Source: Bryoerythrophyllum caledonicum
Taxonomy: Eukaryota; Streptophyta; Bryopsida; Pottiales; Pottiaceae
DNA: 64,000 nt
NCBI GenBank assembly: GCA_963971425.1
Contig: OZ020518.1
Location: 14,142,190-14,206,189, forward strand
Reading direction: 5' to 3'
Shown: one piece after another, positions 1 to 64,000 of the stretch
How the letters are laid out: each line of letters opens with the position of its first letter
How positions within the stretch are numbered: position 1 is the stretch's first letter
Notes under the pieces: model-generated
What the model was told of the DNA's origin: nothing
Databases searched by the model: none
Seen by the model: only the letters and a program-made list of their open reading frames with translations
Position numbers and translations under genes: made by a program

Positions 1-639
1 ATGTTCTTTCACCATTAGAAAGGCAAACCTACCATCTTGTAACAATGTCCCTCGATATACATCACAATAAAATCGTATTAATGGAGGTAGACCTTGCTTA
101 GAACGATCCAACGCTTCTCTCCACCATTGCAAGTACCCAAGGGGCCATTGAGCTTGTAGTTCGCGCAAGCGGGTGCCCTTCTTAAACACCTTCACCACCC
201 ACTCACATCCACTCTGCAAAACTTCCTCATTCCTCTTTGGATTCCTCCAAATGACCTTGGCATGAAAGAGCTCAGCTTGTCCCCCCTCCGCAAACTTCTC
301 CCCCATCACCAGCTCACCAACCCTCAACCACCTTGTATCATAACCAAATGTCACAAAGAAATCATGCCAAATGGGGTGAGACTGCAATTCCTCAAACACT
401 TGCATGTTCTCTTGCACCACTTCCTCATCCTCAAAGTCCAACTCACACTCCGTGAGCTCGCTCCAATGCGCCTTGGAACGCTCAATTTGGTCCTCAACAT
501 CACTCCTCACCTTCCCACCCTGTGTGGCCTGCTCCAAGCTCTCCCTGTCCTCATATCTCCCTTGGGCATGATCAGGGCAACTGCCGCGATCAACTCCTGA
601 AGCGGGAGGAGCCGTCACATCGTGTCCACACTCGACCAT
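1..639 (-). CDS. DFE-type protein kinase, 5' half (copy K0, cut by window edge)
   Basis: Reading leftwards from an ATG at 639 (starting MVECGHDVTAPP) the frame stays open for 213 codons to the window edge. It matches the kinase at 21295-22596 almost codon for codon. Visible parts are an acidic leader (EDRESLE, VEDQIERSKAHW, ELDFEDEEVVQEN), the nucleotide-loop region GEKFAEGGQAELF and the probable ATP-binding lysine in WVVKVFKKGT. The catalytic loop lies off the window. At the position where copy K1 has TGA, this copy has TCA, so the ATG at 639 probably marks the ancestral start. No intron is seen in this half. What is seen: an open frame and family similarity. What is inferred: an active kinase. 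Its substrate and pathway are unknown. Confidence 0.75.
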   Translation of the reverse strand, partial: MVECGHDVTAPPASGVDRGSCPDHAQGRYEDRESLEQATQGGKVRSDVEDQIERSKAHWSELTECELDFEDEEVVQENMQVFEELQSHPIWHDFFVTFGYDTRWLRVGELVMGEKFAEGGQAELFHAKVIWRNPKRNEEVLQSGCEWVVKVFKKGTRLRELQAQWPLGYLQWWREALDRSKQGLPPLIRFYCDVYRGTLLQDGRFAFLMVKEH

Positions 640-1740
640 GCCACCCTTCCCAGAACCAGAAACAACTCCCGAGCGGCGGATGCATACGCATGTGTTCCCC
701 ATCACTTCCCAAACAAATTGCAACCCTTCTGCAACCCCAACCTCAAACCGATGCACGTCCCCACGACCTGCACACAGAAACGATACTCAATCTAAGGCCG
801 CAAACGATGGCCAAACCACAAACACCAGCCCATCCCAGCCAAAGAGCGACTAGGGTTTCAGCATCCATCAGCAAGAGATCCGCAACAGAAGACGATGCAC
901 CACAGAGAAGAACCAGCGTACCTCACTCGCCACCAGATGCAGAGTCTGCGTCCTGACCTCAAGAGCAAGACGTCAACAACGCCGGCGATGGAAGAGCACC
1001 ACTGCAGGGGAAGCGCGAACCGTGAGTCGAAGAAGGCGAGCTGAGGGTTTGGAGAGCTCAAGCTGGACATTTATTTCTCCACGCGACGGCCCACCCTGGA
1101 TGAAGACACTGTAGACGGATGCCCTCGAATCCTGTTAGGGCCGGTGGGTAGGTTCCTGGTGTCCCTCCTCCAACTTTGTGACCCCATCCATCTTTATCTC
1201 CCACTCTCAAGTCTGCAGAGCAGAATCACGAGAGCACCTTCATCTTTGATGGAGGTCGGGTGTTGGTCTCAGTGTGCATCCATCTTTCTGAGCTCAGGGT
1301 TTGGAGAGCTCGTGCTGGACATATCTTTCTCGGCTCGACAGCACACCCTGGATGAAGACACTGTAGACGGAAGCCTCTCGAATCCTTGTTAGGGCCGGTG
1401 GGAAGGACCCTGGTGTCCCTCCGACTTTGTGAACCCGGCCATCTTTCTCGCCCTCTCTCTAGTCTGCGGTGCACAAACACGTTGGTCTCAGTGTGCATCG
1501 GTCTTTCTGAGCTCTACATCCTGTTGAGACGTTTTCACAAGTGACTGGAGAGATATGGATGGGATTGGAAGCTGGATTCCGTAGCTGCTGAAGCAAAACA
1601 GAGTAATGAGCATGTGACATGAGAGTGGGTAAGGAATCCCTCGAGGCCTGATCAGTTGCAGATGAGCTGTGTCATGTCAGTTTCGATGAATGTGAACGAC
1701 TGTAAAATTAGTACGAAGCTGGATTCGTGAACAAAAACAA
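640..1740 (-). promoter_or_regulatory. Kinase K0 upstream region with internal tandem duplication
   Basis: About 1.1 kb nearly identical to 22597-23490 upstream of kinase K1, so it was duplicated together with the kinase. It probably holds the 5' UTR and promoter; no ORF is conserved as coding. It differs from the K1 version by an extra tandem copy of about 250 bp: 1041-1296 is repeated at 1297-1517, and both units share GATGAAGACACTGTAGACGG and a TTGGTCTCAGTGTGCATC segment. Confidence 0.6.
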
Positions 1741-2360
1741 GAGCAATATAAGGTAAGCCTCCCCGTAACCAACAAAAAACCATAGCCAACGCCTATAAAA
1801 TTGGGGTGTATCCAACACTCTTCCATCCCATGACCATCAACTCAACTGTAAATGGAGGTCTGCTATTAGTCAAGACCCTTACTTTTGGTAATTGGTATGG
1901 GGATACCTACTGCTCGCCACCCACCAGACATGGCTACACATTTTGAAAATTCATAACTAATTCAGTTTTCATCGAAAAAAGCTGAAATCACTTGGGTTGG
2001 AATTGTAATTCTATTGGCTATCACTGAAAAATAATAGTGTAATTATCTCCTCTCTCCATATATGCACATTCTTTTATTTGTCGGTTTTAGGGGGGCTTAC
2101 CTTATATGCACTGAGGTTCTGCACAGTTTTAGTTAGTTCAATGTTCTGGCTCTTTGACTTTACATGATATTCTATTATGGGGAGACCACTCCAGAGGTTA
2201 GAAAGTAAACAACTCTGGAATATCACAATTCTACGAACACTCATTAGAACCAAGGTGTAGTGAAGGTGACATAAAAGAGGTTGGGCAGGAAACCTACGGA
2301 AATCTCGAAGAAAAAAAGGACCCACATTTATAAAATAGTCCGCAAAGTTCGTGATCCAAA
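1740..2360 (+). repeat. Repeat A, copy 1 (PLAC8 downstream flank)
   Basis: This matches 23490-24100. The second half (about 2200-2360) also matches 11088-11187 and 12155-12215. In the 24-kb module the same sequence lies directly behind the stop codon of the PLAC8-like pseudogene, so this copy looks like the 3' flank of a lost PLAC8 gene between two modules. The first half (about 1840-2060) recurs at 31467-31745 and, inverted, at 12430-12614 plus 13918-14028. Confidence 0.65.
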
Positions 2361-3237
2361 GTCTAAATTTTTTGGTGGAACACAAGAAAAGGGAATTTGT
2401 TGGCACTTACGGGCCAAATTACTTGGAAACATGTCAGTGAGTGGTACTTAGACGAGTAGCACCGTGGTTGGAGATTGGTGTGGAGGTGGCGTGAGGAGGT
2501 TGTACACTTGCACTACACCCTTGTCACATAGTTGTTTTCACTTGCAATTGCCAAGACAGTGACTTTAGTCCCGGGGGACAAGAGATTAAAGTTTAGACCT
2601 TCTTTTACGTCTCCTCATGAATGACTTAGTGATAAGCAACATATTTGAGTGGAAACATCCACTCTTTCGATTGAAATCAAGTTTACGGGAACATGATCAA
2701 CTTGTTGAACGTCACCGTGAGAGCTCTGGGTTCAACCCACATCTAGCACACCTGCCGCTTTCACTCAAACTTGTGGCTTATATCACTAAGACATCGGCGT
2801 GGAGAATCTTCTAGTCGAGTTTTCAGGCATAAGATTGGACTCAGGCTTTAGGGTTTAAGCGCAGACACAGTTGTGCCAGAGACGACGAAGAAGAGGAGTT
2901 TAGAGTCTCTAGAAAATCTAGAATTGGACACGAATTTCGCAAAGCTCGAGTTCAGAGTCGAAGACATCCCCGTAGTCGCGGGAGGCGTGAGCGTGGAGGC
3001 CCTGCTGAGTTGCCCGGTGAAGACGACGACGAGAGCGCAGCCCGAGAGCGAGGAGGAGCGGGTGCAGAGCAGGTGGAGGAGTGACCGGAAGTGGAATATA
3101 AGTCTATAGAATGAGCCACCTCTTCTTCTTCCTGCTGCTCGCGAGAATCAAGCATCACCTCTTCCTGCCTGCAAGAATCAACTATCATCTCTTGGTGCTG
3201 CTTGCGAGAATGAGCCATCTGAACTTTCTCGACCATG
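2361..3237. other. Spacer with no recognised gene; repeat-rich right end
   Basis: No recognisable gene from 2361 to about 2950. From about 3110 the sequence turns into imperfect tandem units around TGCTTGCGAGAATCAGCC. These run into the N gap and read on the minus strand as Glu/Gln/Met-rich peptide (RKQ..EM), continuing the ORF described at 3238-3870 in another frame. Confidence 0.4.
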
Positions 3238-3870
3238 TCAGCCATCTCGTTCTGCTTGTGAAGATCCACCCATCTCTTCCTCAATCATCTCTTCCTCGTG
3301 CTTGCGACCATCAGCCATGTGTTCCAGCTTGCCAGAATCAACCATCTCCACCATCTCGTCCTGCTGCTTGCGAGAATCAGCCNNNNNNNNNNNNNNNNNN
3401 NNNNNNNNNNNNNNNNNNNNNNNNNNNNNNNNNNNNNNNNNNNNNNNNNNNNNNNNNNNNNNNNNNNNNNNNNNNNNNNNNNNNNNNNNNNNNNNNNNNN
3501 NNNNNNNNNNNNNNNNNNNNNNNNNNNNNNNNNNNNNNNNNNNNNNNNNNNNNNNNNNNNNNNNNNNNNNNNNNNNNNNNNNAGTTTCAATTGTAACATG
3601 CTCAAAAGAGGGAGAAGATGACTCATCTGTAGAAATACCAATGTTGCCACTTGAAAGATTTACGTTGTCATCACATCCATATACTTCTCCATAATTGTCT
3701 TCACCTTCTGAATCGGTTTCACAATTGGGGAGTGTAAAATGTCTTGCGAAACCACCATCACTTTGGTGATTTAGTAGAATTTCTTCTACTCCAACAACAC
3801 CATCCAACTCTTCCTCAAAATCGGAAGGATAGATGCAATCATAATCCCGAATATTATTATCCTCTTCCAT
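3238..3870 (-). CDS. Hypothetical acidic, repeat-bearing ORF interrupted by an assembly gap
   Basis: An open frame of 210 codons with an acidic N-terminus (MEEDNNIRDYD, DFEEELDGVVGVEEILL, CETDSEGEDNYGE). It then crosses the N gap into imperfect Arg-Lys-Gln/Glu-Met repeats (DSRKQQDEMVEMVDSGK). The repeats continue below 3238 in a second frame (HSRKQHQEMIVDSCRQ), so the frame shifts or an intron is missed. I do not recognise the family. The acidic head followed by a coiled-coil-like repeat resembles a nuclear or transposon-derived accessory protein, but that is a guess. The gap length of exactly 200 is probably a placeholder, so the reading frame across it cannot be trusted. Confidence 0.3.
   Translation of the reverse strand: MEEDNNIRDYDCIYPSDFEEELDGVVGVEEILLNHQSDGGFARHFTLPNCETDSEGEDNYGEVYGCDDNVNLSSGNIGISTDESSSPSFEHVTIETXXXXXXXXXXXXXXXXXXXXXXXXXXXXXXXXXXXXXXXXXXXXXXXXXXXXXXXXXXXXXXXXXXXADSRKQQDEMVEMVDSGKLEHMADGRKHEEEMIEEEMGGSSQAERDG
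3383..3582. other. Assembly gap (200 N)
   Basis: A run of N placed inside the degenerate tandem-repeat stretch. A collapsed or unresolved repeat is the likely cause. True length is unknown. Confidence 0.99.
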
Positions 3871-5301
3871 GGTATAAGACCAAAAACATGTGAAAGATAT
3901 AAAGATGTGCTTATAAACACAAATATGCCCTTCTTTTCAAACCTAAATTGCACAAGTGCAAAAACCAATATTAATATAAAATTTCAATACAATATACTAT
4001 TTTATACACAAAACACATTCATGTGCACATCCATTGATTTGATACAATTAATATAGTTTAGAATATCATACCTCCAATGTTGGAAAACACAATTTGAAAT
4101 TCATGTAAATGATGGCAACACCTTCCAATCTTCCACCGACCTAAACCCTAATCATCACAAATGATAAATCACATCAAAGTAGATGATAATGGGGTTGCAC
4201 ATCTCAAAATGAAAGTAATATGGTTTAGAATATCAAAGTTTTAATGTTGAAAGAAGTTTATCAACTTCTTGTAGAATTTGAAGTACCTTCACTTGTAAAC
4301 CCTACTCCCAAACTCTCCCTACACTACTTAGTAACAAAGTAAAGCACATTATGCTACACACACTACACTAATGTACCCTAAATCCTTCTCCTCACCCTCA
4401 CTCTCAATCTCACTCATGCACTACGTCGGGTTGACCGAGGTACAATGGCACGCCAAGGCCTACAAACTTTGTTCTGGACTGGCTGACTCTCTGGAGTCTC
4501 TGTCCGCGATCTGCAGCTGAGGCGGCGAGGGACGATACCCGGGCGAGGGAGGGAGATATCCGGACCAGGCGAGGCGGATATCCGGGAGGGGCTGGGGTTT
4601 GACGTGAGGGGCGTGCCGGGAGGGAGGGCTGTCAGGCCCCGCGTCGGGCAGAGCGCCCAGCCGGGCAGCGAGGCGGGACTCCGTTTTGGAGGAGCCCTTA
4701 GGGCCGAGGCCCGCCCCCACCGCCTCCACAGCGAACGTGACCCGCATGGAGCTGGTGGCCATTCACTTCAGTAGATTTTGCTGCACTGTATCTGTAACTT
4801 GTGGTTCCTGCCACTTACGTCCTCTAAGTCTCTTTGGACATCTCATGTGCATGATTCAATTGAGGTCGGTGACTAACTCTGGAAGTCGATTGTGATTCAT
4901 ATAGACTGAGAATCTAGACTTTTGTGAGTCACTGCATTTCGTGGTTAATCAAGTGAGACTGTTCTAGAGATCCAGAGACCCTTCCATGTATCATTCAGGA
5001 ACTCGAGTCAGCGCCCAGTTCAGGTTTAGGATTTTAGGGTTGAGGATTCCCCAAGCTGCCTCTAGGAATCCATGGTTTCTAATGACTCTTTTTATTTGAA
5101 TACTAGTCTTCCCCACTCTTAATAGCTATTCAGTACTAGAGAGCTTGGTAGTCTCTAAACTCAAGTTAGACATAGTGTTAGTTGTCATTGAGAAGGAAGT
5201 CTACAGAGAAATTGTGTTCTACCGTGAATCTTTGCCACATTTTTTGGAACACATATATGTGGAAACGTCGCATGGTACTATATGAAACATTTTCACAAAG
5301 A
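3871..5301. other. Spacer with an isolated GC-rich patch at 4441-4790
   Basis: AT-rich spacer without a recognised gene. The patch 4441-4790 is far more GC-rich than its surroundings. On the minus strand it holds a 100-codon frame (4762-4460, starting MATSSMRVTFAVEAVG). The composition is that of a host first exon or CpG-rich promoter, so it may be a gene fragment, but no domain is recognised and no continuation was found. Confidence 0.4.
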
Positions 5302-5305
5302 TTTA

Positions 5306-6257
5306 CCCCTAAGAGCCCAAGTGTACGTGGGGCGTATGTTTTGGATTTTGGGCAGGTTCCTAAAATTTGATATAAAATCTTCTTTTAAAGAAACTCTTAT
5401 ACTAGATTTTCCCTAATAAGAGCTCCATGGATATACTTTTACTATTTTTTTTTGGATTCATGGTTTGAAAGTTAGTACCACTCAAAGTTAGAAATGGAGA
5501 CTCCGGGCAGCTCCAAAATTTTGCTAGAAGTCTCTATTGACATTGAGATTTTCCATACATGTAGAGAATATTACGTTCTTTGAAGATGTCAAAAAGAAAT
5601 TCTTGACTTTGGTGTAAAAAACCATGAATCCAAAAGTTTAACACATCTGTACACATTTCAGGCAAGCGGGGAGAAAAACTTCAACTTTTTTTACATAAAA
5701 CCTAGAGATCTTCATATTTTTCACTTTTTATTTTTTCAACAACAATGTGTGGTGTAAAAGTTCTTATTGACCGTTTAGATTATCAATGTTCTAAAACATA
5801 TAAAATTCTCAACAAAATGAATCGTGAATTGACAATTTTTGAACCTCCACTCCTTGCACACTTGTTCTGAATATGCTACACCCCTTTTTTACCTCTAAAA
5901 ATTGTTGTATACAGAACTTACATCATGATTAACGCAATGGTAAAGGATTCAGACGTTGTGTATTGCAAAAGTTTAATACCAAGTGAAGCCAAAGTATGTT
6001 GATTCACTCAGTGCAAAGAAAAAAATGAACCATTATCTTGAATTCAAACACTATAATCTTTACTTCAAACACTATAATCTTTCAATCCGTGCGATTGAAG
6101 TGTATGAAGTTTAGTGAGTATGTTACTTAGAAAGTCTTTATGAAGATCCAACGGTCAAAAGGATAAATATAAGGTTTTGTTTCCTTCCTTACTCATTGCC
6201 CTAGAATAAAAAAAATTGAAGTGTTTTTGGTGTGAAATTGTCACGGGCTTTTAGGGG
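5306..6257. mobile_element. TTAA-flanked non-autonomous DNA transposon (piggyBac-like ends), copy 1
   Basis: The ends are CCCCTAAGAGCCCAAG (left) and CACGGGCTTTTAGGGG (right), which are inverted repeats. The flank is TTTA on the left (one change from TTAA) and TTAA on the right (6258-6261). The body is the reverse complement of the element at 11192-12150. It holds no transposase. TTAA target duplications with CCC/GGG termini are the hallmark of the piggyBac superfamily; membership is inferred from ends only. Confidence 0.75.
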
Positions 6258-6261
6258 TTAA

Positions 6262-8130
6262 TAACGCCTACTTGAAAAGCACAATCATTGTGCACAATGG
6301 TGACCAAAGAGAGAGTTCTTCCTTGTACTACAATTCATCGGACTACTATTTACATGGCTCACTTGGTTTGGAGATACTAATAGGACTATTAGTAAATTTG
6401 ATACCATGTTTCTAAAAAAACACAAACAAATGTGACATTTATTCAAACCTCTTTGAACTAACTATAGAATTATCCTACCAAGCACCTCAACGTATTCTTA
6501 GCTATTCTCCATGGTGTGATTTTTTAAGATTTGGAGGTAGACATGGCAATTGGCTGTGCTTATAGTCATGGTGTCGTCAAAACTTGAATAGACACCAATT
6601 TTTGTTCATGTATAATATTTCTTTCATCTAATTTTATTATTTTCAACCATATACATCCATTCTGAAACAGAGTTGGCAATAGAATAATATTTTTCCTTCA
6701 CAAAATTTAGCCAAAAACAAGATGTCCAATAATTGAGAAAGCCATTTGGTTCCATATAGCAAGAAAAAAATACCATTGATGAACCAACAAAAGACCCTTA
6801 CTATCATTCTAAAAAATACGTTTCACAGCTATAGTTTATATTGTTATTACAAAACAATCACAACAAATGATTCAATCTCAACTACAACTATACTAGAATT
6901 TTGCTTGGAAGATATTCCATGGAAAACATGAGGAAGAGAACTTCAAAGGAGGTACCAGCCATAGAAGGTGGGCAAAAATATGTATCAATTCCAAATACAT
7001 AATGTCTACCCTCGTTAAAGGGGAGTAGTTCCATACTACAAGCCTATATCCGGTGGACATGGATTTAGTGGTAGAAAAAATACACACTCTATTCACTCTG
7101 GCCACCTTCGGGGGCCGGAATTCTTCTTCTTTCTATCAATTCCAAATATGGAGATGGCTGTAGAATGGAAGCGGATGCAAACATGATTTTGTTGAGGGGC
7201 ATGGATGAGAATCACATGTTGCTGCAAAGGTATAAAATATAGGTTCCTTCATTCTATAAATGAAGTACATTGATTTTAGATATATATGAAGTTGTCGCTT
7301 TTTTTCATATGAATGAAAGGAGTTCGTCCCGACAAGTTCCAACCCAAGGTGAATGAAAAATTGATTTTGAGGTGTGATTTGCTTTTTGAAATTGGACATT
7401 TGCAAAGGCGCTTCAAACACGTCATAGATGATTGCTTGATGTATGATATAAGAGTAACCGTGATTCATGGGAACACGTTTTCGAGTGTTGTTAAAGAGAA
7501 CAATGTTGCATTATGGTGTAAAGTTTAGAGCTTTTAGAAGGCAAAAAAAATCAAGTAATTAAATGAATTCAAAGTTTGTTGAACCTTGTAAAGTTGGGAG
7601 GAAAACTAAAAAAACCTTGCTCTTTACTTCAAATACTATAGTCCTCAAATCTATACGGTTAAATGCTTCAAAATTTGAGGGCACGTGTACTTAGTAGTAT
7701 AGGTAAAGATCTTACAATTGAAGAAAGAGGTAATGGTGTTTCTCTCTTTGCACTAGAATATGTAGTTTTAAGGTCTTTATGATGCAATGTAATCGAGGGC
7801 TCTAAGGATTAACAAATATGTGGTCGGTGCTTTATACCATGGCACCACAATAAGATCATCAATCTCTACAAATTTAATTATCTATTAGAGAATAACAAGG
7901 TTTGCCCATGGGAAAAGGAATATATTGATTTGTGGTTTTATTTTTTGCCCCTAAATGACAAAAGTCCCGAGGTGGGCTTTTGAAAACCTCAGGTATGTTC
8001 ACATGGTTGCAATTTATATTTACAATTCTTAAAATTCTGTAGTATAAAGATGCAAGAAGACAAGATGTACATGGTACAAATTTTTTTATAACTATTGGAC
8101 CTTTGGAAAGAAATCTATGCCATCTTAAAG
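6262..8130. other. AT-rich spacer, no gene seen
   Basis: No coding region, RNA gene or complete element recognised. A possible old TTAA-element terminus (GGGCTCTAAGGA followed by TTAA) ends at 7808. Confidence 0.4.
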
Positions 8131-8582
8131 AAAACTTCTTGAGTGCGGAAACGTTGGGCAACTCCACAAAATTTTGCTAGGACACTCTATTATATGTGAG
8201 ATTTTTTAATGCTAGCAAGTAATATTATTTCCTTCCATATCTAAAAATAAATGTCTTTGGTAAAAATTAGCATTTCAACCCAAGTCAAACATTTTCACAC
8301 ATTGTCACACAATGTTGGGCAAAGTACCAAAATATCTTCTTCCTTTCCACATAAAACTTAGAAATCTTCATATTTCTTACATTTTTTTTTCCACAACCAC
8401 ATGTGGTGTAAACCTTCTTTTTGATTGTTTCGATTATCATTTTTAGACATATGAAGTTTACAAAAGAATAAAACGTGAATTGGCAATTTTTGAACCTCCA
8501 CTCTTATCACAATCGTTTTGGTGCATCCCTTCTCTACCTCTAAAAAGTGATGTACTGTACAAGGAACTAGTATCATGCTTAA
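8131..8582. mobile_element. Diverged fragment of the TTAA element family
   Basis: Runs parallel to the middle of the 5306-6257 element: CTCCACAAAATTTTGCTAG, the AGAAATCTTCATATTT stretch, TTGAACCTCCACTC and a TATCATGCTTAA end. Both termini are lost. TTAATCCTTTGAGCCC at 8579-8594 may be the end of a further element. Confidence 0.5.
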
Positions 8583-8599
8583 TCCTTTGAGCCCAAATG

Positions 8600-10914
8600 A
8601 CCCAAAATGAGACTCTGGAGGTGTTAAAACTCAAATTGCATGAAATCCATGAGGAATTAAGTTGTGAAATTTGAAGTTTAGATTCACGCTCACATAACAT
8701 GAACACTTCGCAAAAATCAGATTATGATCTGGAATCATAAAAGCCATGGGAAAGCTAGGAATACAACACAAAATACATCAAATTACTAAAATACAGTGGA
8801 TACCATGCCCCATACCATGTTGTATTTCATACACAGGCGAAATGATTTTGATATTAAATTTTGATTGAAATATGTCTTTGAGAGATTCTTCGATGTTTTG
8901 AGATTGTTGATCTCTCTCATTGCATACAAATCCTCTGTTTCCATTAATATATTAAGTTTGGAACATTTTCTTATACAACCAAATAGAGAGAAGTAAGAAA
9001 ATCATCAATAATCATGTATAAATGTTTTCTTCACATATGATATGTCAATGCAAGGAGCCTATCAACCTAGTGCACATGTGACCTCTTTTATTCAAAGTAC
9101 AAAAAGTCTTGCAAGAATCTATTGATGGATAAAGTAGTATACCCTCCAAAGTCCACAATTCTCATTACCAATATACATTAACCATACAAACTACAATCTA
9201 TTCCATCAACCGTTGGATGTTGTGCAAATTTTCCCAAAGTTCAAGTCATGGTTTGAGTTCAATGTGGTAAGGTTAGATACTAAAATTAGGTGGTATATTT
9301 CCATCAAAGATAGTTCAATGAAAAATAAAATCAACACATATCTTGGTTTTGGGGAAACATGCCCTTGGCACTAAAAGGTCAACATGATGGTAACGAATAC
9401 CGACCTTGTGTAGTGCAAAAATTTGGTCATGTGAAATTCCTTGTAAGCCCTTATGTTATTGACTTGCTAGGCTGAATGAATTGGCTGGCAACGAGAAAGA
9501 GTTTTTCACATCCCACCAAAGCTTGGATGGAAATCTCGCAGCTTGGCGATCACTAGCATGGAACATGGAAGAGGCAAAACAACCACATGCCGAGTAAACA
9601 TTTCAGGGTCCATGGTCTAGGGTCCAGAAATTGGTGAACATCTGTACAGAAACTGCACTGGGCGCTTGGGCATCATTCAAGGGCGTTTCAACCAAAATAC
9701 AAAGAAAGAGAGGGAGAAAAAAGAGTCGAAATTAGGACATGGGAGAGAAAAAACCTGCTTCACATTGACCTCAAACCTTACGGTGCCACCTCCAACCCCT
9801 GTTAAATTTGTCTATACATCATCATCTACATTTTGAATAATATCACAATGATGATCTATTACCTTTTCTATAGTTTTTCATATCACTAGAATATGTAGGA
9901 TGTGACCTCAAGTTGGAAACACTTAAAAGTTTATTTAAAAAAATTAAAACTCATAGAAGAAACGTGACATAGGTCACCGATGATGTTTAAAGTTCCAATT
10001 TCTTTATCAAGTTCATGTATGAGATGTGATATCATTTATTAATAAGCAATATACTTCCAATCTTATTTAGTTCTTGTAGCAACATATATAGCTTTCTACA
10101 CATAATTGTCTTCAGTTGTATTTTATTATTTTTAAGGATTATAGTATTGTAAAAGTCTTCATTCATTTTCAATACATGATTTTTTAAACATCAATATGAC
10201 GATTTGCATTTTAGTACAATCTTCTATGTGGAGCATATATTCATTGTTTGATTCATGTTGTTTTCTATCAATTCAATTGAATCAAAATTGCATTGTAAGT
10301 ATTCAATATTCAGTTGAAAGTAGTGATTGTCATGTCACACTATGGTTATATACATTGAAGGAAGACCAAATTTTTTGTATCTCCAAATAGTTATGCAAAT
10401 GAAGAATATATTCTTCAACATGGTGGATGTTCTTCTATGACTTTCCAACTAGAATTACCATGATTGACCATCCTCAAAATCAATACACTGATAATAACAA
10501 GGAGTGAAATAAAATGTATCTATTGGCAAGAATAGTACATAAGAAAAATATACATATACTTTAACTTTGCATATAACTTTGCATATAACTTTGAAAAATT
10601 TATATATACTTTAACTTTGCATACTTAAGTCAAACCACTTCGACATTGCATATTAAAAATTAGAAAGCATTTTACTTTATAGAGTTGATTTCACCTTTTT
10701 GCAGATTGCTTATATAAATAAGAGTAAATAATCATTTAAATTTCAAATTTCAATTCCAACTCAAACAAGACTAACCATACACATGCATTATAACCTCTTC
10801 ATTATCACATTTTTTGCACGTAACCAAAAGAAGATACTAGTAAACATTAAACGCCAATCACGAACCACACATACAAGAACATGTGTTTCTCTATGGAATA
10901 CAAAAAATGTATTA
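8600..10914. other. AT-rich spacer, no gene seen
   Basis: No ORF with protein-like composition and no recognised element. A short tandem of the phrase ACTTTGCATATA occurs at about 10563-10625. Confidence 0.4.
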
Positions 10915-11075
10915 TAGTTTAGCAAGATATAAACCTTTGGATAGAAGATTGTTCAACTAACACCTTTCATTTAGGAGTTCATTTCAATATGTGAACCTTA
11001 TTATATTCAAATACAATATTGTACATGGAGAATATTGTGGCTACCAGTGGCACCTTTTGACGTTTAAGGATTCAA
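10915..11075 (+). repeat. Repeat B, copy 1
   Basis: About 160 bp shared with 15660-15845 and 30940-31070 in the same orientation. Markers are CCTTTGGAT(A/T)GAAGATT, TTCAACTAA and a GAATATTGTGGC(T/C)AC stretch. Ends are undefined and the nature is unknown. Confidence 0.6.
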
Positions 11076-11087
11076 CTTTGTAAGAAA

Positions 11088-12614
11088 GTTTACAACTGTG
11101 GAATATCACAATTCTAAGAATATTCATTCAAGTTAGGATGTAGTAAAGATGACATAGAAGAGGTTGGATAGAAAACCCACCAAACCCTTAATCCCTAAGA
11201 GCCCAAGGCAATTTCCCTCAAGAAACACTCCAAAATTGCTACTATCAACAAGTGGCAAGAAAATCTAAATTTAAAGTATAACCTTGGATTTTATACCATA
11301 AGATCTTCAAATATACTTCTATATGAATTCAACATATTTTTTTGGCAACAATCCACCACACGAATATGAAGATTAAAGCGTTTGAAATCAAGACAATGGT
11401 TCACTTTCTTCCCTTTGTTGAGTGGATGAGCAGACTTCGATTGCACTTTGTGTCAAAAAAATTCACTACACAAGGTCTAAATCCTTTACCATTGTGTTAA
11501 GCATGATGCTAGTTCCTTATTCACCAATTTTTAGAGGTAGAGAAGGGGTGTAGCATATTCAAAACTAGTGTGCAAGAAGTGGAGGTTTAAAAATTGCCAA
11601 TTCATGTTTTATTTTATTGTGAACTTAATATGTTTAAAAATGATAATTCAAACGGTCATCAGGTAGGTTTTTACCACATGTTGTTGTCAAAAAAAAAACT
11701 AAAAAGCATGAAGATCTCTAGGTTTTATGTGGAAATGAAGAAGTTTTTTTGGTACCTTGTCCGACAATGTGTGAAAATGTTTGATTTGGGTTAAAATGTT
11801 TTATACATCAAAGGCATGAATCGTTTTTTGACATCATCAAAGAAGGTAATATAGTCCATATGTATGAAGAATCTCAATGTCAATAGAAACTTCTTGCAAA
11901 ATGTTTGGAGCCGCCCGGAGTCCCCAATTTGACTTTGAAGGCTAATAACTTTCATATTATGAATACAAATTTTAAAAAATATAAAAATATAAAAAATATT
12001 TAAAATATATATATATATATATATATTTAACAAAGATCTTATCAAGGAAAATCTAGAATTAAAATTTCAAAAGAAAAGTTTTGTTTTGAAAGTTTAGGAA
12101 CCTGCCCAAATTGAAAAACGACCCCCCTGGTTTAAATGGGCTCTTAGGGTTTAAAGAAAAACACACCCACATTCATTAAATAGTTCCCCAAAGTTCGTGA
12201 TCCAAAGTCATATGTGCACACACCAATATCTGCTTTTTCTAAAGGAATACCATACGCTCTTCCAAAGGACCATTTAGAATATCCTTCTTCACTATCACAT
12301 GAGGAAATTAATCATATCTCACCAATTACAAGCTTGGAACCTCATTCTATCTGATCCTACAAACAGAAGACAAATAAAACCAGTCAAGAAAGCAAAATAA
12401 TGGGTTGAGTGAAATTCTCAAAAGTTGAATCTCGGCATGTTTGGTATACTCCCCATGACCGACAGATTAAGCAATGTGCATATAAGGGGAACCCAGATAT
12501 TTGTATACTTATTTTTCAGTGATAGCCAATAGAATTGCAATCTCACCCCAAGTGATTTCATATTTTACCAATAAAGATTAAATTAGTTATGAATTTTCAA
12601 AGTGTGCTGTCATA
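11088..12614. repeat. Repeat A, copy 2, split by two later insertions
   Basis: 11088-11187 and 12155-12440 match the PLAC8 3' flank at 23940-24247, including the sequence of its last codons (TGAATCTCGGCAT). From 12440 to 12614, resuming at 13918-14028, it carries the opposite arm of repeat A in inverted orientation relative to 1840-2060. A TTAA element (11192-12150) and a pogo-like element (12615-13917) sit inside it. Confidence 0.65.
11192..12150. mobile_element. TTAA-flanked non-autonomous DNA transposon, copy 2 (both TSDs present)
   Basis: Starts TCCCTAAGAGCCCAAGG after TTAA (11188-11191) and ends GGGCTCTTAGGGT before TTAA (12151-12154). The two flanks join perfectly into repeat A when the element is removed, so the insertion is young relative to repeat A. 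The body is the reverse complement of 5306-6257. No transposase ORF. Confidence 0.85.
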
Positions 12615-13917
12615 TAGTCGGCTCTCTATAAATGTTACCTCTATAAGTGTTAGAATCGCATAAGTGTTACTAAAAATCTCGCTCCCAAAAAAAACCTCAA
12701 AATTAACACTAGTAAGTGTTATATGTTAAGTGTTATAACATGTTCCGCTCCCTCCTTTGTTAAAATGATTCTATAAGTGTTACATTTGGCAAAAACATCA
12801 TAATAGAACTTGTTTTTAAAATTTGCAATTACTTCACATGAATATATACCATATCTTTTGTGGAACTTGAGAAGATTTGTCCTTTTAAAAAAGAATCTAT
12901 CAAGATTCTTCCAATAGTATCTGGAGGAGCATCGCATACCATATTCGAGAAGGATACCGCAAGCCAAATAGTGAGTTTTTATTTTTATTAATTAATTATT
13001 TTTTTATTTTTTTTGTTTTGGCGTGGTTGTTTGCCGCATGCAAGATGCATGCCGTTGACCCCATCATGGATGCATGGCCTGTCAGGCTAAGGTTTGATTG
13101 CTGGCTGTGACTGTTTTTAAAATTCTAAAATTCTAAAATTATTTATTTTTTTAATTTTTAACTTCCAAATGGATGCATGCCTCATTGGCTTTCACTTTTA
13201 TCTTCAGACCTAAAAGATAGCGATGTTATGGACGCTCATGAGTTCATAAACTATGAAGTAGACTTTGATTTAAATAATCCCTCTGAATCTACTGAGGAGG
13301 ATATCCTAGACATGCTTCCTTCTGAAGACTTGGAGATTGTTGCACATGAGGTTATAAATGATGCAGTAGACGAGGTGGTTGGATTTGACACTATTGAAGG
13401 TGCACTTCATATTGTGAAGAAATTCCTTCAGCAAAGACCACGTGATGTTTCATCACGCATCAATTTGGTTCAAACTCTTCTGCTAGATGTGGCAATTGCC
13501 CGTATGGAAGATATCCATCAATCCACTATGGATTCTTTCTTCGATAAAGCTTAGTTTAGTTGAATTTAGTTGAGTTTCGTTGAGTTTAGTTGAGTTTAGA
13601 TGAGTTGAATTTAATTGCATTATGGTTTATATTTTTTGTATTTTCAGCTTTTATATTCTCTATACGTTATGGATTTTTCTTTGAAGTGTTACAAGTGTTA
13701 TTTCATTAAATGTTATTAATCATCACTATCAAGTTTCATAAGTGTTATTCCTTTAAATGTTACTAACCATCGGTATTGTATTTCATAAGTGTTATTTTGT
13801 AAGTGTTACTAATCGTCGGTATCTAGTTCTGTAAACGTTATATGTTATAAGTTATAACTTCATAAGTGTTACCAGAAATCCGGCTCCCGAGGAGTAACAT
13901 TTATAGAGAGCCGACTG
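12615..13917 (+). mobile_element. pogo/Tigger-like DNA transposon, internally deleted
   Basis: The terminal inverted repeats are TAGTCGGCTCTCTATAAATG on the left and the inverse of CAGTCGGCTCTCTATAAATG on the right, flanked by TA at 12613-12614 and 13918-13919. Subterminal copies of ATAAGTGTTA occur at both ends. The CAGT...CTCTATAAAT style of terminus and the TA target are typical of pogo/Tigger elements, including plant Lemi/Emigrant types. Only a transposase tail remains inside. It interrupts the inverted arm of repeat A. Confidence 0.85.
13177..13554 (+). pseudogene. pogo/Tigger transposase C-terminal tail
   Basis: A 125-codon frame ending in QSTMDSFFDKA. Pogo/Tigger transposases typically end in an acidic, helical tail closed by a short polar stretch of the type T(L/I)xxFF, and this ORF has that shape: acidic first half (ESTEEDILDMLPSED), a helical segment ALHIVKKFLQQRPRD, then STMDSFF. 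The DNA-binding (CENP-B-like) and DDE catalytic parts are absent, so it cannot transpose by itself. The open frame is the only surviving coding part of the element at 12615-13917. Confidence 0.6.
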
Positions 13918-14028
13918 TATGTGGCCTATTTCTTCAACTAGGTACCCCCATTAGCGCCGACCAAAAGTTAGGGGACTTGACCAATAATAAGCCTTAACTT
14001 GGAGCTGACAAAGAGTGAATGGGTGGAA
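13918..14028 (-). repeat. Repeat A inverted arm, distal end
   Basis: Reverse complement matches 31467-31570 (CAAGTTAAGGCTT, GCGCTAATGG.GGTAC). It continues the arm that ends at 12614 once the pogo-like element is removed. Homology stops at about 14028 in GTGGAAATGG. Confidence 0.65.
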
Positions 14029-14041
14029 ATGGGGCCGATTT

Positions 14042-14440
14042 GGGGTGGAATTTGGATTCGTGGCGGTGGACTGTAATGTGGCCTCCGGCAGCTTTGGCAC
14101 GCAGATGGCGCTCCTCAGCGCTGCATTTAGCGCCTCTGCGACGTCGTTTTACTTGTCTCCGACCTCTGCCACGGCGCGTAAGATGTTCCGTGTCAGCCTT
14201 CTTTATTTGCCTGCCTTCATGGCTGCCATGATCTACGAGCGTGTTCCGAACCCTAATTTGAAGCGGTTGCCTTCCGAGAATGAAGGAGTCTCAGAGGAAC
14301 AGCTGGTATATGCGGATGTCAGGGGTATTGAGAACCAACGGTGGTCGATCTTGCCTCCAATCGCTTCTCTCTCTGCCGCACCGTTTCCCTTTCTTCCAGC
14401 TCCGGCGGACAGAACTTTTCGGCAGGTATTGGTTTCTTTT
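14042..14440 (+). pseudogene. COX10: COX10 (protoheme IX farnesyltransferase) C-terminal fragment
   Basis: The frame reads FGFVAVDCNVASGSFG, ASATSFYL, ATARKMFRVSLLYLPAFMA and then SAAPFPFLPAPADRT. This is the end of plant COX10 (heme o synthase, mitochondrial inner membrane, converts heme b to heme o for cytochrome c oxidase): last membrane helices, the ARKMF.ASLLFLP motif and the C-terminal AAPFPFLPAP tail. The prenyltransferase active site (Asp-rich motifs) is not present. Upstream lies repeat A rather than another exon. Either this is a transposed or duplicated gene end, or the terminal exon of a gene with a transposon-filled intron. Short introns in neighbouring genes favour the fragment. 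It is GC-rich and still open, so decay is recent or the exon is used. Confidence 0.65.
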
Positions 14441-14498
14441 GCAATTCAAATTCGTTTTGATTTTGTGCCAAAAAAAAAAAAAAAGAACTTTTCGGCAG
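14411..14498 (+). mobile_element. Tiny poly(A)-tailed retro-insert with 15-bp target duplication
   Basis: AGAACTTTTCGGCAG occurs at 14411-14425 and again at 14484-14498. Between them is about 45 bp of AT-rich sequence ending in a run of some 13 A. Direct 15-bp duplication plus a 3' A tail is the signature of target-primed reverse transcription by LINE machinery. The source RNA is not recognised. It interrupts the COX10-like sequence just after its last recognisable residues. Confidence 0.7.
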
Positions 14499-15659
14499 TC
14501 TTGAAAAACTCTGATGTCTGGCCGCCATTTTTGACCATGATAAAGTCACCCTTCGCCATTCATGATGTCTGGCTATTTTGGCTTAGTGCTGGGGGAACCA
14601 TTGTTGAAGGAAGACCATCCGTTGATCAAGTGTGGAGGATGTGGTTGTTGAAGAAGAGGTGATGGTTATGGTTTCACCCTTACGAGGTATACTCTTTGAA
14701 CTACAGTTTCTGAAGTTTTGTTCTGCTCAGTCTTGACCTTTTGGTGTCATTTTCCTCATAATCTGGGGGCTGGGAGATGAATATTCGTAGAAGTGAAGTC
14801 AAGCAAAAGTGAATTATTAGGTGGAAGAGATATGCAATCACTGAACTGCAGCAGCATGTATCTTTCAAAGAAGGAGAATCTGTAGATGGAATTAGCAGCT
14901 ATAGCCACATTTAGGTTTCAGGAGAGATTCAGACTACTAAAAGTCACTGAAATTCGCATCTTTCTGTTCATTATAGATACGCTGTTGAGGACACTGCAAA
15001 AATAACTGGTAATGGCTGACTCTGCTCCATGACAAACAGAATCTGTTTCGTGTGATGTTTTCTGCAGTTGTGTATACTGCACGTGGTTTCATGTTCAATG
15101 CTAGACGACGTGGATTCCTCTTCCAGTTCCTGTATTTCTTGTGAAGGTACACAGTCTAAAATACCGATGTCTCGTATTACACCTTGTTGAAAATTTATAA
15201 TCCTTCTCGGCGGTGCATGCTCGATGAACCCCTTGTCGGTAGAAGGCATTACAAATGTCAGAGTAACATTGAATTCTAAAGGTTGTATTGGAGGTTTTTG
15301 AGCTAGGGATAGTGTTTTTTACTGATTGTACAGGGTACATCCGCTTACGATTGTACAGGGTACATCCGCTTACGATTGCTGCTTGTTTGGTGATGGGCAC
15401 TGAGTGCATGACTGGGTCGGAGTTTGTGACTTGCCTCAAGGTTGTTTGAATCCCTCTTTTACACATGTACCACTGGTAGTTTTGGCATGAAATTGTTCAG
15501 CCTTGGCTTTCAGATCCAGAGTTAAACATTTGTACTACACAAGAGGCATGGTCAGGCAGGTTATTTTATTTCAGACCAAGAGTACACGTTTAAACAATTT
15601 CTGACCCTTATCCCTCAAACGTCAGTCGGGAATCGTACAGACTGGCACGTAGTAGTTTA
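14499..15659. other. Downstream of COX10 fragment, no gene seen
   Basis: Mixed-composition sequence that may be former COX10 3' UTR. It contains a direct 26-28 bp repeat around TTGTACAGGGTACATCCGCT at 15324-15380. No coding region supported. Confidence 0.35.
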
Positions 15660-15845
15660 CTTTGTAGAATATAAAAGTGTATTGAAGTTTAGCAAGACTT
15701 ACACCTTTGGATTGAAGATTCTTCAACTAATCTCTTTCATTTGGAGGTCATTTCAATATCTGAACCTTACCATTTTCAAATATGACACCATACATGTAGA
15801 ATATTGTGGCCACTAGTGGCACCTTCTAGTGTTCAGGAGTTAGCC
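15660..15845 (+). repeat. Repeat B, copy 2
   Basis: Same family as 10915-11075 and 30940-31070, with ACCTTTGGATTGAAGATTC and GAATATTGTGGCCACTAG. Confidence 0.6.
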
Positions 15846-16430
15846 CTTCGAGGTCTATGATGCTCTTGCATGGTTGATTTTGGTGTTCCAGGTGTTGTAA
15901 CTTTTTCCATGATTGGCTGTTGTCATGGCATTTAGAACGCACGTTGGTCTTTGCAATAGCTTTCCAATGCTTCTTCTTGATCTCCAAACAATAGAGGCAT
16001 TGGTGTACTGTACCAATTTTTGTGAAGTGGGGTTATAGGAAATGTATTTGTTGTGTAATGATGCTCTACATAATCTATTACGCTCGTAGGTTCTCATAGG
16101 CCTTGAAAGTCTAGATGGGTGTTAAAGAGTTGTAGTTCTTGTGCTCTTTCACACCAATAACTCTTCAAACCCGCCTATTCTAATGCAAATAGAAGGAATC
16201 GAAAACAAAAGTTTGATTACATCTTTAAACTCAAAGATTTTGTCTTACATTAATAAAATAACATATTCACAAAATTTCATAAACCTTGACCACATAGATT
16301 GAGGTAAAGAAAGGTTCTTTTCTTCCATGCGTTGAGAGGACCAACAAACTTTGAATGGACTTGGTGTTAAATTTTTGCTATATACAAAGTTTTGATTTTT
16401 ATACCACCATGGTGTATATGAAGCTCAAAG
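15846..16430. other. Spacer, no gene seen
   Basis: 16015-16110 is related to 45165-45290 (GTGAAGTGGGGTTA, ATCTATTAC.CTCGT), a low-copy dispersed sequence that also appears inverted near 31120-31200. Otherwise nothing recognised. Confidence 0.35.
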
Positions 16431-16439
16431 ATTCCCTTC

Positions 16440-16690
16440 CATACTTCATGATTGAGAGACCTCCAAGCTCTTATATCTCTAATAGCTATCTAGAGTAAAC
16501 AAATCAAAATATTATAACTCTAGGTGACTTTACCGGCAACTCATCTCTTGGTGATTTTGAGTAATATCATCTTCTTGCATTTTGATTATTCAAACTCACG
16601 GTGACTTCACCAATAACTCAAGTGCACATTCCAAAACATAACCGTAATTCAAGGAATCCGTTCCAAACAATTCCAACTCTTCAACAGCTA
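16440..16690 (+). repeat. Repeat C copy (module 1, PLAC8 intron)
   Basis: Matches 25380-25631 (GAGAGACC.CCAA.CTCTT, GTAAACAA, AACTCATCT.TTGGTGATTT). It marks the left limit of module homology: below about 16440 the two modules differ. Confidence 0.6.
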
Positions 16691-17216
16691 CAGTAGAGGC
16701 ACCCAATTCCTATCAATAGAGTGTGCATGAAATGGTGCATGAAAATGGTAAATTCATGAAATGGTGCATGAAGCGACCCAAAATCGATAACTCAAAATCT
16801 GAAAACCCCAATCATTACCGGCATTGGGTCATGAAGTGTGCAATTTTGGGTTGCTCCACCTCAATTGAGCTCTCATTGGTATCCTGCCCTCGAAAGTTGA
16901 ACAAGGCTGATCGGCATTGGGTACCTCCATGAGTTGGTTATCCATGGCATGTCTTCTCTCATTTACTCACTCTCACTTATTGGCATTGGGCAAAGGAGGG
17001 TATCAAATCTCACTTACTCTACAATATATTATATGCACTGGTGGATTTTAAGCTTTTTAATTTTATATCAATTGAACATCTTTGAGATTAAATTTGAAAA
17101 AAGTATTTGTTGAGTTTCATTCCTAATTCTGCATCTTTCTACATCAATGTTTCTAACATACAATGTCATTTGAGTCCCCAACTAGCTTAAGTGATCGAAA
17201 TTGGGTGCCTCGACCT
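16691..17216. mobile_element. TA-inserting MITE (MITE D), copy with paralogous empty site
   Basis: Ends are CAGTAGAGGCACCCAATTCC and GAAATTGGGTGCCTCGACCT (inverted). Flanks are TA at 16689-16690 and 17217-17218. The paralogous module at 25622-25640 reads AACAGCTAAAGAGAAC, the exact pre-insertion site with a single TA. It is 526 bp, has no ORF, and is very similar to 40221-40746. TA target and CAG termini suggest mobilisation by a Tc1/mariner transposase. Confidence 0.85.
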
Positions 17217-17250
17217 TAAAGAGAACAAGTGAGGATTGATAGGCAAATCG

Positions 17251-17370
17251 TACAAGAGTCGAGGTCATCTCTGCATCCGATGATCTCCGATGTCCAAGGC
17301 TCATTGCCTGGCCTTTCATAGCTCTTTAGAAGTGGTTGGCCACATTCATTACACCGATGTACCACCAACT
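17251..17370 (-). pseudogene. PLAC8-family gene, single remaining exon (module 1)
   Basis: The reverse strand reads VHRCNECGQPLLKSYERPG, then NEPWTSEIIGC and DDLDSC. This is the zinc-ribbon-like start of the plant PLAC8 domain (CxxCGQPLP.SYE.P...EPWTTGIFGC..D..SC). MITE D is inserted directly behind it and the downstream exons found in module 2 are missing, so it is a fragment. Plant PLAC8 proteins are Cys-rich membrane-associated proteins linked to cell number and metal handling. Confidence 0.7.
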
Positions 17371-17819
17371 GCTTCAACAACCTCAAACCTTAGTAAAAAT
17401 CATCCCTCAATTCTTCTACCTACGAGTGCAAATATTCTCCCAAATGAGATCTGCATCTTTTTCATAAAAACCTTGTTCCAGCAAAATAATCAAGAAAAGT
17501 TCATTTCCACTCACAACATCCAAAGCACTCCTACTGTCCTACAACACAAGGAATATTCCCAAATTAGCAAGATTGAAGTTCATAACGCTCTACAAATATT
17601 TCAGAACATGTCACAAATGAGTGAGCTATGTGTCTTCTTCATACCAACCTCGTTCCAGAAAAATAATCCAGAGAATTTCACTTCTACTGAAAATAGAAAG
17701 TTAACATTCTAAACAAGCAATATTTACTTGCAACGATATTTGATATAGATCAATCTCGTATTCTATAAAAAAATTCCGACAAATAAAAAAAAATCAAGTT
17801 ATGCGCCTTTCAAAAATCA

Positions 17820-18012
17820 CCATTCCGAGCGCTCTCAAAGCAGGCTGAAATTTGTTCGAACTTGAGGTTCTAGACCACCAAGCTGTTCTATACTTATCAA
17901 CGATTCTAGGAAAGAAATCACCAAGCTCTTCTACTTTCTATCAAGAGTGAGGAAAGAAAAGTATTATATTCTAAAAGAGGGCATAACTTATTGAAAATCT
18001 TACTCTAGAATC
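17820..18012 (+). repeat. Repeat C copy (module 1, PB1 region)
   Basis: Contains CCACCAAGCTCTTCTACTTT and CTATCAAGAGTGAGGAAAG, as at 26500-26570 and 58120-58210. Confidence 0.5.
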
Positions 18013-18055
18013 TTTGAGGGTTGGCACCTCCGTAGTTGACAAATTTCAAGCCTTA

Positions 18056-18405
18056 CCGTTATCAAATTGCTCGGAAGGGAAGTTGTCCTTGACAGGTTTC
18101 GTTGTTTAACCATCAACAACGAGAGGATCGTCTATTTCTAACACATAGTCGTCTGTCTTGGTCTGACACAGGACTCATTGATGCAACCACCACTCCGGGC
18201 TCGGTCAACAACAATATATTTTCAACTTCTAGTATTTGGTCAAGTTTCAGTAAAATCTCGATTGCAAACATCACCATAATCCTGGTGAGGTTTTCATGAT
18301 AGAGTTGAAGACCTTCAAACTCACAAGGGAACATAACTCTATAAGGTGTAAATCAAGTAGCCAAATACCTACCCTAGGGAGAGGGAACTTGACTGTCAAG
18401 CTCCT
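18056..18405 (-). pseudogene. PB1-gene remnant (exons 3-4 only, module 1)
   Basis: The reverse strand reads MFPCEFEGLQLYHENLTRI and AIEILLKLDQILE as in exon 4 of the intact gene at 57918-59499. It then loses frame after the SPVS segment (reading DQDRRLCVRNRRS where the intact gene has TKSDDYVLEIDD). An exon-3-like piece lies at about 18365-18400 with a stop. The PB1 exon, first exon and last exon are not found. This is a decayed copy. Confidence 0.75.
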
Positions 18406-18798
18406 GCAATGACAACATGCATCAGAAGAGGAGGTTGTGGAAAAGCCAAAGGCATTAGGGAGGTTGGGGTTGGAATCTTGATAACAAAAAGAGTAGGCTG
18501 GAGCTTGGACCTATGAGTTTATAGGGGGGTGGGTGGAGAGAAGGGTCTTCTTATAAATAAACAAAGACAAATTAAGATATCTTCCTTTTAATATTAACAT
18601 TGGTCGAAGAAACTTGAATGACAACCTGAAAATTTTATTATATTTTAATAAATAATTTCCAAATGTTTATCAAGAAACATAATTTCATGTTTCAGTTGAT
18701 ATTTGAATGTATTAATTCCATTTCCTACACTTGAGCAAATCAACAAACCTTGATTTCATTTGGTGTCTTTTTTTTTAGTACACAATATCTACTTTTAA

Positions 18799-19460
18799 CC
18801 CCTAAAAGCCCAGGCATTTTCCCTCATGAAACACTCCAAAACTGCCATCATCAACAAGAGGCAACGAAATCTAACATTAAAGTCTAATTTTAGACTTTCA
18901 ACCGTACAAAATTAAAATAGACACGTATATGAACTTACAATAAAAATTTGGTTGCAATCCACCGCACGGATGTGAAGATTATGGCGTTTGAAGTGCAAAG
19001 AAAAGTTATTTTCCCCCCTTGCCCGGCAAGGTCAGCCTACTTTGACTAGGTATATCTTCTAGTTTTTACATTGAAATGTGATCAAATCTTTTACCAATAT
19101 GACTTATATGTTGTTAGCTATTTGTGTGCAAAATTTGAGGTCAATTCGAGGGGTAATAGATGTAGAAATATACACTTTAGTGAAAGGGGGAACAAAATGT
19201 TGACAATTATTACGTAAGTGATATGAAATTGTTTGTTTCATACAAGTTGTTGCATTTGAGAATCCCAATGGTGGAAACTTTCAATTTATTTTTTCACTAA
19301 TTTTAGAAAAAGAAACGACTAAAAATAGTAAAATCCATAATTTTCATGAATATATGGAATAAATAAAGCATTATGGGTGGCCAACATATCCCGTTGTTGA
19401 CCGCCCTCGCAGCTGGACGGGAAAAAAAAAAAAAAAAAAAAATTATTAAAAAAAAAAAAA

Positions 19461-19502
<42 letters not shown>

Positions 19503-19926
19503 GCCGGCCTGCATCTGGCATTGGGTGCTGGCAGGCCAGCTGACGGCTGATTGATTGCTGTTTTTAAAAAAAAATATTTTAACAACTCTTTTAATAATTT
19601 TCAATGCATTTTCTACTTGGACTTCGTGCATAGAAGTTTGGATTCCTTTCCTCGCCCTTTTGTCCCAAAATTCTGCCCCATTTTTCTCCTCAAATTGCAT
19701 TGGTTGACATGGCTGCCCCAACAGTCCAAACTCCCCATTTTGACCTTTGAAGGCTAATAACTTTTGAACCAAAAGTCCAAAATCATATTTGAAAAATTCC
19801 CCATGTAGATTTCTTAAAGGACAATGCAGTGTAAAATTTTCATGAGAATCGGAGTATTTTTCCAACTCAAAATTACATGCCCAAAATCCAAAACGTACCA
19901 GTTTGGTACACTTGGGCTTTTAGGGG
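18799..19926. mobile_element. TTAA-flanked non-autonomous DNA transposon, copy 3 (intact ends)
   Basis: TTAA (18795-18798), then CCCCTAAAAGCCCAGGC; it ends TTGGGCTTTTAGGGG, then TTAA (19927-19930). It is 1128 bp and inverted relative to the near-identical 37528-38631. The centre (19421-19501) is an A-run followed by a T-run of about 80 bp, flanked by GC-rich ends (GCCGGCCTGCATC). No transposase. It is inserted in the spacer between kinase K1 and the PB1 remnant; modules 2 and 3 lack it. Confidence 0.9.
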
Positions 19927-19999
19927 TTAATACTATTATGATATAAATGATAATAGTTCCATATAAGCCAATTTATAGAAGTAGGGGACAAGTGTGACA

Positions 20000-20290
20000 T
20001 TTTGAGCAAGGAAGAGAGGTACCAAAATTGCTTAAACACATTTTAATTTTATGTGAACTCAATTTGTCATTGAATAAGAATCCAAACAATAGAAAGTAAG
20101 TTTTACACCACATTGTGGTGATAAAGATAGAACATGGAAATTTCCAACTTACATTTATTCTTTATGACAAAATGAAGCTATTTTGGTACATTTTCAAATA
20201 ATTCTTAAAAATGTTTGAGTTGCTATGTATTGCAATTTTAATAGTAAAGACAAGATTCTTTTTGTTAAATATGAATGACAACCTTAACAC
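20000..20290. mobile_element. Old TTAA-element relic in module spacer (module 1)
   Basis: Diverged similarity to the middle of the TTAA elements (GAGGTACCAAAATTGC, ACACCACATTGTGGTG, AAAATGTTTGAGTTGC). The same relic lies at 28240-28560 and 60190-60550, so it predates duplication of the modules. Confidence 0.5.
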
Positions 20291-20379
20291 TTAAATGTGA
20301 TTAAAATTAACCTATAATATCTCTAAATTTCTATCATTAACTCTAAGACAAGAAAATGTAGCAAAATTTCATAGTACAA

Positions 20380-20640
20380 TATGATCTCTCCTTCTTCACC
20401 TTCAAAGGGCACTAAACCTAGTTCAAACTTGAGGTCAAACACCACCAACCTCTTCTATACTTGATAAAGACTCTAATTAAGAGAAACCACCAAGCTTTTC
20501 TCCATCTACAGCTATCAATACTTTACAAATAGTACTATTACTAATCAAAAATTGAGTCTCTGACTTCAATTTTTGGTGAGTTTATAAAAGAACTCTTATA
20601 ACTTCAAATAATTACAACGAAGACTCAAATATGGATGGTT
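20380..20640 (+). repeat. Repeat C copy
   Basis: ATGATCTCTCCTTC, AAACCACCAAGCTTTTCT and a TTTGGTGA..TTA..AAA end, shared with 28700-28990 and 61905-62160. Confidence 0.55.
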
Positions 20641-21294
20641 GTAACAAAGAAATCACAACTTCCACAACATTAGACAAATATCTTTATTGTAACTTCTTAT
20701 CCAACCACATCCTCAGCATGCATACCAAGTTTAATACATAAGTAGATAATCTCTTCTTCATCAGCATCTAATGTAACATGGAATTTATAATAAGAAGCAT
20801 ATATCTTGGCATCATAGTAGATCTCATAACTTCTAATGCACAATCCTATCAATTGAGGGCTTCCATATCTCCCAATCCCACTCTATCAACGGTCCTATGT
20901 GATTATACATAGGTCCCCCACAACAATACTCTCAATGATTAGAAATAAAATAATAACCTAGGCCCCAATTGCAAATGATTGCAGAACATGGTATAGAAAA
21001 TAAAAAGGGACACTATAATGTTAAAACAAGGGGAATGATTGAAGTAACCTAGAGTAGTAGATGTAAGGATGAATAGCAAAGGTTTGCTAGAATATTGAAT
21101 GAAAATGACTAATCTACAAAAGGAGAAAGGAAATCCAATGAGCACAAAAGCAAGTAAATAAATTGACCAACATAGAAATACATGGTCCATTCCATCAAAT
21201 TGCCAACTTTGAATGTTACAACTTATCATTCTTTAGAAGCACATGTTGGACCTTGAAGACAAATAAAGGCAACTACTTGGAACTCCCACCCTAC
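20641..21294. other. 3' flank of kinase K1, module-conserved, non-coding
   Basis: Parallels 28990-29640 and 62160-62837 (GAAGCATATATCTTGGCATC, ATACTCTCA). Probably the kinase 3' UTR and spacer. No ORF. Confidence 0.5.
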
Positions 21295-22596
21295 CTATTT
21301 TGGTTCTACATCCAAACCTTGTTGCAATAACCACTCATCATGTTTTCTATTACGCTCCTCTTCATACTTTAGAAGATCTAGTTGAGCTTTTCTAACAACA
21401 CCTGAATTACTTGATAGAAGTCCTATTATTTCTGGAAACAAAGGTCTCTTTGAACAATCCACATCCCAACATCTATTTAACAACTCCTTTATCCAACTAT
21501 CTACGTATGTTGGAATTCTCAATCGTTCTCCTTGGATTACTAAATCATAATCATTTCTACCATAACCTTCAAAAGGAAGTTTTCCTGTCAAGACCTCATA
21601 GCATGTCATGCCGTAGCTGTTTACGTCTGCTTGTTTGGAAAACACCTTTATATCCTTGCTTGGAACTTTATTCTTCAAAGCTTGTAATATTTCCGGCGCC
21701 ATGAAGAATCTAGTTCCAACAACTCCAATGGAGCACTCAAAGTCCGCCACGTAATAGTTTGGTAAGAATCCAACAGTATCACAAACTAGCACATTTGATG
21801 CTTTGAGGTCCCTATGAAGGACATTATGGTTGTGCAACCAATCCATCCCTAGTGCAATAGAAAACATGATCCTTTCAACTTCATCTTTTGAAAATGGTCC
21901 ATGGTCATTTTCAATGTCCAACATAGCACGATCAATCCGGCTTCGCAAATCTTCATTTTCTCTCTCCATTAGAAAGGCAAACCTACCATCTTGTAACAAT
22001 GTCCCTCGATGTACATTACAATAAAATCGTGTTAATGGAAGTAGACCTTGCTTAGAACGATCCAAATCTTCACTGCTCCATTGCAAGTACCCATGGGGCC
22101 ATTGAGCTTGTAGTTCGCGCAAGCAGGTGCCCTTCTTAAACACCTTCACCACCCACTCACATCCACTCACCAAATCTTCCTCATTCCACTTTGGATTCCT
22201 CCAAATGACCTTGGCATGAAAGAGCTCAGCTTGTCCCCCCTCCGCAAACTTCTCCCCCATCACCAACTCACCCAACCTCAACCACCTTGTGTCATAACCA
22301 AATGTTCCAAAGAAATGACCCCAAGTGGAATGCGACTGCAATTCCTCAAACACTTGTCTATTCTCTTGCACCACTTCCTCATCGTCAAGGTCTGACTCGC
22401 ACGCACACTCCGTGAGCTGGCTCCAATGCGCCTTGGAACGCTCAATTTGGTCCTCAACATCACTCTTCACCTTCCCACTCCGTATGGCCCGCTCCAAGCT
22501 CTCCCTGTCCTCATATCTTCCATGGGCATGATCGGAGCTACTTCCGCGATCAACTCCTCAAGTGGGAGGAGCCGTCTCATCGTGCCCGGACTCCAT
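21295..22596 (-). CDS. DFE-type protein kinase, copy K1 (leader disrupted by a stop)
   Basis: A 400-codon frame holds a whole kinase domain. Numbering that frame: nucleotide loop GEKFAEGGQAELF (81-93), ATP-site lysine in EWVVKVFKKG (K118), HRDLKASN (228-235), DFE instead of DFG (252-254), a very short activation segment to MAPE (266-269), a DVNSYGM helix-F motif where sister copies have DVYSYGM, and RCWDVDCSKRP (342-352). The C-tail ends in GLDVEPK. HRD and the metal-binding DF aspartate are kept, so catalysis is possible. The ATG equivalent to that of copy K0 lies at 22596-22594 but is followed by TGA at codon 13 (22560-22558; K0 has TCA). No ATG follows in frame before the domain, so this copy may be silenced or use another first exon. 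Single exon. Function unknown. Confidence 0.65.
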
Positions 22597-23490
22597 CAAG
22601 CCACCCCTCAATACAAGGAAAACATCACCCAAGTGGCGGATGCATGAGCATGTGTTCCCCATCACTTCCCAAACAAATTGCAACCCTTCTGCAACCCCAA
22701 CCTCATACCAATGCACGTCCCCACGACCTGCACACAGAAACGATTCTCAATCTAAGGCCGCAAACGATGGCCAAACCACAAACACCACCCCATCCCAGCC
22801 AAAGAGCGACTAGGGTTTCAGCATCCATCAGCAAGAGATCCGCAACAGAAGACGATGCACGACAGAGAAGAACCAGCGTACCTCACTCGCCACCAGATGC
22901 AGAGTCTGCGTCCTGACCTCAAGAGCAAGACGTCAACAACGCCGGCGATGAAAGAGCACCACTGCAGGGGAAGCGCGAACCGTGAGTCGAAGAAGGCGAA
23001 GTGAGGGTTTGGAGAGCTCAAGCTAGACATTTATTTCTCCACGCGACGGCCCAGCCTGGATGAAGACACTGTAGACGGATGCCCTCGAATCCTGTTAGGG
23101 CCGGTGGGTAGGTTCCTTGGTGTCCCTCCTCCGACTTCGTGAACCCTGCCATCTTTCTCTCCCTTTCTCAAGTCCGCAGAGCACAATCACGAGAGCACCT
23201 TCATCTTTGGTGGAGGTCGGGTGTTGGTCTCAGTGTGCATCGATTCTTCGGAGCTCTACATCCTGTTGAGACGTTTTCACAAGTGACTGGAGAGATATGG
23301 ATGGGATTGGAAGCTGGATTCCGTAGCTGCTGAAGCAAAACAGAGTAATGAGCATGTGACATGAGAGTGGGTAAGGAATCCCTCGAGGCCTGATCAGTTG
23401 CAGATGAGCTGTGTCATGTCAGTTTCGATGAATGTGAACGACTGTGAAATTAGTACGAAGCTGGATTCGTGAACAAAAGCAATATAAGGT
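22597..23490 (-). promoter_or_regulatory. Kinase K1 upstream region
   Basis: Nearly identical to 640-1740 except for the missing second tandem unit. It presumably carries the kinase 5' UTR and promoter. The 70-codon minus frame at 23030-22818 has a counterpart at 1070-858 but shows no codon-level constraint that I can judge by eye. Confidence 0.5.
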
Positions 23491-24225
23491 AGGACTCCCC
23501 ATAACCGACAAAAACCCATAGCCAACGCCTATAAAATTGGGGTATATCCAACCCTCTTCCATCCCATTACCACCAACTCAGCTCTAAATGGAGGTTTGCT
23601 ATCAGTCAAGACCCTTACTTTTGGTAGTTGGTTATGGGGGTACCTACTGTTGGCCACCCACTAGACATGGCTGCACATTTTGAAAATTCATAACTAATTC
23701 AGTTTTCATCGAAAAAATATGAAACCACTTGGGTTGGAATTGTAATTCTATTGGCTATCACTGAAAAATAATAGTATAATTATCTCCTCTCTCCATATAT
23801 GCACATTCTTCAACTTGTCGGTTTCAGGGGGCTTATTTGATATGCACTGAGGTTCTGCACGGTTTTAGTTAGTTCAATGTTCTGACACTCTGACTTTACA
23901 TGCTATTCTATTCTGGGGAGACCACTCCAGAGCTTAGAAAGTAAACAACTCTGGAATATCACAATTCTACGAACATTCTTTAGAACCAAGGTGTAGTGAA
24001 GGTGACATAAAAGAGGTTGGGCAGGAAACCTACGGAAATCTCTAAGAGAAAAGGACCCAAAATATAAAATAGTCCGCCAAAGTTTGTGATCCAAAGTCAT
24101 CTGTGCTCACACCAATATCTGTTTTTTCTAAAAGAATACGATATGCTGTTCCATTGTATCTGATCCTACAAACAAAAGACGAAAGAACCCAGTCAAGAAA
24201 GCAAAGGAAAGGGCTAAAGTGAAAT
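23490..24225 (+). repeat. Repeat A, copy 3, running into the PLAC8 3' flank
   Basis: Matches 1740-2360, then continues to the stop codon of the PLAC8 pseudogene. The part 24060-24225 also recurs at 12175-12440. Confidence 0.65.
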
Positions 24226-25770
24226 TCAGAAAAGCTGAATCTCGGCATTCTCTTTATGGCTCACGGTTGCTGATTCATTGGCATTCATCTCTTGTTGATG
24301 CTGGGCATTGATGATGGTCATGGACATCACCACGTTATCAGACAGACGGCCCTGCATCTCACAGTGCTCCTAGCATTTGGCACATCAGTGCAAACAACAA
24401 TGGACCATGCAGGGATCGCAAGGCGAATTCTGCAAACACAAAAGATGAAAATCCCTATTATGTATACTCGCAATGTCTACTGCAAAAGATAACAGTGTAT
24501 TCTAGAACCAGTGTTATGTTGCCTTCTATTTAGGAGCATGATTCCTAATTGCGCTTCTTGAATCAAATTGAAATAGGCTAATGAAAATGATCCGAGCGCC
24601 CATTGAAGAGACGAAATCGATGTGTTAGAGATGAGCAAGGGCCGGTAGAAATTGAGTGTTAGGCCGTCCTAGCTTTGGTACTAGAATGTTCTCTTGTGAA
24701 TTATAAACGAGTATACTTTTGAGCTATGAAAAGAGGTGATCAACTACTCAAATTCATCTCTTGAAACCTGACCAACACCAACGATGCAGTGAAAGTAATG
24801 CAACGGAAGATGATACTTCTTCTATAACTCCTGTCCAAAGAGGCCCGTGTAGTAGATGCTGTACATCCACCATGCAAAGAGCAAGCCCTTTGCCACAACG
24901 AAGGCTGTGTTGGGATCTATTCCATGATGCGATATTGTGGTAGCTCCAAGGGCAATACCGCCCTCCACAAACACACTGTGGCATATACTAGGAGTGGTCA
25001 ATGGAATCTACTCCTTCAAGTTCTCCAAATTGCGCCCAAATAGGACACATGGACAGAAGGAACCAGTCTTTGCCTGCACATATATAGTTAACTTTCCTAG
25101 TATCGATGAAAGACATGGGCATACCCCATGGCGCTAGAACTAGCTCACATGAGTTTCCCATCACACTGAAGTTACTTGTACAGTAAGGGAAAGATACCAT
25201 TAGTTTTGACCTCTTTTCTCATTTTAAAAACCATTCAAAAGAGCTCTAAATATATCCATAAACATCCATAATTAGCCAAAAGAGATAAAGGGCAGCTAAG
25301 ACTCATGATACAACATGACCCCTCCTTCATTCTCGAGTGCAACTAAAACAAATTCTAACTTAAGTTTAAAGACCACCAAGCTCTTTCATACTTAAATTGA
25401 GAGACCACCAAACTCTTTGATATCTGTTAGCTATCTAGAGTAAACAAGTGTTATAACCTTGAGCGACTAGATACCAACAACTCATCTTTTGGTGATTTTG
25501 AGTAGTATTATCTTCTTGCATTTTGATTATTCAAACTTAGGGTGGCTTTACCACTAACTCACTGCACATTCAAGAAACAAAACCATAATTCAAGGAATCC
25601 GTTCCAAGCATTTCCAACTCTTCAACAGCTAAAGAGAACAAAGCATCGTACAAGAGTCTAGGTCATCCCCGTATCCGAAAATCCCTGATGTCCAGGGCTC
25701 ATTGCCTGGCAGTTCATAGCTGTCCGGAAGTGGTTGGCCACATTTATTACACCGATGCACCACGAGCTGC
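24226..25770 (-). pseudogene. PLAC8-family gene, broken copy (module 2)
   Basis: Exons recovered on the reverse strand: (a) about 25770-25650, VHRCNKCGQPLPDSYELPG and NEPWTSGIFGYGDDLDSC; (b) 25078-24790, GSFCPCVLFGRNLENLKE, stop, IPLTTPSICHSVFVEGGIAL, GIDPNTAF, AKGLLFAWWMYSIYYTGLFG; (c) 24424-24226, NSPCDPCMVHCCLH and MQGRLSDNVVMSMTII to stop. These are the diagnostic PLAC8 parts (CPCVLFGRN, CH.VFVEGGIALG, SPCDPCMVHCC). There are at least four in-frame stops, a frame problem at the a-b junction and a lost splice donor after KKYHL. The a-b intron holds repeat C. It lies downstream of the PB1 copy in the same direction. Confidence 0.85.
25310..25639 (+). repeat. Repeat C copy (PLAC8 intron, module 2)
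   Basis: Contains ACCACCAAGCTCTTTCATAC and ends at the empty MITE-D site at 25630-25631. Confidence 0.6.
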
Positions 25771-26305
25771 TCAAACAACCTCAAACCTTAGTAAAATTCA
25801 TCCCTCAATTTTTCTACCTACGAGTACAGATAAACTCACAAATGAGTTCCGCATCTTCGTCATACAAACCTCGTTCCTGCAAAATAATTACTTCTACTCA
25901 CAACACCCAAAGCGCTCTTACAACACAAGGGAACATTCCGAAACAAGCAAAATTGACACTCTACAAACATATCAGAACATGTCACCAATGAGCTATGTGT
26001 CTTCTTCTTAAGGTCCTTGTTCTAGAAAAATAATCCTGAGAATTTCACTCTCACTGAAAACACGAAAGGAGCATTCTAAACTCTCAAAATTGACTTGCAT
26101 CGAATTGTACGAGAACATTCCGACTATTCAAAATATTTCAAGGTGGCGCTATTATTTCCACGTCAGCCTCTTAAATAGCAAGATTGACTTCCTCCAGAAG
26201 TAATAACGCTCTAAAGAATAAACTGAAGCAGATGAGAAAATGTCTCCAGTAAACAGAGAGGTTCAATGTGTGGGGGGGAATTTTGATAATGTTGATACCA
26301 TACCT

Positions 26306-27614
26306 TCAGTCACTCAAGCTTAGAACTTGTAAGTCTTTTGCCATCTGCTGCATAATTGCAGCACGTACTAGGAACTCTGAGTCAAAACCTGATCGGCTGC
26401 AAAGATACACACATGTATAGGTTACACATAGAAATAACCCAAGTGGATGTGAGCTATTCGTAAAGATACCATGGCCTCTCCTTTGCTCTCAAAGCAAACT
26501 AAAGTCAATTCTAACTTGAGTTTCAAGACCACCAAGCTCTTCTACTTTCTATCAAGAGTAAGGAAAGAGTAGTAAAATAAATTCAAAGAGGACGTATCTT
26601 ACTCCAAATCTTATTAGTAACTCTAGATTCTGAGCAAACTAACCAAAATCTCAAGCCATATTCTTATCAAATTGCTAGGAAGGAAAGCCGTCCTTGGCAG
26701 GTTGGATTGTTGAACCAACAACAACAACATAATCGTCTATTTCCAGCACATAGTCGTCTGTCTTAGAGGATACATGACTCACTAATGCAACCACCACCCT
26801 GGGCTCAACGAGCAGCGGTTCATTTACAGATTCTTGTACCTGGTCAAGTTCCAATAAAATCTTTGCTGCAAACCTCGTGAGACTTTCATCATAGAGTTGA
26901 AGACCTTCGAACTCACAGGAAACATTGCTCAGTAAGCTGTAAATCAAGCATCCAAACTCATGGAAAACTCTTAGAAAGACATTTATAGGGTGAAGGTTTG
27001 GAATAGTTGTTGAAATTTCATACCTATCCAAGGAGGAGGATTGGTTGTCATCGCTGCTGCAAGTACAAACATGAGGTTGTGGAAAACCAAAGGCATTAGG
27101 GAGGTTGGAGCTGGAGGGCATGCCTACTTTAAGAATCATGTTATAGAAGGAGTAGGCTGGAGCTTGGACCCTAGAGCTTACATGGAGACGGAGGATGGGC
27201 CTCACGAGGCAGAACAATGACACGGACGGGGTTGAGCTTCTCATACACACACATCTTAAATGTCGTCCACCATGGTCACCTCGTCATTGTCCTGGCTAGT
27301 GTACACAATTGACGGCGTGGACGCAGCCGAGATCTGAAACGCCTCCCGGATGGTGCTCTGGAGCTGGTTGAACGGTATTTCAGGGCCCTCGCCATGCTGC
27401 CTACATCGGATGTTGTAGAGTGCTCTCATGCTCATGTGCCGGAGCATGTTGCCATACTTAATCTCCAGGTGGCAAAATAAGTACAAAAACCATAAGGGAT
27501 CTTCACTAATCTGCCACCTCTAAACATAAATCACTATGTGATCATTAGTTGTTCTCCCAAATTTGCCACCTCAAGTAGGACACAAAACTTGAAGATGTAA
27601 ACGTGAGGGTCCAT
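26306..27614 (-). pseudogene. PB1-domain gene, broken copy (module 2)
   Basis: It has the same five-exon layout as the intact gene at 57918-59499. Start MDPHVYIFK at 27614; the donor after it is changed (AAG then TT instead of GT). The PB1 exon (about 27465-27190) reads IKYGNMLRHMSMRALYN, IREAFQISAAS, DNDEVTMVDDI, then has a stop and a 2-bp deletion. Exon 3 equivalent at about 27070-27030 (TTNPPPWIG). Exon 4 reads CEFEGLQLYDESLTR and DDYVLEIDDYVVVVG. The last exon ends in LQVLSLSD at 26306. Clearly a decayed sister. Confidence 0.85.
26470..26640 (+). repeat. Repeat C copy (intron 4 of PB1 copy 2)
   Basis: CTAACTTGAGTTTCAAGACC and ACCACCAAGCTCTTCTACTT, same position as 58080-58290 in module 3. 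Confidence 0.6.
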
Positions 27615-28239
27615 GGCTGCTCCTCCAATCTAGGAGATCCAACCACTTGGGTTTCTTCTAAAAATTTCACATGTTTCTTTCCAAAAAACTTCACCACACC
27701 TCAGAGGCCAAATTTGTTCTAAACTATGTGTGTTGATCTAGATGCATATCCAACGAACGTAAACAGAGCCCATAAACCCTGATTGGAGGTAAAAGTTGTC
27801 GTTGTAGGGAAAGAGTGTGAAGTGAGTTGGGCTCAGGATCTTAAGTGCACTAATTTGTTTCAAGGTCTTTGATTCTTTTTTAAATGATGATTGCACAATG
27901 GAAGTAGAAGGAGAATAATCTAGGAAAGGGGGGTGGGGGTGGAGAGAAGGGTTTTATTATAAATAATTAGAGAAGATCTAAGATATCTCCTTTTTAATAT
28001 ATGCATTGGTTGAAGAAACTTCAATGACAGTCTTGATATTTTATTTTATTTTAATAAATTATTTCCAAATGTTTATCAAAAAACATAATATAATGTTTTA
28101 GTTGATAAGAGAATGTATTTTTTCAAATTCTTGCACCTGAGCGGATGAACAAACCTTGATTTTATTTGGTGCCAAATTTCTAATACACAATATCTAATTT
28201 TTTATACTATAAGTACGTTAGAGATTGATACTAATTCCT
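27615..28239. other. Spacer between PB1 copy 2 and kinase K2
   Basis: Holds the presumed PB1 5' UTR and promoter (to about 27850). A stretch at 27930-28110 is shared with 18540-18720 and 59885-60080 (GGAGAGAAGGGTTTTATTAT, TTTAATAAATTATTTCCAAA). No gene. Confidence 0.45.
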
Positions 28240-28560
28240 TAAAAACCAATTTGTAGAGGTAGTGGACAGGTGTGATGTATTGAGCAAGGAAGAAAGGTAC
28301 CAAAATACTTTACACGTTTTGATTTTCTGTAAACTCGATTCGTCATTGAATGAGAATCCAAACGATAGAAAGGAAGCCTTACACCACATCTTGTGGTGGT
28401 AAAGATAGAACATGGAAATATTAAACTTAAATTTATTCATTATTACAAAATAAATATATTTTGGTACATTGCCAAATAATGTTTGAAAATGCTTGGGTTG
28501 CTATGTATTGGAATTTCTACTGTAAAGACAAAATTCTTTTTGTAACAGTTTCAAAGGAAA
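28240..28560. mobile_element. Old TTAA-element relic in module spacer (module 2)
   Basis: As at 20000-20290: AAGGTACCAAAATAC, ACACCACATCTTGTGGTGG, AAAATGCTTGGGTTGC. Confidence 0.5.
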
Positions 28561-28699
28561 TAATCTTTTCAATTTGTGTGGTGTATATATATATGTACAA
28601 AATGACATTCTTACTACGTAGATATAATTAAAATTAACCTCTAAAATCTCAAAATTTCTATCATCAACTCTAAGACAAAAAAATGTTGCATAGTTACAT

Positions 28700-28990
28700 C
28701 GTACAATATGATCTCTCCTTCATCCTCAAAGGCCACTGAACGTAGTTCAAACTTGGCGTCAAATACCAACAACCTCTTTTACACTTGATAAGGACTCTAA
28801 TTAAGAGAAACCACCAAGCTTTTCTACATCTACATCTACATCAACATCAATCAATAGTGAACAAAGAATACTATTATTGATTAAAGATTGAGTCTCATAT
28901 TAAATCTTTGGGTGACTATACAAAATAACTCTTGTAACTTCAAATATTTACATTAAAGTCTTAAACAAGGATGGTGGAACAAAGAATTCA
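28700..28990 (+). repeat. Repeat C copy
   Basis: ATATGATCTCTCCTTCATCC and AAACCACCAAGCTTTTCTAC, equivalent to 20380-20640. Confidence 0.55.
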
Positions 28991-29635
28991 CAACTTCCAC
29001 AACATTAGACAAATGTCATTTTTGTAACTTCTTATCCAACCACATCTTCATCAAGCATACCAAGTTAATTACGGAAGTCGATAATCTCTTCTACATCAAC
29101 AACTAATGCACTATGGAATTCAAAACAAGAAGCATATATCTTGGCATCATTGTAGATATCGCACCTTCTAAATGCACAATCCTATCAATTGAGGGCCTCA
29201 AAATCTCCCATGTCCACTCTATCAAGGGTACTTTTGTGATCATCCACAGGTCTCCTACAACAATACTCTCAGTGATTAGGGAAAAAAGAATAACCTATGC
29301 ATCAAACATAAGATTGAAGAACATGGTGTAGAAAACAAAACGCGTCTCTAAAAATTTGTAAAAATAAGAGGAAATTTTCAAGTAACCTTGAATAGTAAAT
29401 GTGGGGATGAATAGCAAAGGTCTGTTGGAATATTGAACACAAATGACAAATCTAGAAATGGAGAAAGAAAAGCCTACAAGTACAAAAATAAGTCAATGAA
29501 TTGAATAATATACAAGTACAAAATCCACCAGAAAATTGCCAATAAGACATGATATCATAATTTCTATACATAGACATGTTGGATCTTGAAGGTTTGCAAA
29601 GACATGTACTTGGAATTATCCATCCTATCTATTTA
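28991..29635. other. 3' flank of kinase K2, non-coding
   Basis: Module-conserved spacer as described for 20641-21294. No ORF. Confidence 0.45.
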
Positions 29636-30385
29636 GGTTCCACATTCAAACCTTGTTGCAATAACTTCTCCTCATATTTCTATATCTCTCATCTTCATAC
29701 TTTTCAAAATATAATTGAACTCCTCTAGCAGCAGCGGAATTACTAGAGAGAATTCCAATTATCTCTGGAAACAAAGGTCTCTTTGAACAATCCACATGCC
29801 GACAGCTATTCAACAACTACTTTATCCAGCTATCTACATATTCTAGAATTCTCGTTCGTTCTCCATGGATTACTAAATCATAATCATTTTGAGGATGACC
29901 TTCGAAAGGAAGTTTTCCTGTCAAGACCTCATAGCATGTCATGCCGTAGCTGTACACGTCCGCTTCTTTGGAAAACACCTTTGAATCCTTGCTTGCAACC
30001 TTATTCTTCAAAGCTTGCATTATCTCCGGTGCCATGAAGAATCCAATTCCAACAACTCCAATGGAGCACTCAAAGTCCGCCACATAATAATTTGGAAATG
30101 ATCCTTTCTTAAATTCACAAACAAGCACATTCGATGCTTTCAGGTCCCTGTGAAGGATGTTATGTTTGTGCAACCAATCCATCCCTCGCGCAACATGAAA
30201 CATGATTCTTTCAACTTCAACTTTTGAAAATGGTCCATGGTCATTTCCAATGTCCAACATTACACGATCAATCCGGCTACGCAAATCTTCATATTCTCTC
30301 TCCATTAGAACGGCAAACCTTCCATCTTGTAATAATGTCCCACAAAATAGATCACAACGAACTCATATTTGTTAAAGTAGAGCAC
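29636..30385 (-). pseudogene. DFE-type protein kinase, truncated copy K2
   Basis: Homology begins at about 30385, in the middle of the kinase; the leader, nucleotide loop and ATP-site lysine are missing. It reads LQDGRFAVLMEREYEDLR, HNILHRDLKASNVLV, VADFECSIGVVGIGFFMAPE and EADVYSYGMTCYEVLTGK. It stops at DSWIK (TAG) and continues in frame as CSKRPLFPEIIGILSS before a frame change near the C-terminus. It cannot make a kinase. The upstream break separates it from an unrelated stretch at 30386-30935. Confidence 0.9.
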
Positions 30386-30939
30386 GCTCAAAATTTTCTC
30401 AAATTTTCACCCACGTTTGATTTGAATCAAACTAAACCACTTCGGCCATGTTGGTGCATATCTTTCTTCGAGGGCTTATACTCCTCTTACTCAAGGAAGG
30501 TTGTCGTGTTCTTGGTTCCCACATTGGAGAAGCTAGAGGAGCACTTGACAAATCCAGGGCAAGAATGGTGATTCCATCTTTGTTTGCACAAGCTTACAAG
30601 AAGAAGAAGAACGCCGGTCCCGGAGGGATCGGAGTGAATAAAGTGTCTGTTCGCACCACCACTAAGACCATGCCCACTAGGCAGCACAAGCTTACACATC
30701 TTTGTTGTAGAATGCCAAACGAGTTCTCTACCACCACGCTCTTCTTCCCCGTCTTCAGGTTCATATTTTTATGAACCAGCCAGTCAAATGAAGAAATGGT
30801 TGCCTTCAAGGTGAGGAAATCCTTTGAAGGTTTGTAGAGCCTGGAATTTATCAAAGGTATAATCCTTAAATGTCAGTTGAAAATTGTGTATATGGTCACA
30901 TATTTTACTCTGTAAAATACATATTCTGTATCGACACCT
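30386..30939. other. Unidentified sequence replacing the kinase 5' half
   Basis: Higher GC than its flanks, with two overlapping plus-strand frames (30448-30774, KKKKNAGPGGIGVNKVSVR; and 30224-30571, SRKVVVFLVPTLEKLEEH). Neither is recognised. It could be an exon piece captured at the break. No supported gene. Confidence 0.3.
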
Positions 30940-31070
30940 TTGGATTGAAGATTCTTCAACTAACATCTTTCATTTTGAGGTCATTTTAATATCCTAACCT
31001 TATCATGTTTAAATACACCATACATGTAGAATGTTGTGGCCACAAGTGGGTCCTTGTGACATTTAACCTT
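30940..31070 (+). repeat. Repeat B, copy 3
   Basis: CACCTTTGGATTGAAGATTC, GTAGAATGTTGTGGCCACAA. Confidence 0.6.
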
Positions 31071-31466
31071 CTAAGGTCTAAGAGCTCACAAGGTATGGGA
31101 GAATCTACAATTGTGATAGATCATGCAAAACATCATCTACATAGAGGGTACATTTCATCACGAGCCCATTTCATACAAAATCATTGTAGTTTGCATCAAT
31201 TTTGGTGGCGACGGTCTCGGTAGATGCTCATCTTGCTCCACCTCTAAATTCTCTTCAATTTTCCTACGAGGTGGTGTTTAGCGCTTGCTATAAAAGTTAA
31301 CGTGCCCAAACAATCCAAAATGGACGTTAGGCTTTAAAGGATTAAGTGATAAATTTATCAGAGGGATGTGTCATGTGTGTTGCATTTTGGACCTCGGTAC
31401 AGTAACTCAGCTCATCCTTGCCATCTTCATATTATTGCCACTTTATTTGGTCCCTAGAACATCCCA
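31071..31466. other. Spacer, no gene seen
   Basis: A possible TTAA-element end (GGCTTTAAAGGATTAA) lies at about 31330-31346. Nothing else recognised. Confidence 0.35.
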
Positions 31467-31745
31467 TTTCCACTCATTCGCTCTTTCTCAGCTACAAGTT
31501 AAGGCTTGCTATTGGTCAAAACCCCCAACTTTGGATGAGCGCTAATGGAGGTACGTAGTGGCAATAATAGGCTAAACATACATAGTAAATCAACTTAAAA
31601 ATTCATAACTAATTCACATTTCATCTTTAAAATAAAATGAAATCACTTGGATTGGAATTCTAATGAATCTATTGGCTATCATTGAAAAATAAATGTATTA
31701 TTATTTGGGCTCTCCGTACATGTCCATTGTTTAATCCTTAAATCT
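31467..31745 (+). repeat. Repeat A arm, solo copy
   Basis: CCATTTCCACTCATTCGCTC at the left, then AAGTTAAGGCTTGCTATTGG and AAAATTCATAACTAATTCA. It is the inverse of 13918-14028 plus 12430-12614 and lacks the PLAC8 flank that follows it in copies 1 and 3. It suggests the arm can stand alone. Confidence 0.6.
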
Positions 31746-32051
31746 CTAAGAAGCCATACTAGTGTTATGCTCATACCTCGTCTAAATAAACAGTTTGATA
31801 AATAAGTACAGTCTGTCCTCTTGAAATTTGAACGGTCCGGAGTGGAAAAAAATCGTAACAGATATAAAAAAATAACACCTATCGGGTTTTCAACCAATTT
31901 TTTCACCCAATAATTTCCATCCATCAGGACCGTTCCCATCCAAAAAGTCTCCCGTAACCCTAAACTGCGTTTTACCCGACCAATTTTACTACCATGCATT
32001 ACGTTTTATTGCATCTATTGCCTGATAATTTCTCCGATTTTACCAACATTA

Positions 32052-32342
32052 ACACTCACAATAGTGAAATTAACAAAGCCGAGAGAGAAACATGTCATAA
32101 CACTCAACATATAACACTTACAAAAGTGAAATGAACAAAGTAGAGGGAGAAACATGTCATAACACTCATCATATAACACTTAATAGTGTAAATTTTTAGG
32201 GAGACTAAAACATATATGAGACTAAAACACATAAAGAGGTAACATGTAAAGAGGACAGTCAGTGGATGAAAGTCGGTAGTCAATGGATGAATATCGGTAG
32301 TTAGTGGATGAATTTTCGTAGCTAGAAATGGATGAAACCCTT
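32052..32342 (+). repeat. Two tandem-repeat blocks upstream of COG5
   Basis: 32052-32120 and 32121-32182 are two units of about 62-69 bp sharing AACATGTCATAACACTCA and ATATAACACTTA. 32259-32342 holds four imperfect units of 21-22 bp around AGTCAATGGATGAATATCGGT. Both lie 300-600 bp before the COG5 start, in the promoter or 5' UTR. Confidence 0.75.
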
Positions 32343-32636
32343 GAGGTGACGACGAGGTACGATTTCCTCGTAAATCGTGACTTGTGCGAATACACTTGTT
32401 TCCTGTCAACGCTTGTGGCGATGGCGAGGCTCGGTCTGTGTGCAAATCTACGCTGCGAGCTTCACTAGTTCCATCAACACTTCTTCGGGCCGAGCGCATC
32501 GAGAAGCCGATCTGCGCTTATGTGCGTGAGTCAGCCTCGGGTTGAGAGATGTAGTGCTGCGATGATGTGATCTCGGAGGAAACGGGAGGGATTTTGTTGA
32601 TGTGATCTGCATTGCCGAGGAGAGATTGGTGGAGAG

Positions 32637-35600
32637 ATGGCGGCGTCTCCGCGAGTGCAGAGGATGAGCAACGCGTTCAGCCGGACGAGCTCCGGGTCGC
32701 CGCGGCTGCAGGCGCTCGCGGCGCACAGGTCGTCGTCGCTGACGCGCTTCGACCGCGAGAGCACCGGCGAGGGCGCGGCGCCGGACGCGGCCGCTGCGGA
32801 GGCAGCCTCGCGAGCCGCGATCGAGGAGTTCAAGAACGACAAGACGTTTTCGAAGTTCCTCGTGGATGACTTCAACGCGACGCAGTTCGCGAGCGAGGCG
32901 CTGAGCAGCGGGTCGGCCGCGGCGTCGTCGGAGAAGCTGCAGGAGGGGATCCAGCTGCTGGAGCGGCAGCTGCGGAGCGAGGTGTTCCTCCGGCACGATG
33001 AGCTTCTGGAGCAGCTGTCGAGCCTCAAGGAGACGGAGAGCGTGCTCACGGTCGTGCGCGCCGGGGTGGAGAGCTTGCAGGCGTCGACGCAGCGCGTGCG
33101 CGCCGAGATCGCAGAGCCGTACAAGCACATCAAGACGAAGTCGAAGCAGCTGGCGTCGCTGCACGACACGGTGGAGCTGCTGCGGACCGTGATTAGGGTT
33201 CTGAAGCAGGTGAAGCGGCTGCAGGAGCTCTGGGAAGCGGGCGGCGCGAATGTGGACCTGGCGAAGGCCGCGCAGCTCTACAATGAGATCGAAACGCTCC
33301 GCAAGGAGAACGATCTCGCCGGCGTCGAGGTCGTGGACGAGGAGGTGCCGTGGCTTGTGGAAATCGGGAACCAGATCCGGGGCGAAGCGATGAAGGCGTT
33401 GGACAAGGGCATGGAGGCGCTCAATCAGGCGGAGGTTGGCAGCGTTTTGCAGGTGTATTACAATATGGGAGAGCTCAAGCCTACGGTAGAGTCTTTGATT
33501 GGAAAATACAAGCAGCAAACCATCAAAAGTGTCAGCATTGCTCTGGATATGAAAGCAATATCGGCCAGCGTTGGCGGTTCTCTTGGTTCTGGAGGTATGC
33601 AAAGGAGTAGCGCCTCTCAAGGTGCAGGGGTTCCGAGAGCAAGAGAGAGCTTGTGGCAGAGGATGGGTGCTTGCATGGACCAGCTGCATTTTATTGTGGT
33701 TGCAGTTTGGCATCTGCAGCGGGTGTTGGCAAAGAAACGAGACCCCATTTCTCACGTTGGATTCTTGGACGAAGCTATGCAGGTAATTGAGTCACCCGAA
33801 GTTCAATAAGTCACCGGTCTTTTGATTTATAATATTAGTATCTCTTCACTGTTAATAGCTTTTAGATATGGAAGAGGGGCTTCAAGAGCTTCACATTAGT
33901 TTTGGCAATTGAAAATATAATGAACGATAAATGTTGGAAAATATCGTTTATGAATTGAAAGAACTGAAATGACTAGTTCGTGTCGTGCAGGCTGGTGATC
34001 CCATGTTGACGGATCGGGTTTGGGAAACGGTGGTAAAATCATTCGCCAGTCAGATGAAATCTGCCTTCACCGCATCGACGTTTGTCAAGGAAACGTTTGT
34101 AGTAGGTTACCCTAAGCTTCTCGGTATGGTAGACGGCTTGATGGAGAGATTGTTCAGGGATACGGACGTGAAGGGAGTCCCTTCTGCCGTGAAGCCTGAA
34201 GCTAGGGATCAGCTTGTGGCAGCTCTGGAGCCTTTTCAGACTGCTTACTTGGGGAAGTCCCTGGGCCGCCTTTCTGAGCTTGTGAACAGCATGTTCCCAG
34301 CTGCTGTGCGGGGCAGCATTCCATCTCAAGAGCAGATTTCCAGATTGATATCTCGTATCCAAGAGGAGCTAGATGTTGTGAAGTCGGACGTGAGGCTTAC
34401 GTTCTTGGTTTTACGAGAGATTGGCAAAATCCTCCGGCTGCTCGCTGAAAGAGCTGAATACCAGGTTATGAACCTCATACGCAGATTTCATTCAGTGCAT
34501 TGCCAAGGATTTCATATTGAAAGTCTGTCCAGTCTATAGAGTTGTATCTGTTCACTCATCGCCAAGATGATAGCATTATCTGAGTGCAACCGTTTATCGA
34601 AATGTTGTGAGACCAAAAAATCAATTACGAAGCCGTTTCGTGGAGAATTACTTCTTGCAGATTTGTTGATCCAGTATCTTCAAGATTACTAACTCGTGGT
34701 GTTTTTTTTTGGTATTTCAGACCGCCACAGGTCCGGAATCACGACAAGTTACGGGCCCTCTAACGGGTCAGCAATTGAAGAACATCACACTCTGTCTCCA
34801 ACTACAGGATGTGCATGCAAGAGTTTCGTCTATGCTAGCGGGCCTTTCAAACACCGCAATTGAGGTGCTTTCTCCGTCTCTCGGTTCTCTCTACGGAGTC
34901 GCCTCAGATTGTATAACTGCTCTCTTCAAGGCAATGCTAGAGAGGCTAGAAACCTGCATACTGCAGATACACGAACAGAGTTTTGCAACGGAGGATATGG
35001 ACGCCGGCATGGGCAACGGCTGTTCCAAGTACATGGAAGATGTGCAGAGATCAATCATGCACTTTCGTAGCGAGTTTCTGTCCAAGCTGTTGGCCGGCTC
35101 CCCCTCAGCTGTCACACCTATGTCCGGGGAATCGATCTCCGCCGGTCTAGCAAGGAAGTTGGCTTCTCGCGTCCTCTTGTTCTGGGTCCGACATGCAGCC
35201 ATGGTGAGGCCCCTTTCGGAGGCAGGGAAGCTGCAGCTAATCAGCGACATGGCGGAGCTGGAGCTCGTAGTGGGCCAGAGCTTGTTCCCTGTGGAGCAGC
35301 TCGGCGCTTCGTACCGTGCCTTCCGCGCATTCAAGCCCCTGGTGTTCCTAGAAACCTCAGAGTTCGCTTCTAGCCCTCTCTTGCAAGAGCTGCCCCCTAC
35401 AGTTGTGCTCCACCATCTCTACACAAGAGCGCCTGTCGAGCTGGAGTCTCCAATGCAGCGCACCAAGCTCACTCCGCAGCAGTACTCCCTGTGGCTCGAT
35501 TCTCAAGGCGAGGGGCAGGCCTGGACGGGCATCAAGGCAACCCTGGACGAGTATGCGGCGAAGGTCAGAGCCAGAGGAGACAAGGAATTCTCCCCAATCT

Positions 35601-35650
35601 ACCCACTCATGTTGCAGTTGGGCGCTTCGCTCAATTGGAAGTCTAGCTGA
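32637..35650 (+). CDS. COG5: Conserved oligomeric Golgi complex subunit 5 (COG5)
   Basis: COG5 belongs to lobe B of the eight-subunit COG tether that catches retrograde vesicles at the Golgi. Three exons: 32637-33782, 33991-34464 and 34721-35650, all phase 0 with GT-AG junctions, giving 849 aa (plant COG5 is about 830). Diagnostic N-terminal parts are FLVDDFNATQFASEAL, LRSEVFLRHDELLEQLSSL and VRRAEI-type helices ending in PYKHIKTKSKQLASLHDT, then LLRTVIRVLKQVKRLQELW. The middle holds coiled-coil and CATCHR-fold helices; the C-terminus reads YSLWLDSQGEGQAWTGIKAT. The chosen ATG follows a purine-rich leader and is followed by a low-complexity Ser/Arg/Ala head. The first exon is very GC-rich against AT-rich flanks. 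No defect is seen. Expression is presumably constitutive. Confidence 0.95.
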
Positions 35651-36268
35651 CGTCGTCCCACCACAGCTCTTGTAAGCCTTCCAACCCTAGTGTCGTGTTG
35701 AAGGTGTAAATATCGGCTTCTGAAGGAGATGCTCATAGCTTCAGAATATGGCAATAATGTCCTTCCATTGTGATATTAGACGATGATGTACATGAGCTCC
35801 AATTTTTCATGTAGGGAAGATCTTCTGCACAATTATTTCTAGTCTTATTAATGAGCCATGGTGCCATTGATACCTTGTCATTGTCACTGTAAATTATTTC
35901 TTGTGCTTTGTGTTGAGGTGCAGATGATGCAGGTAGGGGTTTCGTTTCTTTTGTACAATTCATTCTTCTGTAAGCTGGGAAATCTCATATAACCTTATAA
36001 TGTATTACCTTTAAATGTTCAGGTTATGATAATTTGAATGAGAAGTGACACACCCACTCTTAAATCTACTACAATTAAAGTCTCGTAACAAGCACTACAA
36101 CAAATCAATGATGCCATCCTTTGTGCCAAAGCTTCATATAGAAGTAACTTCCTACAGCTCTTAGAACCCTATTTTCTAAAAAGATTAATACGTACAATCT
36201 CCTTTATTAAAAATTAATTTTGCTTTTGGAATTAAAGATCCAAAATGATCTGTGAGACTAGATGGACA
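35651..36268. other. COG5 3' UTR and spacer
   Basis: No further coding sequence. Possible polyadenylation context at 35990-36050 (AATGAG- and AATT-rich). Confidence 0.4.
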
Positions 36269-36272
36269 TTAA

Positions 36273-37129
36273 CCCCTAAAGGACCATGCCTTGTGATTCA
36301 CCAAAACCATCCCAAAACTGCCACTTTGAGATGAGATATTATTACTCTAACTCAAACAACAGTTTACTATTTTCAACCGTGGGATCTTCAAGCAAACTAC
36401 TACTAGAAGACACCCAGAACATTTTGTAAACTTTGACCATGTGGATTTGAAAGAGTACATGCATTTGAAAGAGTGCAAAATTGTTTTTTTCCATTGTACC
36501 TGGACATGGCCAGTGTACTTTGACTCCAAATAATGGCATATTTTTCCACTACGCATTGCATTAACTCAATGAATCTTTGTTCTACCTTGTGTTAAGTCAT
36601 CACATACCAAAAATCACAAGTAATGGAGGTGTTTTCAATAAGAAAAATGGACCTGCAATGACTAGGGGTATAGAAAGTGGCCCTTTACTTTGGAAAGCAA
36701 TTTATTTTTAAAATAGAGAAAAAATTGTTGGATCTAAAATCCAAATTTTGAATAGAATTATCATGAGTTATTCCAAGTGAAGGAAAAAAAAATCAAAACA
36801 AGTGAAATCGTTAATTTCTATGCGTTTTTAAGTGAAAACAATTAAGGTTGCAAAGAACTTTCTTTCACTACTACTGCAATTGTCAACTCTTCAATATTAC
36901 TATTCATCTCTATTGTACCTTGGTGAGCTTCCAAAAGAGTTGAGCTTTTTTTGTTTGAAGCACCATAATTTTTCCCCTATAAGTCTAAAAAAATATAAAA
37001 AATTCCCACAAAGATAACCCTAATTCCTACTCTCACTAAAAAATTCAAGAAGTTATCTTCAAAAATGAATTTTTAAAACTTGCCCAAAAATTGATTTGTA
37101 ACCCATAGGTACAAGTTGTCCTTTAGGGA
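36273..37129. mobile_element. TTAA-flanked non-autonomous transposon, second subfamily
   Basis: TTAA (36269-36272), CCCCTAAAGGACCATGCC at the left; TTGTCCTTTAGGGA then TTAA (37130-37133) at the right. 857 bp. The body differs from the 1.1-kb family but shares terminal logic and matches 51300-52160 in inverse orientation. No transposase. Confidence 0.85.
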
Positions 37130-37133
37130 TTAA

Positions 37134-37523
37134 AAGGGACCCAATGGACATCAAAATTAGATGAAAACAATTTGCCTTGAAGTGTGTGCTTAACCCTATA
37201 ATGATGATGTGGCTATGGATAATTTGAGAATCTAGAAGCATGATAGATTATGTAGAATACCATCGACGACAATCTTTTTGTTCTTAAAGGGTTAACTTTA
37301 AATTAATTGCACTTCAGGCACAACATGTGTGGACTTCAGTTGCATCAAGCACAAATATTGATGTTACAAGTGCCCTTCAAAAAAAAATCCCTTCATGTTC
37401 TTATCAACATTTTTTAATGCGTATAGTAGGTGCAACCATTGTAAAGTTAGTAAATACAACCATTGTTACTTTAAATAGTCACATCAGAAGAAAGAAATAT
37501 GAAATGAGAGAAATCTTTTTATG
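37134..37523. other. Short spacer between two TTAA elements
   Basis: No gene seen. Contains TTAAAGGGTTAAC-like text at about 37285 but no paired terminus. Confidence 0.35.
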
Positions 37524-37527
37524 TTAA

Positions 37528-38631
37528 CCCCTAAGAGCCCAAGTGTACTTGGGATGTACGTTTTGGATTTTGGGCATGTACCTTTGAGTGGAAGAAATAC
37601 TCCGATTCTCATGAAAATTTTACACAACATTGTTCTTGATGAAATCTGTATGGGGAATTTTTCAAATATGATTTTGGACTTTTGGTTCAAAAGTTATTAG
37701 CCTTCAAAGGTCAAAATGGGGAGTCTAGACTATAGGGGCAGCCATGTCAACCAATGCAATTTGAGGAGAAAAAAGGGGCAGAATTTTGGGACCAAAAGGG
37801 CCAGCAAAGGAATCCAGACTTCTATGCACGAAGTCCAAGTAGAAAAAACATTGAAAAAGAGTTATTAAAATAATTTTAAAAAACAGCAAACAACCAACCG
37901 TCAGCTGGCCTGCCAGCATCCCGCGTCTGAAGCGGGCCCGCCAAAACAAACAAAAAAAGTTTATTTTTTAAAAAAAAAATTCCTTTCCATCCAGCTGCGA
38001 GGGTGGTCAACAACGGGACAAATTAGCCACCCAATTTCAAGCAGTGCCCTTTCCCATAATGCTTTATTTATTCCATATATTCATGAAAATTATGGATTTT
38101 ACTAATTGTAGTCGTTTCTTTTTCTTAAATTAGTGAAAAAATAAATTGAAAGTTTCCACCATTGGGATTCTCAAATGCAACAACTTGTATGAAACAAACA
38201 ATTTCATATCACGTATGTAGTAATTGTCATCATTTTGTACCTCCTTTCACTAAAGTATATATTTCTACATCTATTACCCCTCGAATTGACCTCAAATTTT
38301 GCACACAAGTAGCTAACAACATATAAGTCATATTGGTAAAAGATTTGATCACATTTCAATGAAAATACTAGAAGATATGCCTAGTCAAAGTAGGCTGACC
38401 TTGCCGGGCAAGGGGGGAAAAATAATTTTCTTTGCACTTCAAACGCTATAATCTTCACATCCGTGCGGTGGATTGCAACCAAATTTGTGTTGTAAGTTCA
38501 TATACGTGTCTATTTTAAGAGTGTATGGTTAAAAGTCTAAAATTAGACTTTAATGTTAAATTTTGTTGCCACTTGTTGATGATGGCAGTTTTGGAGTGTT
38601 TCATGAGGAAAATGCATTGAGCTTTTAGGGG
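37528..38631. mobile_element. TTAA-flanked non-autonomous DNA transposon, copy 4 (intact ends)
   Basis: TTAA (37524-37527), CCCCTAAGAGCCCAAGTG; ends GAGCTTTTAGGGG then TTAA (38632-38635). 1104 bp, inverse of 18799-19926, with the same central GC-rich hairpin (CAGCTGGCCTGCCAGC) around an A/T-rich core. High similarity to copy 3 implies recent shared ancestry. Confidence 0.9.
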
Positions 38632-38654
38632 TTAAAAAGCGTCATGCATTGTTG

Positions 38655-38930
38655 TAGATGAAGTTGCTCATGGATACACCACATTAGTGGGTTTTCACAA
38701 CACAAATGTTGATGGGCGAGCTTGAAATGATACGTATGGATCTAAGGTTACATGAGGCTGGACCAAATCTCACCTGCTCTACAATTTGATTATGGGCTCT
38801 CGTGGTTTATGGGCTTTTAAATTCTATATCAATTCCAAATCTTTGAGATTAAATTTGAGAAATATTTGTTGAGTTCATTCCTAATTTCGCATCTTTCTAC
38901 ATAAATGTTTGTGACATACAATCTTTATAC
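38655..38930 (+). repeat. Truncated MITE-D body plus duplicated flank
   Basis: 38655-38770 repeats at 39808-39925 (GATGAAGTTG, ACACAAATGTTGATGGGC). 38755-38930 matches the inner part of MITE D (GAGATTAAATTTGA, GTTGAGTT, CTTTCTACAT.AATGTTT). It abuts the broken Tc1 transposase at 38931. Confidence 0.65.
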
Positions 38931-39807
38931 ATATTTATCCATCTTCCCTTCAATCAGAAGAAGCTTGCCAACTCCTTCCCAACTCATACAACCCCAAACC
39001 AATATGTTTCTTCCTCCATGTTTGACTATAGATTGCACATGCTGATCTAAAAGACGTTCTCTACTCTTTCTCCAACAATACTAACGTCCATCTAAGCCAA
39101 AAAGATTGAATTTAGACTCATCAGAAAAAATGACATCAATCCAAAACTCCCAACCTGCATGCTTGCACTTCTTTGCCCACTGCAAACGACGTGCTCAATG
39201 TTTCTTTATCAAAAGTAGCTTCTTGGTCTTCACTCATGCTCTCAACCCTTGCCTCCGAGGACTCCTTTTAATTGTATTATCACTCAATCGCAAGCCCTCA
39301 GATTGTAACACCCTTCCTATAGTTGCTGTTGTACTAGTATTTGAATCATTTAACTCTCTCTCACGAAACCTTCGCACTATGTCAAAAGAAGTGCTTCGAG
39401 GAATGCCCAAAACTGCTGAAATCTCACCATATGACTTGCCTCGCTCAAACATCTCAAGAACTGCTCTACGTTGATTCTCAGACCTTCTAGGAGCCATAGC
39501 AAATCACCTAAGGCCTTTCTAAATCTTACAAAAAAAAATCCAAAACAAAAAGCCTCACAAGTGCACTTGTAATGAAAAGGTATTGGTGTGTATAACTGAT
39601 GTGCATATTAAGTTGTATACACCCCTTCATGATTTTTGCACGTATAATCTCTACAAATGGCAACTTTTGACGGAGTCAATGTTGATTAGGTGTCATGTGG
39701 TGTACTAATTAAAATTGGCCCCAAAAATCTCTTACTTACCTACCAACTAAGTTACAGTCAACACCTGTTAAAGGGGTGCTTCACTGTCCGAAGACTTTTG
39801 GTCGCCG
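38931..39807 (-). mobile_element. Tc1/mariner transposon, 3'-truncated with broken transposase
   Basis: The transposase begins at 39497: MAPRRSENQRRAVLEMFERG, KSYGEISAVLGIPRSTSFD (helix-turn-helix), with stops after RRQGLRA and after LLLIKKH. It then reads WAKKCKHAGWEFWIDVIFSD and DESKFNLFGLDGR (first catalytic Asp), and [20 protein letters not shown]. The frame ends near KMDKYV at 38931. The second Asp and the third acidic residue are missing, as is the left terminus. The right terminus is at 39760-39807 (AAGACTTTTGGTCGCCGCTG, then TA). Three stops plus deletion make it dead. Confidence 0.85.
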
Positions 39808-40220
39808 CTGTAGATGAAGTTGTTTATGGATACATCATATTCGTAGACTTTTGCAACACAAATGTTGATGGGCCGAAATGACAAGCTTGACATGATATGT
39901 ATGAATCTAAGGTAACATGAGGTTGGACCTCTTTATCTCCATGAGTACCGTACCCAGTGGTCGCTTTCAACACCTCTTTGTCAAAAGATTTTTATTTTTT
40001 TTGACGGAGTGATTTGGACACAATGGATATCACCTAAGTATTACACAGGTATCACTTATGCATCATACAAGTAGCACTTTGACATTACATAGGTAATCAC
40101 CTAGACAAAAAATTGATATTTTCCAAAATTTTGGGCAACTCTCCATTTTGATTTAATTCTGCCCAAAAGCGACCATGGCGTGAATCACTCAAGAATCCTT
40201 CCCCTTCAAAGCTGTAATTA
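39808..40220. other. Spacer, no gene seen
   Basis: 39808-39925 is the partner of 38655-38770. The remainder is AT-rich with no feature. Confidence 0.4.
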
Positions 40221-40746
40221 AGGTAGAGGCACCCAATTCCGATCGGCCACCCAATTCCGATTACTAGAGTATGCATGGCATGGTGCATGAAAACGGTAAA
40301 TGCATGGAATGGTATATGAAGCAACTCAAAACCAACAACTCAAGATCTAAAAACCCCACTCATTATCGGCATTGGGTCATGAAGTGTGCAATTTTGGGTT
40401 GCTCCACCTCTCATTAGCAGCCTTGCCTCGAAAGTCGAACAAGGCCGATCAGCATTGGGCACCCTCCATGAGTTGCTTATTCATAGCATGTCTTCTCACT
40501 TTTACTCACTCACTTGTTGGCATTGGATGAAGGAGGGCACCAAATCTCACCTACTCAACAATTTGATTAAGGGCTCCGGTAGTTTTTGGGCTTTTAATCA
40601 ATTCCAAATCTTTGTGATTAAAAGTGAAAAAGTATTAGTTGAGTTTCATTACTAACTCCGCATCTTCCAAAATAAATGTTTTTTGACATACAATCTCATT
40701 TGAGTCCCCAATTGGCTTAAGTGATCGGAATTGGGTGCCTCTACCT
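40221..40746. mobile_element. MITE D, second full copy
   Basis: Ends AGGTAGAGGCACCCAATTCC and GGAATTGGGTGCCTCTACCT. TA flank on the left (40219-40220); the right flank has decayed to CA. Same body as 16691-17216 (GGCATTGGGTCATGAAGTG). It ends only about 440 bp before the CAND7-like start codon, so it may lie in that promoter. Confidence 0.8.
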
Positions 40747-40994
40747 CATTCACCCTTCCCTTGAATAATATACATTTGATCCCACCTTTCATGCCCAATC
40801 AACCCACAGTAAAAGGCCCAAACCACGGCCATCGGGGAAGCCCCATGATTGGGAAAAGAGACGAGCCCATGACCGCGACAATCATACTTTCCCTAACTCG
40901 TTCGTTGTTTTGACTGACTGCTCACCAACTTCGCAGCGCACATCGCAGCCATCTCTCGTCTCTCTCGAGGAGGAGGAGCTCACCGAGGCGGAAG

Positions 40995-41080
40995 GCGAGA
41001 GAGCGAGAGAGCGAGAGAGCGAGAGAGCGAGAGAGCGCGAGAGAGAGAGAGAAGAGGAGAGGAGAGGAGAGGAGCTTGCG
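40995..41080 (+). repeat. GAGAGAGC / GAGA microsatellite in CAND7-like 5' region
   Basis: Several GAGAGAGC units run into a GA tract and GGAGA repeats. GA/CT tracts in plant 5' UTRs and core promoters are common and can bind BBR/BPC-type factors; the role here is inferred. Confidence 0.8.
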
Positions 41081-41186
41081 CGGGAGGTGGCGGGTCGGGG
41101 TTTTGGTTTGGGGGACGCCCGGGGGTGGTCTTGGTGAGAGGGGATGAGTGTGGGGGTGGGGGAGCTGGGGTTGTAGCGTTGGAGGG

Positions 41187-42488
41187 ATGGCTATGGCGTG
41201 GGGTGCGGTGGTGGCGGTGGTTGTGGTGGTGATGGTGAGTGCGTTGCCGGGGGCTGTGGTGGGGGAGATAAAGTCTCTGTCGATTAAGGATGACGGGCGG
41301 GCGATTATTCCGTTCGAGTCGTTCGGGTTTCGGCCGATGGGGGAGGTTGGGGTGGTGGTGTCGAACGTGGAGGTGAAGGAGGCGGGGGCGGATAGGAGCC
41401 GGATGGGGTTTTTTCTGTCGACGATGGAGGATCTGGTGCCCGTGCTGAGCAGCTTGGAGGCGCAGGGCAAGAACTGCCTGATGGATAGCAAGCTGATGCA
41501 CACGCTGTTCACGCTGGCCGACACGGACGCCTTGTCGAACTTCACTCACGCGGTGCAGACGTCGAACGAGTACAGCCTGTTCTTCGAGAATTGCGTGAAG
41601 ACGGAGATCTCCATGGACGTGGTGACGTCGATGTACAATGTGGAGAACGGGTTCAAGGACTTTCTGCCCGTGGGGCAGACGGTGCTGCCGCGGATGTACT
41701 TCGTGTTCTTTCTGGCGAATGTGGCGCTGCTCGGGGTGTGGATCTACGCGTGCTGGAAGGAGAAGGCGTCGGTGCACCGGATCCACTTTCTGATGGGGCT
41801 GCTGGTGGTGCTCAAGGCGCTCAACATGATCTGCGAGGCGGAGGACAAGCAGTACGTGAAGCGGACGGGGACGCCGCACGGGTGGGACGTGGCGTACTAC
41901 ATCTTCAACTTCCTGCGCGGGCTGCTGCTGTTCAGCGTGATCGTGCTGATCGGGACCGGGTGGTCGTTTCTGAAGCCGTTCCTGCAGGACAAGGAGAAGA
42001 AGGTGCTGATGGTGGTGATCCCGCTGCAGGTGTTCGCGAACACGGCGTACATCGTGTACGACGAGGCGGGCCCATCGACCAAGGACTTTTTCACGTGGAA
42101 GCAGGTGTTCCTTCTGCTGGACATCGTCTGCTGCTGCGCTGTGCTGTTCCCGATCGTGTGGTCGATCAAGCACCTGCGCGAGGCGTCGCGCACGGACGGG
42201 AAGGCGGCCCGCAACCTGGTGAAGCTGACGCTGTTCCGGCAGTTCTACATCGTGGTGGTGAGCTACATCTACTTCACGCGCATCGTGGTGTTCGCGCTGT
42301 ACACAGTGACAGTGTACCGGTACCGGTGGACGAGCAAGTTCGCAGAGGAGGCGGCGAATCTGGCGTTCTACATCTACACGGGGTACAAGTTCAGGCCAGT
42401 GTCGCACAACCCCTACTTCGTCCTGGACGACGACGAGGAGGAAGCTGCAGCTCTGGAAGCTCTCAAGGACGACGAGTTCGACCTCTGA
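41187..42488 (+). CDS. GPR107/108-like (LUSTR family) seven-helix membrane protein, CAND7-like
   Basis: Intronless, 433 aa from ATG at 41187 (MAMAWGAVVAVVVVVMVS); an upstream in-frame GTG at 41148 was not taken. Order: signal peptide (1-27), lumenal domain with two conserved Cys (KNCLMD and FENCVKTE), then seven helices: MYFVFFLANVALLGVWIYAC, IHFLMGLLVVLKALNMICEA, YYIFNFLRGLLLFSVIVLIG, VLMVVIPLQVFANTAYIVYD, FLLLDIVCCCAVLFPIVWSI, FYIVVVSYIYFTRIVVFALY and ANLAFYIYTGYKFRPV. The tail NPYFVLDDDEEEAAALE is acidic. Plant relatives were listed as candidate G-protein-coupled receptors; animal GPR107/108 work in Golgi and endosome trafficking. Which applies here is open. Length and motifs are normal. 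Confidence 0.93.
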   Translation: MAMAWGAVVAVVVVVMVSALPGAVVGEIKSLSIKDDGRAIIPFESFGFRPMGEVGVVVSNVEVKEAGADRSRMGFFLSTMEDLVPVLSSLEAQGKNCLMDSKLMHTLFTLADTDALSNFTHAVQTSNEYSLFFENCVKTEISMDVVTSMYNVENGFKDFLPVGQTVLPRMYFVFFLANVALLGVWIYACWKEKASVHRIHFLMGLLVVLKALNMICEAEDKQYVKRTGTPHGWDVAYYIFNFLRGLLLFSVIVLIGTGWSFLKPFLQDKEKKVLMVVIPLQVFANTAYIVYDEAGPSTKDFFTWKQVFLLLDIVCCCAVLFPIVWSIKHLREASRTDGKAARNLVKLTLFRQFYIVVVSYIYFTRIVVFALYTVTVYRYRWTSKFAEEAANLAFYIYTGYKFRPVSHNPYFVLDDDEEEAAALEALKDDEFDL

Positions 42489-43224
42489 TTGCACTCATTT
42501 TCGGGAATGCTAGAGTTGCACTTTGCATCAGAAAGAGATGGCTGGTACGCATTTATCAGCTCCTGTATGTGTATCTCGAACTTCCTGTTGATAGAATTAG
42601 AATCCCACGTAGTGGTTGTCGATTGTTTATGGTAGTAGTTGTAGTTGGACATATGCAGTCATCTGCTTTTGATCATTTTTGTCCCTAGCTAGTGCTCATT
42701 CCGTGATGAGCGATCTTATGCTTGTGAGTGGCTATCCATTTTATCAAGCCTTTATTCATTAGACACCATTCCTTACTGTTGTTGCCTTGTTCTCTGTTTG
42801 GAAGAATGGAGTATTCTTTATAATGGCTTGTTAGAAGCCGCATTGGCAAGACCTTTGTAACATGCCTCTTAAGTACGAATTAAAATATGCAATTGAAGTT
42901 TTAGGTCAAACTTTACTATAGAAATAGTGCAGGATTATTGACAGCAGGACAATGTAGACCATGCTTTATGAGATTTCTTGCTCATTTGAGGTCTATCTAT
43001 TTGGAAAGCTATGACAATTATGCTCCTATTTACTTCCGAGTGTGGACTATTAGAATCTTGGCGGTTGGTTGAATGATCCAATCTTAGGAATCACAACCAT
43101 TCCGAACACGAGTCTACAAAGTTGAAAGCAGAAAAAGCACACATAATTACCATGGACGAGCATACAAATTAAATCAATTCAAAAATAAACTTCTGGAGTA
43201 GTCACAACAATGTATGTGTAAATA
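42489..43224. other. CAND7-like 3' UTR and spacer
   Basis: No gene seen; about 400 bp of probable 3' UTR. Confidence 0.4.
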
Positions 43225-43451
43225 TACTACACTAAACATCGTATTTAGTGTAGCGCCCAGTAAATGACTTGTAAATGCTACAAGTTTTTACTCTTGATGC
43301 CAATTTTTACCAAGAGCACAACTCTCTATAGAATTCAAAAAAGAGGATCATCACAAACATAGTTGGTAAAAATATTCACTTAAAGTAAAAACTTGTAGCA
43401 TTTACAAGTCATTTACTGGGCGCTACACTAAATGTGATGTTTAGTGTAGTG
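43225..43451. mobile_element. Hairpin MITE with CACTA-type ends
   Basis: Ends TACTACACTAAACATC and GATGTTTAGTGTAGTG. The outer arms of about 65 bp (43229-43292 and 43387-43450) are almost perfect inverse copies, sharing GCGCCCAGTAAATGACTTG, around an unpaired loop of about 95 bp. This foldback could form a long stem and be a small-RNA source. No clear 3-bp target duplication. Confidence 0.75.
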
Positions 43452-43641
43452 TGCTATTGAATCACCCAATATATTTATACAAAAATTCCTCGCATTATCA
43501 ATAGAACAAACAAATTTTACATGCATGTGCTTAACCCTTTAAGGGCTTGATACTCGTTTCTAGTCGATTCTGGTTGTTTTTCTAGTCACAACTCCTTGAG
43601 TATAAGTTAATGCACTTTTTTTTTGGTCCCAACGTGTTTGG

Positions 43642-45128
43642 CACTACACTAAATATCACTTTTAGTGTAGTATCACAAATAGTGTAATTACCTTTGTACA
43701 CTATTTGTGAATAAGTTTACAAATAGTGTTAGCCACCAATATCATCAATGATACCCCCAATCAACCACCTACCCGGCCGCCATGCCTTAACTAACCACCT
43801 ACCCTCATTCTCAATCCCATATTATCCCCTCTTGTATTTGCAGATTTTATCACTTTTACGGTTTGGTAATGCAAATCTTTTTTGAACTTTTTATCCTTTG
43901 AACATTTTACTTTGTAAAGTTCCTACTTGTTCAACTTTTTACTTTCTAACTTTTTACTTTTTTACTTTTTACTTTTAATTGTTTTCTTACTTTCCCTACT
44001 TTTTACCTTTTCAACTTTTTACTTTTTAGACTTCCTCGTTCAACTATTTACTTTTCAACTTTTAACTATTTATTTATTTAATTACTTTTCTAATTTTTTC
44101 CTTTTCAACTTTTACCTTTTCAACTTCTTGTTTTTACAACTTCTCACTTTTACAAACTTTTTATCTTTTTACCTTTTTACCCAAAGAAATTCAACTTTTT
44201 ACTTTTCAAATCTTTACTTTCTCTCACCCTTACTTTTTCTAACCCTTACTTTTCCTAACCATTACTTTTGCAATCCATTACTTTTTTTTACCCACATTTT
44301 TGGAACTATTACTTTTTCAATCTCTTATTTTTTCTAATCCTTACTTTCCAAATGCCTTTCTTTTTCTAAACTTTACTTTTTAAAACCCTTACCTTATCAA
44401 TCTCTTACTTTTCATACTTTTACCTTTAATTCTCTTACTTTTTCTAAGCCTTACTTTTTCAATCCTTTTCTTTTTCAACCCTTACTTTTCAAATCCCTTC
44501 TCTTTTCATAAATTTTGTTTTTCAAATGTCTCCTTTCTCAAATGTTATCTTCTTGAATCTTTTATTTTTTTAGTACTTTAAATTGTAAGCACCTTTTCAA
44601 AAAAATACTTTTGAAAAAGGTTAACTTTTTCAATGTTTACTTTTCCAAATGTTAAAGGTACATTTTTTCAAACACATTCTTTGTAAAATGTTTCATGTTT
44701 CTATTGTTTATTTTTCCAAATAAAATTCTTTTCAAATGTCTCCTTTTTAAATGTGTATTTATTCAAATGTTGATTTCTTCAATTGTTACCATATTCAAAT
44801 GTTTTCATTTTCAAATCTTTGCATTTTCAAATGTTTTCATTTTCAAATCTTTGCATTTTCAAATGTTTTCATTTTCAAATGTTTTCATTTTCAAATCTTT
44901 GCATTGAAAATGAAAACATACTCAATACACATAATCTTCTTCTAATCTTGATACACTAAATGTGCACAAGTGAAAAAAATTATATTGCAATCTTAAGTGG
45001 AATTCACAAATAGTGTTGTAGTTACATTTAGTGTATTGATTTGTCACTACACCAATTGCCCAATTCACAATTAGTGTACAGGTTTGCATTTAGTGTACAC
45101 TACACTAAAAAAGATATTTAGTGTTGTT
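43642..45128. mobile_element. Non-autonomous CACTA (En/Spm)-type element
   Basis: Left end CACTACACTAAATATCACTT; right end (inverse) ACACTAAATATCTTTTTTAG. TTTAGTGTA and ACAAATAGTGT subterminal repeats occur at both sides (43660-43740 and 44955-45120). CACTA termini with subterminal repeats define the En/Spm superfamily. The inside has no transposase but a long pyrimidine-rich tract. The extreme right terminus is altered and no clean 3-bp target duplication is visible. Confidence 0.7.
43860..44905 (+). repeat. Quasi-periodic pyrimidine-rich tract inside the CACTA-type element
   Basis: About 1 kb built from variants of ACTTTTTCAACCCTT, drifting to TTTTCAAATGTTTTCATTTT units at the right (44800-44900). 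Strong C+T bias on the plus strand. The apparent ORFs are Phe/Leu-only translations of this repeat and are not genes. Confidence 0.85.
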
Positions 45129-45130
45129 CA

Positions 45131-45683
45131 TATGCTTCAAATGGAACAATGCCTGGGCACATTGGCGGCTGCAATGATTTGTGCGAAGTGGAATTAGCAG
45201 TGAAATGTACCCTTTGTGTAGATGCTTTTTTCCATGATCTATTACACTCGTGGATTCTCCCAAGCCTTTTGAAGCTCATTGGCGCTAAAGATTAATGTAA
45301 TTTAGCGTAGGTGAATCACGAGTCTACACTAAATTCAGTGAACGGCGTACGGTACACTGGTTTCCTACGCTGGACGAACGAAGATTCGGCGCGAACGAAC
45401 AAACAACTCCGTCGACGATCGTGGAGAGGACCTATAAACCAACAGAGAACTATAAACCTATCATCTTCCGTTGAGTAATGTTGCCTCTGAATAGACCCTA
45501 CGGTTTCCGGTTCCCTAGACGGTTTCAGGTTCTCTTCCTTATCCAACTGCGCGATGCGCAACTAGCTTGAGTCGAGTTCGCACTCTTTGAAGCCACCAAA
45601 GTCCCTCGCAATTTCATTCTGAGCTCCGCAGCGCCATCCATTGTCACGGAGCTAGGGTTCGCAGGAGCCAGAATTCGCACGCA
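45131..45683 (+). promoter_or_regulatory. Upstream region of the plastid HMA-like gene
   Basis: 45165-45290 is a dispersed sequence related to 16015-16110. From about 45300 composition rises in GC towards the start codon, as expected for the promoter and 5' UTR. No distinct element identified. Confidence 0.45.
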
Positions 45684-47159
45684 ATGGCGGCCGTGGCGTG
45701 CCAGACGACGACGCTCCGGGTGGTGCAGAGCCTCGGAGTAGCCCTAGACAGCACGCGAGGGAGGAGCACGGGGAGATGCGCCGCGGCGGGAGCCTGGTGC
45801 GGAGCGGGCGCGAGGTTGCGTGCCACCGGAGCTGGTCTCACGAGGAGGAGCAGCAGCAGTGGTGTGAGGTTCGTTGCCTCTGCTGTCGTTGATGAAGCCG
45901 TTGCTACGAGCCAGGCCGACTCTGGCGCGCCTGCCGAGAACCTCTCCATGTACTTCAAGGTAATTGAGGACTCCTTTGTGTCCTGTGTGAAGTCAGGTTT
46001 ATGCATCTCCGATTCTGGCTTGAATCGTTGAATTTTTCCGTTTCGGATGTTTTTCTTCATTGTATAGCGTTCACGAGAGCTGTCGTAATTCTGTTTCTGA
46101 GGTCTTTAAATAAGCTGAGCAAGCATTGTCATCGATGTGTGCACTTAAAAGTGCTATGCTTGGATTCTGGTTCACTTTCAGGGTTGGATTGTTGAATTTC
46201 TCGGTTTCGGATTGTATCTCGTTTTTGTGCCTTCCGAGAGTGGCCTAGGTAGCGGTAGCGTGAGTCTTAGGTCTTTTTAATAGCTGAGCATGTAATGTCA
46301 TGGATCTTATGGCGAATTGCGTGGAGATTCTCCCGGTTGAATACTACATTCTTGTGAAGTTTATCGGGGTTTATGACGTGACAGTTGGTTTTATGTTGCA
46401 GGCCGAAGGTTCGTTGAATGAGAACGCTGTCTCGAAAGTCACTAAGGTTCTTGAGGTAATAATGCCTTCTTTGCCCTTTTTAGCTACTTATTTAGCTACT
46501 TGAGTGTGTGTCTTATAGGGTTTCTGAGCATTGTGGATGATTCATTGAGTGTTATTTATTTCAGGGAACCGAGGGTGTGAGCCAGGTGAAAGTTTACGTC
46601 GATGAAGGTGCTGCCACCGTTGAGGTAATCGGGGGCCACTTTATTTACATTAGTGAACTTGTCATGTTGCTGAATCTTGCAGAAGTCTCAGCCCGCACAA
46701 TGTATCTCTCAATTCAGCTAGGGCGTGTTCTGCATTGCTTTGTAGGGGAACGAAGTCCTTGTTTTATTTTTTTCCCTGATGCTTTCTGAGGTCATCTAGT
46801 TTTCGCTTCAGTCTCTTTTAGCTTGTAAAGTTGCCAGACCTAGCTGCTCTGAACTTTCGAAGAGCGTGAGAAGCGTTACGTTCTGAAGTCGGAAATGGAA
46901 CGAGGTTGAGAGTAGCTGCTGATAATTGCACATTAATTGCAATTAACGTTGATGTTGGTCGTGGTTGTCGCAGCTAGTGAAGCAGACCAACATCCAAGCG
47001 ACCGGTGTGGCCTCAAGCTTGGTAGAACTGATTGAGCAGGCAGGATTCAAGATGCAAGCGCTCAGCTTAGGCTTCGACGACGACGATGCCGTGGATGACG
47101 AGTACATCGACTACGACGCTTCGACCTACACCGAAGAGGAAGCAGCGACTGCAGAGTAG
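45684..47159 (+). CDS. Plastid-targeted HMA-like (ferredoxin-fold) small protein
   Basis: Four exons: 45684-45959, 46402-46455, 46565-46624 and 46974-47159. All are phase 0 with GT-AG sites; total 191 aa. The first about 85 residues are Ala/Ser/Arg-rich without acidic residues (MAAVACQTTTLRVVQSLG), a typical chloroplast transit peptide. The mature part reads NLSMYFKAEGSLNENAVSKV, TKVLEGTEGVSQVKVYVDEG, AATVELVKQTNIQATGVASS and LVELIEQAGFKMQALSLG. This follows the beta-alpha-beta-beta-alpha-beta order of heavy-metal-associated domains (GV..V.V, ATV.., L...I..AGF), but the metal-binding CxxC of that family is absent. It therefore probably does not bind copper by the usual route. The C-tail is acidic (DDDDAVDDEYIDYD). 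Function unknown. Confidence 0.85.
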
Positions 47160-47552
47160 AGGATGATTCGTCGACTTTAAATTTGTCTTGTTCTTTGTTC
47201 TTTCTTGTAGAGAGGAAATATTCACCCTCGGTTCTAGGAAAATGACGAGTGCACTAGCGCTCACTTCAATACAAGCTCAAAATGTGGGCATTTTTTTCTT
47301 TTCATCTGCTCGTTGAGTGTAGAAACATGTAATCTACAAGTTGCATTGGTCCAGGGAACACAACATAAAAGACAACCTATTAATAGTCTCATCAGCTCAT
47401 CAGTCTGTTGAGCCGATATCAAAACTGACTTACAATAGCTAATACGCCCAAGCTGGGCGAGCAGAATGCTCCTGCTGGCAAAACAGACAGTGCTTCAGAT
47501 TTGCACTGCCGAGACAACCGAGTGGCGTCTCCTCCTGACTGCAGGCGAGGGA

Positions 47553-50416
47553 CTACCGAGGAGCGGGCGGGGCAGGCAGAGGCGGCTGGCTGTAGTAGGG
47601 CAGGGCAGAGGGAGGAAAAGGCTGGTAAGAAGCAGCAGGAGCACAGCCTGGCGGAATGGGCTGAGGAGGCAAGCCCATCACACGACCTGGAAGAGGAGGT
47701 GGAGGCGGAGGCGGAGGCAGAGGCAACATCGACTGATACGCGTAAGCTAAGGACGCTGCAGAGAATTGTGGTGGCAGTGGCGGCGGGGGTGGATAGTCAG
47801 GAGGAGAGACCACATCCAGATCCAGCCTTGGCCTCTTCTCCGCAGGAGGACCTCCATTTGCCTCCTCTGCTGCCAGTGAAGACAACACCGAGGTCAGCAT
47901 TGCAGCCGAGGACGAGCTGGCAGTGAGCTTGGCCGCAACCTCTGCAGCCACTTTTGCTGCCTCCGTTGCTGCAGGAGATTTGCTGTGAGGACTTGGTAAC
48001 GGTGCTTGGCCGTTGTCCTTGTTCTGACTCGCTACGTCGTCTCCGTTGTAAGGAGCTGATTTCTCACCGAAGCTTGCATTCCTGCTTGTCAGGCGGTGGT
48101 GGATGCTTGAAGCTTGCTCTAGCTGTGATTGAGCTATCTGCAAATGCCATCAAGTTAATATCGATCCAACTCTTGACACTGGGTATGCAAAAAAGGTGTC
48201 ACCTCTACTTTCTTATCATGATGATGTAGATGTGCAATACGAAGGTGTAGAAAGTAGTACAGACCTGGAGGTGTGTCCTCATTTCCTCGAGTTTAATTTC
48301 CTGCAGGGTTCAGAATGAACGCCATGTCAAAATTGGCATGATTTATACAAGATCTTGATTCGTGCTTTTCAGCATCTGGACCAACCTCAGCGCGACAGGA
48401 TGAGCAACTTTCATATTCTTAGGACTCACCTGAAAATATTGCTAAATACAATGAACAGGGTTCAGAGAACTGTAATGACCTGTTCGAGAAGAACATCCTT
48501 CAGGTGGGAACAGAGCAAGGCGTGGCTCATCTCACACTTCTCAAGCTGCTCTACGCACCGTCTTACAATTTCTTCTTGTCCCTGGAGCTCCTCAGCTATC
48601 GACGTCTGTAAGCTCTCTGAACAAGAAAACAGGAAACATAGACGCGGTTCAAAAGGGAAAAAGGCGGCTAAGATTCAAGGTACAACATGACCTCTCCTTC
48701 TTCCTTATAAAAAGCAGCTAGAACTAGTTCTAACTTGAGTTTAGAGACCCCCAAGCTCTCTAGTTGAGACACCATGAAACTCATCCATTGATCTAACGAC
48801 TACCAAGATTAAGGGAAGAGGAGTCAAAGAAGGATATCCTATAGAAATCTTGGGTGACTGTACAAACAACTCAGGAGAGAAAGGTAAAACATACCATTGC
48901 CGGCGCCACTTTCCGCTTCCTTCTCCAGGCTCTCGATTTGGGACACAGCAGCAGAGTACTTGGACAGAGCGTCGTACTCATCTTGAGACTTCTCCAGAAC
49001 TGCCTGGTAGGACCTGGCCACTCGTTCCAGCATGCTCCCTTCAAGCATCTTCAAGCAACCAGGTAGATTTGTCAACCAGAGACTGGAGGAGAAAAGGCCC
49101 CTAGTTCCGACTACACCGAATCTCTTGACTAGTCTGACAACGAGAATCAGAAGTGAAACCTATCGAGATCAATCCATGTAACCTACAAGAGATCTCAATC
49201 TCCAACGAGAAGCAGTCCGAGTTTTCGTTGTTAGAGTAACCAAGAGAATCTGTGTAGGGCAGGAGTTGAAGGAGTAGAGCACTTGGGATGTTACCTGATA
49301 TGGAGCGGCGACGAGATGCTTTGGCTCGTGTCCATGAAGCTGAGGTTTCTTGCCCAGCAATTCTTCGCGGAGGCCTTGAGCACGAGATCCAAACACTCGT
49401 CTCTCCTCCCAGATGTCTACCTGAAAGTTTCTCATGCTACATTAGCACATGGAATGATGATTGCTGAGAGAAAGCTTCTTAAACCACAGCCAGAAACCTC
49501 ATGTTACACACAGGCAGACATCTCTACAACTAACCAGACGGTAGGCGGTGTTCTTGACGGGCTCGTCTCCGGAATCGACAACTTCCCGGAGGACTCTAGG
49601 CAGCACGGTCCAGAACTCGTTGACGAACTCCGGGCCCTTGCGGCGGCTGTTCTGCAGAATGTCGTTGGCCAGGTACAGAAACGGGACGCGCTGATCCCGG
49701 GGCGTCTCGTGGAACTTCTTCGCCCATGTTTCCACTATCTCTCGCGCCTTCCTACGGTGAAAGATGCACCAATGCGACAGAGCTGCAGCATCTTGTCAAG
49801 GGGTGCCCACTTTCACATGGAAAAAACTAACTTCAGCTCCAAGAAATTAGTGAAAACCAGTACCAGGAAGGCCTTACTCTGGTTTACAAAAGTGACCTGT
49901 TATATTGTTAGGATACCACCAAATGCGATAAAAAAATAAAAATAAACTAGAATCGCACTTAGAATTGGAAACTAGAAAGTTCCAGCAATATAACGAATGT
50001 AGCCTTCATGAGGAGAGCATGAAAATACATGTAATTTCACCTGCTAAACATCAGGTCTTAGTATTTGGTTTCCATATTGCCAAGTGAATTCTTGAAATAA
50101 CGAAAAAAAATGCTGTGAAAGACCTTTGCACCTCGAAAGTTCCAACGAAATAACGTATACAGCCCTCAGCTGTTTGGAAGCCAGTGCTATTAATTAGGAA
50201 GTATTCTTTCTTTTCGCATTATACACTTAGAATACCCCCCCCGACAAAAAAAAATGGCAGCATCTAGAACGGTCAGCGAATATAACCAAATGCACCACTA
50301 TATTCCATGAAAAGGATACTTTCGATGCTCTGCTGGGAAACGTTCAATTTCGTGAGCTTCTCCGCTAATGTGGCTCCCGTAAATGCCCCATTCGAGACAG
50401 TGCCCTCCATGGCCAT
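47553..50416 (-). CDS. CID-domain protein, RPRD1 type (RNA polymerase II CTD binding)
   Basis: Seven coding exons (descending): 50416-50320, 49782-49535, 49420-49295, 49048-48895, 48616-48480, 48300-48265, 48137-47553. Phases agree at every junction; about 460 aa. The N-terminal CID (ENTH/VHS-like) reads KLTKLNVSQQSIE then TLSHWCIFHRRKAREIVETW, FLYLANDILQNSRRKGPEF and VDIWEERRVFGSRAQGLREE. CIDs of this family bind phosphorylated CTD repeats of RNA polymerase II and couple transcription to termination and phosphatase recruitment. A coiled-coil follows (CVEQLEKCEMSHALL, EIKLEEMRTHLQIAQSQLEQ), with an Ala-rich helix (EAAKVAAEVAAKL), a basic KRPRLD patch and a long proline-rich C-terminus ending in PAPPAPR. 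The intron between exons 4 and 5 carries repeat C. Nuclear by family. Confidence 0.92.
48680..48870 (+). repeat. Repeat C copy inside an RPRD1-type gene intron
   Basis: ACAACATGACCTCTCCTTC, CTAACTTGAGTTTAGAGACC, CCCAAGCTCTCTAG and TCTTGGGTGACTGTACAAA, in the same order as in the module copies. Antisense to the host gene. It shows repeat C is mobile or dispersed, not only part of the module. Confidence 0.65.
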
Positions 50417-51040
50417 GTTCGCATTCTCAGCTCAATCATGCAAATCCTACTTCCACAACGCTCAACCTGCAACACACGTCAAAGTAACAAGAATCTCGTA
50501 AAAACCAGGCTCATAACTCACCCTCACTTTCTAGCAACAATCCGTTGTACAGTACTCAAGGAAACGGACTGCTGCGCTCTGTCACCGAAACCCTAAATTT
50601 CACAAAAAAGACCCCCAAAAACACCCCTCTCCACAACAACCGATGGGGAAGAAACCCTAACCCATACCAGTTCCAAAAAACCGCAACTATCCTCGAAAAG
50701 AGAGGGAAAAAACCCACAAGGCCGTTCTTCCTATCAAACCCGCCAAAACAAAACAAAAAATCCTCCCCTCGCACCACAAAAAAACTGACCCTCCTCTCAC
50801 TCAAGCTAAGACAAAGAATCGCCGCTCGAAATGCAACAACACGCCCTCCCCCCACGAATTCCCCCCACAAATCTCTTCTATAAAAATCCCCATGTTATTA
50901 ATAGTAAAGTCACTCTATCGACAAGAATCTGTCGCGTTATAAAAGTATAAAGAATGAAGGCGTACCTCGGCCTCGGAGGAGTTGCCGGAGAGCTACAGAG
51001 AAACTCTCGAGTCTGCGGCTATGGCAGCGAAGGCGAGGGT
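50417..51040 (-). promoter_or_regulatory. RPRD1-type gene 5' UTR with intron and an upstream ATG
   Basis: A 5' UTR exon ends at 50966 (CCGAG, then GTACG). The second UTR segment starts at 50466 after TGTTGCAG. Within it an upstream ATG (50440-50438, reading ATGATTGAGCTGAG) is out of frame and overlaps the main start at 50416, so it could lower translation. The 50.5-50.9 kb intron is strongly purine/pyrimidine biased. Confidence 0.6.
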
Positions 51041-51299
51041 TGTTTGGGCGGGGTTTGTTGATGTTATAGATGTGTGTGCGCTTGTTTGCGATGAGTCCTT
51101 TGGGGCCTTCCTCGCCGTTCTATACGCACATGGGAACGTGAAAAGGTTAGGTTCCCCTCGTACCCCACGTTCCCAAGAGACGCTTGGTGGTTCCCCACAC
51201 CTCTCCCAAGCCAAGTCACCCCTAACTCTTACTACCATAGGATCAATAAGTAGGGTGTGACATGCGGGGTCACTTCCCTTTATTTTCAAGAAAATTCTA

Positions 51300-52160
51300 T
51301 TGTCTTTGTTTGATTTGGTGTAAATCCTTGAATTTTTTTGGAGGACTTATGAAGTTTTAGGTAGGTTCCTGTGGTGTCAATGGATAAAAGTTTTTACCCC
51401 AGAGGACATTACCAAAAGCTTTGTGTAAGCATGAATCTGACGTTTAATAACAAAATAATGTTGCTTGAAGCAATTTCTGATGGAGGATTGGTAGGGCATG
51501 CAAGGTTTTGTAGAGCTTAAGGCACTACTCTAGGACTTGAACAGTATTACTATGTGAAGGTATTAGTGTCATTTTTTGGGGGAGGTAGTAGTGAAAGGAA
51601 AGTTCTTGGTAACCGTCATTGTTTTTTTAACTCAAAGTGCGTAGAAATTAAGGTTTTTGTGTTGTTTGGAGAAAAGAACTCCCCAATAGAGGAAGGCATA
51701 ATGATTCTACCAATTGTTTGGATTTTATGATCCATTTAAAAAAAGTTGCTTTCTTAAGTATATGGCTACTTTTTATATTCATATCCATTACTAGCCTGTT
51801 TTTCTTATCCTAAACACCTCCATTACTTGTGATTTGTGGGGTGTAGTGACCTAACACAATGTAGAATATAGATTTATAAAATTTATGCAATGTGTAGTGG
51901 AAACATATGCGGTTCTTTTGAGTCAAAGTATGTTGACCCTATCCACACAGGGAATAAAAAAAACCATATTGCACTCTTCAAATGCATGTATCTTATGATA
52001 TGTGTAGTCAAAGTTTAAAAGCTATATTGAGTTGTCATTAACTTGAAAATCCTACAGTTGAAATTAGTAAAAAATTGATTTACTTAGTCTTGCAAAGTCT
52101 CATGTTAGAGAGGCAGTTATGAGGTGGTTCTGGTGTAACAATGTCTTGAGAATTTAGGGG
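51300..52160. mobile_element. Diverged TTAA element, second subfamily
   Basis: The right end reads AATTTAGGGG followed by TTAG (expected TTAA) at 52161. The inner part matches the reverse complement of 36273-36620 (TTTGAGTCAAAGTATGTTGA, GCACTCTTCAAATGCATG, CATTACTTGTGATTT). The left end is not clear. Confidence 0.6.
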
Positions 52161-52164
52161 TTAG

Positions 52165-53000
52165 CCATTTAGGACCAAGTGCCCCCTTGGAAAATGTTTT
52201 CCATTTTAGATGAATTCCAACAATTATATTATTGATCATGAATTATTGGAATTTATAATGAAGTTGCAGCATACCGGTAATTTTGAGGCAATTTCATCTT
52301 TATAACACTAGACCTTTAGATTGTGACTATGATATTCTACAGCTATTTACCTGACTTTTGGCACTTACAATTTTTTTGTTGCAAGTTTCTATAAAACTTT
52401 TACAAATTTTTTGTTGCAAGTTTCTATGGAAACAACCTCAAATTCCAACCCATTCCATTGATGGAGAATGAAGTTTTTCATAAACTTCACTTGTCATTGA
52501 TTAAAATTTTGTACACACTATGATTACAAAGTGATCACATGGGCTTTGCAAGGTACCAAAATAAAACACGTGTAAAAGATCATCTATTTGATAGTTAAAG
52601 ACAACTTAGAAAATTAGTGGTTGAATTTATATCACTTTCCGCATGGCTAGTTTCATCTTTAAAATACAGTGGAAAATGATCCTTTGGAACAAAACAAATT
52701 CTTTGTACAATACAATAAACATGTAAGAAGAGAAATCAATCACAAAAGTCAACATATGACTAACGTACACTATAGTTTCAATTTTAGATACAAATATTTG
52801 AATTATTATTCATAACTAAAAAATTAACAACCTACATATGACAATAATGTGGATTAGAGTAGAATTTAAAACCTAATTAGTAAATTTCGTGCCAATTGTT
52901 TTTCACTATTTTGTGCCAAAAATTTGATAGCTATCTAAAAAAAGTGAATTGAATAATAAGGCTATCTTTTAAATGTGAAATTTATTTATAAAGCGAGGCA
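52165..53000. other. AT-rich spacer upstream of ACLA
   Basis: No gene or element recognised. Confidence 0.4.
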
Positions 53001-53006
53001 AATATT

Positions 53007-53114
53007 CCCGACCCGACCCGACCCGACCCGACGCAATGCGAACACCCAACCCGACCCGACGCAATGCGAACACCCAACCCGACCCGACCCGTCTTCGTCT
53101 TCGTCTTCGTCTTC
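53007..53114. promoter_or_regulatory. CCCGA / GTCTTC repeat block at the ACLA promoter (G-quadruplex candidate)
   Basis: Five CCCGA units at 53007-53032, then two copies of a unit of about 28 bp (CGACGCAATGCGAACACCCA), then more CCCGA and four GTCTTC units. The minus strand carries five successive GGG runs spaced by TC, which fits a two-base-loop G-quadruplex. It lies about 100-200 bp before the likely 5' UTR exon of ACLA. Regulatory function is inferred. Confidence 0.7.
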
Positions 53115-54057
53115 TCGCTCTGAAGTCAGTCTTTGTTCTGTCTCTGCTCCACTTCAACAACGATCTGCCGTCCGAGCACCGCCGCTCCAAGTCCACAGCA
53201 TCATCGTCATCAACCAGGTTCTCGCGCTCTCGCCATCGCTTGTTTCTCCTGCTCACATCTCTCACAATTCCGGTCACAACAAAATCGGAATCAATTGATA
53301 CTTTCAGATGCAAATTACGTGCTCGCAGTCTTTAGTTTTCTCTTCCTTAATTTATCGAACAACTGCTTCGCTTTCACTGCTACAGAATCGGAAGATTTGT
53401 ATTACGAACAACTAGTGATTTCTGCATAATTGGATTCCTTCTGTGGTGATTGACTTTTCTTCACCGAGAGAAGAATTGTGTGAGACGTTTTCTGTGTAGG
53501 TCTTAGATGATTTCAGGGATTAGTTATGATTTCTTTGATTGCTTGCTTCGGTGACGGAGACGCACGCAGTGGAATTCGGAATAATTTTAGTTTTCGGAAT
53601 TTGTCCGGGCGATGTTTTCACAGTGCCGGATCTTGATTTGATTCTGGATGTACTGAGTTTTCTCTTCTTCACCGAGTGTACAGTTGTGTATGAGGCGCTA
53701 TTTGTTAGTTAGTTTTTGGTGTAAGTGTGCTCTGTTGTTAGAATGAGCATCTGTTTTCTTGTTTGTGATCCGTTGTTTGGGAGTAGTGTGAGATTTCGGT
53801 GCTGCTGATGTCAGGATCGGTGGATTGGATAATGCGTTGATGATCGTTAGATTTTGTTGATTTCTTTCCTTGTTCGTTCTGAAATTGGCGGCGTATATTG
53901 TGGAAATGTGTGATTGTCGATTGCTTTGCTTCTACGCTTCGTCCATGTCCTAGGTTTACGAATCCTGGAATCCCGGTCAACTGGTTCTTGTTTTGAAACT
54001 GTGGCTTCTTTGCTACCGTTGTAGTTGCAGGTTGCAGGAACTATCTTGTTTTAAACC
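53115..54057 (+). other. ACLA 5' UTR with leader intron
   Basis: A leader exon appears to end at 53217 (CATCAACCAG then GTTCTC) and a leader intron to end at 54030 (TAGTTGCAG). The remaining 27 bases lead into the ATG at 54058. The intron is T-rich as in the coding introns. Confidence 0.6.
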
Positions 54058-57000
54058 ATGGCAAGGAAGAAGATTAGAGAGTACAACTCGAAGAGACTCT
54101 TCAAAGAGCACTTGAAGAGGCTAGCAGGCATTGAGGTGGACATCCAGGCTGCTCAGGTATTTTTCCAGTTGAGATTATCGCTTCTGTAATAATTTGTATA
54201 TAAAATAATCTTTCAAATGGTTCATACCAAGTGTTTCCCACTCTGATTCGTCATGAACGTTTTCATAATGCTTAAGACGATAGATTAGTTTTCTCTTAGT
54301 TTTGCATGCTCAGGGGAGTTTATGTTCATTGTTTTTGAGAGTACAGGTAACAGAGTCAACTGATTTCGACGAGTTGGCAGACAAGGAACCCTGGCTCAAC
54401 TCTACTCGCCTGGTTGTGAAGCCAGATATGTTATTTGGCAAGCGCGGTAAAAGTGGTTTGGTGAGTTCAGATAGCTTGTTATTTATATTCGTGGCAAACT
54501 GGTCAAACTTTGTCTATTGCAATTGTACCACGATACTTATTGGCATCATCACAATGCGGGTGCAGGTAGCTCTAAATCTGGACCTGGCAGGCGTGGAATC
54601 CTTTGTGACGGAGCGATTAGGCAAAGAGGTAACTTAGGCACCGTGCATCTTAAATTTTATCTGCTTCGTTGTATCATGTGCTCTTGATGATTTGAGTACA
54701 TATTTGATATTCAAGCTAAAGGTCGATTTATGTTCGTCTGGATCAGGTGGAGATGAGCGGCACCAAAGGCCCTATTACAACGTTCATTGTGGAACCCTTT
54801 GTTCCTCATAGCGACGAGTACTATCTATCAATCGTGTCAGACCGTTTTGGAGCAAATGTTAGCTTCTCTGAGTGCGGAGGCATTGACATTGAAGAGAACT
54901 GGGACAAGGTAAGACAAGGCTTGTGACTGTCATGTACCATGTGTAATGAAGTTCGGTTCTTGGCACTTCTAGTGATTATTGGGAAGGAACATTGTGCTTC
55001 TTTAAGGCTTTTCTGCTGCTCTTTCCATAAGAATTTACAAGCTGACTACATACGTGACAACTGACTGATGATGCAATACTCTGAATTGATTTTAGGTTAA
55101 GTCGGTCTTTATACCGACCGAAAAAACTTTGACGCCTGAAGTATGTGCGCCATTAATTGCCACACTTCCACTGGAGGTAATGGGTCCAATTTCTTGTCCA
55201 GGCTATGTACATGCGGCACAGTTTAATTTTGTATTTCTAGTTTAGCTCTCCCGGTTGTTCTTGACATCATGGATCATGTTTGCTTACAATAAAGCATGAT
55301 CACGTGACTGCACTTGAAGAATGTTTGAGCTAGCGTTTCTTAATACTTTTGTTCAGTTTTTCAGATTCGACAAACACTGGAAGCTTTTCTGAGGGGTTCT
55401 TTTGCTGTCTTTGAAGGTAAACTAGCAACCACGTCTTATGGCGTTAGTTAAAGTTCATGGCTTAAGTCGTTGACTTTGAAGCCTCACATCATGGTCATTT
55501 GCTCGTGAATTTGCAGACTTGGACTTCACTCTGCTGGAGATGAACCCGTTTACGTTTGTCAACAACGTCCCTTGCCCATTGGACATGCGTGGCGAGTTAG
55601 ATGATACTGCTATTTTCAAGAACTTCCAGAAGTACGCGTTGTTTCCTGAAAATACTTCGAAGTGATCATGTTGAAAGTTTTTGCTTGATTTGCGTTATTG
55701 CTGAGTGATTAATTGTTAGGGTTGTGTCCTGTAGGTGGGGAAATGTGGAATTTCCATTGCCTTTTGGAAGGACCATGACTCCAGCCGAGGAGAAAGTCCA
55801 CAAGATGGATGAAAAGGTATAATGTAGTTTCGAGCTTATTACGAGACGTCACCCACTTCTCCAATCCACGCTTTCTCTGTATGGAATTATTCTTCTGGAG
55901 ATCTAAATCGATGCTTATGTCATTCCAGACTGGAGCCTCTCTGAAACTGACGATACTGAATCCGAAGGGCCGCATCTGGACTATGGTTGCCGGAGGTGGA
56001 GCCAGCGTCATATATGCTGATACGGTAAGTTGAAAGCCTCCGACACTTTTTCTTAGCTCAGGTGATGAAGTATCCTTACTGTAGATATTCCGAATTCCTT
56101 GCAGATGTTCTGTGTCAGCATTCTCCAATTGCCAATAGCAAGTTGAAGGGGGCCTAACCATATGCTTGTCCATTTCCCCCCACATTTTCAGGTTGGAGAT
56201 TTGGGTTACGCACACGAGCTTGGCAACTATGCTGAATACAGTGGAGCTCCAAATGAGGAAGAAACTTTGCAGTATGCACGTGCTTTGATTGACGTAAGTT
56301 TCCCATCAGTTGGTTGTGGCCGTATTTCCAATTAGCCCGCGTTATTCTTGATTTCTGTGAAGTTTTACATACCTATTTCCAACAGTATGTATAATTCTGA
56401 CAATATGTATGACAAGTTAATATTCATCCTTAAATGTTTCTCTTAGATCATGATTAGCGTTGTTTGCAAATAGGTATATCAACCTTATAACGTGTATTAG
56501 AAGATTAAAAAATAAATTCTCTCCTTCCAAGATCATTTGCTCAGATTGTGACGCACATCTTATTTTGTATCATTTTCTAATCTAACACTTTTTGACAACG
56601 CACAATATGCTATTTAGTAGCTGTGTGATACAGCATTTGAATTTCGTCGTTGTGATTTAGATTTCTCCGATTGAAGAATTCTAATCAAGTTTCGGCCATG
56701 TCAATAGTGTGCAACTGCAAATCCTGATGGCCGCAAGAGGGCGTTGGTAGTGGGAGGAGGCATTGCCAATTTCACTGATGTGGCAGCCACTTTTAATGGC
56801 ATCATTCGAGCTATGCGTGAGAAGGTGATCTCCCGAATACTGAAATGTTTTTGTATGTCATTCAAAATGAAAAATTGCATGACATCCCTGCTTGTTTATG
56901 CAGCAATCTGCTCTCAAAGCAGCAAGAGTAAACATTTACGTGCGGAGAGGAGGGCCCAATTACTTAAAGGGCCTTGCCAACATGCGAGCTTTAAGTGAAG

Positions 57001-57335
57001 AAACTGGAGTTCCAATTGAGGTAGATACCATTGTGCTCATGAATATTGCAAGAAAAACCAGGGCAATTTTAAGAATAATTTGGCCACCAAACCATTGATA
57101 TATGATCTGTTTTCACAAATCTTTCATTGGAGACTTCACTGATGTTGATTTGAAGTTTGTGTGGTTTCTGGAAACATAATTGTAAATACTAACTACTAAA
57201 TTCTTCTCGGCAATTGTGGTACACATCTCGACCACTAATGAAAGTCATGGGTTGGCATGGCAGGTTTATGGACCAGAAGCAAGCATGACTGGTATTTGCA
57301 AGCAAGCCATAGACTATATCAACGGAATAGATTAA
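54058..57335 (+). CDS. ACLA: ATP-citrate lyase subunit A (ACLA)
   Basis: ACLA with ACLB forms the cytosolic plant ATP-citrate lyase: citrate + CoA + ATP to acetyl-CoA + oxaloacetate. This feeds fatty-acid elongation, sterols and flavonoids. Thirteen coding exons: 54058-54156, 54347-54460, 54566-54628, 54747-54908, 55096-55176, 55365-55416, 55517-55631, 55735-55816, 55929-56024, 56192-56293, 56708-56824, 56904-57020, 57264-57335. Sum 1272 nt, 423 aa, the normal plant length. Landmarks: [38 protein letters not shown] (ATP-grasp lysines), [30 protein letters not shown] (metal and nucleotide site), [20 protein letters not shown] and [18 protein letters not shown] (CoA-ligase-like, citrate side), [11 protein letters not shown]-type [15 protein letters not shown], ending AIDYINGID. 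No defects. The module-3 repeats begin about 270 bp behind its stop. Confidence 0.97.
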
Positions 57336-57917
57336 CGCTTTCGCTTTGCTGCTTGGTGTACTTAATGTGACTTCTACAATCTTTGTAGAAGACCTAGCAA
57401 ATAACATGATGGGCTTACTAGGTGATAAATGAGTAGAGTGACTACTTTCTCAAAGCTAACACATAAGTGCCACAATTTTAGAAGAAATTAAGTTCGTTAT
57501 GCTATTTGGAACATCTACCAAATGCAAGTGAGTTGTGTTGTACTTCCTGCTTGTTGATTATATGATCAATTCCAGTTTGGCGTAGTATTGTGCCGCAGAA
57601 TAAACTGAAGCAGATAAGTGAATATCTCCAGCAAACGGGGAATTTTCCAAGACAACTGGTAATTATCCTCTATTTTCTAAAGTCTAAATAAAATCTATCC
57701 GGATCTAAAATTTTCATCTATCATCTACATAGGACTCAAGGTTTATTTGAATACTACCCTAATATTCAAGGTTCATTCAAATATTAGCCTAAAGCTATGG
57801 TTTTAAACCGGTAATTTGGCAATTTAATTTGTGTAACTTAACATTGATTACCGGATCTCCTCACGAACTGAACCTCTCGCTTCAATCTTTGCTGTAGATA
57901 TTGCTGATTGCATAGCA
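57336..57917. other. ACLA 3' UTR and junction with the repeated module
   Basis: Module homology starts at about 57598 (AATAAACTGAAGCAGAT, also at 26218). The PLAC8 gene that would follow PB1 in this module is absent; ACLA takes its place. No gene. Confidence 0.5.
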
Positions 57918-59499
57918 TCAATCACTCAAGCTTTCTTGTGAGTCATTAAACCTCTGCCGCAAAATTGCAGCACGCATTAGGAACTCTGATTCAAAACCTG
58001 ATCGTGCTGCAAACATACAAACATGTATAGGTTAGAAGTAGAAATAACCCAAGTACATGTGAGCTATTCGTAAAGATACCATGGCCTCTCGTTTGCTCTC
58101 AAATCTGTTCTAAATTGAGTTTCAAGACCACCAAGCTCTTCCATACTCAACAAGGATTCCAGGGAAGAAACCACCAAACTCTTGTACTTTCTATTAAGAG
58201 TGAGACAAGAGAAGTATTATTAATTAAAAGAGGGAGTATCTTACTGAAAATCTAGGTGAATTTACTAGTAACTCTAGAATCTCTCGGAACTGACCCAAAT
58301 CTCAAGCCTTACCGTTCTCAAATTTCTCGGAAGGGAAGTCGTCCTTGGCAGGTTGGATTGTCGAACCATCAACAACAAAAGAATCGTCTATTTCCAGCAC
58401 ATAGTCGTCTGATTTGGTGGACACAGGGCTCACCGATGCAACCACCACCCCTGGTTTATTTACAGCTTCCAGTATTTGGTCAAGTTTCAGTAAAATCTCG
58501 GCTGCAGACAACACCATAATCGTGGTGAGACTTTCATGATAGAGTTGAAGAACTTCAAACTCACAGGGAAACATTGCTCTGTAAGCTATAAATCAAGCTT
58601 CCAAACTCATGGAAAATTCTGAGAGAGACGTTTAGAAGGTGAAGGTCTTGGATAGTTGTTGAAATTGCATACCTGCCCATGTGGGAGGGTCGACTGTCAA
58701 TGCTGCTGCAATCACAAACATGCATCAGATGAGATCCATCCCAAAGGCAATAGGGAGGTTGTAGCTGACTTAAGGAATCCAATGAATCTAATCACAGAAG
58801 GAGTTAGCTGGAGCTTGGACCCTGGAGCTTACATGGAGACGGAGTCTGGGCCTCACGAGGCAGAACGGTGACACGGACGGGGTTGAGCTTCTGGTACACA
58901 CACGCATCTTGGATGTCGGAGTCGTCCACCATGGTCACCTCGTCGTTGTCCCGATCAGTGTACACGATGGACAGCGCGGACGCAGCCGGGATCTGAAACG
59001 CCTCCCGGATGGTGCTCTGGAGCTGGCTGAACGTCATGTCGGGGCCCTCGCCGTACCCGTCTCGGTTGTCGTAGGGTGATCTCACGCTCATCCGCCGGAG
59101 CATGTCGCCATACCTGATCTGCAGGCGGAAAATAAGTAAAAAAAATATCAGCCACCTCAAAACACAAATCATCAACATGGGATCAGTTGTCCTCCCACCT
59201 CAAGTAGCAACTCCATTCGTTGCTCCAGATAACATATCAAAGGCTCAATGGACAAGTCTTAGTATATTATCTGAGGCAACAAGTCTAAGTCGGTCACGTT
59301 TCTTTATTGTGCAAATGTCTCATCAAATTTCTTCCACTAATGCTACTCTGCAAAAACTGAACCATTATTACTCTCGATTCTAGCACACCTGGAAAAGCTT
59401 AAGTTCTAACCTAAAACCAAGGGTTGTAAAAGCAATACGCCCAAATATCTCAACTTGAGGTAGGAGATGAACCTTGAAGATGTAAATGTGAGGGTCCAT
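57918..59499 (-). CDS. PB1-domain protein, small, intact (module 3)
   Basis: Five exons (descending): 59499-59473, 59118-58833, 58705-58673, 58576-58313, 58006-57918. Phases fit throughout; 232 aa ending LSD. The PB1 domain spans about residues 5-95: MDPHIYIFK joined to IRYGDMLRRMSVRS (basic cluster with the conserved R/K), MTFSQLQSTIREAF, LSIVYTDRDNDEVTMVDDSD (the OPCA acidic loop) and KLNPVRVTVLP. Having both a basic face and an OPCA loop suggests a type I/II PB1 able to oligomerise, as in plant NBR1, whose PB1 it most resembles. The ZZ, NBR1 and UBA domains are not present. The rest (CEFEVLQLYHESLTT, AAEILLKLDQILE, DDYVLEIDDSFVVDG, SEFLMRAAILRQRF) is not recognised. Two broken sisters lie at 26306-27614 and 18056-18405. 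Confidence 0.8.
58080..58290 (+). repeat. Repeat C copy (intron 4 of the intact PB1 gene)
   Basis: GAGTTTCAAGACCACCAAGC and CTTTCTATTAAGAGTGAGAC. Confidence 0.6.
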
Positions 59500-60189
59500 A
59501 GCTGCTCCTCCGATCTAGAAGATCCACCGACCTGGGTTTCTTCAAGAAACTTCACCTGATTCTCTCCAGAACACTGCGCAGAAGATCTAGCCAGCTGGGT
59601 TTCTTCAAAATACTTCACCTGATACTCTCCTGAAAACTACGCCACACCTTCGAGGCCAAATTTGTTGTGAACTGTGTCTGTTGAGCTAGATGCGCATCTA
59701 GCAGATGTAAACAGAGCCGTCTAAGCCTTGATCGGAGCGGCCCTAAACCCTAATCGGAGCAACGATCTCGTTGTGGAGGGAGAGTGTGTGAGAGAGTCAG
59801 GGCTCATGATCTGGAGTTCACATGATTGTTGGGTCTTTCTTACACGATCGTTGCACAATTGATGTATAAACTAGAAAAAAGGGGCATGGGAGACAAGGGT
59901 TTTATCATTAAGGAAGAAGAACTATAGGTAGATATCTCCCTTTTAATATTAGCATTGGTCGAAGAACTTGAATGATACACCTGCGTTGTCAACTGCTTAG
60001 GAATTTTATTTAATTTCAATAAATAATTTCCAAAAGTTTATGAAATAAAGAACCATAGTGTAATGTTTCAGTTGATATTAGAATAGATTTGTTTCATTTC
60101 CTACATTTGAGCGGATCAACAAACTTTGATTTCATTTGGTGTCAAATTTTCATCACACGAGGTCTAACTTTTATACTACAATGTTAGAA
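59500..60189 (-). promoter_or_regulatory. PB1 gene 5' UTR/promoter and module spacer
   Basis: The first-exon leader before the ATG at 59499 includes two direct copies of a unit of about 80 bp with AAGAAACCCAG and TCAGGTGAAGT (59520-59640). An AGGGTTTAGGGCC stretch lies at about 59740-59760. 59885-60080 is shared with the other modules. Confidence 0.5.
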
Positions 60190-60550
60190 ATGATACTAGT
60201 TTTTTGTACACCAATTTGAAGAAGCAGAAGAGCACATGTGACGTATTCGGAAAAAATGAATGAGGAGAAAAGGTACAAAAATTACTAACACACATTTTGG
60301 TTTTTTGTGAACTTGATTTGTCATACAATGAGAATCCACATAGTAAAAAGGAAATTTTGCCTCACATCTTTGTGGTAGTAAAGACAGCACATGGAAATAC
60401 TAAACTTCAATTTATTTTTCGATAAAATATAGCTAACTCTAGGACATTGCCCAATAATGTGTGAAAATGTTTGAATTGCTATATATTTGAATTCTCACAA
60501 TAAAGACAAGATTTTTTTTGGTAACAATCTCAAAAGAAATAATTCTTTCT
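60190..60550. mobile_element. Old TTAA-element relic in module spacer (module 3)
   Basis: GAAAAGGTACAAAAATTAC, CTCACATCTTTGTGGTAG, AATGTGTGAAAATGTTTGA. A second, shortened copy of the segment appears at 61585-61760. Confidence 0.5.
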
Positions 60551-61904
60551 TTTTGTTTCGAGCAATAGAATTCAAGCAAAACCCGGTGAAGTTGAAACCC
60601 GGGCTGGCCGGGTATGGAAGGGGTCATCTGGAAACAGAAACGTGAACGGTGGGCAATTGCGAGATAATGGCGGTGAAGGTAGGCATCTTTGAGTGCGAAT
60701 TCCATCAATGGAAAATGCATTTTCTCAAGTTTGTTGTGTTTCTTGAAAAATTGTATTTACGAAGTTTGCTCCGAAGTATGAGGCTACCCATCACAAGGAA
60801 GTTGTTCCATTCATCATGAAATCTGCCCCATTCATAGAACCGAGTCTCTCAAGCCGGCCAAAATATAAAACTTTAGAAATTTGAGTGAGATGACCCTAAA
60901 CTACCCAAATGATAGTGTGAGATACCCATGAGATTGCCGGTTTGATCCCTTGCTGCAAAATCTTCTCTCACTTGAGAAGACTACCACAAGTTGTCAATAT
61001 AGCAATTGTGTCTGCAAGAAAGAAAAGAAAAGAAAACACTCTTGAAACCTAGACCTAATTCACGAAGATGGATAAATCGAATTTCTCACCTCTTAAAATC
61101 CGGAAATTCTCTACATTGTTCAATCTCTACTCCCTTCAAACCTATTTCAATCCGTGATGCGATTTACAAAGCCTGTACCTCTGTTAAGGGCCTTATGGCA
61201 TTTTGATGGTTTGGTGGTTTAGAGTTTGAAGTAGCAACATGTGAAATTGATGATATTCAAGGATTGTCAATGTTCTAGGGTTTTGGATGTTCCGGGGTTT
61301 TGAATGCAGGCTTTTTTTTGGTATAAAGGAGGGTTTATGTGTTCACCAACACAGTAAATATAAAAACTTAATGTTGTGGTGATTTTTGAACATTCATTTA
61401 TTATTGGTAGTTTGTTACTCATTTAGTCATAAACTTGGGATTGTCCTTGGCCCGTTGGAACCAATAGGGATCCACTAGTATGTGTATATTATTTACATGA
61501 ATGACAACTTTAGTACTTACTTGTAGTAATTGCGTAAATTTTAGTTTACTTTGAAAAACAGTTTTCAAATCTTTAGAAAATAAAGAAACATGATATGATG
61601 TTTTACTTGATATTAGAGTAGTTCATTTCCTACACCTTAGTTATTTTGGTACATTGCTCAATAATGTGTGAAAATGTTTGAGTTGCTATATATTGGAATT
61701 CTTACCGTAAAGACAATATTTTTTTTGTCCCAATCTCAAGGGAAATAATCTTTTCTTTTTGTGTGGTGTATATATATATGTGTGTGTGTGTGTGTATAAA
61801 TGGCAACCTTACTACTTAGATGTGATTCAAGTTAACCTTTAATATCTCTAAATTTCTATCATCAATTCGAAGACAAAAAAAAGTGGCAATATTTCATGGT
61901 ACAA
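60551..61904. other. Sequence specific to module 3
   Basis: About 1 kb inserted or duplicated relative to modules 1 and 2, bounded by the doubled segment 60050-60550 / 61585-61760. It contains ACCCGGGCTGGCCGGGT at about 60597-60613 and a TA/TG dinucleotide run at about 61771-61796. No gene recognised. Confidence 0.4.
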
Positions 61905-62160
61905 TATGATCTCTCCATCCTCAAAGCCTAATAAACCTAGTTCAACCTTGAGGTTAAATACCACCAAGCTCTTCTACACTTGCTAAGGACTCTAACTAAA
62001 AGAAACCACCAAGCTTTCCACATTTACAGCAATCAATAGTTAACAAAGAATACTATTATTAATCAAAGATTAAGTCCTTTATTATAACTTTGGGTGACTT
62101 TACAAAATAACTCTTGTAACTTTATATGATTTCAGCTAAGACTTAGACAAGGATGGTTGT
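61905..62160 (+). repeat. Repeat C copy
   Basis: ATATGATCTCTCCATCCTC and ACCACCAAGCTCTTCTACAC. Confidence 0.55.
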
Positions 62161-62837
62161 AACAAAGAAATCGCAATTTTCACAACATTAGACAAATGTC
62201 TTTTTTGTTTACCCAACCACATCCTCATCATGCATACCAAGTTATTTAGTTTTATCATGGAAGTAGAAAATTTCTTCTACATTAGCAACTCATGTGATAT
62301 AAAATATATAACAACAAGCATATATCTTGGCATCATTGTAGATCTTGCTTCTCATAACAAACTTTTGATATGCACAGACCTATCTTTTGAAGGCCTCCAT
62401 ATATTCCACTTCCCCACTATTAAGGGTCCTTATATGATCACGCATGCGTCCTCCACTACAATACTCTCAATGTCTAGGAAACAAAGAAGAACCTAAAACA
62501 CCAAATATAGGATTGAAGAGCATGGTATAGAAAATAAAAAACGCCTTCAAATATTTAAAATAGGCATATACATTAAAATAACCTTATCAGTGGATATTGG
62601 ATTAATAGCATAGGTCCATTAGAGCTTTGAATATAAATGACTAATTTAGTAAAGGAGAAAGGAAAATCAATAAGTAGAGAAGAAAATCAATAAATTGATT
62701 AACATACAAATACATGATCCATTCCATCACTTTGCCAACTACAATAATACAACTTATCATTCATTACAAATACCGACACCAAATACATTAAATTCAAATA
62801 CCTTGAAGACTCAAAGTATAGGCACCCAATACCCTTT
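62161..62837. other. 3' flank of kinase K3, non-coding
   Basis: Module-conserved spacer equivalent to 20641-21294; no ORF. Confidence 0.45.
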
Positions 62838-64000
62838 CTATTTTGGTACTTCAACCAAACCTTGTTGCAATAACTTCTCTTCGTACTTTCTATATTCCTC
62901 CTTTTCAAACTCTTGAAACTCTAATTGAACTTCTCTAACAACAACAGAATTATTTGAGAGAATTTCCATTATCTCTGGAAACAAAGGTCTCTTTGTGCAA
63001 TCCACATCCCAACATCTAATCAACAACTCCTTTATCCAACTATCCACATATTTTGGAATTCTTGGTCTTTCTCCATGGATTACTAGATCATAATCATTTT
63101 GACGATGACCTTCAAAAGGAAGTTTCCCAGTCAAGACCTCATAGCACGTCATGCCGTAGCTGTACACGTCTGCTTCTTTTGAGAACACCTTTATATTCCT
63201 ACTTGGAATCTTGTTCTTCAAAGCTTGCAATATCTCTGGTGCCATGAAAAATCCAGTTCCAACAACTCCAATGGAGCACTCAAAGTCCGCCACATAATAA
63301 TTTGGATCATATCCAACCTTTTCACAAATCAACACATTTGATGCTTTGAGGTCTCTATGAAGAATGTTATGGTTGTGCAACCAATCCATCCCCAATGCTA
63401 CATCAAACATGATCCTTTGAGCTTCATCTTTCGCGAATGGTCCATGGTGCCATCTAAAACGCAACATAGCACGATCAATCCGGCTCCGCAAATCTTCATG
63501 CTCTTTTTGCATTAGAAAGGCAAACCTTCCATCTCGTAACAATGTCCCACGATGTACATCACATTGATATCGTAATGGTGGTGGTAGACCTCGCTCTTTA
63601 CAATCAATATAGTGTGCCCACCATTGCAAGTACCCAAGGGGCCATTGAGCTTGTAGTTTGCGCAAGCGGGTGCCCTTCTTAAACACTTTCAGCACCCACT
63701 CAAATCCCTCCTTGAAATCTTCCTCGTTGTCTTTTGGCTCACTCCAAATGACCTTGGCATGAAAGAGCTCAGCTTGTCCCCCCTCCGCAAACTTCTCCCC
63801 CATCACCAACTCCCCTAACCTCACCCGCCACGTGTCATAACCAAATGTCGCGAAGAAATGACCCCAAGTGGTATGCAACTGCAATTCCTCAAACACTTGC
63901 CTATTCTCTTGCGCCACTTCCTCATCGTCGAGATCCGACTCACTCTCCGTAAGCTGGCTCCAATGCACCTTGGAACGCTCAATTCGGTCCTGAACAACAT
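62838..64000 (-). CDS. DFE-type protein kinase, copy K3 (open to window edge)
   Basis: The frame is open from the window edge (VVQDRIERSKVHWSQLTESE) to TAG at 62838, 386 codons in view. It has all kinase landmarks: GEKFAEGGQAELFHAK, FEWVLKVFKKGTRLRKL, LHRDLKASNVLICEKVG, YVADFECSIGVVGTGFFMAP, EADVYSYGMTCYEVLTGK, RCWDVDCTKRPLFPEI and the tail QGLVEVPK. HRD and the DF aspartate are present, and the Gly of DFG is Glu as in every copy here. A C-terminal helix (LEFQEFEKEEYRKYEE) follows the domain. Compared with K1 it keeps DVYSYG and has no stop in view, so it is the best candidate for a working member. Its start lies off the window. Target unknown; Raf-like/TKL flavour inferred from short segments and APE context. 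Confidence 0.85.
   Translation of the reverse strand, partial: VVQDRIERSKVHWSQLTESESDLDDEEVAQENRQVFEELQLHTTWGHFFATFGYDTWRVRLGELVMGEKFAEGGQAELFHAKVIWSEPKDNEEDFKEGFEWVLKVFKKGTRLRKLQAQWPLGYLQWWAHYIDCKERGLPPPLRYQCDVHRGTLLRDGRFAFLMQKEHEDLRSRIDRAMLRFRWHHGPFAKDEAQRIMFDVALGMDWLHNHNILHRDLKASNVLICEKVGYDPNYYVADFECSIGVVGTGFFMAPEILQALKNKIPSRNIKVFSKEADVYSYGMTCYEVLTGKLPFEGHRQNDYDLVIHGERPRIPKYVDSWIKELLIRCWDVDCTKRPLFPEIMEILSNNSVVVREVQLEFQEFEKEEYRKYEEKLLQQGLVEVPK

Follow-up and report, generated by a model that had tools for sequence, protein, structure and literature searches.

A tandem array of kinase, PB1 and PLAC8 genes on chromosome C6 of Bryoerythrophyllum caledonicum that looks kinase-driven, with probable hitch-hiking companions

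The stretch of DNA analysed here (the window; 64,000 nt, G000:C6:14142190-14206189, in a genome of 437 Mb) belongs to what we take, at a probability of roughly 85%, to be a kinase-driven tandem array, amplified by recombination, in which one PLAC8 gene and a PB1 piece of NBR1 type travelled with the kinases. The pattern formed by the trio is real, and is seen in gene order, in strand, in the homology of the spacers within the window, in the clustering on a tree of those kinases that have PB1 or PLAC8 companions, and in the unequal decay of the three families. It looks like hitch-hiking, not teamwork, and the kinases, together with at least one PLAC8 copy, are most likely under selection.

Comparison of the window with itself, a check that the earlier note on this DNA had proposed, reveals units that are collinear direct repeats spanning kinase, spacer, PB1, spacer and PLAC8. 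The stretch at 16.4-22.1 kb repeats that at 25.4-30.4 kb, both match parts of 57.6-64.0 kb, and positions 1-2,363 match 21,955-24,098 in blocks of about 89-93% identity. The larger blocks among units B, C and D are 1-2.2 kb long and 77-84% identical (E 8.9e-164 to 0.0), a similarity far beyond chance; the spacers lie inside these blocks, and the claims of the earlier note that three families occur in a repeated order and direction, separated by homologous spacers, are both borne out. All kinase, PB1 and PLAC8 parts in the window are on the minus strand (Table 1) and the repeats run on past its edges. In the direction of transcription the order is kinase, PB1, PLAC8 and next kinase, with various parts missing from single units, and the repeat is better read as delimited in this way. 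Coding stretches of a housekeeping gene, COG5 (conserved oligomeric Golgi subunit 5; 32601-34536, plus strand), lie within the kinase array on the opposite strand, and there is an open CAND6/7-type GOST seven-transmembrane ORF at 41148-42485 (plus strand), a 1.3-kb inverted copy of which, 97% identical, is located about 55 kb to the left of the window.

Table 1. Kinase, PB1 and PLAC8 features of the window (positions in the window).
Feature	Position	Strand	Evidence and remarks
Unit A kinase, N-terminal part	1..702	-	tblastn in extended region; ATG 702; open 453-aa ORF extending past the left edge to position -656
Unit A kinase upstream flank	703..2363	-	homology to the stretch ending 24,098; 89-93% identical blocks
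Unit B PLAC8 exon-2-like piece	17201..17422	-	G000:C6:14159390-14159611, 56% identity
Unit B PB1 gene remnant, 3' part	17919..18511	-	blastn to unit C 26,530-27,170 and to unit D
Unit B kinase K1	21298..22662	-	frame 22,557-21,298 open, 420 aa; in-frame stop between ATG 22,662 and frame
Unit C PLAC8 pseudogene	24232..25775	-	exon 2 25,775-25,638; exon 3 25,070-24,807; exon 4 24,435-24,232
Unit C PB1 gene copy	26530..27468	-	PB1 exon 27,468-27,156, two overlapping frames, with stops (rows 14169427, 14169345)
Unit C kinase K2	29676..30419	-	interrupted fragment, N-terminally truncated
Unit D PB1 gene copy	58305..59124	-	PB1 exon 59,124-58,807 open, then second open stretch 58,592-58,305
Unit D kinase K3	62841..64000	-	open 453-aa ORF; ATG 64,199 just beyond the window; MGNTCAC N terminus

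The trio recurs beyond the window on C6, with the order kinase, PB1, PLAC8 and next kinase at 13.898-13.946 Mb (minus strand, like the window) and again at 14.428-14.455 Mb (plus strand). The strand of the companion is that of the nearest kinase in 52 of the 52 mapped PB1 and PLAC8 rows. A genome search with kinase query P0001 gave 101 matches from the 100 scored of 921 first-look candidates, and at least 62 kinase match rows, fragments included, have at least 60% identity to K1. The map drawn at that threshold, with matches at 49-55% left out, holds 47 kinase rows on C6:13.56-15.78 Mb (two are perhaps one broken gene) and 15 places on other chromosomes; the NBR1 row of the PB1 search and six PLAC8 rows outside the array or from other PLAC8 genes are omitted, and two weak PLAC8 rows (E 0.0125 and 0.0154) are retained. 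Both companions are present within 10 kb and on the same strand for 11 of the 47 C6 kinase rows and either companion for 19, and 28 have neither within 10 kb; at the search sensitivity used, 0 of the 15 places on other chromosomes (at least 60% identity) has a PB1 or PLAC8 copy. The PB1 query yielded 13 match rows, 12 in C6:13.57-14.45 Mb (two being one copy) and one at the NBR1 locus on C4, and the PLAC8 exon-3 query matched 11 places, all 11 inside C6:13.90-14.46 Mb. Among the papers listed on a PLAC8-PB1 cluster, on moss or bryophyte kinase expansion and on bryophyte NBR1 duplication, no such arrangement appeared in titles or abstract starts.

PLAC8 exon-4 fragments are also found about 0.44-0.53 kb from kinases and just downstream of them, on the minus strand at C6:14132162 and 14140903 and on the plus strand at 14467078-14467241 and 14530352. 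These units appear as if the PB1 gene and the front of PLAC8 had been deleted.

Each of the kinases is encoded in one open exon in the intact copies, and the three window copies have Pfam kinase matches (E 1.5e-24, 4.2e-26 and 3.4e-21; K3 4.2e-26). Of the motifs expected of the protein kinase superfamily, 26 of 27 aligned copies retain HRD and 24 retain APE, and the lysine and glycine-rich loop are mostly kept. In the 25 copies shown, out of the 27, DFE stands where a canonical active kinase has DFG, its E being invariant in 14 chosen copies, and the members are putative enzymes. K3 (64,199-62,841) begins MGNTCACIRH; an MGN start is present in 24 of the 27 copies, M1, G2, C5 and C7 are invariant across 14 picked from them, and the kinases are predicted, from this N-terminal motif only, to be lipid-anchored. 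They resemble tyrosine-kinase-like or Raf-like protein kinases in HRD and APE, and EGFR, Mer and RAF are among their PDB sequence matches, but they differ in DFE for DFG, in the MGN start and in having one exon. A structure predicted from the three window sequences had a mean pLDDT of 34 and was discarded. The DFE/MGNxCxC single-exon family is very large, extending over C6:13.56-15.78 Mb and other chromosomes with 100 of 921 candidates scored. The earlier note had placed kinases K1, K2 and K3 in units at 17.2-22.6, 24.2-30.4 and 57.9-64 kb, and all three are there, but as genes they fare differently: K1 has an in-frame stop ahead of its kinase part, K2 is truncated (nothing in it matches residues 1-124 of the K3 query) and contains stops, and K3 is open with its start, at 64,199, outside the window.

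The history of the array can be followed on a tree of 27 kinases. The label companion-free needs two changes on this tree, against a mean of 9.1 for shuffled labels and with 0 of 500 shuffles as low, near-copies on the tree helping any label to cluster. The 12 companion-free kinases fall in a group of 13 (support 96/96), the thirteenth member of which (L049) has a PB1 copy nearby. The unit therefore behaves as if it had arisen about once and was then amplified; one gain or one loss fits equally well because the drawn root is the midpoint. Together with the complete strand agreement, these values support the proposal of the earlier note that the arrangement was amplified as a unit and then eroded. 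Kinases also pair across the two arms of the array: L034 (minus arm) with L028 (plus arm; support 100/99), and L031 (plus) with L037 and L024 (minus; support 100/99, the branching order among the three being unresolved). Each arm has two PLAC8 copies between these kinases, and we infer from the cross-arm pairings and matching PLAC8 pairs that a block was copied in inverted orientation.

Selection has not treated the three families alike. Thirty kinase loci were cut out as the best 30 matches, a choice that favours open frames, and 27 of them were used; L038, L039 and L047 were dropped for lack of an ORF reaching 400 aa. Over the 351 pairs of these 27 ORFs the median dN/dS is 0.43 (range 0.29-0.65), and nine of nine chosen pairs depart from neutrality (p at most 0.0036). 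Among the matches listed with at least 350 aligned residues and at least 60% identity, 29 of 53 are stop-free over the query and 24 contain stops; in simulation, neutral copies stayed free of stops in 3% of runs when divergence was 5% and in none of 500 when it was 10%. Equal decay of all three genes with dN/dS near 1, which the earlier note had named as part of the evidence that would refute its proposal, is thus not what is found: the kinase is constrained, PLAC8 exon 3 partly so, and the PB1 copies are near neutral.

The PLAC8 copies in the window are interrupted and have no exon 1, and none is a complete gene. Sequence homologues are present in units B and C, as the earlier note had proposed, but that of unit C is a pseudogene (two stops in exon 3, two in exon 4, and no exon-1 match found) and that of unit B is just an exon-2-like piece, with its exon-2 frame open at 17,389-17,219 and three stops in a longer match row. 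The identity of the family comes from a gene outside the window (L052, C6:14428172-14430639; Pfam PLAC8, E 3.7e-11) to which a window copy is linked by sequence match. This gene, which may be of the cell number regulator 6 type, is the one place with four open (predicted) exons and a clear exon-1 match; it shares the domain and four-exon form with that type, from which the broken window copies without exon 1 differ. It sits 1.3 kb upstream of an open kinase, and the PB1 beside it is just a 37-residue piece with two stops. A candidate at C6:13765728 (L053) was rejected as a different PLAC8 gene, 36% identical over part of its length.

It could be that kinases and PLAC8 are both retained, that PB1 alone is a passenger, and that short proteins are made from the additional PLAC8 exon copies. 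No stop interrupts exon 3 in 5 of its 11 places, and its protein identity exceeds the mean of a neutral simulation in nine of nine copies and the 97.5% bound in eight of nine (identities were rounded, spans differ slightly, and the query itself and a 32-residue match at 14454534 were dropped); the PLAC8 copies have therefore not been neutral throughout. This excess may nonetheless reflect constraint that acted before the copies were truncated and in the lineage leading to the open copy, a clear exon-1 match is confined to a single place, and the two extra copies of highest similarity (13940569 and 14437388) are not followed by an exon-4 match, which makes this reading unlikely.

Of the PB1 copies in the window, unit D has the only PB1 exon without stops (Pfam PB1, E 3.7e-8); the unit C copy contains stops, and in the unit B remnant no PB1 domain was found and the tblastn match is just nine residues. 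The unit D exon is 49% identical to the PB1 domain at a C4 locus, which has the one match in the genome to the FW (four-tryptophan) domain (PF16158) and was taken as NBR1, the selective autophagy receptor. Two of the 12 PB1 rows in the array are stop-free (unit D and L058), and the paired arginines described for plant NBR1 in PMC9582228 are kept. The array copies differ from NBR1 in that no PF16158 match was found in the array and the stretch after PB1 in unit C shows no similarity to residues 1-280 at the NBR1 locus. A PB1 sequence on C15 (L007) was rejected as a relative, having no match to the array PB1 query. Among three array copies, one with stops, dN/dS is 0.65, 0.75 and 0.84, and none of the three pairs departs from neutrality in a test that had roughly one quarter as many synonymous sites as those on the kinases. 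Between array PB1 and NBR1 PB1 it is 0.13-0.24 at a saturated dS of 1.7-2.4, and the PB1 lineage was therefore constrained before the array copies split; constraint was thus lost after that lineage separated from NBR1.

These data bear on the idea that a kinase with a lipid anchor, a PB1 protein that oligomerises and a membrane protein of the PLAC8 family act in one pathway, for example in defence or autophagy, and are kept linked as a functional cluster. Strand agreement is complete, the four-exon PLAC8 gene adjoins an open kinase and PB1 exons remain open in unit D and L058, but at the search sensitivity used no mapped unit has kinase, PB1 and PLAC8 all open; the open PLAC8 gene itself neighbours an interrupted PB1 piece, PB1 evolves near neutrality, and most C6 kinases and all mapped places elsewhere lack companions. 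The claim of the earlier note that the three are kept together for a co-inherited function is not supported, most companions containing stops or being truncated, and we regard such a cluster as highly unlikely. A narrower proposal is that the open PB1 exons make short PB1-only proteins that would cap or divert NBR1 filaments beside lipid-anchored DFE kinases, so that the array would tune autophagy at membranes; we consider it a very long shot. That the array is an assembly artefact or a chance similarity is almost certainly wrong: the window contains a single run of N, 200 bases long, but DNA divergence between the copies is about 3-23% and they carry stops of their own, and they are therefore not one mis-assembled copy.

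Under the preferred reading of a kinase-driven array, a family of single-exon kinases that has expanded in this genome would have come to lie beside a PLAC8 gene and a piece of an NBR1-type PB1 gene, and unequal recombination would have copied the kinase-PB1-PLAC8 stretch in tandem. At least one block of units would then have been copied in inverted orientation, giving minus and plus arms about 0.5 Mb apart. Selection may act on the number or diversity of kinases, one PLAC8 copy may still do its ordinary PLAC8 job, and the PB1 pieces would be passengers. Against passenger status stand the open PB1 exons of unit D and L058, the exon-3 excess in PLAC8 and the past constraint on the PB1 lineage.

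Arrays formed by tandem and segmental duplication evolve by birth and death, as in the receptor-kinase and NLR clusters of plants. The C6 array resembles these in its many copies, its mixture of open genes and pseudogenes, its inverted blocks and selection on one family, but differs in that two unrelated genes have been captured in the unit in constant order. It offers a clear natural case of gene hitch-hiking, with three unrelated genes in one unit of which one is clearly retained and two are mostly decaying, and a caution that repeated linkage need not mean shared function. Of more interest, perhaps, is the expansion of the kinases themselves.
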